Shown here: piece after piece, positions 1 through 64,000 of the stretch
How the letters are laid out: each line of letters begins with the position of its first letter
How positions within the stretch are numbered: position 1 is the stretch's first letter
From: Paramacrobiotus metropolitanus
Taxonomy: Eukaryota; Tardigrada; Eutardigrada; Parachela; Macrobiotidae
Reading direction: 5' to 3'
Length of the DNA: 64,000 bases
Assembly: GCF_019649055.1 (NCBI RefSeq)
Contig: NW_026570229.1
Coordinates: forward strand, 1,860,001 to 1,924,000
Notes under the pieces: generated by a model
The model's input: the letters and a program-made list of their open reading frames with translations, nothing else
Told to the model about the DNA's origin: nothing
The model's database searches: none
Translations under genes and position numbers: made by a program

Positions 1-65
1 AGTGAGAGCTGTAGGCTACGCAAAAATACGTACGCTTGCACATTGAAGGTTTACTGATCTCATAT

Positions 66-786
66 GGAGCCAATATTTTTGTTGTCTGTATAATATTCGG
101 TTTTAGTTTGCCTGTTTATTACTTCACAGTGAGTTTACTTCTTTCTTTGAAGCGAAACAGACGTGTTTTAGTTTGAGCTATTCAGTTTGTCTGTATATTT
201 TTCACAGTGAGGTTACTCCTTTCTTTATTGCGAGACAGATGTCTTTTAGTTAGGTCGTTTCAGTTGCCTGTATAATATTTTTGAAATCTGTATAATATTC
301 GGTTTTAGTGTGTCTGTACAATATTTCATAGTGAGTTTACTCCCCTCTTTATAGCGAGACGGATGACTTTTAGTTTGGGCTTTTCAGTTGTCTGTATAAC
401 ATTTTTGACATCGGTATAATATTCGGTTTTAGTATAATATGTCACAGTGAGTTTACTCCTTTCTTGATAGCAGACAGACAGATGACTTTCAGTTTGGGCT
501 TTCCAGTTTGTTTGTATAATATTTCACAGTGAGCTTACTCCTTTCTTTATAGCGAGACAGATGTATTTTAGTTAGGTTGTTTCAGCTGTCTGTATAATTT
601 TTTTGAAATCTGTATATTATTCGGTTTTAGTGTGTCTGTACAATATTTCACAGTGAGTTTACTACTTTCTTTATAGCGAAACTTATGTGTTTTAGTTTGG
701 GCTTTTCAGTTGTATGTATAATATTTTTGTTGTCTGTATAACATTCGGTTTTAGTTTGCCTGTTTATTATTTCACAGTGAGTTGAC
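66..786. repeat. Higher-order tandem satellite
   Basis: This stretch is built from related units that each contain CACAGTGAG followed by a TTTACTCCTTTCTTTATAGCGA-like segment and a TCTGTATAATATT/CGGTTTTAGT segment. The anchor CACAGTGAG or its variant recurs near 125, 203, 327, 442, 525, 649 and 771. Spacing alternates (about 78, 124, 115, 83, 124, 122), so three subunits make a higher-order repeat of about 320 bp, present a little over twice. No coding potential is visible. Confidence 0.8.
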
Positions 787-929
787 TTTTCCTCCCAAAG
801 GGCATGACCTTTATACTAAAATAATGGAATCAAATGACGTATATTGGTGACGTCATATCTGTCCCGTCTGTCAAAAGCACCACAATAACAAATTAATAAA
901 AACAAGAAAATTGGAAAAAAAATCATAAC

Positions 930-1190
930 TTGGTCTCGTGACTTCATATCCACATGGGTTATATATCGTTCGACTCAGAATTTTTTTCTGAGCAGAAGAA
1001 GCTACAATATGTCTGTTTTTATTAGGTAGTTCTCGAAAAAGATCTAGCAGGGCACCTGTATGCAAATTAGCTTGCAGCTCGGTCACGTGACTTCAAAACC
1101 ATTGTTGTCCCGGTCCATTCGACTCAGAAAAAAATTCTGAGTAGGAAGCAAAAAGCATCAGTCCATTTTATGCAAATCTGGCCATATCCG
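930..1190. repeat. Diverged ~149-bp tandem duplication with octamer sites
   Basis: Two diverged copies share a CGTGACTTCA segment (near 937 and 1085), a TTCGACTCAGAA segment that folds on itself as CTCAGAA..TTCTGAG (near 971 and 1120), and an ATGCAAAT octamer (1060-1067 and 1170-1177). The rest of 786-1690 holds no recognisable gene; 1551-1640 resembles part of the palindromic repeat found at 20.3 kb. Confidence 0.45.
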
Positions 1191-1690
1191 TATATTGCGG
1201 TTTTACCGTTTATAAACTATCAACCGCGGCATAATTCATACTTTTCCGATGCACAGAGAAATTCACATAAAAGTGTACAGACTAAGTAATGCGCACAGAA
1301 AGAATATCAACGTGTAACGCGTACTCATGGATTTCTTCTCCACAAATAGCTGACGATGATTTACAGATAAATAATTTGTTTAGCAAGCCGTGTTGAAGTT
1401 TGCATGTATTGGCCCCTCGGGACAAGGGCTGCTGCAGATACTGTAGTACGTACTCTGTTGCTCTTTCCTTTCTGTCCGTTGTCCGTTGCCGTCTTTGTCG
1501 CCAGCTTTGCGATGTGTAGGTGAAATGAAATTCCAAAGGTATAAACGCATTCAGGTGTACCATGAGTCTCATTATAAACCAATCTTCAGATTTTGTATGA
1601 AAACGCACATTATCATGAAGATCGTTTTTAACACCACCATGTTTTCGTTTTTTTAACAACACCACCCCTTTTTTTAACACCACCACCCTC

Positions 1691-2455
1691 GCCTGTTTCC
1701 TGTTGTATTATCTTCCCGACTTCGGTGACCAAACGAGAGGCGTCCGGTCCGAGTGGTCCGAGTGTTTCGACGCCAAATGCACGGAACAGGTAATCTCGGG
1801 TGAGTTCCTGATACTTCGCCACTTTATCCTGCTCTGCGCGCGCTGCGGCTGCCCCCGCTTGCTTCGATGCTGCCGCGATGTGTGACAAGGCTACCGTGCA
1901 CACACATGTGGCATCCCAGGTCAACATCTTTCCTCTTTCCCAAGGAACCAAGGTCACTCCGTCGGGGCGCTTCCCGCTGGTAAGGCAAGTACCAGGTGGT
2001 TCCAGTTCCGTTTCAATACCGGCGGAAGCGAAGGCGCGCTTTAAATTGGCATCGATGCAACTGTGCCTGGGCTTCCGGCCCCGGCTTTTCTTGCAGCTCA
2101 GGCCGTGGTATCCTCGCGCATCAGCCCATTCACCACAATTACAACGGTGTGGAATGGTGACCGGTACGCCGAGACGCAGGCCGACAGCAATTCTGAGTGT
2201 GGTATCGTTTAGGAAGTTTCCGAGGGTTGCGGCTGGAAGCTCTTCCAGCCATGCGCCGTTATCTTTAGTGCTCACACCACGAAGACGAGCTTCACTTGAC
2301 ATGTCCGATTGGGCTGCCACCAGCAGGGCTTCTACCATGCCCCGGATGATCGGTTCATCCCATGTCTTCTGGAGTTTTCGGGTTTCGGAAGTCGGGAGAT
2401 CGGCTTCGGTTGTTCACTGCCAGTCTTCTAAGGCGCCACAACAGTAAACTTCCGG
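1691..2455 (-). pseudogene. 3'-terminal fragment of RLE-type non-LTR reverse transcriptase
   Basis: The minus strand encodes about 215 residues that align by eye with the C-terminal part of the intact element at 14,961-17,804: a C-x-C..H..C zinc-binding cluster (CNCG through HGLSC), the GRKPRH segment, the RPDG..PWERG segment and a WDATC motif, which together resemble the restriction-like endonuclease region of R2-type elements. Homology continues upstream of the first Met to about 2455 but is interrupted by an in-frame stop near 2425. At the 3' side it stops after an IIQQETGE segment and runs into A/T-rich unrelated DNA, so the last ~40 residues of the family are missing. It is therefore a relic truncated at both ends. 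Confidence 0.8.
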
Positions 2456-2524
2456 GTCGAAAACTACTATCTCGTTGGTCAGTTTAGCTACTGAGTAAGC
2501 CGAGGCCAAATTCCCTTAAGCTCA

Positions 2525-2760
2525 ATAATTATTAAAGTAAACACGAGGAAAATGCACTTTATGGACAATGTCAAAATACTGCTTTTTGTGGTGTATTTCA
2601 TGACCCAACCGCATGTTGCGCGCACAAATGGTCTTCATGCCATTTGTTGTACATAACCATGAAAACAATGTTTGGAATTGCGCGGAACCGATAGCTTCGG
2701 CCAATGTACCCGAATTTGGTACATAGTACATACCATGTACCGGGCCTACCGGCATTCTTC
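2525..2760 (-). repeat. Degenerate copy of palindromic-MITE arm
   Basis: Segments TTGCGCGCACAAA, CCGAATTTGGT and CATGTACCGGGCC occur in the same order as in the minus-oriented arms at 19.9 and 20.7 kb. A complementary arm piece lies at 1551-1640, so the RLE relic may sit between two halves of one MITE. The copy is too diverged to define its ends. Confidence 0.4.
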
Positions 2761-3085
2761 CTTTAATAGACGAGCACATGTGCATGATTGTGTCAAACTT
2801 ATACTAGTACAGGGAGGAGGACGTATAGATACAGTACGTTGCAGCATGGTGCCAGTTTTCAGTGCGATGCACTTGTGCATTTAGTGGTCGTTTTATACAA
2901 TACACCATATTCAAAGCTTCAGAGTTTTACGGACAAAGAGTAACTATTGCTATTTTTGAATTTTAGTACGTTAGCTTACTTAGCTAGGATGCGCTTATGA
3001 ATCGCTGAAGTTTTCAGTTAACGGTTAAAGTACTAAAAAACAAAAGTAGCTACAACTACAGCTGTACATGCGCAAGAGCTATCTG

Positions 3086-3679
3086 TCAGCTTTGCGTACG
3101 TAATTGTAACGACGCCATACGTTCTCCGATGGTCGTTACTCGTTCGACAGTAAATCCTGATTCAGCATGTACATTGTACAGTCCTTGGTATGTATTCGCT
3201 ATATGAATAGGAACGAGCAGCGCTGACAAAAATATATTCAAAGGATGAATGTGTCCCAGCTGTTCGCGTGGCAAGGGACGACCGTGCATAACACGCGCCA
3301 CGACACTGCCGAGCATAATCCCAAACTTAAACGTTGAAGCCAGAAAACAAGTGGAACAAATCTCGCCCGTCCTAATACACAGTTTCTTCACATTCCTGTT
3401 TAACGATGCAGCTGCATCATGCATCAGTTGTTTCGTCATCCTGATCCGGTATTCTTTCAACAAGATAGCCAGGGTCGAGTGTGATCAACTGATAGAAGAC
3501 TGCACACTGCCTCGAGACAAAGTCTGGCCAGCGCCTGTCTTCTGGTCAATGTCGTCCCAGATATCCGCTTCTCCTGAAGTGAGTCCTGTTTCCCAGATGA
3601 GAGGCGCCTTCCTGCTTACTCCAAATTTATACACAGTAACGTTCTTGCTTTCTTGGTATCTTAAACACATCTTTTCCAT
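3086..3679 (-). other. Unassigned minus-strand ORF pair
   Basis: Two consecutive open frames (about 64 codons with a true ATG at 3679, then about 120 codons without one) occupy this interval. Composition is protein-like, but no family, repeat or splice pair was recognised, and a comparable plus-strand frame overlaps it. They could be exons of one small gene or chance frames. The flanks 2761-3085 and 3680-3871 hold nothing recognised. Confidence 0.15.
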
Positions 3680-3871
3680 CGTTACAGTGCACGCAGTCTG
3701 CCGACGTAATGATAACTAGGAAAATGCACTTTTCGTGCATTGGTAGACCGGAGCGCAGCTCGAAGAGTTGGAAATGGTTTTTTTTATTACGCGGTAATTT
3801 GACTGATTGTTTGTCAATGCAGCAGTTGTTTCATCAGCTTCAGTTAATGTGGCTTAAAACAAAAGAAAATT

Positions 3872-4499
3872 TTATCTCATGCGGTTCAAACGTTCTTCTT
3901 CCTTAATTCGTTGAAGCGTTGTTTTTTTCGACTTAATGCCGGACAGCTGGGAGAACGGAAAGGTTGGTTCCAGCGCCAAACCTTTCCAGGATTTAACTCG
4001 TGAAAGCGCTACGTAAATCAATCCCGATGCAAATTCCTTCAGACCGAGGTGAACGACGGCGCGATCGCAGGTAATGCCGTGCGCTTTGTGTACAGTGATT
4101 GCCCAAGACAGTGCTAGTGGAAACTGGGTGCGTGCACACTTTTGGCCACCTTCAACCCATTCGGAAGTTATAGGGCAAATTGGTATGCAGTTGTTGGCGA
4201 ACGTTGGGCCCTTATACTTATCGAATTCCACTAACACTGCAATCGGCATTGCATTTTCTGGAAACGTGCCAGGCGCGTATATGATATCGCGGACAAATCC
4301 CAAAGCGCCATTGATGAGCGCCCAGACCCCGATGTGTCCATAAATTCCGCTTGAGCATGACTCGAGATCCTCTGGACAAATACAGTACGGGGTCAAGCCC
4401 CATCGCCTGCTGTTCATTACCTAAACAATAATAAAGGTAAAGTAATGTACAGCATTCTGCAGTAGTTATTGTACAGTAATGAGTCCAGAGTTTTCTCAC
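3872..4499 (-). pseudogene. PIF1-like helicase C-terminal fragment (Helitron-type)
   Basis: The minus strand carries the last helicase motifs of the PIF1/Helitron-helicase family. A segment with SRGSRVMLKRNLWT lies in one frame and continues as NGALGFVRDI in another, marking a frameshift near 4320. It is followed by FPLALSWAITVHKAHG (motif V-like), and by ASGLIYVALSRVKSW (motif VI-like, with the arginine finger). PIF1 enzymes unwind DNA 5'-3'; Helitron transposases fuse this domain to a Rep nuclease. Walker A and B motifs and any Rep domain are absent here, so only the C-terminal ~200 residues of the ORF remain. No Helitron terminus was identified, so it could also be a decayed host-type PIF1 copy. 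Confidence 0.75.
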
Positions 4500-4882
4500 C
4501 TCTGGTAGCGGTGCTATTGTTGTGTTTGGCTTTGATTTTGGCCACCGGCATTCGGAGGTCCGTCTAGGCTTTTATATTGTACTGTCGAGCTGGCTCGCGC
4601 TCAGTAAAAAGCTGGATGGCATGTCTGAAATTCTCGCGTTCTTCTTCCGGGAGTAGGCCATAGTTGCGGGACATCATTTTGTCGTAGTCTTGCAAGGTGG
4701 ATTCTCCTACGCTAAGCCTATCAGCTAGTGCCTCTCTGAAATGTTGCTGTTCTGGTTCCGTGCCACTCTGACGTTGGGAAATGGTGAATACAAAAGCCTT
4801 TGTGAATGCCGATCGATAAATCAGTTGCCCGTGGTCAGCAAGATCGCTTTTATATCCATCACCATATAACGGACGATCTAAC

Positions 4883-5968
4883 ATGTGTGATTTAGCATGG
4901 CTGCAGCTGAGCGTGTTAAGCGTGTGCTGGGGATGCCTGCCGCCCCCATTTGCCCTTCCATGGCCACTGTCCAACGCGCCGTCGGCGCGCAGCCGTAAGT
5001 GGCCGTGATTTGTGGAGAGGGTACCCCTATTATATATAAGATATTTTGTTTTACTTTTTTTTACTTTACGGTGAAATTTTTTTGCAAACCGTTTCCAGAT
5101 TTTTACTCCGCGCATCAAATAACCACTGTATCCCAAGTTTCGAACCATTTTACCCTTATTTGCAGTGGAGGACCTGATCACGGACGCCCTGCGGACGAGA
5201 CAGGACGAGCGCGTCACTCTGCCGCTGGCCCCGAACGCGGGCATCCTGGAGGGCCTCCTGAGCCGGCCCCGCCTGGGCGAGGACGCGTCGTTCAGCTGCG
5301 AGGGGCCGCCCGGGAGCGACTGGCGTTCCCTGACCTGGCTGCACCGCGGACGCACCGTCTTCGAAGGAGGCCACGCCCCGCCGGAGGACCCTGCGCAGCG
5401 CTACAACGTCAGCCGCGTGGGTGATCGCCGCGTGCAGCTGGTGGTCCTCAACGTCACCGCCTACTCGGGCGGGCCGCTGCTCTGCGTGGATGCCACGCCC
5501 ACTGCGAGCAGCTACACCGGCCCACCGCGCGTTCTGCGCCGCTTCACGCTCCTCCCACTGATTACCCGCGCCAGCGAAGTCTTCGCGCCGCTGCCCGAGG
5601 GCGGGGCGCGCGTGACCCGCGTAGGCGGCAGCGTGACCATCCCCTGCCGCGTCCGTTTGCCACTCCCAGACGGAGTCCTGCGCAACCTGGATAACCATGT
5701 TTTCTGGCGCTGGATGGGCCGTCTGTACCGGCCGCCCACGGAGCTTCCGTACGGTGCGCTGCCGCCCTCGCTGGAACCGCCCATCTTCACGGAGAATTGC
5801 CGCCGGAAACCAGCGGTACCCAGTAATCTTCCCGGACAGTTTATCGACTACGCACAAAGAATGGGAAATATCCCCGCCACCGCCGCCACCGAGCTGCAGT
5901 GCTTCTTCCGGCCGCATGAAGGCGTCCACGAGTGGGTCTTTCAGACTGCTACAATTACTGTGATATAA
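4883..5968 (+). CDS. Secreted two-domain immunoglobulin-like protein, copy 1
   Basis: Two-exon model: exon 1 4883-4994, intron 4995-5165 (GTAAGT to TTTGCAG), exon 2 5166-5968, giving 304 aa. Exon 1 encodes a hydrophobic leader (LAWLQLSVLSVCWGC) that reads as a signal peptide. Ig domain 1 has FSC, LTWLHRG, an LVVLNVTAYSGG strand and LLCVD, i.e. the Cys-Trp-Cys pattern of an Ig fold; domain 2 has TIPCRV, an FWRW strand and LQCFF. No transmembrane segment or GPI signal is visible, so secretion is inferred. The exon is far more GC-rich than its surroundings. A close paralogue with the same leader exon, intron phase and domain order lies at 22,923-23,911. Domain order and splice sites are seen directly; ligand and role are unknown. 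Confidence 0.8.
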
Positions 5969-7988
5969 CGCGGGGCCGTATGGGCGCCACGCGTATCCTC
6001 GACAGCGAACAGCGGTGAACCCGGATGAGGCTTTATTGCCGAATCTAATGCGCACCGTGGCGCAGCAACACCAGACTAATGAGGAAGGATCCTGCAGCCA
6101 GTGCAACTGTGCTGCAGGTCCGTCAAAACAGCGCAGCAATGTGCGGGGTGGAAATCCCCAGAAACAGCGAATAGCTACTCAGGAGGGCGGGGCGTCCCGC
6201 CCTTACAGTGAACAACCAATAGCTACGAGTACTGTTTATTAGATTAGCAGTTCTGGTATCAAGTCTGCTGTCTGCACAATTATATATCTCTGCAGTCTGC
6301 ACCGATCAATAAATAACTAAGAAAATGACCGCCACGATCTGTTTTTAAAAAAACGCATTAGCGTGATCAGACGAATCAGTTCCATAAATCGGGTCTGCTC
6401 TCTACTGGTAATGATATTGAAGCGCGCCACTATGATAAACGAATGGGCGAGGTGAATAACTGCGGTCATGCCAAACATGTGCGGTGGCAGCACTTCTTTA
6501 TCACAGCTAAGGTGAACAGCGAACAGTTAATTCTGAATACTTTGGTCCACTGGGATAACTGGATTTGTGCTGCAGCTGAGTTGGGACACAGAAGGTTCGG
6601 CAGGAATGGCAGCGCGAACGGAACCTAGAGGCTTGCACCAGGAAACGACGCCGGCCCCGATGGAATCACTACTTTCCATGGGATAGAAGGACTGTGTCTA
6701 GTATGGGATGTTACCGGCGTCGACACCGTCGCTTGATACTACCTGGACCACATGCATCAGCGTGCCGGCCGGGTGCGGCAGCCCCCCCCCCCCAGGCTGA
6801 AGCCGATAAAACATAAAGCTAGGAAATACAGCTTCCTGGTAGAACGGTACGAATGAGTTCATGCGGACTTGAAACATTCGGCAGCTGAGGTACATCTGCC
6901 AAGCTGCTCATCAAGAAATTTGCGGCAAACCGGCAACATCCGTGGTCGGGAATTTCTAAGCAGAACATTTCACCAGCATTTGGGCGAAGTAACGCAGCTT
7001 CTGTTATCGGAAATGTGGAAAATGCGGTGTGTTTTAATTGGAACTGATGATTTTTAAAATCTTTAAGCTGTTATCGCCCTTTTCTTTTCACAAATTTGTT
7101 TTCGGCTTTCAGATTGGCAAAGCGACTGCGTGGTTTGCGGCAAACAGCCTCTGTTAAAACTATGAAAGTGTTCTCGCTCTTTGCGGACACTGCAAAACCG
7201 AAGCACAGCAAACAACCTGGTGAATTAGAAAAATTCAAAACAAATCGAAGGAAATTAAGAACAAAATTTCATGGAAATACAGTAGTTGCTCCTGGTAGCT
7301 CTGCTCTGACCCAGCTGATTTACAATCTAACCCAGCTGATGTGGAAGCGCCGGAAAACCGTTATTACGGCTTCCCGCACGGACCGACTGGCAGTACACTA
7401 CAGTAACGATAAGTTAAGGCGATAGACTGGTTTTGCTTACTCCCCAGAGAAGTTACAGTAACTACATTATCTAGAACAGAAAAAAATGCTCTTTAAAAAG
7501 AAACTTTTTTGGGAAGCAAAGAACAGAACAGAAACCCAATCTGCCTAAAACCAAAAGGTACCGTGGGTCCAAAACGACGCAGGGGTCCAGCAGCCCGGTT
7601 CGATTCACGTAGCTGCCATCAGTTTCAATCGAAGCATACCCAACCGCACGCGGGCTGCGTGTCTGCGTACCGCTGCAGCCGTGCGCAGGAGGCGATTTCA
7701 TGAAGGCCATGCGCAGCCTGCAGGTAGCGTGCAATGATGTCCCGTTTTTTTTCACGGGCTCGGTAAATCACGGGAAATTCCCGCACCCCGCACCCGCTTT
7801 CGGCTCGGAAGCGGTAGCGGGAGACTTTCTGCTCGGATCGGGTGCGGTCGGGAATAAAGCCTGATTAGTACGTTCGCCCGCTACTCGGGAAAACACGGGA
7901 TTTCTTTGAATTAAAAAAAATTTGTATAGAATTTCTAGCAATTTTCGCAGTCAAAAGTGCGTCAGCTTCGCGCTTCGCGCGAAAGTTC
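5969..7988. other. No gene recognised
   Basis: Open frames here are short and lack domains. The region has a poly-C run at about 6781-6793 and, from about 7757 to 7860, a GC-rich low-complexity segment of CGGGTGCGG/CCCGCACCC words that reappears around 9140-9230. Nothing else could be supported. Confidence 0.4.
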
Positions 7989-8841
7989 GTGTCTTAGGGT
8001 GGGTCTCAGATTCAAAGCGAATCTAGTTGCGAAACAGCGACTCCGCGTTACGCGACGCCAGTACGCGTAATCGCGTATCCTCCTCGCGAGGTGGCTTCGA
8101 GTACCGTAAGTATCTGTAACCATGGGTCCATGGCCACGAATACAGCGGCACCCGATCATTTCGGAAACCGCTCATTTCGGAAACGTTCACTTCGGGAACT
8201 ATTAATTTCGGAAATCACACATTTCCGAAACAATCAAGAAACAAATGAAAACATAAAAAGAATAACAAAGAATTCATAAAAACAAATAACTTAAGGAAGC
8301 TTAAAAATCTAAGAAAAGTTTAGAAAAATAAGAAAGGCTGAGAAACATTAATGACAAAAATAAGAAAACTTAAAAAGCCTAATAAAACCTAAGGAACTAA
8401 TGAAACATAAGAATAATACAGCAGCTGTGTATGCAAAACAAAACAGGTTTATGGGTTACCTGCAATCGAGATGAAACTACTAAACTATTAAAATAAGAAA
8501 ACCTAATAAAACCTAAGAATTCTGAAGAAAATTAAAAAACCTAAGAAACCTAAGAAAACATAGGCATAACAAAAAAACACAAGAACGTAAGAAAACCTAA
8601 AAATAAGAAACCTAAAAATACACTTGGATAATAACATAAGAAAGAAGCATGAGACAACCGAAGCATAAGAGTAGCATAGACATAAGAAAACCGAATAAAA
8701 TTTTTCTGTTGTTTTCTCTATGAATGGTTTTCAAAATGAATGGTTTCCGAAATGAATGGACACCCATACGGCCACATCGTGTGGTTGAGCTACAATGCCA
8801 TAGCGAGATTTGGTTCGAATCGGAGACCCACCCTTAGACAC
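7989..8841. mobile_element. TIR element, interrupted by a foldback-like insert
   Basis: The left end (from GTGTCTTAGGGTGGGTCTC) and right end (to GAGACCCACCCTTAGACAC) form inverted repeats of about 25 bp with few mismatches. The right arm also contains a GAGCTACA..CACACGATGTGG-type stretch (on the reverse strand) shared with the small hairpin element at 55,528-55,693, so both belong to one family. No transposase is present. The interior from about 8154 to 8765 is a different element. Confidence 0.65.
8154..8765. mobile_element. Foldback-like element with (CATTTCGG)n arms and CCTAAG-rich core
   Basis: The left arm repeats CATTTCGGAAA-like words four times, the right arm carries the reverse complement (TTTCCGAAATGAATGG), and between them lies about 480 bp of A-rich repeats of CCTAAGAAAA and ACCTAATAAAA. 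The same architecture (repeated TTCGG arms, CCTAAG core) is seen around the giant retrotransposon insertion at 36-55 kb. No protein is encoded. Confidence 0.6.
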
Positions 8842-11518
8842 TGTGCAGTGTGCTGGATCAAAAATTAATAAGCGGCGGCTAGCTCGTGACGCAAACGTCG
8901 GTTTCGAAAGAAAATCGAATAGTTGATGGCCGTAATATATTTACGGCAATTCTATAATTTATAATTAAGAGCCAAGCTGAGTTTCTTTGAAAAGTAAAAG
9001 TAAGATTTATCATACAGGTCTAGTCTTTTAGAAAATGCGTATCCATTAAACTTTTCGACGAAACTTTCACAAAAATGTCACAAAAATTTTGTAATAAATT
9101 TGTAACAATTTCAAATTATTGATTTATTGAAAATCGGGAATCGGAGCGCGTTGCGGGACAGTCCGAGCGCTCGGGTGCGGGAGCGGGTGCGGGAAAGTTT
9201 TGATCGGGAAAGTGCGGTCGGGACATTAAAAACTGCAAACGGGACATCACTGGTAGCGTGGTTGTCTGCTCAAACTGGTCCACCGATGCAGCAGACCATT
9301 TTCAAAATACGAAAACCCTGATTTACTGGAAATAAAGTTCGGACAGTTTTATGCGTACTGCATTCCACTGCCGCAATGGAATTGGTCATTCTTGGTACCA
9401 ATGGAAAGAAAAAATTATTCTACACACTGAGTTTTCTTGGTTTTGCGATAGAGACATTCGAACTCCAACGCTCAGTGGTTTTCTCGATAAGAAGAATTAG
9501 TCCCATGTTTAAAAATTTGTATCTTCCTGGCTTTCTATTCAAGATTTTATCTGAATAAACCCAGTGTGCGAAATAATTTTAAGTTCCATCTGAAAACATC
9601 AGACCTGAAGATGTTCCATCTGGTGCTTGGCTGCGAATTTTTTAATGCTCACACAACAGAAAAATTTCTATCGCGTTTATGCTATTAGTGTTGATTTCGA
9701 AGTTCTGTCTATTAAAAAGCGCGATTTATCAGCTTTCTAATGAACCCATATACTCCAAAAACAGCTCAAACCAAAGCGCACAAACAATTTTCGAAGTAGC
9801 TATAAAGATTGGTATTTTACAAACCAGTACTTCGCCTTAACAAATTATACGAGGGTTTTAAATCATTAGAAGGAGGCAAAACAACGAGTTGCACAGCGAC
9901 ATCTACAAACAAAGGCCAAATAAAAATTTCGTCTAAACTCGTCGCCGGTGGTGCTATTCCCGTTATAAATGCTTTCTGAATGATGCAAGTGGGACGTATA
10001 TGCTGCAATCATGACACTATTGTTTTACTTATTTATTATAAAACTTACCAGCGAATGTGGTAGAAGCTGGTCCATAGGATGGAATGGCTTTTGGTGTGAT
10101 GTCCCGTCGATCTAATGTCCCGCGACGAAACGTCGCGGCGAAATGATATTGCGGCGAAATGTCTGCGACCAAAAGTCCTGTGACTAGTTGTCGTCGGCGT
10201 GTCGCGGTGCCACTTACTATACGTAAGTAATTCAATATTTATTGTTACTGTACTTTACGTTTCTACGTACAGTATTTTTTTGTTTGCAAACCTACCGAGT
10301 ATTGTTATTTGTGATTGTTCTAATATCGGATAATAATCTGCGTTTGAATGGCTGACCACAAAAATGACAAGTGAGATCCATTGCTGGAGAACGGTCTTCC
10401 ATACCGAAAATCGAGTAATGAGATATGAATTCATATCATGCTTACTGATGTTAAGTGCTTAATCTTGATAAGCATCGCTAGACTCTGGATTACAGATTCG
10501 CATTCTCTAGCGCCCAATAATTGTGTCGTAGAAAATTTCCCGGGTAACGAAAAAATTTATCGAATGCCTCCTCTATACTGTACATAAATAAACAAATATG
10601 CACACAGTTATTAGATTGTAACAATATTTTGATATTTTTCTTGGTAAAATTCATGCCACTGAATACTCATGATTTACGTATACTAGAAGTATAGTAAATT
10701 TTATTAGTCAAATCGTACTGAAATTACAGAGAGAAACCTGCGCAGTTAGGGATTAGGAATCACTGAGCATCCTTGGGGGCGAACAACCACTCGCCACTCG
10801 CGCACCCCAATATTAGATATTAGAAGATTACAGTAGTTATAAACAATTTAGGAGCATCGTATAAGTAATGAATTATCAATAGAAGCAGTAAGCATTATGG
10901 AGCTGGAAAGGAAATGTGGAGTTAGCAGCGCCGTTTACAAATTTGTAAGGAAGATATGGGTGTAATAGCTACTCGACCAGAACACAACACACGTCACACA
11001 TCGCTGTTAGGCCCGACCGCTGCCTCCAACTTGCCGGGGCATTCCACTCTCTACGATCACCAGAAATTTTCTTTTGCTTACACACGGATTCGGAGACCAA
11101 CCACAGAAACTACAGTTTCTTGTATGCTACGACGGATATCCGTCGTATACGGCATACAAGAACCTATCACGGTTCGCTGAAATCTGCCGCAAAAATAGCC
11201 ATGGCCCAGCGTGCTGCTGCGTCGCGATCACATACAGATTCTCGTATCGACTGCGTTCTCCATCAATGGACCATAATATTGTAATATTGCATTAATGTTA
11301 ATTAGTATTGTATTATTAATAATATTATTATGCTTTTCTCCCTTGCCATCTGCTTCGGACACGGCTAAACATTAAAATAACTCGAGCTGTCGCTGCTTAA
11401 GTCGAGATAATTCGGCACCCGACGTAGGTAATAGGTATATCTGTACCGTATTTATGTATGTATGTCGTTATTATGTCGTGTTGTCAGAATATTATCTACT
11501 TCAATAATTACTCGTAAT
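8842..11518. other. No gene recognised; scattered repeat scraps
   Basis: AT-rich DNA without a supported gene. 9140-9230 repeats the CGGGTGCGGG low-complexity segment seen at 7.8 kb. 10,088-10,180 has several GCGGCGAAATG/GTCCCGCGAC words that resemble foldback-element arms. The remaining frames are below 80 codons and featureless. Confidence 0.4.
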
Positions 11519-11660
11519 CAGGGGCGGCGGGAGCTTCCCGGTTTGGGGTGGGCCAGCAGTATTGGCTTTGGGGTGGGCCAGGCCCATAGACCACTATGTT
11601 AAAAAATTTTTTTTGGAGGGGGCCATGGCCCCCTGGCCGAGGGGTTCCAGCCGCCTATGC
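11519..11660. mobile_element. Possible short MITE
   Basis: A 140-bp insert-like segment begins CAGGGGCGGC and ends GGAACC-like GCCGCCTATG in inverted orientation, with internal GGGGTGGGCCA repeats and a GGGGGCCATGGCCCCC palindrome. The termini match only partly, so the call is tentative. Confidence 0.35.
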
Positions 11661-11860
11661 TCGTAATACGAAAGGAAATGCTGCAACTGTACGTTTTGGG
11701 TACTTGGCCACGAAAGAATAAACTGGCTAGCAGCGAAGACTTTGGCTACTAATTTTTTCAATCGTATTACTTGCTGTGTGTAGTGTGTATTGTACAGTAG
11801 TATTGTTAACACACGCCCTATTCTGCTCTTAATCTACAACGAGACTATTTGATGTTTCAG

Positions 11861-12389
11861 AGAAGCCGAATTTTTGCCGGAAGCTGGAGTATCCGGCGCC
11901 CGCTGCACTTTTATCGGCAAGGCCACTCCCCTGCCAGTTCATCATACGGTTTATCGCCTACTGCAAGAACGTTTACATCGCTCAGCGCCGCAAATGTTTA
12001 CATTCCAACGTTGTAAAGTGGAGAATGGTATTTTTGTCCGAACAAGAGAAAGAAACGAAGGTTATTTGCGGAACGAGTGCATAGTGTGTACGGATGACGG
12101 AATTGTTATCGCAGTTGATCACGTGATTGCTGTTGTAGACGACCGCTGCGTGATCATAATCGATTCATTCGTATCCGGTCATTTGTTATTACGTAATGAT
12201 AATTACGGTCCTGTAGCCGGCACACGGGAAGCAAAAATTGACCACATTTTCCCAGCCACGTTGGATGAACAATCAGATCTAGTGCTTTTCGAGACGAAGT
12301 CCATCAGTAAACAGATGGTATTGCTACGCCCACCTAAAGATGGAATGTACATAGTTAGCCCGCCATCGAATCAGTTTAGATTATCGTGA
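11861..12389 (+). CDS. Unknown ORF, possible 3'-terminal exon
   Basis: About 175 codons are open from a plausible splice acceptor (TGATGTTTCAG ending at 11,860) to a TGA/TAG region at 12,389; the longest frame has no upstream ATG. The C-terminal 110 residues are rich in beta-type hydrophobic stretches (IVCTDDGIVIAVDHVIAVV, CVIIIDSFV) and look structured. I do not recognise the family; similar C-terminal domains accompany some animal transposon ORFs, which is inference only. Confidence 0.35.
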
Positions 12390-13446
12390 TTAGGATATGC
12401 GCAGTCTGAAATTTAGAAATTAATACTGTGCATCGTCTGCTACATCAAGCGCGCTTAACGGCAATGTTTTGTTATCTTCGGTAATTACGCTAATTAGTAT
12501 TCTGCTCAAGAATTGCCGATATCCGACATTATTTTCTTGTGGGTAACTTTTTTTGTGTACTGCCGATGAATTTGTCGTTAAAACACAAATGTTTAATCTG
12601 GCCCAGATAAAGAAGTACTGTGTGCACGTTAGCATGTCCGCATGGAACGTGACTTTTGTGAAACGTTATGCAAAAGTATCTACCACATCAGTTTTTTCGT
12701 GACTCACTCAGCCAGAACGCATAAGTACATGTCTGATAACACAGAAACTATTTATAGGGCACGGTGAAAGAATGGCGCTATTTTATTATCATTAAAATCT
12801 TATCAGGATATTACTTAGCTTATACTTTATATATTATGCTGCAAAAGATATCATAGCGATTGGCCATTGTCCACGAATCAAGGTCAGGATTATGTTTCCT
12901 CGTGCAAATTAATCGCGGGCGAAGCACTAAGCACCTTATATATAATAAGGCAATACAGTAAAACCTCGTAATATGTAATTACTATACCAGTGTACAATGT
13001 ATTTTTCTACTCATTGGTGTATTACTGTATGTTTGCATGTAACCCGTATAGTGGTGATAATCCTGTAATAATTATGAGCACTGTAATAATGTCACATCAC
13101 ACCACTCGATCGGGACCTGACACGGCAAAACAACAGCATTTTACCGGCGCTGACAGGTGACACAAAGTCGTCCTGCTCCAGTCTGTTGATTGATGTTTAG
13201 GGGAAAGCGGAAATGCTGATTATTCAGCTGACAGTGGTATTCGTGGAGGAACATTCGGCATCATGCAGTGTGCGCTCTGACAAAAATGCTGAGTATAGGC
13301 GGCTACAAAGAAATACAGCGGGCCATCGGACCGGCACAACATGACATGCTACTCAAGCATCAAGTACATTCTCAAACCTAAGCGAAAAATCATAAGTACC
13401 AAACTCGGAAAGTCTGGATGGACGGACTACGAGTTGTCCTTTGTCC
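12390..13446. other. No gene recognised
   Basis: AT-rich intergenic DNA between the unknown ORF and the promoter of the membrane-protein gene. No frame above 75 codons and no repeat structure stood out. Confidence 0.4.
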
Positions 13447-13447
13447 A

Positions 13448-13520
13448 ATGCAAATCACTGTAATGCCCTTCGCGAGCCCGTGACTGTATATAAGAAGCTT
13501 TTGAGTTCACGTAAACATTA
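13448..13520 (+). promoter_or_regulatory. Octamer plus TATA core promoter
   Basis: ATGCAAAT at 13,448-13,455 lies about 32 bp upstream of TATATAAG at 13,487-13,494; a start site near 13,515-13,520 would be expected about 30 bp downstream. The first ATG of the downstream ORF follows within about 30 bp, fitting a short 5' UTR. Confidence 0.6.
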
Positions 13521-13547
13521 TTCTACACGCGTCTAGTGCATTAAGTG

Positions 13548-14078
13548 ATGATCAACATCATGGCCAGCAACGCCAGTGAGGGTTTTTATAGTCCACTAAG
13601 CAGTTCTCCAAAGGACACGTACCGGTACAGCGGCTGCACGACCTTAACGTGTATATGGCAGGACTTATTATCGTGGGTGTGGAATAACCAGGGCGCCTTA
13701 ACGGTAGGATTTGGTTGTGGCGTAGGTGCTACGCTGCTGGTCCTTGCCATGATATGCCGCATTCGCACTTGGCACTGTCCCCAACTCCGTCGCGGTCCGC
13801 CAACTCCGCAAACTGCACCACCTCCGCCGCCTCCCACGCCACCGCCACATCCACCACTCGAGACCAACCGCCAACCACTTCGCCATAAATCAGCAGCCAC
13901 CAGCTTCACGCCACCGGCAACCCGCCGAACTGACCACCACCCGCAGACAACACGTGCACAAATCCATGGACAACCCACAGTGGTGTCGCCACTGCTCCGG
14001 AGAGTCAGAGGAATGGGAAGACGGGGCAGAAGTACGGTCCGATCAACCATCACCCAGTTATCTTACCCTTCGGGATGA
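13548..14078 (+). CDS. Single-pass membrane protein with polyproline tail
   Basis: A single-exon frame of 176 aa starts at ATG 13,548; a second in-frame ATG at 13,560 has the better ATCATGG context. The N-terminal ~45 residues are Ser/Thr-rich with two cysteines, followed by one transmembrane stretch (TVGFGCGVGATLLVLAMICRI) and a basic, Pro-rich tail (TAPPPPPPTPPPHPP) that could bind SH3 or WW domains. Proline tail and topology are seen; function is unknown. From 13,954 the +1 frame is open to 14,157 and encodes an acidic Ser-rich stretch (SYLTLRDDSTAGRSSG) that looks more protein-like than the annotated frame, so the real 3' end may use an unseen intron or a frameshift. No paralogue is in the window. 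Confidence 0.5.
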   Translation: MINIMASNASEGFYSPLSSSPKDTYRYSGCTTLTCIWQDLLSWVWNNQGALTVGFGCGVGATLLVLAMICRIRTWHCPQLRRGPPTPQTAPPPPPPTPPPHPPLETNRQPLRHKSAATSFTPPATRRTDHHPQTTRAQIHGQPTVVSPLLRRVRGMGRRGRSTVRSTITQLSYPSG

Positions 14079-14157
14079 CAGTACGGCCGGCCGGAGCTCC
14101 GGAGCGGCCGCAGCTGACAGCATCTTTCAAGAATCGAACAGTGGACGCAGTCAGTAA

Positions 14158-14960
14158 AAAGGTTATCCCGGGTTGACCGTCACACGTGATCAACTGGATG
14201 CGTTACCGTCCACTTATAGCGACATGTTTCCATTAACGGCACACGTCAGTATATCTATATAATACTCGTATATATCGACACCCGGCTATGACATGCAGTC
14301 TCCCACCGGCGTCAAGGATGCGCGTCCTGCCCGCGCCCGCGTCTACCGTTCCACAATGCAGTTTAAGGTTGCGCTAGCTGACAGCTGGCGCATCTCGGCA
14401 CTCTGCAGCGATCTGTGGAGAGGAAAACGCGGGATCACTGTTGTTGGCGCAACTAACTATTATTCTGCTGTCTGCATTAATCTTGCTAGCTGCCAGCGTT
14501 AACGTTCCATAGCCGATCATTTCCGGTTCGGTTGCATCAGCTGTATACGGCATATTACTAAGTAGTGTCTAATTATTAATTATTATAATAGTGTCTAATT
14601 ATTATAATAGGCAAATTGTACCAATTTCTTATTGTTTAAGGTTGTTTGCACTGGATATAAGTACTTTATCAACTAAGTGACCGAGATGAATATATTTTAT
14701 ATAGATATAATAAACATTTCACTTTGGAATTTTATCTAATTGGGTTTCACTATCGCCCCCGGATGATTAATTTCCCTCATCCGTGTATAATGGGTGGCTC
14801 CGGGACCTAGTCTGTGGAAGTTCTTCGGAATTCCATCAGAGGCTGTCGTGGCAGCTTGTCCCGTAGTTATCGGGTCCCCACCGTTCTGCATCCTGTAAGT
14901 TGCTTCCTACTACAGTGTTCTCGATTCGCTCTCTGCCGTGAATTTTCCCCTACAGTGAAA
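14158..14960. other. No gene recognised
   Basis: Short frames only. 14,550-14,620 has a duplicated GTGTCTAATTATTA word. The pyrimidine run CCCCTACAG just before 14,961 could be a splice acceptor or part of the retroelement 5' region. Confidence 0.35.
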
Positions 14961-17804
14961 ATGACGTGGACTTGCCCAGACTGTCAGTTCACCTGCTTAC
15001 GAGCTGGCAGCCATCGTGGAAGCGGGAAATGCCTCGAGCGCCAAAGAAATGGTCTAGGCCGCGTTCAAGGACCCCCACAGGCTCAAACGCGCAGCCGTCT
15101 ATCGCCCGCGGTCGGAACGACCCCCTCCTTTATCACGGCTAGGAAAAAAATTATGCGCCGGATACCAAAAGCCGCCCGCGCATCGGTAGCCATAGCTTTG
15201 ACGAAGCTTATGCAGGGCGTCGTTTCTACCAATGATACCCCGTGGTGGCATAAGCTGCTGTCTGCTCCCTCAGCGATCCTGTCTCTCCCAGGGGATACTA
15301 AAAAGCCACGGAAAACTTCAATCACCTCACATATACGTGATCGCATCGCGAAATTTGAAAGCGGAGAACTTGATGGCGAAGAACCCTCCGCTCCTGGCAA
15401 GCCTCGGCACGCTACACCCGAGGATGAGATTTCTCGTCGTGTTGGCATTCAAATTGACGACTTCAATGTGAGCGGAGCCGTTCGCACTCTCCTTTCGTCG
15501 GACTCCGTAGCTGACATCACTCCAGAGGTGATAGAGAGCATGCAGCGCAAACACCCAGCAGCCCCCCTACCTACTCTCCCCGCTGATCTACCAGCCACGC
15601 CGTTTGTCCCGCTTTCTCCAACGGAGGTGTTGTCAGTTTTAGAGGCGATGCCTCGTGGTAGTGCTGGTGGGCTAGATTATTTGCGACCCCAACACCTGCT
15701 GGATCTGATCGGTGCAAGACTGGATGACGCTTCGTCTGCTCTGTGTGACTCACTGACAGATCTGTTAAATCTTATTCTGACAAGCAATATACCGACGGAA
15801 ATTGTCCCTCTGCTTTGTGGTGCCCGACTCGTCGCTCTACGCAAAAAAGACGGAGGCCTGCGTCCAATCGCTGTTGGCAACGTGTATCGACGTCTCGCCG
15901 CAAAAGCAGTGGATATCCGCATCCGGCCAGTCACATCGGAATTGCTACAGCCACATCAGCTCGGTTCGGGTGTTAAGAGAGGTGTCGAAGCTGTTATACA
16001 TACTGCTAGAGATTTCCTCCTACAGTACAGCAAAGATGTCAAGGCCCTTCTGAAAATTGACTTCACGAACGCCTTTAACTGCGTATCACGGGAAGAAGTG
16101 TTGAAAATAGCATCTGAAGTCATTCCGGAATACTACGCTTTTATAAAGCTGTGCTTCGGTACGTATTCCATGCTGTTTTTGGGGGAAACTGTCATCTCTT
16201 CCCAGTCTGGTGTGCAACAAGGAGATCCTCTTGGCCCTGCATTGTTTTGTTTGGTATTGCAACTAATCATCGATAAAATCAACACGGACTTGAATGCCTG
16301 GTACATGGATGACGGGACGCTAGGAGGCCACCCGTCAAGTGTACTACGCAATTTCCAGCTGCTTATCACGGAAGCCCTACGGATTGGCCTTTCCGTCAAC
16401 ATTGCGAAATGTGAACTTTTTCTCTGTGGTGGTACTGAAGTACAGCGATTATCGGTCATCGAAAACTTCACTACTTTGTTTCCTGGAATTAGAGTGCTAA
16501 CAGTAGATAAGCTTTGTCTGCTCGGATCCCCTTTGTTACCACCAGCAGTCGTACCGATTGTTAACGAGAAAATCAGTCAGCTTGGGGTAATGTGCAGCCG
16601 TTTGCAGTTGATTCCTAAACATCAAGCGTTGTTTCTGCTGAAAAATTGCTTAGGAGTGCCGAAAATCGTGCATATCTTGCGCACCTCTCTCGCCTGGATG
16701 TTTCCGCAGGAGCTGTACAGGCTCGACCAGGTGTTCCGCGATGCAGTTGAAATGATCACCAACGTACGGATGGATCATCCTACGTGGCTCCAGGCATCTC
16801 TCCCCGTTCGCTTCGGCGGCTTGGGAGTCAGACGCACCGAGAAGCTAGCTCCCTCTGCCTACTTGGCATCGGCTTCCTCGTTGTTTCCGCTGACTTCAAG
16901 GCTGTGCCCGACGCTAACGGCTACCGATTTGTCTGCCGCCACGCGCGCCTGGAAACTATTGGCCGACACTGATGAACTTCCGTCCGAAGTGTTACGACAT
17001 GTTCAAAAAGCCTGGGACACACCCACAACGCTGAACACTTATGCAAGGCTAACCGAATTGCGGGCCACAAAGGAGGAAATCGCTCACCTAAAGGCGGTAT
17101 CTGTCCCCGAATCTGGTGTATGGATTCATGCGTTACCCGCAGCATGTCTCGGAAATTTGCTGGAAAACAACACTTTTCGCATAAGCATAGCGCTACGCTT
17201 GGGAGCTCCAATCGTCACTCCTCACGTGTGCGTTTGCGGTGGACTAGTGGATGATCTGGGGCGGCACGGGCTCCGTTGTAAACGGTCAGCCGGCAGATTG
17301 CCAAGACATGATGGCCTCAGCGGAGAGTTCACCCGCGGCCTGAAAACCGCAGGTTTCCCAGCCAGAATGGAACCAAAAGGTCTCTCTGTGAAAGATCGCA
17401 AAAGGCCGGACGTGATCACGCTCGTACCCTGGGAGCGCGGAAAGCCACTGGCTATCGATGTGACTTGCGTAGACACACTAGCGGCTTCGTATATTGATCG
17501 GACCCTGGTGAACGTCGGGGCTGCGGCCGAGCACGCGGAGCGAGGAAAGCTGACAAAACACGGCTGGCTGCAACCAAGGTACAATTTCATGGCAGCAGCA
17601 TTTGAAATCTACGGACCCTGGGGAAATGGAACTAAAACGCTCGTCCAGAAGATAGGAAACGGAATTGCAACTGCTACCGGCCAAAAACGCGCAAAAGAGT
17701 TTTTTAGGCAGCGGCTATCTATTCAAATGCAACGGGGAAACGCGATATGCGTGATGGGTACAATCCCGGAACAGGATAGCATCGAAGAAGTGTTTTTATT
17801 ATAA
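14961..17804 (+). CDS. RLE-type non-LTR retrotransposon reverse transcriptase
   Basis: The frame is intact for 947 aa from ATG 14,961; it is open further upstream but only with a non-ATG start. N-terminal CPDCQFTCLRAGSHRGSGKC is a Cys/His finger that could bind DNA. The central reverse transcriptase has LLKIDFTNAFNCV, SGVQQGDPLGPALF and WYMDDG (YMDD near residue 448) followed by GLSVNIAKCELF. The C-terminal part has a C-x-C..H..C cluster, PRHDG, then RPDVITLVPWERG and IDVTCVDT, which match the zinc cluster plus restriction-like endonuclease layout of R2-superclade elements. Such enzymes nick a chromosomal target and prime cDNA synthesis from it. No apurinic endonuclease or RNase H domain is present. 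Single-ORF, potentially active. Three shorter relatives are in the window (1.7, 32.7 and 63.8 kb). The exact clade was not determined. Confidence 0.88.
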   Translation: MTWTCPDCQFTCLRAGSHRGSGKCLERQRNGLGRVQGPPQAQTRSRLSPAVGTTPSFITARKKIMRRIPKAARASVAIALTKLMQGVVSTNDTPWWHKLLSAPSAILSLPGDTKKPRKTSITSHIRDRIAKFESGELDGEEPSAPGKPRHATPEDEISRRVGIQIDDFNVSGAVRTLLSSDSVADITPEVIESMQRKHPAAPLPTLPADLPATPFVPLSPTEVLSVLEAMPRGSAGGLDYLRPQHLLDLIGARLDDASSALCDSLTDLLNLILTSNIPTEIVPLLCGARLVALRKKDGGLRPIAVGNVYRRLAAKAVDIRIRPVTSELLQPHQLGSGVKRGVEAVIHTARDFLLQYSKDVKALLKIDFTNAFNCVSREEVLKIASEVIPEYYAFIKLCFGTYSMLFLGETVISSQSGVQQGDPLGPALFCLVLQLIIDKINTDLNAWYMDDGTLGGHPSSVLRNFQLLITEALRIGLSVNIAKCELFLCGGTEVQRLSVIENFTTLFPGIRVLTVDKLCLLGSPLLPPAVVPIVNEKISQLGVMCSRLQLIPKHQALFLLKNCLGVPKIVHILRTSLAWMFPQELYRLDQVFRDAVEMITNVRMDHPTWLQASLPVRFGGLGVRRTEKLAPSAYLASASSLFPLTSRLCPTLTATDLSAATRAWKLLADTDELPSEVLRHVQKAWDTPTTLNTYARLTELRATKEEIAHLKAVSVPESGVWIHALPAACLGNLLENNTFRISIALRLGAPIVTPHVCVCGGLVDDLGRHGLRCKRSAGRLPRHDGLSGEFTRGLKTAGFPARMEPKGLSVKDRKRPDVITLVPWERGKPLAIDVTCVDTLAASYIDRTLVNVGAAAEHAERGKLTKHGWLQPRYNFMAAAFEIYGPWGNGTKTLVQKIGNGIATATGQKRAKEFFRQRLSIQMQRGNAICVMGTIPEQDSIEEVFLL

Positions 17805-19309
17805 ATTATATTCTGCTTTGGTACTCAGTTTTGTACTAGCATTGTGATACTTATTAAAGGTCCTACCATTATTATACTTTGTATAACTGACTGCACTGTC
17901 TTACACTGTAATTATGATAGTGCAATATCACTGCATGTGCATTTGCCATCACAATCTTCCAGGTAATTATAAAATTAATGTCCGGTTGTACAGTAAGTGA
18001 TTTCGGTTCCCTGGAGTGTATAAACTTGAATAAAATTAATGACCTTGTAAAGGCCACATCGCGCTTGCAAGTCATATCCCACAAGATACACCAGTATTCA
18101 CTTTAAGTGACAAAATCAATGTATAAATGTTGTGTTCGTATAACACATTTGTAATACAGATGTAAAAGTATAGCATAGCATGCAGAATTAATTGCATTCT
18201 GCCCATACTGTATTCACACCGACAAAAATTGATTCATTAGTTTTTTTATAACATGTTAAAAAGCAAAATAAAGTAAAATACTCAAGTCTTTATTACGAGA
18301 AAAAAAAGTATGGATTTCGGCATAAAAGTATGCAAAATTTTGAACAACACAGCCAAACGGTATTATATAAACGCTCTTGCGGTGAACCGTGTAATTACTG
18401 CATTACGGGATTTGTCCGCATCAACCATTTTGTTCAGAATTTCACGGCGAATCCAACTGAAAACCCAATGAATTCAAAAACAAATTTTCGGACACCAACT
18501 CTAGGAAGAGTTTTTTTTGGAAAGTTGCACAGGGGTCTCGCGACGGGCCTGTGTGTGCCAGAAGGTGTCGCTTACAAGTCAGTAAAAAATCCTTGCGCAG
18601 TCAGTGTCCGAAGCATAGAAGTATGCATTTTTGTTACTGCTTCCACTTGGCCGAGCAGGACTGTAATGTCATAATAATGTCACAAGAAAATATCTAAATC
18701 TGCATTAGCTAAATTTAAATGCGTAGCGCGAGCGAACCTGGATCTACACTCGCCGATACATTTTCCCTTAACATGCATCCAAGGAAACTAATCACTTCCT
18801 TAGCAGCGTCTCCACTGCTACTATGCAGGATAATAATAATCGCAAATTATGTAGTCAGAAATGGCAAAATATTGTACTACAACACTACGGCTACAACACA
18901 TTTCCATATAAAAATTATAATAATGAGCGCATATATATAGTCGTATAATTATAATGGTGCACGCCAGGGATTCAAGAACAATCGTATTGTTGAACAAAAA
19001 CAACCTAGCTTAATCACCGCCTGGTAGATGGAGACAGCATGATATTCGGTGCAGTAACGAACGATCTAACTTCCGAGTGAAATTAGTCGTTGCGATTAAC
19101 GTCGTGCATTGGCCGGCCATGCGCTAGCTACACCTTTGGCTTTGGGCAGGAAATTACGAGACGGACCTGTACATCTTTTTTTCCATGCAGTTATCATTTG
19201 CCTGAAAATATCTAAACATTTGATTTTTGAAAAAAAAATCAATAATTCATCATTTTTGGTATAAGGCTTTATCTTCGCGCTAGCGCGATGCTGGCGCTTG
19301 GCCACTATG
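17805..19309. other. No gene recognised
   Basis: AT-rich DNA downstream of the retroelement ORF. No open frame with features; the retroelement 3' UTR and end are not delimited by a clear tail or target duplication. Confidence 0.4.
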
Positions 19310-19313
19310 TTAA

Positions 19314-20070
19314 GGGAAGTGGGCCGGTACATGGTACCAAATTCGTGTACATACACGAAATCTTTCACTTTAGCGCACTCCCAAACCCATAAACGTCTTT
19401 GTTTCGGTTTATGACATTCTGTAGCCCAATGATTTGTATACACTGGGGTGAAAACCGTTTGTGCGCGCAACATCCGCTTCGGAAGTTATGGCCGTTAGAA
19501 AATTCCAAAAAGTTTAAATGCATTCCGGTGTACCAAAAGTCTCATTATGGACCGATCTCTTTCAGATTTTGCACGTAAATGCATATGCCCACGAAGAACA
19601 TTTTTACACCGATCCACTGTTCTAGCGCTTTTTCTTAAAAATTTTAAAATTCATTTTAAAATTAGAAAAACATCATGGAAGTCTGGATCGGTTTAAAAAC
19701 GATCTTCAAAGCTATGTGCATTTTACCGCAAAATTTGTAGGCGATCGGTCCATAATGAGACTTTTGGTACACCTGAATATACGAGAATATACCTCGTATT
19801 TGAATATACATGAATATACCTCGTATTTGAATATACCTCGTATTTGAATATACATGAATATACCTCGTATTTGAACTTTTTGGAATTTTCGAACAGTCAT
19901 AACTCCCGAACCGGATGTTGCGCGCACAAACGGTTTTCACGCCAGTGTATACAAATCATTTGGCTACAGAATGTCAGAAACCGAAACAAAAACGTTCATG
20001 GGAGTGCGCGAAAATGAAAGTTTTCGTGCAAGTACACGAATTTGGCACCATGTACCACGGGCCACTTCCC
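19314..20070. mobile_element. Palindromic MITE 1, TTAA-flanked
   Basis: The 757-bp element begins GGGAAGTGGGCCGGTACATGG and ends with its near reverse complement, flanked on both sides by TTAA (19,310-19,313 and 20,071-20,074). The two arms are inverted copies along most of their length (GTGCGCGCAACATCCG, CAAAAGTCTCATTATGGACC and others mirrored around about 19,660). The right arm carries an extra block of GAATATACCTCGTATTT repeats at about 19,775-19,875. No protein. TTAA duplications are typical of piggyBac-group transposons, so that affiliation is inferred. Confidence 0.75.
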
Positions 20071-20074
20071 TTAA

Positions 20075-20752
20075 GGGAAGTGGGCCGGTACATAGTACCA
20101 AATTCGTGTACATGCATAAAAACTTTCGCTTTCGCGCACCCCCAAACACATTTTTATTTCGATTTATGACGTTTTGTACCCAAAAGATTTGCATACACTG
20201 GCGTGAAAATCGTTTGTGCGCGCAACATCCGGTTCGGGAGTATGGCTGTTAAAAAATTCCAAAAAGTTTGAATGCGTTCAGGTGTACCAAAAGTCTCATT
20301 ATGGACCGATCTCCCTCAAATTTTGCACATAAATGCACGTAACCATGAAGATCGTTTTTACCCCGATCCAGACTTCCATGATTTTTTTCCAATTTTAAAA
20401 CGAATTTTAAAATTTTTGAAATTCATTTTAAAATTTAAAAAACATGCTAGAACAGTGGATCGGTGTAAAAACGTTCTTCGTGGTTATTTGCATTTACGTG
20501 CAAAATTTGAGAGAGATCGGTCCATAATGAGACTTTTGGTACACCTGAACGCATTTAAACTTTTTGAGATTTCCTGACAGCCATAACTCCCGAACCGGAT
20601 GCTGCGCGCACAAACGGTTTTCCCGTCAGTGTATACAAATCTTCTGGCTACAGAATGTCATAAACCGAAACAAAAAAGTGTTTGGGAGTGCGCGGAAGTA
20701 AAAGTTTTCGTGCAAGTACCCGAATTTGGTGCCATGTACCGGGCCACTTCCC
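20075..20752. mobile_element. Palindromic MITE 2, TTAA-flanked, head-to-tail with MITE 1
   Basis: A second 678-bp palindrome of the same family starts directly after the TTAA at 20,071-20,074 and ends before TTAA at 20,753-20,756. Its arms mirror around about 20,420. It lacks the GAATATACC block of MITE 1. The two elements share one TTAA, so one probably inserted into the target duplication of the other. Confidence 0.75.
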
Positions 20753-21376
20753 TTAATCGCAAGCTATTTACGCTCCACAGTTAATTCGTTCATTCCTTCA
20801 TTTCTTCATGTACTGCACCGACTATTGTTGCTGTCCCCATCCACCAGTCGTTTGCGGAGACTTTTCGTTTATCAATACGATTGTTCCTGGTTCCCGGCGT
20901 GCATTACCCATGCGAAATGCATGAAACGCTTTAACACAGTGGCGTGGCGTGCCGTAGAACGCAAACTGGCGCACCTCGTCAATTTGAATTTGTTAAGAGA
21001 AAAGGAGAGTTTAAGAAAAAGGCGTGTACGCCACCGCGGGGCGGTTGAGCTGGTGCTGGCGTGTGCTGTGTACTTGAAAATATCTCCAGTATTTACTTTG
21101 CACAAGTACTTTAAATAAAAAACTTCATCGCATTGAAAATTTAACAAAATAACCCAAACAATCAACACAACTATGTTCGCCGCGCAATCAGCGAGTTATG
21201 CACCTAGTAATCCAAATACTGTAGAATTTGATCTTCTACCGTAGACCATAAGAACCGCGAAGCCACATCTTGTTAGTATAGTTATTTCTGGTTACATTGT
21301 TCCAGGAAAGTGCAGCAACAATGCTGGGCGACTGTCATGGCAACAACTGCGGCCACGTTTTGCTGCATTTTGTGTA

Positions 21377-22098
21377 CTACCCGTATGGTCGTTTAAGTGA
21401 AACACTATAATGAGTGAATGGGCGATGGTCGTTTAAGTGAAACACCCGAAATAACATTTTCCAAAAACCGATTTTCGTTTGGATTTTTTTCTCATACGAT
21501 TAAACAGAATGTACCCTTTACAGAGTACTTGAAATTTTTAGAAAAGCTTGAACCGTTTTCTTGCAAATGTCTCGTAAAGAAATCAGTGACGAAAGCGTTT
21601 TAGCCACGCCACGACTGCCACTGCACTACGCTTAAATATTTGCAGTCACCGCCATACAAGGGTGGCTGTACCATCACCGCATTTGCGGCTGTTAATTCAA
21701 TTCAGGTAAATTTATGTTCAACGGAATTTTTTTTTCGTTCTTTGAAGGTGGTGTCTTCAAACTAAATTTATTTTGGTTTAAATAAACTTCTTACACGGCG
21801 ATGGTACAGCCACCCATGTATGGCGGTGATTGCAAATATTTGAGCGTAGTGCAGTGGCAGTCGTGGCGTGGCTAAAACGCTTTCGTCACTGATTTCTTTA
21901 CGAGACATTTGCAAGAAAACGGTTCAAGCTTTTCTAAAAATTTCAAGTACTCTGTAAAGGGTACATTCTGTTTAATCGTATGAGAAAAAAATCCAAACGA
22001 AAATCGGTTTTTGGAAAATGTTATTTCGGGTGTTTCACTTAAACGACCATCGCCCATTCACTTATCATAGTGTTTCACTTAAGCGACCATACGAGTAG
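21377..22098. mobile_element. Near-perfect palindromic MITE, TA-flanked
   Basis: The left arm starts CTACCCGTATGGTCGTTTAAG and the right arm ends with the inverse (CTTAAGCGACCATACGAGTAG), flanked by TA. The arms are about 335 bp each, and both strands encode the same 61-codon frame, so the arms are almost identical. The spacer is about 70-110 bp of T/A-rich DNA. TA flanks and TIR style suggest a Tc1/mariner-group MITE. A transcript would fold into a very long hairpin. Confidence 0.8.
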
Positions 22099-22670
22099 TA
22101 TGCCTGGCGGTTTTCTGCTCTTTGGCCAGCGGTATAACAGATTAGCCAGCGGAAGATGGCATATTCCGCTGGCAATACAGCATGTAACGCTTGTACCTGT
22201 CAATAGGACTAGAGTACATGATATTGTTAATAACACATAAAAATACTATGACATTGTAGTAAGTACTATACTTAGTGCGCTGTACAGACTCATCAGCTGT
22301 ACTCTCTGCGGTACATACGAACGTTTACTATACCGAAATAACAACCTCGAAATTATAACTTCATACGAATCATGCACCACAGTATTATTACCACACTAAT
22401 AAGAATAACATAATACTAAACAGCGCACTGGTAGCGGTGGGTATCCCCATGGATACGCCTACTATCAGTTACGTGAAATGCTTGTACAGTTACAATAGAT
22501 GTTGTTACGGTCTTTACATAATGTACAGTCAAGAATTTATGGATTGCGTAATAATAATTTAAACTATTTCAAAGTAAATTAAATTTTCATATCTGATTAT
22601 TATATGTGTTTATTAAGGATTATTGCCAGAAGATTATGTACAGCATATTCTTTTAGTTCTTGTTGATAGC
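22099..22670. other. No gene recognised
   Basis: AT-rich intergenic DNA upstream of the second Ig gene promoter; no coding potential or repeat recognised. Confidence 0.35.
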
Positions 22671-22678
22671 TATATAAG
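22671..22678 (+). promoter_or_regulatory. TATA box of Ig gene copy 2
   Basis: TATATAAG lies about 250 bp upstream of the start codon, with a TTTTCAGCTGG initiator-like stretch about 28 bp downstream. A possible 5' UTR intron (GTAAGT near 22,782 to TTTGCAG near 22,890) would join the leader to the ATG exon. Confidence 0.5.
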
Positions 22679-22922
22679 TTCTTGAAGACGTTTTCAGCTG
22701 GACAAGCAAACAGAGCAACGGCAGTGAAGCTCCGGCGAAAAATGCCGTGCAGATAGTAATGCACTTTGATATCACGCAAGTGGTAAGTACTTACTCAGGT
22801 ACTTAATTAAACGACAACCAAACGTACTAATGCATCGTACAGAAAACTAGGCATGCTGTGGCGTATGTACGTATGTATAGTACTTTGCAGTTAAAAAATT
22901 ACAAAAACATTGACATTAATCG

Positions 22923-23911
22923 ATGCATTTCGGGGTGGTGTGTGATTTAGCGTGGCTGCAGCTGAGCGTGTTGAGCGTGTGCCTGGGATGCCTGCCGCCG
23001 CCGCTTTCCCTTCCACGGCCGCAGCCCAGCGAGCCGCCGGCGTGCAGCCGTAAGTGGCCGTGATTTGCATGGAGAGGGTACTCCTATTATTAACCTCATT
23101 TTCAGTGGAGGACATGATCACAGACGCCATGCGGACGAGACAGGACGACCGCCTGACTCTGCCGCTGGCACCGGATGAGCGCCTCCAGCAGGGGGAACTG
23201 CGGCGCCCCCGCCTGGGCGAGGACGCGGCGTTCAGCTGCGAGGCGCCGCCCGGGGGCGATTGGCGCTCGCTGACCTGGCTGCACCGCGGACGCACCGTCT
23301 TCGAAGGAGGCCACGCCCCGCCGGAGGACCCTGCGCAGCGCTACAATGTCAGCCGCGTGGGTGACCGCCGCCTGCAGCTGGTGGTCTTCAACGTCACCGC
23401 CTACTCGGGCGGGCCGCTCCTCTGCGTGGATGCCACGCCCACCCCGCGCTACACCGGCCAGCCACGCTTTATCATTCTGCGCCGCTTCACGCTCCTCCCA
23501 CAGATTACCCGCGCCAGCGAGGTCTTCGAGCCGCTGCTGCCGACGCCCCCCGTGACCAGCGTGGGCGTCCCCATCATCATCCCCTGCCGCGTCCGCTTGC
23601 CGATCCCGGAAGCCATTCTGCGCAACCAAGAGAACCACTATTTCTGGCGCTACAAGGGCCGCATCCTCCGCCCGCTCACGGAGCTGCCGTACGGCGCGCT
23701 GCCTCCTTCCGAAGAGGTCTTGAGGGGAATTTTTTTTAACCGGAAACCAACCATATCCCCCAATCTTCCCGGACAGTTTCTGGACTATACACTGGAACTG
23801 ACCGATCGGCAAGCCAGCGCTGGCGCCGAGCTGCAGTGCTTCTTCCGGCCGCATGAAGGCGCCCATGAGTGGGTCTTCCAGACCACTACAATCACTGTTC
23901 TCAGCGAATAA
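22923..23911 (+). CDS. Secreted two-domain immunoglobulin-like protein, copy 2
   Basis: Exon 1 22,923-23,049, intron 23,050-23,105 (56 bp, GTAAGT to TTTTCAG), exon 2 23,106-23,911, giving 310 aa. The leader (MHFGVVCDLAWLQLSVLSV) is a probable signal peptide. Domain 1 shows FSC, SLTWLHRG, LVVFNVTAYSGG and LLCVD; domain 2 shows IPCRVRLP, YFWRYKGR and LQCFF. Identity to copy 1 is high across exon 2 and the splice sites are shared, so the two arose by a recent duplication about 18 kb apart. Coding GC content is well above the flanks. Function unknown; secretion inferred from the leader and lack of a membrane anchor. Confidence 0.82.
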
Positions 23912-24205
23912 TTACGCTAACATATAAAGTTAGTACATCGATTCTATCAAGCCTGCTGTCGGCACAAATTATTTTAATTTAAACATGGAAAAAAACATCT
24001 GTATTGTCAGTCGTTCTGTGTTGATTTTGCGTTGGCTGAATGTAAACGGCGGCACTAATTTGGAAACATGTGAGACGACATTATTTTCACGTATTGGTTA
24101 AGTTCTGTGCCCACGGGTCCGCGAAACAGCGCAATGATTAATCAGACAAGACTGCAGCTAATGCAAGTTGTGTTTTAAGTTGCGTACGTAAATTACGTAC
24201 GCCAC

Positions 24206-24510
24206 CTATTTGGGGTTACTGATCTCATTCTTTACCAAAGAAACTTTTGGACTCGCCTTTGTAGTATAAAAAACGCTCTGAAAGATGAGCTTAGGTAATT
24301 TTTGATAATTATTTTGGAAATTCGCTAGCCACTTCGCGTTAAGATAGTCCTGTTTGTGGGCAGCAGATTGGCGGTGAACTGCTCGGGAATGGTCAAGCTG
24401 CCGCAAGAAATTTCTAAGTTGGATGTCGAACACGGATTTTCTGTTAAAACTGACTGTTTTGTCAGCAGCAGACAAACCGACAACAGCAATATTTTTCCAA
24501 AGCCGCCCAT
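24206..24510 (-). pseudogene. Relic of secreted LRR-protein paralogue
   Basis: A minus-strand leader (GGFGKILLLSVCLLLTK) is followed by CGSLTIPEQFTANLLPTN, which resembles the N-terminus of the LRR gene at 29.6-31.6 kb (CGSLNIPDQFDASLFPMN). The similarity then continues in a different frame (LNAKWLANFQNN region), so a frameshift near 24,355 breaks it, and no LRRs follow. It is a decayed first-exon copy. Confidence 0.6.
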
Positions 24511-25500
24511 GGTGGATGCAGTTCGCTTGGTGTTAGAATCTACAAAGCCTTATTAAGAGTTACAAGGTGGGTTAAAATCCTAGCCTAATGGTTTGTCTAC
24601 AAGAAAAGAAATTTGCTGTGAAATTCGTGTTTGGCGCCTTTGAAAATTTTTGTATGAAAGGTATTGCTGAATTTTAAAACTTATCAATTTTTCCGCTAAG
24701 CAGGGTTATTAGCCGTGATTTGCTTAACCATTTCCAGTTTATTCTTATATAATATTTACAGTGTAAATTGCTTGTTACTCGAGGATGGAGATTTCAATCA
24801 CCAGAATTTAAGTTGTTCAGCGGTTGGTTTAGCCTCCAGTCGCAGGCGGACAGCCATTATTACTAACGTACTGCAGATTTGTCTTCATATGCACTAACCT
24901 AGGGATGCGGGATTTCTGGTTAAGAAATTGAATAATCATTATGGTAATATGGTGACATGCAAATCGACCGGATCACAGTGGAGAAAATTGCAAAAATGTG
25001 TGCCGTTTTCTTGCGATTAGTACAAAAATCAATCCCAAAAGAATGATTGGAAATTATTGCATGAGTGACATATTTCACAAACATTTCTACTTTTAATGAC
25101 CAACAGCAGTGTCTTGAGAAGACAATAAAAGTTGCTGCAGTGTAGCCTGCCAATGGTCATGCAATCATGCATAAAGGTAAATGCGCGTTTTCCTTGATAC
25201 AACGTAACACATACCGGAAAGTTCCTTCAGGTTTTGTGTACGGTTATTTTTACTGGAACTTGTATTTTTATGGATAATGTCTTAACCCTTTTTTGTATCC
25301 GCTCGAGATTATTGTCAGTGTACGTTGCCTACCACCACTAATACTGAACGAACTCTTTATGTCTTACCGACTCTTACGACTTTACATAGAAGTATACCAC
25401 TATCAGGATAGATCCGAGGAAGAGAATAATTGTATCAAGGAAATGACTAACATATTCGGAAATTTCTGTCCCGCAAGAACGTAATTGCACGAGTGCATAT
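24511..25500. other. No gene recognised
   Basis: AT-rich DNA with short frames only. Confidence 0.35.
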
Positions 25501-25691
25501 TATTTACAGAGCAGTCCATTCTTATTTCTTGAATTTATTGCCAATTTTGTTTGCCATACTGCTGGCAAAGTTTCTGCCAGCTATCTAGCAGCAACGTAGC
25601 TGAAGTAGACAACTGGCAAAACTTTGCCAGCAGTATGGCAAACAAAATTGGCAATAAATTCAAGAAATAAGAATGGGCTGCTCTGTAAATA
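25501..25691. mobile_element. 191-bp hairpin MITE
   Basis: The first ~75 bases (TATTTACAGAGCAG onward) and the last ~75 are inverted copies with one or two mismatches, around a loop of about 40 bases; TA flanks both ends. A transcript would form a long near-perfect stem. It carries no frame. A Tc1/mariner-type MITE is the simplest reading; a microRNA-like precursor is an alternative. Confidence 0.75.
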
Positions 25692-26286
25692 GCAAGTATG
25701 CTCTCATTGCACCGGGAAAAGATAAGCACTCAGCATAATAATAATAAGGAATTTATTGTCTTCGTGCGAGGGTCGTGCCCTTTTACAGCAGTGGACAGTG
25801 TAGCAATTTTGCGTATAAGAACAAACGTGATGGAAAGTGATACAAAAATGCAAACAACAGTGGAAAACAAAAAAAAATGACAAAAACGTTGGTGTTGGAC
25901 TGAGTGCAGTGATATGAATGCAGTGAGTGCACAAGCCAACGTTGTTACGTTTTTGCCGGCTGAGTCATTCACTATCAAGTCAGTGTAACATGGGTGTGTT
26001 GACTCAACTCTTATTAAACTGTAACCAATGCTGCTTGCACTAACAATTCATGCGTCCTGCAACCATACATGATACAACCATCACAGTTCTTGCGGCATAC
26101 AGCAACGCATTGCGTGTCTTAGCTGATTTCTTCGGGCGCAAAGCGTAATTTAGGCGAATCTTTATCATAGCAACCTCATTACCTAATCTTTTCTAATCTT
26201 AAAGCTTCTGCCGAGTAGCAATCTGTACGAAGCTTACTAACGCCTCGGGAAACTATAACAAATTTATTCCAAAATTTGGTGACGTG
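25692..26286. other. Upstream region of the BTB-Kelch gene
   Basis: No coding potential was recognised. The interval presumably holds the promoter and 5' UTR of the gene starting at 26,287, but no TATA box stands out. Confidence 0.3.
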
Positions 26287-29090
26287 ATGGCTGACTGCCT
26301 CCACAACGAACATCTGTGTACCAACCAGAGCGTCCCTTTACAGAATGCCTTTTCTGCCCCAGCGGAAACGGATTACGCTCATTTCGGCAACACGATCAAC
26401 AGTTTGCGTGCTGCCGGAACGCTGTGTGATGTTGTGGTAAAAGGTATGGAGGTTTCAGCCCGCGGAATCCCGTGTCATCGGATCATTCTGTGCGCACACA
26501 GTTCATACTTCCGTGCCATGTTCACCATCGGATTGAAAGAGTGCCATGAGGAGACAGTTCAGCTGCGGAATATATCCAGCAAAATCCTGCAAATGTAAGT
26601 ACTTTTCGTTATAACTTATATAATACTCATATATTATGTCTTATATAATACTCGTATATATATATCTCTAAACCGGCATTAATCTGCAGGGCGATTGATT
26701 ACATTTACTCGTCCCCCATCATCATCGATGACGCCAATATTCAGGAACTCCTTGCCGCTGCAGTTTTCTTGGATATTCATTCCTTAGCCAATAGGTGCTG
26801 GGAGTGCTTGGCCCACCGACTAGATGAGACGAATTGTCTGTTTGTTTACTGCTTACCTCATGCTCAGACGAACAGACCTTACCTGATGGAACGAGCAAAG
26901 GGTTTGGTTTTTCGACATTTTAACGACATCTCCCATAGCCAAGCGTTTTTGGAGCTCAGCCTAGAAAAGGTAAAATTATGTAACATATGCATTTCACGCT
27001 ATTTTTGTGGCTAACGGGCACTGCGCTGACCGTCACAAGATCGATTGCTAACAATAAATATGTAAATAAAAAAATCTAAGCAGCCTAGGAAAGTAAGATC
27101 TTAAATAATAATATTATAAGAAGCCTAAAAGAGATTAGGAAACCAGAAAGTTAAGAAGCTTCAGCAAGATTCTAGCTCGACTTGATGACGGTCGACGACG
27201 GACGAAATGGCTGGTCTATTTGCCACAATAATTATGGGCGTTACCGAATATTTCATTATGTTGATTATTATTCGTAAATTCTGTTTCCTCTTTTCACATC
27301 TCGAACACAGATAATCGAGATCATCAGTTCGGATGATTTATGCGTGGAGCAAGAGAACGAAGTTTTGCATGCTGTCACCCGCTGGTTACACCATGACCTG
27401 GACAATCGTCGGCCGCAATTTCACGAAGTTCTGCAGTTTGTTCGGCAGCCATTTTTGACGCACACGTGTCTTCAGTCCTATAACCTTCTGAAAAAATACG
27501 CAAATGAAGACAAAATACTCGGAAAGCCTACGCTTGATCTGGATCAGATGGACGAATCTTTACCTGGCACGACAGAAGCGCATTCTTCGCAGAATCATTC
27601 AAGAAAGCTGTACGGTAAGGTCATCTAATTACACTTCGGCTTTCTCGCGTTTTGCCCCTTTGAGTTTGTAAACGAGGCATTTGCGAAATATGAATTCGCA
27701 GTGAAGAAAGTATCAGCACACAACAGCCAGTATTCTAGTTTCTCGATGTTTCCCAGGTTCAAATACAGTCGTCATTTGTGCTGGAGGCTGCGCTCGTGGC
27801 GAAAATGCCCTGAACTGTGTAGAGTGTCTGAATCCCACGAACCTGTCGTGGTCACAGTGGAAGCCTCTGCCTAACGAAGTCTACAGTCCCGGCCTTGTGA
27901 ATTTGGATGACGGAGCATTACTCGCATGCGGCGGTTATGATCCTACTTTGGAGAATCCCATAAACAACGCTTACCTATACGATACCAGTCTCCATAATTG
28001 GAAGGAAATCGCCGGAATGCAGACAGCGCGGGCTTACCACGGTGTCGCATTCCTCAATGGCTTTGTTTATGCTATCGGCGGGAACAAGAAAGGCTCGTAC
28101 TGGCAGCACCAGCTGAGCAGCGTCGAGCGCTACGATCCTTACATCAATCAATGGGAAACCATGGCTAGTTTACCAATGCCACTGTCCTGGTTGGCCGCTG
28201 TGGCTCATAAAGGTCGTATCTACACTTTTGGAGGTCTGACAAAATCGGGGTCTGCGGTGAATGGAGTATTCTGCTATAATCCCGTTAGTAATTCCTGGAG
28301 TAAAGTGGCGGCTATGCCCACCGCGCGTTTTGGTGTGTCGGCTTGTGTCGGGCCGGATGGGCTTCTTTATGTCATCGGTAAGTGTGTTTCCGCGTAGAAT
28401 GTAGGACTAAAAATACTGGAAACTGGGCAGCCGGTCCGTGGTTCACAAATGTAATAATAAAATCAAGAAACAGCGTGTAAGAGAAACACACCCAGTGCTC
28501 ATAAATTTGCCAGCACTGGGGTGGAATAGCGAAGGGCTTGTTTGCCTACAGATAGTATGCAATAAACCGAAGTGTTGTACTTGTTAGGTTTACGTTGTAA
28601 TTAAATGCTTCTAAAGTGAAATTTATTCCAGGTGGTCATCATGGGGATTTTGGGGAACACGAATTCGGTTGTGTCGAAGCATACGACGTCGGTGCCGATC
28701 GATGGTTTAGTAAAAGTATGGCCGCTAGATGCGCATAGCGCTGTGTATTATTAGCGCATGAGCATAGTGCAGCTGTAGGATTGTAAAGAACAAATTTGTG
28801 CTGTAGAATTTTAGCGCTGGTCTTTCCGCTGAGCTAGTAGCATTTTGTCTTTTTTAGACAGCATGAACAAGGAGCGCTTCAATGGAAGGAGTGTATGTGT
28901 GAAGGATTATATTTACGCTCTGGGAGGATGTATCGGCAGCGATTACGGGGATTCTGTTGAAGTGTATGATCATGTGACAGATTCGTGGACGGTACTAAAA
29001 GCACAATTGCCGAGCGGGAGAAATTCCTTTGGATGCGTAACTATGCGCGTTAGGAAGCCAGTACGAAATCGGGATCCTATTTTCGGGTAA
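26287..29090 (+). CDS. BTB-BACK-Kelch protein (KLHL family)
   Basis: Six exons: 26,287-26,594; 26,690-26,969; 27,311-27,614; 27,757-28,377; 28,632-28,715; 28,858-29,090. All introns are GT-AG and the phases close to 609 aa, usual KLHL length. Exons 1-2 encode the BTB fold (GTLCDVVVKG, CHRIILCAHSSYFRAMF, AIDYIYSS), exons 2-3 the BACK domain (LCVEQENEVLHAVTRWL), and exons 4-6 six Kelch blades marked by Gly-Gly pairs (VVICAGG, LLACGG, VYAIGG, IYTFGG, LYVIGG, IYALGG). KLHL proteins usually bind Cullin-3 through BTB/BACK and present substrates through the propeller for ubiquitination; the substrate is not predictable. The C-terminus after the last blade (VTMRVRKPVRNRD) is short. The best-supported host gene in the window. 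Confidence 0.92.
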
Positions 29091-29584
29091 TTTTCCTTAT
29101 CCAGTACCTGTATTTTCAGGTGTGTGATATGGAAAACGCAAACAAAATAAACGAGGTGGGGGGCTCTGTCTTCCGACTACTTAAGAAACTTACCAGAAAT
29201 TCCAACCAAGGAATGTAGGATTGTGTCATCCCCGAGGTCTACTTCTCTAAAAGCAGCTGTAACACTATTCTAGAATATGTTTCCAGGAAAGACAAATCTA
29301 AATCGATCTTTGAGACCAATTTTTTATAGTGGTCATTATCTCGTTACCAAAATTTTGTTTGTTTTTCCAATTTCCCCAGTTTAATTTATGAGAAAAGTGT
29401 TATTAAAAACAGCATTTTAAAAAAGCAGTGTTCACAAAACAATTTAGCTGAAAATCAAACGAGAGGTTTTAATGTAAAACAGCGACCAGTGACCATAAAG
29501 CTCTTCGTACACACACACTGCCGAAAAAAATGCAAATAAACTGTTGCATAAAGCATAAAGAATTATAATAATTTTAAAGGATAT
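29091..29584. other. Convergent intergenic region
   Basis: Lies between the 3' ends of the convergent BTB-Kelch and LRR genes. No gene recognised; AATAAA-like words (for example near 29,533) could serve as poly-A signals. Confidence 0.35.
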
Positions 29585-31551
29585 TCAAGGCTTCATATTA
29601 CGCTGGCACACACCATACGCGGACGCCATTTGTTGTGGTTCCAACGTTTTCCAACATCCTTGGCACTGGAAATTCCTCTCCGATGTTGTATCATTAGAGG
29701 CTGCGCACGGTGATTGTTTCTCGTGACCACACGTAATCTTTACGAAATGCGAGTTTTCATGTGCCAGCCGCAGTAGCGGTTGCAGTGCTTTGCTGGTACA
29801 GAGATCACCGGTTAACAGCAAAGGATTGCCTCCCAAATCCACTGTGACGTTTGTGGAATGCTGTAGGACATTTATTAAATCGTCTGGGATCGATGGGATT
29901 TTGTTTCCCGAAAGATTGATGTAGATTAAATGGGAAATATGTAGCGGTGAGGAAGCTGCGAGGGCGGTGATGGCGTTTTCGGGGGCGTCTAAAACCTAGA
30001 AAATAGTTCAAGGTAATTAGAAAAAATTTATGATGATTCAACTCAGTTTCTTTCCACATTTAGTAGCCAGTACTTCTTATCTAAGCAAGGTAATTAATTT
30101 CAAATCTGCGCTCCAAATTTGTGAGATTTTCTTACAGTATCTATAAAGCAAAATCGCACGTTTTTGCCTTCTGCTTAAAGTTCTCGAGTAACGCGTACGC
30201 TGCTCCACGGCAGACATGAGACTGCGATTAAGCAAATCCATCGGCTACAGTATTTATGATGTACAAATTTTATCACAGATTTTTATTTTGTTAAATGGTT
30301 TATGGGAAATTTTATAAAGGTGTATGTAGTACAATTGCTTAATAAATTCGCTGTCAAAGTACAGTTGTATAGAAATTAGTAAATGTTGACGGCCATAGCT
30401 ATATCCATGGCGGTACTAAAGAGAAGGCGTACGCGCGCCGTTTGTGACGTCACAGTAAGGCAAGCAGCCCGCTAGCGCAGTGCTTTAAGGCTCGTAGGCT
30501 CCATAGACTGCTATGGTGAACGCATTTCACTTCCCGTGCTGTGAGATCACCGAGTTATAGCTCAAAAGAAAGAGAAAAACATTTCAAGTTTTATAATGCA
30601 AACGTCTTCAGTATTAAAAGCTAAGTGAGATTTTTAGAACGTTTCGAAAGTAAGCCGAGTTAGCGTACAAAGTCGATGCAACGGTCGGTCCAGACCGCGC
30701 GACCGTTGTGTGTTAATTGCATACATTTTGAAACCTTTTTACAACATGTAATTAAGCGACTTGAATTGCACACATATTATACGTTGAAAATCTTAAAATT
30801 TTTTTCTCTTTCTTTCAAGCTATAGCCCGTTCATTTTAAACTTAAAATCGCTTAACATGGCAACCAATGGAGCCTACGAGCCATAAAGCATTGTGCGGAT
30901 GGCTGGCTTGCCTTCTCATGACGTAGCACCGGAAGTAGGCGTGTCGCGCTAATGCCTTCTGTTTAGTACTGCCATGCTATATCCTATCCTCACTGATCGT
31001 TTACCCTGACTTACCTGTAAAGCAGCCGGCAGAGATGACAAGTCAAATTCTCTCAATCGGTTTCCATGTAACATCAGCTCCATTAAAACCGGCGCGCCAC
31101 TAAAAGTTCCCGGTTGAATTTGCTCCAGTCCCGCATCGTGTATCAACAAGGCCGTCAGGTGGTCGAACCCATTGAACATACCGGCATCCAGTGATAGCAA
31201 CCGTCCACCAATAAAATTCATGTTTTTAATAGTGCTTCGTACATTGGTCAGCCAGGATGTGATATCCCCAGTGCTGTTAAATTCAAAATTAAGGAAACTA
31301 ACGCCCTGCAGATCAGGCCATGCCGGCAAGGGTGTGGCTTTCTTCAGAAACGAAGGAGTGGTCCAATCACCCATGCTCAGGGTGGTGATATTCATAGGGA
31401 ACAGGCTGGCGTCGAACTGATCCGGGATATTTAAACTGCCACAGATCAATACTTGTGGATCCGTTTCAGCGCATGGATGTGTCGTTGTAGCTGAAAGCGT
31501 GGTAGTATGTATTAGAACAAGCTGTAGCAGCATTTTCCAAGACTTTTCCAT
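29585..31551 (-). CDS. Secreted leucine-rich-repeat protein
   Basis: Two exons on the minus strand: 31,551-31,015 and 29,995-29,585, with a GT-AG intron of 1,019 bp in phase 0; 315 aa. The N-terminus (MEKSWKMLLQLVLIHTTTLS) is a signal peptide. An N-terminal Cys pair (HPCAE, LICGSLNIP) caps several LRRs (LTALLIHDAGLEQIQPGTF, LMELMLHGNRLREFDLSSL, LIYINLSGNKIPSIPDDL), and the C-terminal part has spaced cysteines (DLCTSK, KITCG, SPCA, FQCQGC) like an LRR C-cap. No membrane segment, so probably extracellular and protein-binding. An upstream in-frame ATG at 31,599 is less likely because it precedes the signal peptide by 16 polar residues. The intron contains a MITE. Confidence 0.82.
30398..30980. 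mobile_element. MITE inside the LRR-gene intron
   Basis: The left part (CATGGCGGTACTAAAGAGAAGGC ... GGCTCGTAGGCTCCAT) is repeated in inverted orientation on the right (ATGGAGCCTACGAGCC ... GCCTTCTGTTTAGTACTGCCATG) with moderate divergence; arms about 120-170 bp, total about 580 bp. No frame. Insertion lies wholly within the intron of the LRR gene. Confidence 0.65.
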
Positions 31552-31899
31552 GATGTGTCTTAATGTATCAAAATACACAACTTCGTAAACGTTTTTCATA
31601 TAGAATGGTTAGAGCATCAGACGAAGAACGCAGCGAGAAACTAAGAGTGAGCGTTTGCAAGCAGTCTTATTCAATCTGCAACGAACGCTAGCTGGCGGCA
31701 GTAGCGTAATGGATTTGAGCGGATGCATCGGATACAAAGCCGCTTTTTTAGCGAAAATGTTTCAGTTTTCAGCCGGTTACACGATGTGCTTGTATGAATC
31801 AACAACAGCCTCCGGGCAGACGTACGCCATGTAATTGCATTCCGCGCGATACAATGAAGTATGATACATTGTTCAGCTTCAAATTGAAATAATATTCTT

Positions 31900-32263
31900 C
31901 ATTCACCATCACAGGTGACGGAATATAGCAGTACAGTACGTAAAGTGACGGTTTTACTCGTACATTCTACTTTCTCGATCTTTCTCTTTTGTGTTCGGAT
32001 TTACTTTTGGTTGTGTCTACACGGATGCGCCGTGTCTATATAAGTCCATGAGTAGCAGTACTTTGGATGAGTTCTCTCATTACGAGTTTTGGCAGTGATC
32101 GGAGTTTCTAATTAAAATATCGTCGGAGATGCAGTCTCGCTTCGCGTAGATTCGTAGACTTAGCTATGCCACATTGAGATATTAGCTCATTCTCTGTCGT
32201 TGAGTTAGGTCGGTAGGATAGATTATTACGGTAATTATTCCTATCGTACTGATCTCTCCGTCA
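31900..32263 (+). repeat. Probable 5' LTR of a second, decayed LTR retrotransposon
   Basis: A TATATAAG box at 32,037-32,044 is followed by a leader that ends ..CCGTCA directly before a Lys-type primer site at 32,264. That arrangement is the 3' end of an LTR. The left boundary is not resolved and no 3' LTR is in the window. Confidence 0.5.
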
Positions 32264-32275
32264 TGGCGCCCACCG
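32264..32275 (+). other. Primer binding site, tRNA-Lys type
   Basis: TGGCGCCCACCG matches the complement of the 3' end of animal tRNA-Lys (TGGCGCCCAACG) in 11 of 12 positions, starting immediately after an LTR-like CA end. It would prime minus-strand DNA synthesis in the element whose gag remnant is at 34,240. Confidence 0.55.
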
Positions 32276-32651
32276 ATGTTCGAACCTAACCGATGGCCAG
32301 CTAAATAAACTGTGACTGAAATTGTGATTGAAATGGTGAATGTCAGCTTCTAGAGAGTGCTCAGTCCGGGTACAACTGTACTGACTGGACGGATGTCCGG
32401 GCAGCTGGTCTGCCGTCTGGACGCCTAAAACGTTAGTAGTCCGGGTACTGGCGACGCGTTAGTAAGGGGAAACCCTGCTGATCCGTGCCTGCGACCCACG
32501 ACGAAAACCTGTAATTGTTCGGGGGCTTTGCTCTGTCTGGACGCTGGGCAGTTTGACCTGCCAGCAGGGCGATGCAGGGATAACCTGTATATCGGCCCAC
32601 GAGCACTGAATCGAAAATCGAAAGTGAAATGAAAATGAATATGAATTGAAG

Positions 32652-33746
32652 AATGGAAATGACGAAATGTGAAATGATGAATGGTATTTATTAGCGCAAG
32701 CCAGTTTCACTCACACAGAATATAAAGAGAACAGAAATAATTACAGTAAAAATATTTCCCTAAATTTCTCGGCTCCATCCATGGTTCTGAGTACGGAAGC
32801 AGCGTTGCCTCTTTGGATTTCAATCGACAAACGCTGACGGAGAAATTCGAGTGAGCGAAGCTCGCCAGTATGCTGCTGTAATCGTTTGCCAATTTCCTTC
32901 ACTAAAAGTGATGCCGACTTTCCCCAGGGACCAAAAGTCTCGAATGCAAGAGGCGCAAAGATGTATCGGCCCTCCAGATAAGCATACAACTTGGCTTTTT
33001 TATCTTCCGCCTGCGCTGCTGCGGATCCGGCGGCAGCCGAAGTAGACTTTATATGGGACAAGGCGACAGTATCCACGCAGGTCACGTCCCATGCCAAGCA
33101 CATGCCACGTTTCCAGGCAAACGTAGTGCATCCGTCTGGGCGGCGACCGGACGTATGGGACGTACCACGCGGTTCCAGTTTTGCTGGGACGCCCGCTGAA
33201 ACCAACGATCGGCACACAATGCTGTTAAGTCCACCGTGTCTAGGATGACGTCCAGCGGAAAATGAGCATGACAGTCCGTGGTGGCCATATACATCTACGG
33301 GCTTGTGACATTTCGCGCATGGATGTGCTTCGCAAATGACAGCGCCTAACCTGAGCCCAACTGATATCTTCAGGGTGTCGTCGTCCAGGAGGTTGCCGAT
33401 GTGAGCTGAAGGCAAAGCATTCAACCAAATGCCAGCTTCCGGTTTTGATTGTGCGAGGAGTCTGGCCCTGTTTATTTCATCGTCATGAAAGATCTCAAGC
33501 AATGTGGACAGCGATGCATTGCATAACGGTAAATCCCACGTTCGTTGTGAATTCCTGAAAGAGGCCTCCGGGAGTTCCGTCTGCCGGGATTTAGCTTTCC
33601 ACGACTCCTGTGCGCTTTCAGCGTCCACTGCCGGGTGATGAGGAAGCAGTTGCGGCATTAGTTCGGATACGGAATGAATCGAAGCCAAATAGGCTGGGAG
33701 GGATAATTCTTCCGCCCGACGGATGCCGATACCGATGAATTGAATG
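32652..33746 (-). pseudogene. 5'-truncated RLE-type reverse transcriptase insertion
   Basis: The minus strand encodes the last ~330 residues of the family, to the natural end (FREIFLL then stop at 32,741), with CAKC..HGLSC, GRHPRH, RRPDG and WDVTCVDT all present. Homology to the intact element begins near 33,740 (GIRRAEEL region), so the reverse transcriptase domain is missing, the usual 5' truncation of target-primed elements. ATGAATTGAAG occurs at 32,641-32,651 and again at 33,747-33,757, a good candidate target-site duplication. It interrupts the leader of an older LTR element. Confidence 0.8.
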
Positions 33747-34239
33747 ATGAATTGAAGCTAAAGCAGGTACTCGTAGCTTCTGCAGGGCACGAGTTTCCTA
33801 GAATTCTAAAGCGTAGCGGTTACGTAACCGACTGTGAGTAGACCGAGGGTCGAAAGCAGTTTCCTTGAGCTAAAGTTTTTTGTTTGCCCGAGCAGTGCCT
33901 GAGCATTCAAAGTGTCGACACAAATCTTGAGCTATAGTTTTGTATGCGAGAGCGAAAAGCGAGAGCATACAGGTGCACCATATCGTAGCGTAGCCATACA
34001 GCCAGAGCAATTGCGAGCGCTGTGAGCGGTGAGAGAACACCGGAGATCATAATCTCAAACTGAAAATCCAAAGTATCCGGGTGAGAACAAAAGGGTCTAC
34101 CTGGAAGCCAGTGTAACAAACACTGAAAACAAAAGCGTAGCTAAAGTTTCCGCGTAGAACAAAAGCCTACCTACACTGCGAATAAAGCCGTAGCTGAAGT
34201 ATCCGGGTGAGAACGATAGTTCCTCGGAAAGTCAGTGCA

Positions 34240-34956
34240 ATGGACACGGAAAGTGTAGCGTCAACTGCATACGATAATGCAGCACAGCAAAATGAAAACG
34301 CCGTACAATTTGGCGGCATTGCTGATAATGAAGAATTGTGGAACGACATGCACCCGTTGCAGTCGGAACTGATTGAATCGTCGCTTGACCAGAATAGGTT
34401 TGAAGCAGCAATTGAAAATTGGGATGTAAGAATTGATAACGAAATGAATGTGAGTGAACTGAAAGAGATTGCTTGGGCATCTCTTTATACCGCGCTTGCA
34501 CTTCAGAAGAAGTACATCAATGCTAATCGCATATGTCATGCGTTAAACAGCCGTAATACGAGTATGGAGATTGAAAACAGTGCTTTGACTGCTGAACTGG
34601 TTAAACTGCGCAAACAAACTGGAAGAATTGAAAGTGAACGCCGTGTTGAAAAAACACGAGCTGATGAACTGATGGAGCGTCAGTTAGCTTTGATGTTAAA
34701 AATGGAAGAAATGCAGCGAATGCCTAAAGTCAGTGACAAAATACAGTATCCGCAAGTGTACAAAGGTACACAAGAAAGCGGTAAAGTAGAACGTTTCATA
34801 ATGGACTGTGAACGATGCAAAGATTTGAATGGCTGGACAGAGAAACAATTGATTGAAAAAGGACTGTCATACGCACTGAAAGGTGACGCGTATTTGTGGT
34901 ATGTCGAAAACAGAAAATTAGATCCAGATAAAAACTGGAAATTATGGAAAGAATAA
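34240..34956 (+). pseudogene. Truncated retrotransposon Gag
   Basis: About 238 residues from ATG 34,240: an acidic N-terminus, a coiled-coil stretch (ELVKLRKQTGRIESERRVEK) and the start of a Gag capsid-like domain (VERFIMDCERCKDLNGW, ALKGDAYLWYVENRKL). It stops where a capsid domain would normally continue, so the rest of gag and all of pol are lost. The upstream 33,760-34,239 has repeated TAGCTAAAG/CCGGGTGAGAAC words typical of a retroelement leader. It probably belongs with the LTR and Lys primer site at 31.9-32.3 kb. Confidence 0.65.
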
Positions 34957-35660
34957 ATGATGTAGCGATTTTTTTTTCGTTACGGTAAGTACTATCATCA
35001 CCTTATACGGTTACAGGTTATACAGAAATGGAGATCTTTGACTAAATAAACGACAATGTCAAATAAACCTTCCTGCTGCTGGGCAGCGTTGCGGCTTTTC
35101 ACGTTGAACGGCTAGTTTTGCTACCACCATGGTCCATGGAGGTTTACGACCATGGATATCGTAGTGGATAGCGTAGATTGCATGGCTGCGCATAACTTGA
35201 CATAATTATGTCCATATCTTTATGTTCATTTTTATGCCTGAGTGTTTGTGAGCTACGGTCAAGTTGGAGTGAGAGGAAGGTGGGACTCATCTGGCCTGCA
35301 AGATCGGATGTGTAATTTGCAGTGGTTTGTTACCCGTGTTTTTCAAGCTTTCAGGTGTTTACGAGTATGAGTATGTGTGTTAGAAAACGGCACAGTGGTC
35401 GGGAGTGCAGCTGCCAAGGTGAATCTGTCAAGGTGTCGTGAATATGACGTCGTTATGTCGTGAATCTGACATCGTGAATCTACACTGTATTTCCCTTAGT
35501 AAACGTCCGGCGGTAGACAGTTGGTTAATTTAACTTAATTGTATCCTTTTTAACATTTTTAACGTAATCAGAGTAGAAGACCCTGTGCCCACGACAGCCG
35601 CCCATACCACCGCCTACCTGGTTGGCTCAAGCTCAAGCACAAATATCTTGATCTTCGCCA
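34957..35660. other. No gene recognised
   Basis: Nothing supported between the gag remnant and the tandem duplications. Confidence 0.35.
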
Positions 35661-36388
35661 ACAGCGGCGAGAGCTATTTACTCCGCTCCAATACCGCTAT
35701 TTTCCCAGAGGTTTTCCTTTTATGAATACTTCTACACTTTGTAAAACAGACTGTATCACTCTGTCTTTGCGTAGTATTCTGTAGTGTATAGCAGTAGCAA
35801 GTAATGATTGCAAAATATCGATATTTACAGCGGCGAGAGCTATTTACTCCGCTCCAATACGCTATTTTCCCAGAGGTTTTCCTTTTATGAATACTTCTAC
35901 ACTTTGTAAAGCAGACTGTATCACTCTGTCTTTGCGTAGTATTCTGTAGTGTATAGCAGTAGCAAGTAATGATTGCAAAATATCGACAAAATATCGCCAG
36001 AAATATCGGCTACCGATCACTTCGGCCGTTTTCATTTCGGCCGCGCTCATTTCGGCCAAGTTTTTCGGCCGCCACTCACTTCGGCCGCCACTCACTTCGG
36101 CCGCCACTCACTTCGGCCCCCATTCACTTCGGCCGTCATTCATTTCGGGGCAGACTGTATCACTCTGTCTTTGCGTAGTATTCTGTAGTGTATAGCAGTA
36201 GCAAGTAATGATTGCAAAATATCGACAAAATATCGCCAAAAATATCGGCTACCGATCACTTCGGCCGTTTTCATTTCGGCCGCGCTCATTTCGGCCAAGT
36301 TTTTCGGCCGCCACTCACTTCGGCCGCCACTCACTTCGGCCGCCACTCACTTCGGCCCCCATTCACTTCGGCGGTCATTCATTTCGGG
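35661..36388. repeat. Tandem duplications (165 bp and 239 bp)
   Basis: A 165-bp unit (CTGTATCACTCTG.. at 35,751 and 35,916) is followed by a 239-bp unit (35,916 and 36,155) that combines the same segment with the (CACTTCGGCC)n arm of a foldback-like element. The copies are nearly identical, so the duplications are recent. Confidence 0.8.
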
Positions 36389-36594
36389 GCCACAGAACAT
36401 TTTAGCGGAAATTGGGTTTTCCAAAACTTTTAATATGCACCGTGTAACTACAGAGCAGCTAAGTCCTTACGCGCAAAAAGTTGATCGGTTTCTATTTAAT
36501 TTTGCACACACAATTTGCTTGAGCAGTTTTTGAAGTGTAACAGTCACCATAATGTCTCATATTCCCGATTGTTCTGATTAACACCTTAACCTAA
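36015..36594. mobile_element. Foldback-like element, left part
   Basis: GATCACTTCGGCCG at 36,015-36,028 (again at 36,254-36,267 through duplication) starts an arm of repeated CACTTCGGCCGC words. The matching inverted terminus CGGCCGAAGTGATC lies at 54,926-54,939, on the far side of the giant retrotransposon. The two parts join at the CTAA target duplication. Confidence 0.7.
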
Positions 36595-36936
36595 TGTGAG
36601 ACGAGGCTCACTAGCGTTCACGCCCGTGGCGCTAGGCGCTACGCCTTAGGATTTCGTGTCTGTGTTGTGTCTCGCTCTGATTGGCTAGTGGGCGCGGCAT
36701 AGCACGTGCTGCACAGTGATGCACACTGTGGAATTGGCTCTACGTTTTACGATCGAGCTGCGCCGATCACTTGTTGATTTCTGGTCTCCAGACTTTCAAT
36801 ATTATTAAAAGTCAGCGATTACGGTGCGACGTTTTGTGTTTCCGCATAGCTCGCGATCCAGATCGTATCGCTCACTCCACAGGATAGATCCCGTTTCTGT
36901 CTCTGTCTCTGGATCCATTCTGGATCTAGCTTTAGA
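36595..36936 (+). repeat. 5' LTR
   Basis: 342 bp, starting TGTGAGACGAGG and ending CTAGCTTTAGA. It matches the 3' LTR base for base on reading. A TATTAAAAG sequence near 36,803 may act as the TATA element. Terminal dinucleotides are TG..GA rather than TG..CA; the end is fixed by the adjoining primer site and target duplication. Confidence 0.93.
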
Positions 36937-36947
36937 TGGTAGCAGAG
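36937..36947 (+). other. Primer binding site, initiator-Met tRNA
   Basis: TGGTAGCAGAG begins at the first base after the LTR and matches the complement of the 3' end of eukaryotic initiator tRNA-Met (CTCTGCTACCA) over 11 bases. This tRNA primes several Ty3 and copia elements. Confidence 0.8.
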
Positions 36948-37130
36948 CCGACAGCGGTTCTCTGATTTGATTTGATTTGTGTCAGGCAAAGTTGGCCTTT
37001 TATCCGACGCGATACCCGTGACCAGGAAGGCACAGGTCTGTTACACAGCAAAGCGCACACCACAAGCGGTGCAAATTCCTAATCTGACGCGGATTTCCAG
37101 CTTCGGTTTTCGGTACGGTATCTTCAGCGA

Positions 37131-37259
37131 AGAACCGTGCTGTTTCCTTAGCTGTGCAAGAGTTCAAGAGTTTCAGTCGTCAGTGTTCCTCGGTGTAGAG
37201 TCTTCAGCGAAGACCTACACTGGTGTCACTGATACTCGGCAAGGCTTCAGCGAAGCCTA
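37131..37259 (+). promoter_or_regulatory. Three TTCAGCGAAG stem-loops in the leader
   Basis: TCTTCAGCGAAGA (37,131), GTCTTCAGCGAAGAC (about 37,200) and AGGCTTCAGCGAAGCCT (about 37,242) are short hairpins with the same CTTC-AGC-GAAG core and different outer stem bases, an arrangement that shows pairing is kept. Placed between primer site and gag, they could be packaging or dimerisation signals; that role is inference. Confidence 0.5.
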
Positions 37260-37829
37260 AGCCGTGGGCCACAAGAGGCGAAGCGCCGAAAGGGGCGCAC
37301 GGGGAAAAGACAGATCAGACTCCACCAAACTGGTCGTAGAGCACCACTACTGTTGCTACGGCACAGCCGGCACAGTAACAGACTAATAGCGCGAGGCACG
37401 CTACGGAACAGCGGCGACGCGGGAACGGATTTGGAGAAGAATTGGATCATCTGGATCATTTTTCCCGTGGAACGGACGGACGTGGAACGGACGGACGGTT
37501 AACAGGTAGAAAAACCGTTATTAATTACGGGATTGGCTAGTTGATAAATTTGGCAATCTCTATTGGTTCGTACTGAGCTGAGCGTAGACGTAGGCGGAGT
37601 TTTGCACACGGCGCGCATGTCTGGCCGTTGACCGTGACGTCAGGCTAATATAAAATTTAAATGGTTTAACGTGATTGGTCGGTTATCTGAGCTGTGATTG
37701 GCTGAAATTTGAACTGAATAATTTGAGCTAGCGGACCAATAGGAACGGAGTAAACAACGTAAATGGGGATTTTCCGTTGAACTTTAACTGCAAAGAGGCA
37801 AATTGAGATGAGACGAGATATTTGAAAAG

Positions 37830-38118
37830 AAAAGTGACCTTTAACTGAAATTGAGCTGGAAAGTGACCTTTAACTGAAATTGAGCTGGAAAGTGACCTTT
37901 AGCTGAAATTGAGTTGGAAAGTGACCTTTGATTTGAATTGAGCTGGAAAGTGACCTTTAACTGAAATTGAGCTGGAAAGTGACCTTTAGCTGAAATTGAG
38001 TTGGAAAGTGACCTTTGATTTGAATTGAGCTGGAAAGTGACCTTTAACTGAAATTGAGCTGGAAAGTGACCTTTAACTGAAATTGAGTTGGAAAGTGACC
38101 TTTTGAGTTCAGACGATT
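37830..38118 (+). repeat. 29-bp tandem array of GTGACCTTT units
   Basis: About ten units of CTGGAAAGTGACCTTTAACTGAAATTGAG (variants with AGCTG or TTTGAATT) repeat every 29 bp. The GTGACCTTT core then continues without the rest of the unit at irregular spacing to about 38,425, giving about 17 copies in the leader, all in the same orientation. Confidence 0.9.
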
Positions 38119-38501
38119 GGGAAAGTGACCTTTACCAAAAAGTTGGAAGTGATTAGTGACCTTTAGGATCTGAAATTGGCAAAACGTGACCTTTAACGAA
38201 GTCGAATAGTATAGCGATATCAGCGGCTGTAGGATTTTGTCTGTAAACGTGTTCCGAACTGTAAAAGCGGTTTCGAAGTTTTGTCGTAAAAAGTGACCTT
38301 TAGGGCAAATCTCTCGAACTTTTTATCGAAAAAGTGACCTTTAAACGGAACTTAGCCGAAATCTTTCAATCGAAAAGTGACCTTTAACCAGGACTTTGAA
38401 AAATCTCGAAGTACGGAGTGACCTTTAGGACAATTGATTAAACCATACAATAACGTGTGTGTGAGAACAATTGGCAGGGGCGTCAAAGTTATCCGATCAA
38501 A

Positions 38502-41500
38502 ATGGACAAAGACAAGGAACAACCCACTTCTACCGGCAGCCAGGGAAGCACAAGCTCCCGCAGCTCACAGCAAGGCGCACCAAACCCGTACAAAAAGGAT
38601 TTGCACACATACTTGCGTCCAGTTGGACATGAGCGGAATACTCGAGCGCCTAAGGCATTCGAGAAGAAGGAATCGCGGGGCTCTGATAGCACTTATCAGA
38701 AGGCGCTCGAAGCGGTCGCAAATCAGGAAAGCTCCAGTGACGACCAGAAGCACACTCCCGCGCCTGCGGCGGGAAGTGAACCGATGAACCAGACAAAGGT
38801 CACTGGGGAGGAAAAATCCACAGAAAGAGGAGCGGAACTAGCTGGAGCATCACAGTCGGATGCTACCACCAGCGTAACGGACGAGCAGGATAAAAATGTA
38901 AACCTGGCTCAAATGGAAGTTGAAAAGACAAAGGTCACCGAAGAGGAACTGTCTGTACTGGGATTGGATGACCTTTCACTGAATGATAAGACCGCAAGCG
39001 ATGACCTTTGGGCAACTCCAATGGTGTCAGATGAATCGAATGAATCGTATTTCACGGACGACGAAGCAACGATGAATATGTCGTTCCAATCTGCCATGAG
39101 ACAAGCTGACCGGGCCGAAGGGATGACACCTTTCAAGGAAATACCCGAGCACCTTATCGAAAGGACACAAACAGGAAAGGTCATTAACGTACGACCACCG
39201 TCACCGAATAGTCCTACGTCAACTCTGAAGAGACGCGTGAAGGAATTGGAAGAAGAGCTCGAAGCCAAGGACGGCCAGGAGATGAAGAAGAAACAGGAAT
39301 ATCAAAACCGGATAGGATCTCTGGATGCTCGCATTTATGAATTGGAGCAACAACAGGCTGACTTGGAAAGCACAGCGGACGGATGGAAGATCAAATACGA
39401 ACGTCAAAAGGAACTCGCTGAGGAATACCTAAAGATGGTAGATGACAGAGAAATGGAAGGTCATCTTGCAGTCAGTGACCTTTACGAGAGTATGTCGGAA
39501 GAATCAGCGGAAAGGTCACGACACTTAGTAAAATTGAAGGACGAGTGCGACGCATTGAAACAAAAGGTCACCGAAGCGGAAGCTAAAAGAGACGAATATG
39601 GAAACAAACTTGCGGAAGCTACACAGCGACTGTTGACAAACACTAATGAGGTGTTTAAACTCAGAAATGAGTTGAAGCTGCGAGATGAGAGCATCGGAAC
39701 TCTCCAGAAGGAATCACAGGACCATCAGAGAAGAGCCGACGATGCCGTCAAAGTGGCTAAGGGCCTGCGTGATCTTACAGCCACCGAAGGCGCACGGTTG
39801 AGCAATGGAATAAGACAGGTCATGGAAGAGAATAAGGTGCTGAAAGAAAACATCGGAAAGGTCACCGAAGAGAATACCGAGTTGAAAGGAGCCGCTAAAA
39901 CAATTGCCGAACAGGGCATGAGGTGGAAACACGAGGCACACCTCTTGGACGTAAAGGTCACGGCGCTCGAACTGAAAGATAAGGAGTGGCAACAATCAGT
40001 CCACCAGAAGACACAAGAGATCATTAAACTCAACACGGAACTGATTGATATGACCCAAACAGTAATGACGAGAGAAGACGAGGTCACTCAGACAAAAAAC
40101 CAGCTGAAGGCGGCAGCCGAGGAATATACGAAACTGGAAAGAGATGTGACCCAGTTGGTGGAACACATAAAAAAAGCGGAGAATGACACTGAAAAGGTCA
40201 TCCAGGAGAAAACGTTCCAACTCCACCAGCACATGTTGAAGGTCAAGGAGGAGAATCAGAACTTGAAAACTGAGAAGGAAGAATTCCAGCTGAAAGTCAG
40301 ACGCCTTGAAGAAGAGAATAAGGCCCTTAACATGTCGAACAAACACAAGGATGAACAGCTGTTGCAATATGGAGTCAGAATTGCAACAGTGGAGTCACCA
40401 CCGCCCAGTTACAGTAAAGCACATGAAACGGGCACGGGCAAAAGTTTCCACTTTGAGATGCCGCTACGAACTGGTACCGGTAAAGGAAATGTTAAAAATG
40501 AAACGAACGGTGACAAGGGCAAAGACGACAAAGAACTACCATCAGGAGGTTATCCGCAAACGAGTCACGGTGATCCCTCCCAATTTCCCCCGCACATCGA
40601 AACGAACGTCTTCATCGATGAAGGGAGAAGAGACCGACCGCCCAGCCGGCAAGAGCGCCCACGGAAGTCCCGCTACGGAAAGGCGAAACGAAACCAAAAT
40701 GACGACGAAAGTAGCGAAGAGGAGGATGACCCGACAGCAGAAACGACAGCCGCACAATTGACAAAAGCACTCAATTCGATGGCTCGGAAAACGACGTTAG
40801 TGACCTTTGATGGAAGTCGCGATGCAGTTAATGGCTGGACACAATTGGTCAGGGATACGCAGCGAACCTACCGACTTACTGATGATCAAATTTTAATCGA
40901 AATAGCTAGCGCGGTGAAGGGACCGGCAAAAATCTGGTTCGAGGGAGAGAGAGAAATCGCACTCCAGGAAGAGATCGAATATACGGTTACAGAATGGATG
41001 ACCAAATTCAAGGATGAATATGGTGACCGTGACGAAGAAGTTCTTGGGTTACGGGAAGCCATGGCAAGGAAATTCGACCTGGGAAAAGAAACACTTGACC
41101 AGTTTTACCAGGCGATAATGAAATACAAAGCGAAGCGAATTATCACTGAAAAACAAGCAGTCGGTTTCCTGATCGAAGGATGCAGAATAGACAGTGACCT
41201 TTATAAGGCACTGCGAACGCAACAGTGCAGAACACCAACCGAGATCAAAGATTTCTTCCGACATTGGTCGGCGGGAGAGGAAAAATATAAAGCACCAAAA
41301 GGTCAACGCAACCAGGACTATGTCACAATTCGCACTGGACAAGTTGAAACGGTGCCACAACAAAGGGTCGCGGCAGCACCAGTCCAGCAGCCGGTTGAAT
41401 ACCGAAGGGAGGCTCCGATGCAAGAAGTCACCAAGGAAGTGACCTTTATCGACAGCCAGACGGGACAACCACTTACATATGCAATGGTAGCTGCGATACA

Positions 41501-42287
41501 GGCGGCGGCCCAAGTGAGGCCAGTACCCCAGAATGTGGCACCAGCGAACGCGGTGTTACCACAACAAGGAATGGGTAACGGAAACTTTGGTGGGAACGGA
41601 TATGGAAATGGAAATTGGAATGGAGGTCAAGGGAACTTCCAGAATCAAGGTCAAGGTCAAGGGAACTTTCAGCCAAATAGAGGAAACCAGAATAACTTCC
41701 AGCAGAATCAGGGGTCACGAACGGAATTCAAATTTCAAATGATTGATGGATGGGTTGCAAATGGTGCGCAGATGTGCCAGTACTGTATGTACGGCAACCA
41801 TCAAACACAGGGATGTAAGTTCGCAAATACGCCGCCAGAGCAGAATCCGAACCTGTTCGCCTTCAGAGAGTGGCAACGCCTTCGCGCCACGGGCGGCTGG
41901 CGTCAGGCGGTGGCAAACGGATATGACCTGATCGCTCAATGGTATCAGGCGAAAGCGAACTTTCAACAAGGAAACGGAAACTATGGAAATGGAAATGGAA
42001 ATGGTGGCCAAGACGGTGGCAATCGTAGTGGTTACGGTCGCGGCGGCTTCAGAGGAAGAAACAGAGGCTTCGGTCGTGGAAACTGGAATGGTGGCAACCG
42101 AAACGGCGGAAATGGAGGTGGCCAAGGAAACTACCAACAGGGTGGTGGCCAATATAATAATGGCGGCGGCGGACAGAATCCTAACCCGGCAAATGATATC
42201 GGACAACAACAAGGAAATTTACAAGGAAATGTGCAAGGCGCGCAACAAGGTGGGGCGCCGGTTCAGGGAAACGAACAAGATCAGTAG
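38502..42287 (+). CDS. Gag polyprotein of the giant Ty3 element
   Basis: ATG 38,502 (AAAATGG context) opens 1,261 codons; the frame extends slightly upstream without ATG. The first ~230 residues are low-complexity and charged, then about 400 residues of near-continuous coiled coil (LKRRVKELEEELEAKDG, IRQVMEENKVLKENIGKV), a Gag capsid-like domain (about 40,800-41,270; GWTQLVRDTQRTYRL, FKDEYGDRDEEVLGL), a C-x2-C-x4-H-x4-C knuckle at 41,775-41,816, and a Gly/Asn/Gln-rich RGG-type tail (GYGRGGFRGRNRGFGRGN) that should bind RNA. Gag proteins package the RNA into virus-like particles. The coiled coil is far longer than in usual Ty3 Gags. KVT, ERS, SDL and VTF peptides mark embedded AAAGGTCA words. 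Confidence 0.88.
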   Translation: MDKDKEQPTSTGSQGSTSSRSSQQGAPNPYKKDLHTYLRPVGHERNTRAPKAFEKKESRGSDSTYQKALEAVANQESSSDDQKHTPAPAAGSEPMNQTKVTGEEKSTERGAELAGASQSDATTSVTDEQDKNVNLAQMEVEKTKVTEEELSVLGLDDLSLNDKTASDDLWATPMVSDESNESYFTDDEATMNMSFQSAMRQADRAEGMTPFKEIPEHLIERTQTGKVINVRPPSPNSPTSTLKRRVKELEEELEAKDGQEMKKKQEYQNRIGSLDARIYELEQQQADLESTADGWKIKYERQKELAEEYLKMVDDREMEGHLAVSDLYESMSEESAERSRHLVKLKDECDALKQKVTEAEAKRDEYGNKLAEATQRLLTNTNEVFKLRNELKLRDESIGTLQKESQDHQRRADDAVKVAKGLRDLTATEGARLSNGIRQVMEENKVLKENIGKVTEENTELKGAAKTIAEQGMRWKHEAHLLDVKVTALELKDKEWQQSVHQKTQEIIKLNTELIDMTQTVMTREDEVTQTKNQLKAAAEEYTKLERDVTQLVEHIKKAENDTEKVIQEKTFQLHQHMLKVKEENQNLKTEKEEFQLKVRRLEEENKALNMSNKHKDEQLLQYGVRIATVESPPPSYSKAHETGTGKSFHFEMPLRTGTGKGNVKNETNGDKGKDDKELPSGGYPQTSHGDPSQFPPHIETNVFIDEGRRDRPPSRQERPRKSRYGKAKRNQNDDESSEEEDDPTAETTAAQLTKALNSMARKTTLVTFDGSRDAVNGWTQLVRDTQRTYRLTDDQILIEIASAVKGPAKIWFEGEREIALQEEIEYTVTEWMTKFKDEYGDRDEEVLGLREAMARKFDLGKETLDQFYQAIMKYKAKRIITEKQAVGFLIEGCRIDSDLYKALRTQQCRTPTEIKDFFRHWSAGEEKYKAPKGQRNQDYVTIRTGQVETVPQQRVAAAPVQQPVEYRREAPMQEVTKEVTFIDSQTGQPLTYAMVAAIQAAAQVRPVPQNVAPANAVLPQQGMGNGNFGGNGYGNGNWNGGQGNFQNQGQGQGNFQPNRGNQNNFQQNQGSRTEFKFQMIDGWVANGAQMCQYCMYGNHQTQGCKFANTPPEQNPNLFAFREWQRLRATGGWRQAVANGYDLIAQWYQAKANFQQGNGNYGNGNGNGGQDGGNRSGYGRGGFRGRNRGFGRGNWNGGNRNGGNGGGQGNYQQGGGQYNNGGGGQNPNPANDIGQQQGNLQGNVQGAQQGGAPVQGNEQDQ
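42215..42221 (+). promoter_or_regulatory. Candidate -1 ribosomal frameshift site AAATTTA
   Basis: A-AAT-TTA is in the gag frame and is a canonical X-XXY-YYZ heptamer. It falls inside the only window where slipping is productive: the last pol-frame stop is TGA at 42,194-42,196 and gag ends at 42,285-42,287. A -1 shift here reads on into pol with no stop. A GGCGC..GCGCC hairpin starts 15 nt downstream. Confidence 0.6.
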
Positions 42288-45200
42288 GCGCCGGTGAGCC
42301 TACTGATCGACCCGACCCTAAACCACCGGATAAAAAGGGAAAGGAAAGGTCACCACTGCAGAATGGCACTGCAGTGAATGTGACCACTGCAACGGCTATA
42401 AGGATGCCGTCGGCGCAAAAAGAAAGTGGACCGGCTATATGGATGCCGCAACCACAGCAAACGCCTATATGGATGCCGCCACAGCAAATTGAAACGGCTA
42501 TATGGATGTCGTCATTGCAAAAGGAAATTGAAACGGCTATAAGGATGCCGTCACAGCAGCAAAACGAACTGGTTATCGGGAAACCAGTACAAGCGGATAA
42601 AAGGTCACCGCAGAATGGTACTGCGAGTGGAAACGCGCAACGGGACCAAAGCTCACCGCAGAATGGTACTGCGAGTGGAAATTGTCGTGACGGTAGCGCG
42701 ACACTGCGAACAGCGCAGCAAAATGAAAGGTCACCGTACTGCAGCGAAGAGGTGTTAGCGCAACGACGCGCACAACGAAACGCAAAGATTCAACAGGCGT
42801 TTCTGAATCAAAAGAAACCGCAGAACGACACTGCGCAAGAGGAAAACGAGCAACATGCGAAATTCCGAAAATACTTGGCAGAAAATGATAAAGTGAATGA
42901 GTCACGTTGCGATTGTTACGGAGGGATAAAGCCAAAGTTCTGGAATTGTCCAGAGGACGAAGATGAGAAGTTGATAAGACAAAAATGGATGGAGCAGAAT
43001 ATCACTGCTAACAGAAAAGATGAAAGGTCACCTTCCGTAGGAAAAGTCCAAGTGAAAGGTCAAGGAGCGAATGCGAACGCTAAAGGTCACGGTGAAAGCG
43101 CCGTGTTAAAAGGTCAAGAAACAGACTTGACACTGCGAACAGCGCAGCAGAAGAATAGCGAACCGGCACAGCAGAACTCCGATGACTCACTTGAAAAAAA
43201 AAATGGCATATGGCAAAAAGTAGCCTACAGACCGAATGGGAATCACGGGATGTGGATACCTGTGACGCAAAAAGCGAAACAGAAAGCGGGAATGTCTCAA
43301 GAAGATTACTGGGACATGCGAGAATTGCGAACGCAACATGAGAGAAAACGACTGGAAGAATTGGTTACCGGAAAAGAAGTTAAAAGGTCACCGAACCTTG
43401 CTCCAGTATTCAACGCAACTGAATACAAGAATGCACAAGCTGACCTAAATAACTCGCGAAATGCACCACCGAAAGACAAACCGTCGAATTATGGCGAAAA
43501 AGTTCCCATACAAAAGATGTCAAACGGCGGATTTGTTATAAAGCGCAATGAAAGGTCACAGGACTTAGCGCAAAATGAACAGAAAGGAGGGTCAAACGAG
43601 AATGCGCAAATGCAACAGAGTAGCGCAGCCGAAAGGTCACGGGACTTGTCACAGGCACTGCAAAAGGATGCCAATGACAAGTCACCAGCTCGAACTGATG
43701 GAATGTCCTCGCAAATTGATCCGCCGAAAACGAATAATGAAGTGTCAGCAAAAGTGATTGAATGGATGACCGAAAAGGGATATGATATGGTTACATATGA
43801 AAGGTCACCAAATGAGATGAAAGATAGCGAAGCAGATGAATTGAAGCGAGCTGACCAAATAACAAGTGAAGTCATTGAGAAGTTGCGAGATAAACGAAAT
43901 GAAAACCGCAAAGAGGAACTGATCCACGAGGCGATAAATGAAGTGACTAAAGGTCACGTGGACAGCACAAAAGCAAATCCGCAAGTGCAGAACAATGAAA
44001 AGGTCACCAGCGGTAAAATGGCTGCAGAAAAGCAAACAGATAAGAAAGAGCCGCGCAAATTTTACGACGTTCGAACTGATGTGCCACACAGGATTGACAA
44101 GTTGAGGGAGATACTGAAAGGTCATAGCACTCCGGCGAAAGGACAAGTGCCTCCCGACATGGATCCGGGACCGGTATCTCTAATTCCTGTGAAATGCAAG
44201 ATACACACATTGAAGATTCAAAACGGAAAATTGCCCAAAAGAATTGAAGCGTATACACATGAAGTGAAAGTGGGAGACATAAAGGTCAACGCAATGTTGG
44301 ACACCGGTGCTGAGACGTCGCTGATCAGCAAACCGTTTTGTGAAAAGAATGGACTTCATATGCTCCCATTGCCACCAGACAGACTGGTGAAGATAAATGG
44401 AATTAGCGGAACGTCAGGATTCCTGGTGACGCACTACTGTGTAGCACCAGTGACCTTAAGGAAAAAGACTAGTGAACATTCCTTTTACGTCCGACCGAAA
44501 TGCGATGATGTACAAGTGTTATTGGGATTTGACTTCTTGGAAAAGAAATTTGTACTGATGGACAATGAAGGGGAGGAAGAAAAAGAAGATGACCCCAAAC
44601 CAATTGCCAAAGTCCAAGTCGGAAAGGTCACCGAACTTGTAAAACAGAAGGGAAATGTTCAGACCGATAATAAGGTGCTAATCCCAGTACCAGAGGCACC
44701 GGGAAAGGAGCAGAAAAAGATGGCACAAAAAGAATTGTCGACATTTGAACAGTTGAAATTGATCCAACAGGAGATTGGAAATACATTAAACCGGACACTG
44801 CTGACACAAAGGGGAAGAGAAAAGGTCATCCCAGTACCAGAGGCACCGGGAGTGACAAGAGCGCAGCAGAACGCGACAGAAGCGCAGCAGGAAAAAGTTA
44901 TCCCAGTACCAGAGGCACTGGAAACGAAAAATGAAAATGGGAATATCAAAAAAGTTATCCCAGTACCAGAGGCACTGGGAACGAAAGATGAAAGGCCACC
45001 AGTTGAGAATTTGGCATCAGAGCCGGATCCGAAAAACGTCAGCAAGACCTTTTTCGAACCACGACCTGCTACCGAAAATGAAAATGAAGAAAAAGATTTG
45101 CAGAGAGTGCCAGAGCGCACCCCGAATCTTTTAGAACCTCGATCTGCTACCGGAAATGACGAAAGGTCACCAACACTTGAAGAGATAGCTGCCACACAGA

Positions 45201-48200
45201 AAGAAGCGACAGCTGCAGCGAAACAATCGCTTGTGCCTGGCATGGATTGGGCAAAGCCTATCCCAGTACCAGAGGCACTGGGAATAAAGACGGCCAAAGT
45301 CGGGAAGGATAAAAAGAGTGAAAGATTGCGGATATTGAAACGAATAGCCGAAGAAGAACAGATGTTCGCGAGCGAAATCCGCAACAAAGCGCTTGAACAG
45401 CTGAAAGGTCACCAACTGAACAATGAAACAGAGATTATTGAAATATCCTCCGACGAAGCGAGTATAACAGAAATCGAATGTGAGCAGAAAGCCACAATAC
45501 AGGAGAAGGAGATCACCAAACCGCAAACGAATCGGAGGATATTAACCCCAGAAGAACGAATGGGGAGCTGCGGACACGGTTACTACGAGGATCCGTGTAG
45601 AGTGCAACCACAATGGGAATGCACTGAATGCTGCCAAGACGCCTCCCAAGATGACCTTTCAGAATGGCCGAGATGTAACGCCACACTGGCAGATCTTAAA
45701 GGTCATGTCCAAAAAGAAGTGAAAAGCATCATGCGGACAAACGAAATGTGGAAGCCACACATTGAGCGGTATCACTGGAACAGATATCGGACTTGGTTGT
45801 CATGTGTGAAAAACTTCATTACGGGGAGAGGAAAATGGCTGAACCATTGGCAGCAACGTGTGGATAACGGAATCCAAGATCCTCTTGACCCGGTATCAAC
45901 TGAGCGGAAACTTGAAAGAGAGATCGACTCAATGAACGAGGAAGTACACCTATGGGAAGAAGCGAGAATAGAATTGTTCTGGGACTTCCGCATAAACCAT
46001 ATGTATAAAGGTCAAGGGAGAACAATTATATTTCCAACGGGACTTGGTACACCGGTGTACGAATCGGTGGTGGTATTCTGTAAAGCACTCAAAGATGATA
46101 ACTGGGAGATATTCGACAAATACTGGAGGAAATTCGAAGCGGAGATTCCTATATTCGATACAAAGGAAATGCGAGAATTGCAAGTAACCCGGAAAAGAAG
46201 GTTACCGGGGTTAATGGAAAAGAAAAAGGTGACCTTTGCACCAGATCCAGATGGAGTGGAATACCCTGAACGAGGCGGTGACACGTGGTGCATGTACGAA
46301 ACGATTCCGAGTGATGACTGGGTCACTGAAGAGCTGATGGCAAATTGCGTTTTTGTTGGTCCTAAACGACCTAAAGGTTATGAAACGGTCCAACAGGATG
46401 AAGTGGATAAGGTGACTGTAAAAGAAGCAGGGAAGGAGGAAACGACCAAAGAAATAGCTGAAGGAGGATCGAACGAAACAGAAGAAAGTCCAAAATCGGC
46501 CTTCGACATTGCACAGATGTTAACGGACAGAGGAGAAATGTGGAAAAAGTTCAAAGAGGAAGTTGAAAGGATATCAAAGGAACAGCAAAACCCAGTAACT
46601 GAGGCAAAAAACGGGGAAAGGTCACTCGATAACGGTGAGGAAGGTCCGCCGGTCGAGTTGACCGAAAAGCCATTAATGAGTCTCGGAGAAATGGATGAAC
46701 CGGAAAAGTTAAAATCAGAAGAAGAAAGGTCAAACTCCGATCAATCAGAAAGGTCATTAACAAGAATTCGGGTAGCAAGGAGCCACCCGAGAATCGCCGC
46801 ACGAAATGGGCGCAAAGCAAAGGAAGCGGACAAACCTCTGCCCAAAAATTCGAAAGCAAAAAAACTTAGTGATTCGCGAGAAAACGAAAGTGACCTTTCA
46901 TCAGATGATGAAGGAGTTGATGAGCGTCCACTTGAAAAGACTGACAAAGGTCAAGCCGCTGCACAAGAATACGAGAGCAGCGATTCGGACTCGGAATGGA
47001 CGAGTTCAAGCGATAACTCAACGACTTCAGAAGATTCAGGTGTAAGTGACCTTTCAGAACAAGAGGACTTAATGGACCTGGATGAAGATGATGAAGTGGA
47101 CGAAGAAAAAGAAAAGGAAATTAAAGTCAGAAGATTGAAAGTGGAAAAGGCTAGAATGTCGAAAGATGTGATTAAAGTCTACAGTGACCAAAGAATTAAA
47201 CTGAAACCGTCACACTGCACCCGGGTAAAGGTCAAGATGGGAAAATATGCGCCGGCTCAGAACAAGTTGATGTTTACACCGGTCCCACAAGTGGAAACTG
47301 AAGTGCAACCGTTGGCAGGAGTGACGGATCACAGGGGAAAATACTTTGAAATTGTTATCGCGAATCACAGTAGCAAATACCGAGTCGTGAAGAAAAATCA
47401 GCTTCTCGGATACGTTGAACCGTATGAACATATGGAAAATGTAAAGGTCAACGCTGGGACAGTAAAGAACGTGCTCGAGGACCCAGAGGTGGACGATACG
47501 ACGAAAGCTGAACTGACAAAGATAATTGGAAACCTGAAATTAGGACCCGACCTAACTGAGGAACAAAAGAACGACGTGTATAACGCGTTCTGGGAATTCT
47601 GGAAGGTCTTACCCACATCAAAGAAACCATACGGAGATGTGAAAGGGGTCACTCATGTAATCGATACGGGAGACGCGAAACCAGTTAAATGCAACCCGGC
47701 TAGAACGAGTTGGACAGGCCGTGAGTTCATAACAAAGCATATAGAAGAGATGTTGGCACAAGATGTGATTGAACCGTCGGACGCCGAATGGAGCTTTCCA
47801 GTTGTATTAGCGGTGAAGAAGAATGGCGACGGGACAATGGGAACGAGATTCTGCGTCAATTACATCATGTTGAATAAGTTAACGAGAAAGAATAATTACC
47901 CGTTACCGAACCCGGATGAGTTGCTTGACGCGTGTGCAGGCAATAAATATTACGGAAAAATGGACTTGCAAAGTGGATTCTGGCAGATCCCGATGGATCC
48001 AGCGTCAATCAACAAGACGACCTTTGTAACGCAAGATGGAATGTATCGATTCAAAAGGATGCCATTTGGAGTTTGCAACGGGCCAGCGACATTCCAGTTG
48101 TGCATGGATAAAGTACTTTCGAAAGCGAAAAGAAAAGGCTGCGTTTTCGGGTACATTGATGACGTGATTTTCGCCGGAAAAACTTGGGCAATCTTCATGC

Positions 48201-51200
48201 ATAATTTAAGAAATGTATTGATGAGCTTGGTCGAAGCGGGATTCACGATTAAGCCAACCAAGTGCGAATTTGGAATGAGACAAATGGGATTCCTGGGTCA
48301 TATACTCAGCGAAGACGGAATCAGAATGGATCCGGAAAAGGTCACCGCAGTCTCAGAATTTAAACGACCTCAAACAGAAAGGCAGTTAAGGTCATTCCTT
48401 GGACTGGCGAATTATTACCGCAAGTTCATAATGGGATATGCACAGAAGACTTGCCATTTGTATGAATTACTGAGACAAGATAAACAAGTAAAGAAAGACT
48501 GGACAAAGGTGCACGAAGAGGAATTCAACAGTTTGAAACAACTGTTGTGTGAAGGTCCAGTATTGGCGAAGTTTGACCCCGCGAAACCGACCGTTATTGA
48601 ATGTGACGCAAGCAAAGAAGGAATCGGAGCGGTATTGTCACAGGATGGACATCCGATTGCATACGCGAGCCGCGTCTTACACGGAGCAGAACGAAATTAC
48701 GGCGTAACAGAATGGGAATGTCTGGCAGTGGTATTTGCTGTCAGAAAATTCAAGCCGTTTATTGATTATGCGGAATTTACTGTAAGAACGGACCATCAGG
48801 CGTTGACCAACCTATTGAGGTCGGAAACGAATAAAGTTGGAATGAACCCGCGCCTGACGAGATGGGCGATGGCATTACAAGGTCATCAGTTCAAAATTGA
48901 ATATAAACCGGGGAAATATTGCGACAATGCGGACGCGTTATCAAGAGCACCAATTGAAGGCCCGACGTGTCAGGAAGAAGAATTCGACGAGATACCGAAC
49001 TTTGAAGATTATAAGAAAGAGTTCGACACGAAAGAACCAGCAATCGAAATTGGACAGTTGTTCCTGCAGATGGTGGAACAGAGGGAGAAACGTCTAAAGG
49101 TCACCTCAGCTACGGCGAATGAGTCGGCTGAAACGGAAGCAAAAGTGAACCGAGTTAAAAGCTGGTTGCCTACCGTTAGTGACTTAAAGGTCACCGGACT
49201 TGCAGCGGATATTGAAGCTCATAATGGAAAGGTCACCGGACTTGACGAAACGATGGAAATTCGAGATGACCTTTGGGAAACAGACAAAGTGGCACAGGCG
49301 TTGAACGAGTGCCCGATAAAGCTGTTGCGATTCCCGAAACAGATGAAAAAGAGATACAAGCCATTACCACGCTGTAAGGTCATCAAAGATTGGAATGAAC
49401 TTAGCACAGCGACAGTCCGCATCGTCAATCTGCAAGGTGATGAGGAAGAGGAAGATGACTCGAACCTGCAATTGCGCAATAAACAGTTGAAAGATCCCCA
49501 TCTGGCAATGATAATAGATGAATTGGAACATCTACCAGATGCTGAAACGAGATCGAAATTTGAAGTTCATTACCAGTTGTGGAACGGCATACTGTACCGA
49601 GTAAAGGATAAGAATGGCAAACTCGAAAGGTCATATGTAGTACCGTTGTCAATGCGAAGAGCGATAATCCACGCATTGCACGATGAGAAAGCGGCAGGCC
49701 ATTTGGGATTCGAAAAAACACTGTCAGCAATAAGATTGCGTTATTATTGGGACAGAATGAGCACTGACGTGAAGAATTACATACTTGCTTGCCAAGGCTG
49801 CCAATTTCGAAAGACACCGAGAAAATGTCCACCCGGTAAACTACAAGAAATAAAAGTTGGACATCCATTCTTCCGAGTCTACGCGGACTTGAAAGGACCG
49901 CTGTTGCCAACGAAGAAACGCGGATATAAGTACATCGCAGTATTCATCGATCAGCTGACCAAATATGTGATAGCGGTACCGATGAAGACAGCAACGGCGA
50001 AAGAGTTTGCAAAAGTGTTCGTCAAGCACGTGATACTGGTGCACGGAGCACCGCACATCCTACATACGGATCGTGGACGACACTTTACAGCTGAAGTGTT
50101 GACAAAGGTCACCAACGTGTTCAAGATTAAACACACGTTTGGAACGGCGTATCACCCAGAAGGTCAAGGCCAAGTTGAAAGACAGATGCAAACTATTGCA
50201 GATGGCTTAGCACAGTACCTGAAAGCGGGAAACGAAAGGAAGTTCAACAAGTACCTTCCATATGTCATTTCGGCGATGAACCGAGTCGTACACGCCACAA
50301 CCGGATATTCGGCATACTATATGTTGCACGGCAGAGAAATGACAATGCCGGAAGATGTAGTCACAAAAACGAATATCCCAGATGATTATGGGACTCCCGA
50401 TGAATGGGTAGAGACCATGAAAAAGAACTTGACCTTTGCAGAAGAAGTGGCAAAATGCAATATTAAAGATGCTTACGAAAAGAACGCAGAGATATACAAC
50501 AAGAGGAAGTCAGAACCGAATTTCAAGGTGGGTGACCTTGTGTTGATACGACTTCCGAAGGATACGAAACAAGGAAAGAAAGAAAATCAGTCGGACTTCA
50601 AGTCGAAATACGATAAAGTGTGGAAGATCCTCAGTTTCCCGCGAACAAACGAAGCGGAGGTCATTGAACAGAATCCAAAGAAAGAGGCAGACCTGAAAGT
50701 GGTCTCAATTGACCGGTTGAAGTTATGGCACCCGCCATTGCCGGACAAAGACGCAGAGCGTCAGTCCCAAAAAGTGACCTTTTTCGAACCACCTCTGCTA
50801 CCCGAAAAGGAAAAGTCGGAAGAAGATAAACTCAGTGAAGCCGAGCATGCTCCGAAAAACGATACCAGTCAATTTTTCGAACCACGCTCTCTGTTACCTG
50901 ATACAGGTGGAGATAGACCAAAAAAGAAGAGAGGGAGACCGAGGAAAGAGGATAAAGACTTCGAGACAGCCGTTACAATAAAGTTGAACGCAGAAGCTGG
51001 GAATCTGGCAGAAAGGTCACTAGAAACTAGTGACCTTCCTGTCACATTACCGAATCGCCAGAAGGATGGCGAAGTATCAGAGCGTACTTCCAAAAAGGAT
51101 TTGCAACAATCATTTTTCGAACCACGCACTGCTACGATGAACGATAATGACCTCATAGAAACGAGAAAAGAGGAAATAGAAGCGGTCAAATCAAAAACTG

Positions 51201-51376
51201 AACAATTGGGCCGTGATATAGCGAAAGCCATCGAGGAAAGAAGGGCTAAACAGAAGAAAAAGAAACTGACTCCTACAGAATTGCTGACCCAGAAAGGTGA
51301 AGTTGAAGATGCGGCCGACAAAGAACTCCTCGATCGGATAACTAAAGGACGCAAAGACAATAACCCACAAAAATAA
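42221..51376 (+). CDS. Pol polyprotein: protease, RT, RNase H, integrase
   Basis: About 3,050 codons in the -1 frame relative to gag, so a Gag-Pol of roughly 4,290 aa if the frameshift is used. Order: 420 residues of repeats and charged linker; aspartic protease (AMLDTGAETSLIS; Asp codon 44,300); PVPEA repeats; Cys-rich unknown domain (about 45,540-46,390); acidic linker; reverse transcriptase (about 47,650-48,330; FCVNYIMLNKL, MPFGVCNGPATFQ, YIDD at 48,152-48,163); RNase H (IECDASKEGIGAVLSQDG, RTDHQAL); integrase with H-x-H..C-x2-C (AGHLGFEK, CQGCQFRKT) and D-D-35-E at codons 49,886, 50,069 and 50,177; a GPY/F-like module (FKVGDLVLIR); and a C-terminal tail with an AT-hook (KKKRGRPRK). All catalytic residues are present. 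Usual Ty3 Pol is about 1,000-1,300 aa. Confidence 0.9.
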   Translation, partial: TRKCARRATRWGAGSGKRTRSVGAGEPTDRPDPKPPDKKGKERSPLQNGTAVNVTTATAIRMPSAQKESGPAIWMPQPQQTPIWMPPQQIETAIWMSSLQKEIETAIRMPSQQQNELVIGKPVQADKRSPQNGTASGNAQRDQSSPQNGTASGNCRDGSATLRTAQQNERSPYCSEEVLAQRRAQRNAKIQQAFLNQKKPQNDTAQEENEQHAKFRKYLAENDKVNESRCDCYGGIKPKFWNCPEDEDEKLIRQKWMEQNITANRKDERSPSVGKVQVKGQGANANAKGHGESAVLKGQETDLTLRTAQQKNSEPAQQNSDDSLEKKNGIWQKVAYRPNGNHGMWIPVTQKAKQKAGMSQEDYWDMRELRTQHERKRLEELVTGKEVKRSPNLAPVFNATEYKNAQADLNNSRNAPPKDKPSNYGEKVPIQKMSNGGFVIKRNERSQDLAQNEQKGGSNENAQMQQSSAAERSRDLSQALQKDANDKSPARTDGMSSQIDPPKTNNEVSAKVIEWMTEKGYDMVTYERSPNEMKDSEADELKRADQITSEVIEKLRDKRNENRKEELIHEAINEVTKGHVDSTKANPQVQNNEKVTSGKMAAEKQTDKKEPRKFYDVRTDVPHRIDKLREILKGHSTPAKGQVPPDMDPGPVSLIPVKCKIHTLKIQNGKLPKRIEAYTHEVKVGDIKVNAMLDTGAETSLISKPFCEKNGLHMLPLPPDRLVKINGISGTSGFLVTHYCVAPVTLRKKTSEHSFYVRPKCDDVQVLLGFDFLEKKFVLMDNEGEEEKEDDPKPIAKVQVGKVTELVKQKGNVQTDNKVLIPVPEAPGKEQKKMAQKELSTFEQLKLIQQEIGNTLNRTLLTQRGREKVIPVPEAPGVTRAQQNATEAQQEKVIPVPEALETKNENGNIKKVIPVPEALGTKDERPPVENLASEPDPKNVSKTFFEPRPATENENEEKDLQRVPERTPNLLEPRSATGNDERSPTLEEIAATQKEATAAAKQSLVPGMDWAKPIPVPEALGIKTAKVGKDKKSERLRILKRIAEEEQMFASEIRNKALEQLKGHQLNNETEIIEISSDEASITEIECEQKATIQEKEITKPQTNRRILTPEERMGSCGHGYYEDPCRVQPQWECTECCQDASQDDLSEWPRCNATLADLKGHVQKEVKSIMRTNEMWKPHIERYHWNRYRTWLSCVKNFITGRGKWLNHWQQRVDNGIQDPLDPVSTERKLEREIDSMNEEVHLWEEARIELFWDFRINHMYKGQGRTIIFPTGLGTPVYESVVVFCKALKDDNWEIFDKYWRKFEAEIPIFDTKEMRELQVTRKRRLPGLMEKKKVTFAPDPDGVEYPERGGDTWCMYETIPSDDWVTEELMANCVFVGPKRPKGYETVQQDEVDKVTVKEAGKEETTKEIAEGGSNETEESPKSAFDIAQMLTDRGEMWKKFKEEVERISKEQQNPVTEAKNGERSLDNGEEGPPVELTEKPLMSLGEMDEPEKLKSEEERSNSDQSERSLTRIRVARSHPRIAARNGRKAKEADKPLPKNSKAKKLSDSRENESDLSSDDEGVDERPLEKTDKGQAAAQEYESSDSDSEWTSSSDNSTTSEDSGVSDLSEQEDLMDLDEDDEVDEEKEKEIKVRRLKVEKARMSKDVIKVYSDQRIKLKPSHCTRVKVKMGKYAPAQNKLMFTPVPQVETEVQPLAGVTDHRGKYFEIVIANHSSKYRVVKKNQLLGYVEPYEHMENVKVNAGTVKNVLEDPEVDDTTKAELTKIIGNLKLGPDLTEEQKNDVYNAFWEFWKVLPTSKKPYGDVKGVTHVIDTGDAKPVKCNPARTSWTGREFITKHIEEMLAQDVIEPSDAEWSFPVVLAVKKNGDGTMGTRFCVNYIMLNKLTRKNNYPLPNPDELLDACAGNKYYGKMDLQSGFWQIPMDPASINKTTFVTQDGMYRFKRMPFGVCNGPATFQLCMDKVLSKAKRKGCVFGYIDDVIFAGKTWAIFMHNLRNVLMSLVEAGFTIKPTKCEFGMRQMGFLGHILSEDGIRMDPEKVTAVSEFKRPQTERQLRSFLGLANYYRKFIMGYAQKTCHLYELLRQDKQVKKDWTKVHEEEFNSLKQLLCEGPVLAKFDPAKPTVIECDASKEGIGAVLSQDGHPIAYASRVLHGAERNYGVTEWECLAVVFAVRKFKPFIDYAEFTVRTDHQALTNLLRSETNKVGMNPRLTRWAMALQGHQFKIEYKPGKYCDNADALSRAPIEGPTCQEEEFDEIPNFEDYKKEFDTKEPAIEIGQLFLQMVEQREKRLKVTSATANESAETEAKVNRVKSWLPTVSDLKVTGLAADIEAHNGKVTGLDETMEIRDDLWETDKVAQALNECPIKLLRFPKQMKKRYKPLPRCKVIKDWNELSTATVRIVNLQGDEEEEDDSNLQLRNKQLKDPHLAMIIDELEHLPDAETRSKFEVHYQLWNGILYRVKDKNGKLERSYVVPLSMRRAIIHALHDEKAAGHLGFEKTLSAIRLRYYWDRMSTDVKNYILACQGCQFRKTPRKCPPGKLQEIKVGHPFFRVYADLKGPLLPTKKRGYKYIAVFIDQLTKYVIAVPMKTATAKEFAKVFVKHVILVHGAPHILHTDRGRHFTAEVLTKVTNVFKIKHTFGTAYHPEGQGQVERQMQTIADGLAQYLKAGNERKFNKYLPYVISAMNRVVHATTGYSAYYMLHGREMTMPEDVVTKTNIPDDYGTPDEWVETMKKNLTFAEEVAKCNIKDAYEKNAEIYNKRKSEPNFKVGDLVLIRLPKDTKQGKKENQSDFKSKYDKVWKILSFPRTNEAEVIEQNPKKEADLKVVSIDRLKLWHPPLPDKDAERQSQKVTFFEPPLLPEKEKSEEDKLSEAEHAPKNDTSQFFEPRSLLPDTGGDRPKKKRGRPRKEDKDFETAVTIKLNAEAGNLAERSLETSDLPVTLPNRQKDGEVSERTSKKDLQQSFFEPRTATMNDNDLIETRKEEIEAVKSKTEQLGRDIAKAIEERRAKQKKKKLTPTELLTQKGEVEDAADKELLDRITKGRKDNNPQK
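42279..42308 (+). other. Perfect stem-loop over the gag stop codon
   Basis: GATCAGTAGGC and GCCTACTGATC form an 11-bp perfect stem with an 8-base loop; the gag UAG lies in the 5' strand of the stem. It is 57 nt beyond the slippery heptamer, farther than usual stimulators, so a role in frameshifting or termination is only possible. Confidence 0.6.
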
Positions 51377-54143
51377 GAATAACGGGGGTTTGTCATATTA
51401 AGAACGGGAGTCGGGAAGGTGTAAAGGTCATACGCCACAAACCTGCTAATCGTTATCGTTTTCGATGTTAGTTGAAAGGTCACCAAACTCTGACGAAAAG
51501 TCATCAAAAACGTTAAAAGGTCATCGAAACCGACGTCAGAAAGGTTATCATGGATGAAAAGTCAACAGAAAGGTCCTCCAGTCGAAAGGTCATCAGACTC
51601 GGACTGAATCATACGAGAGAAGCGAAAGGTCATCGAAAAGTCGAGATACTCCGACCGAAATTCAAATGAAACAACGAAAAGGTCACGAAAGTCCGGAATC
51701 TTCAGAAATTATCGTCCAATCGAAAGGTCATCGAACTCTGACTGAAGTACAAAATGAATTGCAAACGTCGATTGAAGCAAAAGCGGAAGAAGGTAAATCG
51801 AAAGGTTAAGAGACTCCGGCAGAAATCCATATGGAACAGCCAAAAGGTCACGAAAGATCTAGATCAGCAAAAATAAAAGGTCATCAGATGAGATTGTGAA
51901 GCCGGATCACCGAAAACCATAAGGTCAAGTGACTAACGAACCAAAGGTCAAGCGCAAATAAACTTAAAGGTCAAATGTCAAGTGAACCAAGTGTCAAGCG
52001 AAACGTCAAGTGACAGACCAACTGAAAGGTCACGGGACTTGGTCAGAAAAAGACGAACAGTCTAAAGGTCAAGAGACGTCTGGAACCGTGAAAGAGGAAG
52101 CGCAACCTAAAGGTCAAGGGAGCTCCGTGTCTACGGAACAATCGAAAGGTCACGAGACTTTGAAAGAAGGTGGGAAAGAAAAGGTCATGCTCCCCATGGA
52201 AAAAGTGGCCGCAGATGCGGAAACCAATTCGGCGCGTCAAGTGTTTCAGAAATCCTTGAAAGAGGCTACGGGAACGGAAAAACCGAAAGGTCACGAGACC
52301 TTGCCGCAAGAAGAGAAGAATAATGAGCCGAAATCGGCCCAGTCATCATCCGGATCGTTGGCGAAGTTGAAGATTGTTGAAACAGAGAGCCAGGAAATGG
52401 ACCCAACGGACTCGGCATTATCCCCCCAGAAACCGGATGCTAGCGGTATACCAGCGAAAAACATACCGGTGTACATACTACCGGGGCACAACAATAAAAA
52501 TTCGCGGGGGCGGCCATAACTGATGCGGCCATGGATATTATCGTCGGAACAAACGCAGTGACGTTGAATGACCTTTTGAACTGCATGGCTGTCTGACTTT
52601 GAAATGTTCAAATTGAATATCGGAAAGGATGGGAAGTAAATCAGAAACTCTGTTGAATGTTTGATTAACGACGGAGCACTTGAACTGGCGTAAACGACAA
52701 AACGTGAAAGGTCACCGCGTTAGAATGAAGCAATTGACCTTAATGATTTAACGGAAAAGGTCACGAAAGGTCATCAGAAGCGAATATCACGGTTAAGTAT
52801 AAAGGTCACGTAACGTGTTAACTTAAACTGCATTCGTGTAATTGTTGTTTTCAGCATTTATAGCACAGAATCAGAAGAAAGAAATCATGTGGAAAGTTTT
52901 TGGGGTTGAAATTGATTCGGTCTATAAAGCCGGCCCCAAGGGAGTTGTTACGGCAATTAGCCGGCTCTCCTCCTTAAGCGATTCAGTGTTATAAATTTGC
53001 AAGAGAAACTACGGTAATCAAGCCGGATCTCTTGAGGACGAAAGCGGGCCACAAGCGGCGAAAAAGAGAAAGACAACAGGTGGAAATATTAATGAGGTAA
53101 ACTCGATGCGGCAGTCAGCCGGCCTCATTAGAGTTGCTACGGTAAACTATGCCGGCAATCTCTCCAAGCGAATCAGTGTTATAAGTCAACGAGAGGAATA
53201 GCGGTAATCAAGCCGGATCTCTCGTACCGAAGCTGGGCCACAACCGGCGAACAAGAGTAAAAGATCTAATGTGGAAGCGTCACGGGGTAAATTTAATGCG
53301 GTAGTTAGCCGGCCCCATCAGAGATGCTACGGTAAACTCTGCCGGCACTCTGGCCGCTCGAGGCATGTTGAAGTCGGATGTGCGATGGAAAGGTCAACCA
53401 GAAAGTTCTACCAGGGAGGCAAGCGAAGAAGTGCTTGAAAACCGTCAAAAATTGGCTAAGTTCCTCCATGACCTTTAATGGATGTTGAAGAGAAGTTGGA
53501 TGACCTTTGGGAACATTACCGCCCAAGAGAGTCACCATGTTAGAATTCAAGTCGCATGACCTTTTGGGACCATTAACCCATAACGAGTCGCACATCTCAA
53601 CGGATCATCTCAACAGAGGATGACCTTTACCAGGGAGGAAGCGAACTACGCTTGTCTACATGACGTCCCTCCATGACCTTTATTGGATCTCATTTTGAAG
53701 TCGTACAATTGATACGCACCGTATTCCAAAGGTTGAAGCAGTATTCCTAAGTCGTACTTGATACGCACCTGATTCTCAAGCGGATTGTGATGAAGTCGCA
53801 CTACGGATGCGCGAAGTTGCTCAACAGAGCGGAATGGACCAAAGTGCGGAAAACGGTGGACAGGACCTGTGACCTTTACGAGTCAGAAATGGAGGATCCT
53901 AGTCTACATTTTGATTTAAACTTTTGTTGATCTGTTAACTGTTGATCTGTTTTGTATTAGAATTGATATGGAATATTATTTTGATACAGATCTCTTTAAT
54001 TCACATTGTGTATTTGGAATTGATGTGATAAATGGAATAAGAGAATTTGATGTTTTTGAGCACACACAGACACCAGCGACCGTCTTTTCGTGGATTCGGG
54101 AGTGTGTCCAGCCTCAACGGAGCTCGGCATCCCCCCAGAGGCA
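51377..54143 (+). other. Long 3' untranslated region of the giant element
   Basis: 2.77 kb between pol and the 3' LTR. 51,420-52,820 is dense in forward AAAGGTCA words at roughly 30-80 bp spacing; 53,460-53,880 has the reverse word six times. An open stretch of about 170 codons (52,010-52,519) repeats KGHE/KGQE because of the word and has no ATG until late; coding is doubtful. No env-like or chromodomain frame is present. Confidence 0.6.
52898..53355 (+). repeat. 190-bp tandem repeat near the 3' LTR
   Basis: Two full diverged copies and a partial third share AGCCGGCCCC/CTACGGTAAACT, CAAGCGAATCAGTGTTATAA and AATCAAGCCGGATCTCT segments with a 190-bp period (for example 52,976 and 53,166). Each unit is rich in GCCGG words that can pair with each other. 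Confidence 0.7.
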
Positions 54144-54485
54144 TGTGAGACGAGGCTCACTAGCGTTCACGCCCGTGGCGCTAGGCGCTACGCCTTAGGA
54201 TTTCGTGTCTGTGTTGTGTCTCGCTCTGATTGGCTAGTGGGCGCGGCATAGCACGTGCTGCACAGTGATGCACACTGTGGAATTGGCTCTACGTTTTACG
54301 ATCGAGCTGCGCCGATCACTTGTTGATTTCTGGTCTCCAGACTTTCAATATTATTAAAAGTCAGCGATTACGGTGCGACGTTTTGTGTTTCCGCATAGCT
54401 CGCGATCCAGATCGTATCGCTCACTCCACAGGATAGATCCCGTTTCTGTCTCTGTCTCTGGATCCATTCTGGATCTAGCTTTAGA
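54144..54485 (+). repeat. 3' LTR
   Basis: 342 bp, same sequence as the 5' LTR. Followed by CTAA, the target duplication. The 20 bases before it (CGGCATCCCCCCAGAGGCA) are not a typical polypurine tract. Confidence 0.93.
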
Positions 54486-54939
54486 CTAAGAATATGTACC
54501 TATGAAAACATAAGAAAATCGAAAAAAAAGAAAAGAAACCATAACAAAGCTAAGAAATCCTAAGAAACCTAAGAAAACTAAGGAAACCTAAGAAACCTAA
54601 GAAGCCTAAAACCCATAACAAATCTAAGAAAACCACAGAAAACCTAAGAAACCTAAGAAAACTGAACAAACCTAAGAAAATCTAAGAAACCTAAGAAAAC
54701 CTACAAAACCTAAAAAAACCTAAGAAAACCTAAGAAACCTTAAAACCCTAAGAAAACATAAAAAACCAAAGAAAACCTAGAAAATGTAGGAAACCCAAGA
54801 AAAGCTAAGATGGCTGAAACGTCCAGTTGTCGAAATGAGCATTGGCCGAATTGAGTGTTGGCCGAAGTGAGCCACGGCCGAAATGAACGTTCGCCGAATT
54901 GAACCTGTGCGGCCAAAATGTAACGCGGCCGAAGTGATC
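54486..54939. mobile_element. Foldback-like element, right part
   Basis: A core of tandem CCTAAGAAAA words (about 54,490-54,810) is followed by an arm of GGCCGAAATGAG/GGCCGAAGTGAG words that ends CGGCCGAAGTGATC at 54,926-54,939, the exact inverse of the left terminus at 36,015. The retrotransposon inserted in its CCTAA-rich core. Confidence 0.7.
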
Positions 54940-55097
54940 AGACGCGCAAAAGATCATACAGCTGCGGCACAGTAACGATAACAGCGCAAAGCTATTACGG
55001 CGCAATGTGCGGCTAGATATTCACAAGCTACTTTAGTACGTACTTCGCCGACCTTACTGCGGCAAAACAACCACTTCGATAAAACAAAGGGGCTGAA

Positions 55098-56180
55098 ATG
55101 ATGGAAGACACTCAGAGTAAAGCATTGTCCTCCGGTAAATTAAATTCACGTTTGCATGAACTTTTCATCTCCTTTGCAGCGTATGATATTGTTCAGCAAG
55201 GCATCGGCAGTCACACCCTCAATAAAATTATATTACACTTTCCTCAGGAGAGCCTTCAGCCAAACCCTGAAACCGGTGCTACGTCCCTGATCCAGCAACA
55301 TCCATTGCTCGGTGCTACTGTGGTATTCGCCTGTGAAACATCTACAGGTGATTCTAAATACATAATACATAACCGGGACACACCAAAATCGGGCTATTTC
55401 CCGGAAAGCAAAACCTGTGGTAGCCAACTACAAGTATAGGAACGCTGATCGCTACACTTTCCCATTTGTTGTTCCTGTGACTGTTTTCCGCATCCGTAAT
55501 GTGTCGCTGCCTGATACCGGCGAAGTAGGGCCTTGTCCCGATTTCGAAGCGAATCTCGGTATGGTACGGTTGCTCAACCGCACGAGGTGGCAGTATGCAG
55601 TGGCCATGCCTACAGAAGCGGTACGCGAAGCCACCTCGCGAGGTGGAGTTGCTGTATCGCAACGAGATTCGCTTCGAATTCGGGACGAGGCCCAGCATGC
55701 TTGGAAGAATGGCTCAGGAACTGCGAAACGCCGAGCGCTGCGTAAACATTACCTTCTCTTGCCAACCGTTCTCAGAGCTAGTGAGACATTTGCTGAAATC
55801 TTGCCGGATAGACGGTGTACCGCGGCGATGAAGCCGTGCTTCGCTGCAATGTAAAACGGACGGTACCAGACCGTGCCACTGAAGATCTCCACAATCAAGT
55901 AATCTGGCGATATAATGACTTACTACAACTCGTGCCCGAAGAGGAGCCCTATCGCTCGTATTGACCCATGGCGTGGTTAGGCGCCGAGATTGTATCAAAA
56001 GTCGAGGCCGAAAACATCTCCGAGGCATTTTTTCCCTGCAGGCTAAAATTCCAACGGGAACTGGTGGCCTTCTCCGGAGGTACGGTCGAATGCTGGTTTC
56101 GATCTTTTAAAGACATTTACGAATGGGTTGTTCACTCAGCAGTGTCAGCACGTCTCAAGACTCAATGTTTTAAGCAGGAA
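55098..56180 (+). pseudogene. Broken third copy of the Ig-like gene
   Basis: Segments in shifting frames follow the order of the two intact Ig genes: LLGATVVFACE (domain 1 Cys), FRIRNVSLPDTGEV, LLPTVLRASETFAEILP, then GDEAVLRCNV and HNQVIWRYNDLL (domain 2 Cys and Trp), and VECWFRSFKDIYEWV (last Cys). Frames change near 55,405 and 55,812, a TGA interrupts at about 55,960, and a small hairpin element sits in the domain 1-2 linker. It is much more diverged than the other two copies, so it is an old paralogue, now probably a pseudogene, although undetected introns could explain some of the breaks. Confidence 0.65.
55528..55693. mobile_element. Small hairpin MITE inside the Ig pseudogene
   Basis: 31-base inverted repeats (55,528-55,558 and 55,663-55,693, two mismatches), with further internal complementarity. 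The interior shares CTCAACC(A/G)CACGA..TGGC and TTCGAAGCGAATCT-like words with the ends of the element at 7,989-8,841. The Ig reading frame runs through it without a stop. Confidence 0.7.
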
Positions 56181-56339
56181 CACCTTTTAAAGCATCATTG
56201 GCTTGTGTACGTATATGAGACAGGTTGGCGTGTTTACGTACCGTATATAAGACTGTGTCACGGGTACAAAAGTACAATTGTATAGACAGTCATAGCAGCT
56301 TCCAAATTCTGAGTTCCCGATGAGAAATTTTTGTTTTCA

Positions 56340-57080
56340 TGCCAGCCCGTTCGCATAATTTCTTGTTCCGTTCCGGTAAAGAGCAACGAATATCACTCCA
56401 AACTTCTTCAAAAATCCGGCTATACAGCAGTAAACTGATGTGCAGCTGCTGTGAAAGAAAGCAAGGAAAACATTTGAAAACTGTTGAAAAGTGCCCAACT
56501 AGTGATAAACAACCATGCTGGAATGCGTAAGGGCATATTACTCATATATGACTGATCATACGCCATATTCTAGCGTCGCGAATCACGATCCAACCAGTTC
56601 AGCCAGTCCACAACCTCAAAAATCAACACGGCTAAAAATGAACCCACCTCGAACACCACCGACAGATGCTTCCATAGGCGTATTCTTCCTCGTAACAGGT
56701 CAAGCTGTGAACAATGTCGAAGAAGGTCGGCGGCCTGCTGTTGTAGCTCAACTTTAGCGGCGCCTTTACACCAGCATTCCAGGAGAACAAAAAGAGGACG
56801 GATATTTGCGAACAAGTATGGTAAATACGAGAGCGGGGGAAAAAGGGAGTACCAAAAGTCACGATTTCATCCTTGATGATCCAAATAAGAAGAAGCGCAT
56901 AGTTTATAGCGCAAAACTACATACCGATTACGAAAAAGCTGACCACGCTGACACCCTATAACTTCTTTTATAGATTTAATTTTTCGTTGGCGCCAGATAA
57001 GAAGCCAAACAATCGAAAATGGCGTTCTTAACAATCAAAAATGGCTGCAACTTCTTTCTTATATCGTACAGTTTCTCCAT
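56340..57080 (-). pseudogene. Chemoreceptor-like pseudogene
   Basis: The minus strand is a clear but frame-broken copy of the receptor gene at 58.6-59.6 kb. It begins with an ATG at 57,080 (MEKLYDIRKK), and includes FGTPFFP, a FEVGSFLAVLIFEVVDWLNW segment and the following helix region, but frames change at least twice before 56,820 and again after 56,570, and the C-terminal third is missing. It lies in the same orientation about 1.5 kb downstream of the intact gene, a local duplication that has decayed. Confidence 0.75.
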
Positions 57081-58365
57081 GACTCTGCGTTGCTGGGAAA
57101 CTCTCATTTTAGATTGGCTGCTCAGCCGCTAAAACTATGCCGCCGGGGTGTACTAACAGATACACTGTATTTCGCACTAAATGTAACCGTTCTTCATGCC
57201 ATGTTGTCTTTGCGTGAGGCCAGGAGAGTTTCTAACGAAAATGTTACCGAGATTGTTTTTCAAAGCATGATTACAGAGTATGTCGTAATATTTTTAGTTG
57301 TCGTACCGTTCGGAAATACGGACACTGCATTGTCGCGTTGCAGTGATCGACGCAGCGGAGACTCTGCAACAGTTTGCCGCGTATTTAGACAGACGATTAG
57401 CATAAACGCCGTCAAACCATCAGGTCTACTTTTGTGCTGTTATAGCCTACACTTTCGATTGAACAGCTTGCACTGATGCCACTTGGCTCTTCGTAATTTA
57501 CATGCTATGCTGAAATGTCAACGAGGCTTCCTTCTCTTAACACTCACACTCACAGTGTCACACTGCCCTTTCGAATGCAGCAAAAGGACAAGAAGTAGGA
57601 TAGCTGACATTTATTTTATGTATATGCCGGAGCATTGACATGCAGTTAAAAATAAAGATTCTGCTCCTTTCGATAAACTTCATATTTTTACGTTGCATGT
57701 TATGAGGATCTGGCAAATCTTTGTGGTTGTATAAACTCGAGAGTATTACGATGACAGAGTCGGGAAAAGTGGGAAGGTTTTAAGCACTCTAGTTCTCGCC
57801 TGAGTTTCTGCCAGTTGTCGTGGCCGTATTAACTTTCACCAGCGGCTACATCCGTATTTCAACGGACACACGGCTTTTTGAATAACACTATCAAAACTTT
57901 ACAATCGTGAACTAGACGCAGATGAATTCCTTGTGAATATTTGAAAAGCAGCCGTTGCATTGACCACTTGACAGCTGAAATTATGGCTGCCTGCCGTCTC
58001 ATCGGTGGTCTTTGTCCGTTCCGAAATCTCGCTTAGCAAAATTGTTGATGATATGATGAAGGTTACAGTCTGCAAAGCAATTACTTAATTGTGCGTGGCA
58101 GCTCCATAAGTAAGTAGAGCGTAGTACTTCGTACTACTACTTACGCCAACAAGAAAACTGCGCGTAACATGGAAAATATCGGCCCCCGTCAATACTACAG
58201 GATGATCACGAACCAGGGTAATGAAGCTGCCCACATATGATTCCATCTAAACCGTACGGAACAAGGAATTCAGTAATGTTTAGGATAAATCTTTTGTTCG
58301 CATTAAATAGTCGCATTTTTTTGTGCAGAAAAAACGGAGAAAATCTACTTGGCAAGATTCCATAC
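57081..58365. other. No gene recognised
   Basis: Spacer between the receptor pseudogene and the intact receptor gene; any last exon of the intact gene would lie in its upper part (below 58,366) but was not identified. Confidence 0.35.
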
Positions 58366-59603
58366 CTGAAAGACTGCCGTTTGGGAACCAGTTTCTGTCT
58401 GCTCCATTGCTTCGTATAATGCTAGACCGAGCGCTTGACACTACAAAAAACATTACAATCAAGAGGACTTACAGTGTACATATAGCCTTATAAGGCCTGG
58501 ACTAGATTTAACGGTATGAACGAATATTTGTCGGATCATGCAATTAGACAGGAATTAACAGAGATATTTAGCGGCGTTTGTTAGCTTTTCAACATCACCT
58601 CTTCGTGCATTCCAGCCATCAGTCCCATGCAGCTGATGTACGCAGAAAATACGACCACACTGACGTAATTCACCAAGTAGGCCGAAAGTTGCGGTTCCTT
58701 ATCGGTTGCAATCGCGGCGACAAACCCGCACATGGCCAGCAAGTCCAATCCGTAAATGACAAACAGCGAATTTCCAAATGCACCATTCAGATCCGAAGAA
58801 CAGCGTAATACATCCAAATAGCGATGCTTTAACATTTTTACTTCCGGGTAAGAAATTGAGGTTTTCTCCTCGACACGCTGTCCTGTGACCTGTTCAAATG
58901 CTTTCTTGTTTCGTACCGGTAAACAGCGGTGAATATCAGTTAGAGCTTCTTTCAATATCCGAGAATACAACAGTAAACTGATGTACAGCTGCTGTGAGAG
59001 AATGTACGGAAAGTTATTGAAAAATGTCCAGATAATGATAAACAACCATCCTGGAATGCGTAAGGGCATATATGACTGATTATACGCCATATTCCAGCGT
59101 CGCGGATCACGATCCAACCAGTTCAGCCAGTCCACAACCTCAAAAATCAGCACGGCTAAAAACGAAGCAACCCCGAGCACCGTAGACAACTGCTTCCATC
59201 GGCGCATTTTGTCCAATAAAAGGTTTTGTCTTGAGTGATGTCGAAGAAGAACAGCAGCCTGTTGTTGCAACTCGCTGTAACGGGCGCGTTTCCAAAAGCA
59301 ATCCACCAGGACAAAGAGAGCACGGATGTTCGTGAAGAAATATGGTAAATACAAGAGCATGAGGAAAAAGGGAGTGCCAAACATCATTATTTTTTCCTTG
59401 ATGAGCCACATAAGAGAAAGCACGTAGGTGATAGCGCAAAATATCCCACCGATTAAGAGAAAGCTCACCACACTCACACTGTACAGCTTTTTGAAAAGAG
59501 TTGCTTCATTGCGAACGTATAAGAAGCCGAACAACCTGAGACAGAGTTCTTGCCAAGCAAAAACAGCCGCAATTTCCTTCCTGTAATCGCCTATCTTTTC
59601 CAT
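58366..59603 (-). CDS. Gustatory-receptor-like 7TM chemoreceptor, 3' end incomplete
   Basis: Exon 1 59,603-58,599 (335 codons, ATG in MEKIGDYRKE) and a probable exon 2 58,440-58,366 (25 codons, CQALGLALYEAM..., after TTTTTTGTAG) joined by a 158-bp GT-AG intron in phase 0. Hydrophobic helices are visible in order: SVSVVSFLLIGGIFCAITYV, MMFGTPFFLMLLYLPYFF, VLGVASFLAVLIFEVV, PGWLFIIIWTFFNNF, SLFVIYGLDLLAMCGFVAA and LVNYVSVVVFSAYISCMG. This spacing and length resemble the insect-type Gr/Gr-like family (intracellular N-terminus, ligand-gated channel); the TM7 signature was not found, so a last exon is missing from the model. Reading through instead would give a stop three codons after exon 1. A decayed copy lies at 56.3-57.1 kb. 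Confidence 0.65.
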
Positions 59604-61362
59604 GCTTGTACTGATTATAAGTTGCCAATTATCACTGCGACGATTCAAGCATAGAAGTATTAAGTAGTTTATATGGAATTATAGCATGATACTCATAGGT
59701 GCATTGATACAGAGTAGTTAGGCTCGGTGTCTCGACATAGCGGTATTGGGAGAAAATTTTCTCAGTTATTGTTGTGCCGTGTTTGAACACATAATCAATA
59801 CGAACAATTTCCAACCACCAGGGGAATTATCTCGGTTTCAGTTGGTGCTTTCTATAATTAAAACAAATACATGGGAATTATGGGAGTACACTACGTTGTC
59901 TCACTTCCGATTTTCCGAAAGTAATCCCTGAACTGTTCGCCGTAAGGCTGTATTGCTACCCGTAACTTGTTTGCCTTGTATTACCTAAGTAAGTATTCAA
60001 CGAAACTTGATTTTTATTTCCAATTATTCAAGTAAAACTGGTGTCCATAAATTCATAATTATGCTTTATGGTAACTCATAAAGGTGAACCTAGATGAAAA
60101 CCAAGCGGCATTTTAAACTGAACGCCATTCTTTCTAATGTCTAATTCAAAAAAACAACAAACTCTAGCCCAAACTTATTCTCTGAAACAGCCCGCGTAAT
60201 TAGCGGTCTCTCCAACACCGAATATTCTCAACAATTTCGTGGAGATGTCCTATCTCTCTGGCATTTCTTCGTACTCCTGACATTCCCGCCCACCGGTTAT
60301 CGCCTTGCATTGATTAATGCATTGCTGAACATGTAAACCGAGTCGTTTTCGAAACAACTAGCCGCATAAAGCAATCGCAAAGTGCGGCTGTGTCTTTTTT
60401 TTGACCAGCTTTGGGTTCTCCACCAGTCGATTGTGCTCGTAAAGCCCTTTGGGGCTTCCTCATACGCCTAGCAGCCGCGCAGCATTAGGTAACCGCGCCC
60501 GTGATACTTTGGCTCCGGGCATACAAGACCAGACCCTTGGCCTCCGCAATTACGAACTACCAGCCGGAGACGTACTGCAGTGAACCAATCACCCAATGGC
60601 AACAGTTGACGAATCAAGATGCACCACCACCTGAAGTTCGGGGAGTACAGAAAGCGTGGGCTACCGCTGTCGCCCGCGTTGATTCACTTCAGTCGTAAAC
60701 GAAGCAGGACTTCCAGCAAAGTCCAACAAAGCTAAAGAAGGTTAACGAGCTCACGCGAAAAGGTGCCGTTTGTACCATTATTATTCTGGTAAAAAAGCGC
60801 AGTTCAGGCCAAGATACGTGCATTTTTTAATTAATTTTTGTGATACACGTCGTTCGTACGTCAGTGACTAACATCTCAGCAATGATTTGGTTGTTGCAAT
60901 TGGTAAGTCACCGACGCATAATATGCATCAGAGGAGCAAATTCAATTTAAACTTCGCTGCTTGTTGAACGTGAAATTAACGTTTTCTGGCTGCAGATATT
61001 TTTTTGTGGATGTTAGCCTCGACTGCCAGCGAACCACAGTAAGTGTCAATTATCTCATTATGTCTTGCGGACCCAGAACTGTCCGTTGCATATTATTGAA
61101 TACTAAGGGATCCCGTTTGTAGCATTCTGTCCGCAGACCAACTTGGTAACTGAACGGCGGTGCCGATGTATCCCGGGAAATTCCTGTTGGCCAACAGCGG
61201 AACAGTGGCCGTACTAAACACCAGCATCCACGGACGTTTGCTCATTTCGACACCAAGCGGTAAAGTGATAAAGCTTAAGTCATACGCGACCTAACACTGA
61301 AAGACTTCAAGATCAGTACGAGAATTACAGCATCTTCATCGTCCATACAAAATGAAGCGCCT
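59604..61362. other. No gene recognised
   Basis: No supported coding, repeat or RNA feature. Frames are under 70 codons. Confidence 0.35.
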
Positions 61363-61365
61363 ATT

Positions 61366-62250
61366 AGCTGTACTCGAAAGGTACTTTAAATGCGTTCTGT
61401 ACGATACAGAGCCGGAAGTTCTGTAAAAATGAATTTACCAATCGTGCACCACTGAATCTTACAGAGCGTTACAGAGCAGCGAGACCACCTCAAAATGTGT
61501 GCCCGTTAATAAGTTAATTCGAATTAATTTTAAGTATATATTTCACCATGCGTCGGTGATTTCAGATAGTCACACTCTGTTTTGCTTTTTGACACTTCTT
61601 TTTTGACACGTACTGTTTCCATTCCCCAATTGTAAGATTTTACAAAAGTTTTTTAGTATGACTCTATGAGTTCTCGTAAAAATCTCCTGCGCGACTTGCA
61701 AACCCTTTGTGAGCTACAGATCGTTGGAAAAGCGCTCGATGAGTCTTCGAGCAGCAGCAGCAGTAGCGACGACTCATCTGAAAGTTCCAGTGAATCGTCA
61801 GAGAGCGAAGCAGAACAGATTCTGGAATTCACTGCCTTTTTATCCAGTAAACGATTTGTTTTGACCGCCATCACTTTCTGTCGCATTATTGCTGATAACC
61901 GTTACTGCTTTTGCACTGATAATTGGAAGCGTGCTCATTCTACACTAATCTAATAGCGTATCTCAAAAAGTATTAATTCAAAACTCCAAGGTAAACTCAA
62001 AATTCAATTTTCTACGTACAGTTGACACATCAAAAATTCGCAACGAATTATTTTTACAAATTATTATTGTTTTGACTTGTGGTCAGAAATGCGAGTTCTG
62101 TATCGTAACGGAGCCAGGAGACTTCCTTTTTAGATACAGAACACTTTGACTCGGCCCCCCAATCAGCGGTAGGGGGTGTGATTGAAATGTTACAGAACTT
62201 CCGGCTCTGTATCGTACAGAACACATTCAAAGTGCCTTTCGATTACAGCT
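61366..62250. mobile_element. TIR DNA transposon, ATT target duplication
   Basis: The 885-bp element starts AGCTGTACTCGAAAGG and ends with the inverse, with about 60-bp terminal inverted repeats that differ at only a handful of positions (shared GTTCTGTACGATACAGAGCC core). ATT flanks both ends (61,363-61,365 and 62,251-62,253). A 3-bp target duplication is the habit of PIF/Harbinger elements, though TTA/TAA is their usual target, so the family is tentative. It contains one short ORF and no transposase domain. Confidence 0.8.
61666..61953 (+). CDS. Small Ser/Asp-rich ORF inside the TIR element
   Basis: 95 codons from ATG 61,666. The N-terminus (MSSRKNLLRDLQTLCELQ) is followed by a run of Ser, Asp and Glu, and then a hydrophobic stretch (FLSSKRFVLTAITFCRIIA). 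It could be the truncated first part of a transposase or accessory protein, as Ser/acid-rich starts are common there; no domain is recognised. Confidence 0.35.
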   Translation: MSSRKNLLRDLQTLCELQIVGKALDESSSSSSSSDDSSESSSESSESEAEQILEFTAFLSSKRFVLTAITFCRIIADNRYCFCTDNWKRAHSTLI

Positions 62251-62253
62251 ATT

Positions 62254-62460
62254 TAATATTATATTATATATAATAATATTAATATTAAAGATACCACGTA
62301 ATAAAAAATATAAATATTAAAGATACCACGTAGACTACGTACATTACGTAAACATTACATAAAAATTAATATTAAAGATACCACGTAGACTACGTACATT
62401 ACGTAAACATTACATAAAAATTATCTTTATCATATAAAAAAGACCATAAAACTACGAGTT
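62254..62460. repeat. AT-rich tandem repeats with 55-bp unit
   Basis: AAAGATACCACGTA recurs at about 62,287, 62,319 and 62,374; the last two full units (62,316-62,370 and 62,371-62,425) are near identical and include CTACGTACATTACGTAAACATTACAT. Confidence 0.75.
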
Positions 62461-62722
62461 TTACAGAAAATCACACGGAGTACTTATTACAAAAGTAACC
62501 AGTGTGAGGATACCCGAAAGAATTGCAACAAACAAGGCTACTTAGGTAATTAACAAACCCGGGAGCATGCATCTCTCTACCTGGGAGCATTCGGGAGAGC
62601 AGCGATGCCCGTTGAAGAATAACAGCATCAGCATTATTATAATTTGTATCTTATTATATTAATTTATTATATTAAATAATATTAATTTATTATATTATTA
62701 TTTACATATTAAATAACGAAAT

Positions 62723-62817
62723 GGCTACGCGCGAGAGCATCTCGCGCTATGAGTTTTGGCTACATGCGAGAGTTTCTCGCGCTATGAGTTTTGGCTACGC
62801 GCGAGAGTTTTCGGGTG
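62723..62817. repeat. 35-bp tandem repeat of GGCTACGCGCGAGAG
   Basis: Three copies at 62,723, 62,758 and 62,793 of a unit GGCTACGCGCGAGAG..TCTCGCGCTATGAGTTTT. Each unit contains a self-complementary GCGAGAG/CTCTCGC-type pair and can fold. Confidence 0.75.
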
Positions 62818-62983
62818 GAACGAAATTAAAAATAAAAAAATATGATTTTCCTTAATACTTTGTAGTTTATCATATTTGTCAAGTCATGACAACTGTAAAT
62901 GCTGTAAAAGTCACCTTCGTACATGAAAGTAAGTATCATAAGTAATTATCATAATATCGAACCGGCATCTCGCGCATTGCGCT

Positions 62984-63051
62984 GACCATTGCGATTCTGT
63001 AATAATATTATTGCGATTCTGCAATAATATTATTGCGATTCTGTAATAATA
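62984..63051. repeat. 23-bp tandem repeat
   Basis: ATTGCGATTCTGTAATAATATT is repeated three times with one substitution. Confidence 0.75.
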
Positions 63052-63839
63052 TATGTATAATCTCTGTTCGAGGCACACACGGTAGGTTTTCCGGTAACGA
63101 TAACGATATGACTCACCCCAAATTTACCGTTTTTCTGCCTGTACCGTATCGTTACGCCCGCTAGGATAACGACACATAGCGTTGGTGTCGTTGGGCATCT
63201 CCGGTAGAATCTTGAGAGCCATGGCATTAGTGGATTACCGTTTTCTCAAACGAAATAACCATTTGAACATCGCTCTATGTACTAAAATATTTCAGCAAAC
63301 TAAAAAAAGAAAAATAGCATTTAAAAACAATTTATTTTGTGAGGGACTAACACACCGGAAGTCGTCAGTTCAATCAAACTGCCTCGCCACAAGCGGCTGG
63401 TCATGCTCTTGCAAATTCACTTAACAATTGTTAATTTAGTGAGACCGAGCCCGAGCCGAACTCTGTATCGACCGTTATCGTTGTGCTTAGCGAACACACA
63501 AACTTCTTACGGTGATGAAAACCATGACGGTAGCCTACCGTTATGGTTACCGGAAAACATACCGTATGTGCCCCGAACAGAGACTAACTAGCTCGCACAA
63601 TGGCACTAGTAATAATTATTATTAAGATAGGCGACAAATTCGAATGAGAAACACCCGCTATGCGTCCCTATGTACTCCCAGTCTCCCGGCAGTAACAAAT
63701 GCTTGCTATACTCTTTTGCGTACGCGTATGACCTTCTATTGGGGAAACAGATCCAGAGCGCAAATCACGTCCGGGACGAGGATTTTCGACAGTGGTTCTT
63801 GGATATAATACAAAATAATTGTTTGCCGCGCCCTCGTTT
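63052..63839. other. No gene recognised
   Basis: Short frames only. Repeated CCGTTATCG/CGATAACG words (63,090-63,180, 63,470-63,550) suggest a diverged inverted repeat, not delimited. Confidence 0.3.
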
Positions 63840-63995
63840 CAGCCGGCTTACCTGCAAAAGCTGGAACCGCGCGGCACCTCACACACGAGCGAACGACGCC
63901 CAGACGGCTGCACAACGTTTGCCTGGCAGAGGGGAATGTGCTTGGCGTGGGATGTCACCTGTGTCGATACGGTTGCTGCTTCCCATATTAGGTAG
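63840..63995 (+). pseudogene. RLE-type reverse transcriptase tail fragment at window edge
   Basis: 51 codons (LEPRGTSHTSERRPDG, WQRGMCLAWDVTCVDTVAAS) closely match the endonuclease region of the fragment at 32.7 kb and end in TAG where that copy continues, so this copy is broken or spliced there. It may continue past the window end. Confidence 0.75.
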
Positions 63996-64000
63996 GTCCA

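Follow-up and report, generated by a model that had tools for sequence, protein, structure and literature searches.

Structure of the element and abundance of the word

We analysed a window of 64,000 nucleotides from Paramacrobiotus metropolitanus, in which an 18-kb Ty3-type element occupied positions 36594-54485, with LTRs, a primer binding site (PBS), gag, and a pol in the protease-RT-RNase H-integrase order (Table 1). The PBS presumably matches the initiator-Met tRNA. The pol frame extended back to 42197 without a stop and there ran across the end of gag, which is read in a different frame, and the plus strand of the 3' internal region was without a long ORF (longest, 177 codons from stop to stop); judged by eye, this region consists in part of accessory-ORF remains. 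One near-perfect hairpin was present at ∼51011-51038. Among the matches listed, the closest named relatives outside the species were chelicerate Ty3-type proteins of Cordylochernes, Tetranychus, and Oppia, with 40-43% identity across about half of the RT-RNH-IN query.

Table 1. Parts of the Ty3-type element, in window coordinates.
Feature	Position	Strand	Remarks
Target-site duplication CTAA	36591..36594 (5' copy), 54486-54489 (3' copy)		LTR-flanking sequence
5' LTR	36594..36936	+	343 bp identical to 3' LTR; first shared base possibly chance; word-free
Primer binding site TGGTAGCAGAGC...	36937..36950	+	Basis: sequence
Leader word array	37835..38426	-	17 AAAGGTCA, all on - strand; initial ten spaced 29 bp
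gag ORF	38457..42287 (first ATG 38502)	+	One CCHC-like motif; 15 AAAGGTCA (9 +, 6 -)
pol ORF	42374..51376	+	40 AAAGGTCA (33 +, 7 -); + words in all three frames
Aspartic protease domain	44261..44536	+	Pfam PF13650, PF13975
Reverse transcriptase domain	47819..48307	+	Pfam PF00078
RNase H domain	48500..48880	+	Pfam PF17919, PF17917
Integrase, H2C2 zinc binding and core	49640..50158	+	Pfam PF17921, PF00665
AT-hook-like stretch KKKRGRPRK, Pol tail	50921..50947	+	Basis: sequence
3' internal region	51377..54142		29 AAAGGTCA (22 +, 7 -)
3' LTR	54143..54485	+	Word-free

The first-pass annotation had counted by hand about 110 copies of AAGGTCA in the element and none in its LTRs. The computed number between the LTRs was 115, of which 102 were the 8-bp word AAAGGTCA, and both LTRs held zero. 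The 7-mer occurred 17 times in the leader (all on the minus strand), 19 times in the gag ORF, once in the gag-pol gap, 47 times in the pol ORF, and 31 times in the 3' region. On average AAAGGTCA recurred once per 170 bp; it overlapped the two protein-coding genes 55 times, and it was densest outside coding sequence, in the leader and the 3' region. Dinucleotide shuffles of the internal region (200 per region, regional values summed) yielded ∼2.6 AAGGTCA and ∼0.8 AAAGGTCA. Synonymous-codon shuffles (n = 500 for each gene) likewise fell short of the observed numbers, with ∼5.1 AAGGTCA (maximum 11) and ∼2.9 AAAGGTCA (maximum 9) in pol compared to 47 and 40 observed, and ∼2.4 (maximum 8) and 0.8 (maximum 4) in gag compared to 19 and 15. 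The array thus passed both of the shuffle checks that had been proposed for it. The remaining 46.1 kb of the window contained six AAGGTCA and one AAAGGTCA, similar to its shuffles (5.5 and 1.9). Plus-strand words in pol were distributed over the frames as 9, 13, and 11; this all-frame usage, together with the synonymous shuffles, ruled out a peptide repeat or codon bias as the origin of the array. Ten of the 17 leader words sit in a tandem repeat with 29-bp steps and so are not independent events, and some adjacent words in the 3' region lie within longer common repeats.

The word was sharper than first described. Within the element, single-change variants at positions 2-8 numbered 0-3 each (0.3-1.5 expected), and position 1 of AAGGTCA-containing 8-mers was A in 102 of 115 cases and C in 4. 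The base following AAAGGTCA was never G (0/102; 0/65 on the plus and 0/37 on the minus strand). We considered whether this gap came from selection against splice-acceptor or branch-point sequences and dropped the idea, given that TCAG and CTGAC were not scarce elsewhere in the element.

Conservation of the word within and between element families

We compared three families: A, comprising the window element and its sister copies, the closer related B, and the more distant C. Absence of the array from other copies had been named in advance as grounds for rejecting the observation. All 29 sister copies examined, among 104 RT matches listed, carried the array in pol, with 13-17 words in the matching 4.2 kb compared to 16 in the window element; all seven copies examined over gag and the N-terminal part of pol did so as well (16-20 words compared to 20). 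Across the 29 copies the words were on average 93% intact, whereas phase-matched 8-mers were 37% intact, and 16 of 16 pol words exceeded their local controls. The corresponding values for the seven copies were 87% and 47%, with 19 of 20 words ahead of the local controls. Fourfold-degenerate sites were 97.9% identical within words (n = 43) versus 73.8% elsewhere (n = 1041), six minus-orientation words were likewise kept (71-100% intact), and conservation dropped beyond the word boundaries. These results show that AAAGGTCA is under selection as DNA, at synonymous sites, within coding sequence. That the word stays unchanged in relatives while its neighbourhood drifts suggests that a protein which reads DNA relies on the word.

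The word was also retained at a greater distance. Where A and C were aligned (68% identity), alignable A words were intact in 18/20 and 17/21 cases (1.9 and 2.1 expected), and in the C-to-A direction in 18/25 and 17/23. Two C copies shared 30 of 35 words (30/37 in the reverse direction; 8.0 expected). By comparison, only 4/23 and 0/21 alignable words were kept between A and B, and B was nearly word-free. RT frames of 2,670-2,982 codons were found in three of four sampled B copies; the word is therefore not required by such elements. We presume that it was ancestral and later lost in B. A tally of conserved words in two C copies returned 30 AAAGGTCA, whereas the same tally in two B copies gave no 8-mer more than four times in that piece and hence no sign of a replacement word. 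In a C piece, seven of the eight words ahead of the gag ORF were on the minus strand.

By blastp, B pieces spanned residues 14-1276 of A gag and 14-1780 and 2181-2770 of A pol, and RT was common to A and B; no larger domain restricted to A and C was seen in this search and the RT comparison. A Pol residues 2771-2839 aligned with a C piece but had no counterpart in the B piece, in which the frame stops at this point. Six accessory ORFs of B and C were compared with Pfam for known DNA-binding families; at E ≤ 0.001 none matched, and the best match (E 0.0029) scored under its model's cut-off. Nucleosome-like even spacing of the words was tried and dropped: the N-terminal part of pol in the window was more even than chance (P 0.004), but gag plus pol overall was not (P 0.26), and no clear evenness appeared in C (mid-pol pieces, P 0.50 and 0.38; gag piece, 0.90; 3' piece, 0.057).

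The word and nuclear-receptor genes in the host genome

Genome-wide, AAAGGTCA occurred 42,562 times. Variants were counted for positions 1, 2, and 8, with means per variant word of 6,636, 3,360, and 4,407, respectively, so that the word was 6-13 times commoner than these means; it also exceeded the summed counts of the three other bases at position 1 (19,908) and at position 2 (10,081). The reversed spelling, used as a control, occurred 15,522 times, which leaves the word only 2.7 times as frequent. Host nuclear-receptor loci totalling 88 kb, which by BLAST showed no resemblance to element pieces, had AAAGGTCA as their most enriched 8-mer (21 versus 2.5 expected). Base 9 was G in 8 of these 21 words versus 0/102 in the element, and the sites in the two settings may therefore not be identical.

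Two DNA-binding-domain exons of the host had Nurr1 and NGFI-B as their best solved-structure matches, and a further exon encoded GRRGRLPTKPK. Judged from these exons, the host has a predicted NR4A-type receptor gene. Sites of the ERR/FTZ-F1 type carry C at position 1. This form was not enriched: TCAAGGTCA was present twice (overlapping) in the element and not at all in the 88 kb, where none of 30 AAGGTCA had C at position 1. A published account gives 42 C4-type zinc finger proteins for P. metropolitanus, and the term NR4A is absent from it (PMC12941274).

Candidate readers of the word and comparison with known systems

The first-pass annotation had proposed the array as a landing platform for a host receptor or for an element protein, namely the AT-hook Pol tail or Gag. 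The platform itself held up: the array is real, every sister copy examined has it, and its conservation shows at the nucleotide level, which makes a binding platform the natural reading. Moreover, in the passages that describe it, the NR4A monomer site NBRE is identical to AAAGGTCA (PMC4777543, PMC12539977), as had been noted. The two element proteins gained no support as readers. Family C retains the words, yet the single C Pol-tail piece lacks such a hook, and the Gag of A is nearer to that of word-poor B (55.5% identity) than to that of word-rich C (39.4%).

In the explanation that we prefer, AAAGGTCA would be a cis-acting double-stranded DNA site that a Ty3 lineage multiplied through its leader, coding, and 3' regions and that purifying selection retains there. 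Its retention in both orientations, with G missing at base 9 in both, is the behaviour of a DNA site. The reader would be a host protein that recognizes monomer sites in the manner of NR4A, bound along the whole provirus; many bound molecules over the 17-kb internal region might maintain access to an inserted copy and its transcription, or prevent its silencing, much like the Su(Hw) array in the gypsy leader of Drosophila. We give a probability of roughly 0.5 to the proposal that a host protein binds the word to the benefit of the element, a proposal that overlaps the insulator alternative below. A host NR4A-like protein is the most likely reader because the host genome shows an excess of the same sharply defined word and has an NR4A-type gene; the identification with NR4A itself is tentative. 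Binding of the word, the host origin and NR4A identity of the binding protein, and its promotion of element expression are all predicted steps. Several observations count against the preferred explanation. Classical nuclear-receptor activation predicts sites in the LTR promoter, and the LTRs are word-free; the word is sharper than expected for a nuclear-receptor site; the 46 kb flanking the element contain one AAAGGTCA versus roughly 9 at the C1 dispersed rate; and the leader words lie on a single strand, which binding to double-stranded DNA would not predict (tandem duplication accounts for 10 of the 17). The limited excess over the reversed spelling, the base-9 difference between host and element, and the long RT frames of the nearly word-free B weigh in the same direction. 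A broader version, which we consider less likely than not, would make AAAGGTCA a genome-wide address word of this tardigrade that a single abundant DNA-binding protein reads exactly, with one lineage of giant retrotransposons writing it through its codons as an expression-licensing self-tag and B as a natural knock-out that dropped the tag.

A different host DNA-binding protein, such as a genome-wide zinc-finger insulator or architectural protein, would turn the array into an insulator or boundary and leave NR4A irrelevant. The exact specificity at positions 2-8, where no variant is enriched, the dispersed host sites, and the example set by gypsy and Su(Hw) (PMC2493044) all fit such a protein, but the equality with NBRE and the unenriched ERR/FTZ-F1 variant would then have to be coincidence, and a boundary requires a cluster rather than sites all through coding sequence; we regard this alternative, which overlaps the preferred explanation, as somewhat unlikely. 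A reader encoded by the element (Gag, the Pol tail, or an accessory product), serving packaging, cDNA compaction, or autoregulation, is improbable. The words are densest where there is no coding sequence, the window copy has the AT-hook-like tail and a CCHC-like motif in Gag, and the 2771-2839 stretch of A Pol pairs with C and not with B. Against these points stand the hookless C tail, the Gag identities, and the lack of a larger domain confined to A and C in the comparisons above, and such a reader leaves the excess in the host genome unexplained.

An RNA-level signal seems equally improbable. Here, leader UGACCUUU would pair with AAAGGUCA in gag-pol or 3' RNA, or an RNA-binding protein would act on single-stranded copies for export or packaging. 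Uniform polarity in the leader (17/17, and 7/8 before gag in the C piece), with coding words mainly opposite, fits this idea, as does the near-perfect hairpin. Yet one and the same ORF holds both polarities, enriched and conserved, codon shuffles of pol yield a similar strand bias (33:7 observed, 0.45:0.06 in shuffles), and the host excess sits in unrelated DNA. We give almost no weight to a functionless origin, whether from repeated peptides, biased codon use, tandem duplication, or mutation that generates the word. The ten tandem leader copies and the 3'-region neighbours within longer repeats fit that reading; the use of all frames by plus-strand pol words and the shortfall of the synonymous shuffles do not, and homologous words of A and C survive amid flanks of 68% identity, with conservation fading outside the word. 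For the words in coding sequence, the conservation tests contradict this reading.

The nearest precedent is Drosophila gypsy (mdg4) and Su(Hw), where copies of one host-protein site are packed closely in the leader of an LTR retroelement; the leader here has 17 words. The Drosophila genome has hundreds more Su(Hw) sites, mostly single (PMC2493044). The gypsy repeats number twelve and lie in the 5' untranslated region; the tardigrade element differs in having 102 copies of another word across the leader, both ORFs, and the 3' region, with synonymous positions kept. Furthermore, the gypsy array is an insulator bound by a host protein, whereas for the tardigrade array such a role is a proposal. 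The second likeness is to NBRE, the monomer site of NR4A (NGFI-B/Nur77/Nurr1), but about a hundred sites in the body of a retroelement, with no enriched variant, had no parallel among the literature matches listed; the passage of PMC12539977 that matched AAAGGTCA together with retrotransposon concerns NBRE generally. In the open-access library searched, no comparable array turned up in any Ty3 element described, in line with the first-pass annotation, and among the matches listed there was neither a paper joining AAAGGTCA with tardigrades nor anything on the word in work on tardigrade motifs.

Retroelements were already known to hold host-factor sites in LTRs or leaders, and here an exact 8-bp word runs through the genes. 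It lies within two genes and is conserved above the surrounding synonymous sites where tested, so that across much of the element selection acts at once on a DNA code and on the protein code. The three families offer a ready comparison set, of which A and C keep the word and B nearly lacks it, and further copies of the word are dispersed through the host genome. The identity of the reader could expose a general tardigrade regulatory or chromatin factor and a route by which mobile elements stay expressed. A functional analogy is offered by the PATCs of Caenorhabditis elegans, a widespread genomic DNA feature that can prevent silencing of germline transgenes; it consists of an An/Tn periodicity effective in introns, without an exact word and with no sequence in common with AAAGGTCA (PMC7725773).

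Saturation and conservation of a single word

The first-pass annotation had reported many copies of AAGGTCA in the 18-kb Ty3-type LTR retrotransposon of the window and none in its LTRs; our count was 115 copies of this 7-mer and 102 of the 8-mer AAAGGTCA containing it (the word) in the internal region between the LTRs, zero words in the LTRs, and a single word in the other 46 kb of the window. This count lay far above shuffles preserving dinucleotides, codons or protein, and no dinucleotide- or codon-preserving shuffle, the controls suggested by that annotation, approached it. Word density per kb was 11.2 in the leader, 10.5 in the 3' region, 3.9 in gag and 4.4 in pol. Single-change variants numbered 4-5 copies each at position 1 and 0-3 at positions 2-8 (counted from the first base of the word), and base 9 of the 102 words was C in 62, T in 25, A in 15 and G in none. 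A peptide repeat as the source of the words was ruled out because the forward words in pol occupy all three frames (9, 13 and 11).

The array recurs in other copies of family A (the window copy and its sisters), as the annotation had proposed to check. Across 46214-50413, we compared 29 sister copies (the best 30 of 104 RT matches listed, minus the window's own) with 83-92% nucleotide identity to the window copy. The 16 words of this region were intact in a mean of 93% of copies versus 37% for phase-matched 8-mers; 16/16 exceeded their local control, and 0/5000 control draws equalled the words. At 40874-44874, where seven copies were compared, 20 words were 87% intact versus 47%, and 19/20 beat the local control, the exception being the word at 43055 (intact in 29%). 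At fourfold-degenerate sites, identity was 97.9% within words (n = 43), against 73.8% for sites elsewhere (n = 1041). Word positions 1-8 averaged 96-99% identity and neighbouring positions 80-96%; positions 0 (0.957) and 11 (0.961) about equalled the weakest word position, 4 (0.962), which makes 8 bp an approximate rather than an exact size for the footprint. An extra word site near 42.65 kb (about 42648) was present in 7/7 sister copies (L002-L008) and missing from the window copy. Word pairs with leader-like spacing were found, judged by place, in at least one more A copy (C1:865826-866370 on a host contig, beside the RT match at C1:855432).

Retention and near absence in related families

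Two related families of the same genome, B and C, were delimited by RT identity to the window rather than by a tree (A about 96-100%, B about 91-94%, C about 86-89%), and four pieces of each were examined (23.2 kb per family). The C pieces held 36, 38, 24 and 18 words (116 in all) and the B pieces 4, 0, 1 and 0 (five in all); the only word of B piece L073 sits within the initial 100 bases of that piece, upstream of an LTR-like match, and may fall outside the element. Intact words were compared as ungapped 8-mers with local identity of at least 50%, the remainder being excluded. Base identity between A and C across the middle pol piece was 68%, yet 18/20 and 17/21 alignable A words were kept (1.9 and 2.1 expected), with 18/25 and 17/23 kept in the C-to-A direction; between A and B it was 72-74%, but 4/23 and 0/21 were kept (1.9 and 2.7 expected). 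Between two C copies, 30/35 words were kept (8.0 expected). From A to C, 5/9 words were kept in the 3' piece and 7/15 in the 5' piece; from A to B, 0/5 and 0/14. In one B copy, 4/4 of its words lay where A also has a word. The simplest history suggested by these sequences is a word-rich ancestor followed by loss in B, for which a comparison of one piece between two B copies found no substitute word. RT frames of three B copies span 2,670-2,982 codons and that of the fourth, on contig C6, 1,634; the C6 middle piece is split among several frames, so decay may explain part of its word loss.

Beyond pol, the 3' pieces L074 (B) and L076 (C) each contain three more open stretches (344-485 codons), with Pfam matches for 0/6 at E <= 0.001, and the window 3' region appears by eye to hold a decayed remnant of one of them. 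The 5' piece L075 (C) contains CCTTGACC 14 times and CAAGGTGG 11 times, possibly a second local repeat.

A probable DNA site and its candidate reader

Gag, pol and the 3' region were each enriched for the word in both orientations, which were conserved alike; codon shuffles produce a similar kind of forward-strand bias in pol; and G is missing at base 9 for words of either strand. Together, these features favour a double-stranded DNA site. The rival reading, RNA pairing, draws on the leader, where 17/17 words in the window copy and 7/8 ahead of the gag ORF in a C copy lie on the - strand; tandem duplication accounts for ten of the 17 window words but not for the other seven. Against this reading, both orientations are enriched and conserved within a single ORF. 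AAAGGTCA is the NBRE, the monomer site of NR4A nuclear receptors (PMC4777543, PMC12539977), in agreement with the first-pass assignment. A scan for the nuclear-receptor DNA-binding domain matched 63 exons of the genome. On contig C45 lies an NR4A-type gene whose first- and second-finger exons gave Nurr1 (3.1e-14) and NGFI-B (5.3e-22) as top solved-structure matches, and which has a further exon bearing GRRGRLPTKPK. Extensions of this type in NR4A proteins touch the 5' A-bases. ERR and FTZ-F1 receptors, of which we take two host genes to be ERR-like and one FTZ-F1-like by signature, prefer C at position 1, a form showing no enrichment. The NBRE match, the host gene and the unenriched ERR/FTZ-F1 form make NR4A the best single candidate reader, although some other zinc-finger protein would fit as well.

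With about a hundred kept sites, none in the short LTRs and the densest in the non-coding leader and 3' region, the distribution points to occupancy along the entire provirus rather than a promoter switch. By analogy with the gypsy insulator and Su(Hw) transgenes, the bound protein would keep an inserted copy accessible or prevent its silencing. According to PMC2493044, the gypsy insulator comprises twelve Su(Hw)-bound repeats clustered in the 5' untranslated region and blocks repression by Polycomb complexes and heterochromatin; PMC6471301 describes disruption of piRNA-cluster transcription by transgenes carrying Su(Hw) sites. In contrast to gypsy, the window element carries words in leader, gag, pol and 3' region. 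Arrays of host-protein sites in retroelement leaders are already known; our search of one open-access literature library found no coding region saturated with one exact word selected at synonymous sites.

The host genome and the setting of the element

Genome-wide, the word occurred 42,562 times, and variant means per word were 6,636 (position 1), 3,360 (position 2) and 4,407 (position 8). The reversed spelling occurred 15,522 times; genomic counts of same-composition words thus differ widely, and the word exceeds this control 2.7-fold. Close word pairs (8-38 bases between) numbered 3,559 versus 46 for the reversed pattern. The first 100 words listed on the C1 forward strand reach 0.83 Mb, with 76 dispersed and the other 24 clustered within 17 kb at 202-219 kb; variants over this stretch came to 11-14 per word (43, 33 and 33 listed, each for three words). 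This cluster (C1:202498-218940), whose leader-like words resemble the window's, is not among the 104 RT matches listed and is possibly a further family. At 28 nuclear-receptor loci (88 kb; two of 30 dropped for overlap), which may be atypical of host DNA, the word was the top enriched 8-mer (21 versus 2.5 expected; mean 3.3 and runner-up 11 among 759 same-composition words). BLAST of the 30 loci against element pieces gave no resemblance, and the surroundings of these words repeated neither each other nor the window flanks, barring overlapping loci and one 34-bp match. Against a host excess stands the lone word in the DNA surrounding the element. G at base 9 was found in 8/21 words of the nuclear-receptor loci, 0/102 in the element, 6/116 in C pieces and 4,042/42,562 genome-wide, a difference in sequence that warns against assigning dispersed host words and element words to one factor.

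Inserted in a 170-Mb animal genome, the element has a CTAA target duplication and an identical pair of 343-bp LTRs, which indicates recent insertion. Its layout is LTR, PBS, leader, gag ORF, pol ORF, 3' region and LTR. The pol ORF (3000 codons) encodes protease, RT, RNase H and integrase, and its residues 1740-2640 match two annotated P. metropolitanus proteins at 97% and 95%, which makes this tardigrade very probably the host; the 2.8-kb 3' region has no long ORF on the + strand. Since the pol frame overlaps the gag end in a different frame, a frameshift may give access to pol. On the + strand of 36937-54142, 5' splice-site-like motifs were scarce (GTAAG 4 versus 13.2 expected, GTGAG 6 versus 22.9), as if the long element RNA avoided cryptic splicing; on the - strand, GTAAG was not scarce (6 versus 5.3) and GTGAG was (3 versus 7.8).

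Positions of the element and neighbouring features in the window
Feature	Position	Strand	Remark
Element	36594-54485		
Pol frame, open already from	42197		
Overlap of pol frame with gag end	42197-42287		different frame
Tandem arrays flanking the element	35661-36390; 54533-54902		units 16-bp TTCGGCCGCCACTCAC, 9-10-bp AAGAAACCT
Units resembling those arrays	8152-8231; 8494-8620		
ORF with 7tm chemosensory receptor match	58581-59648	-	PF08395
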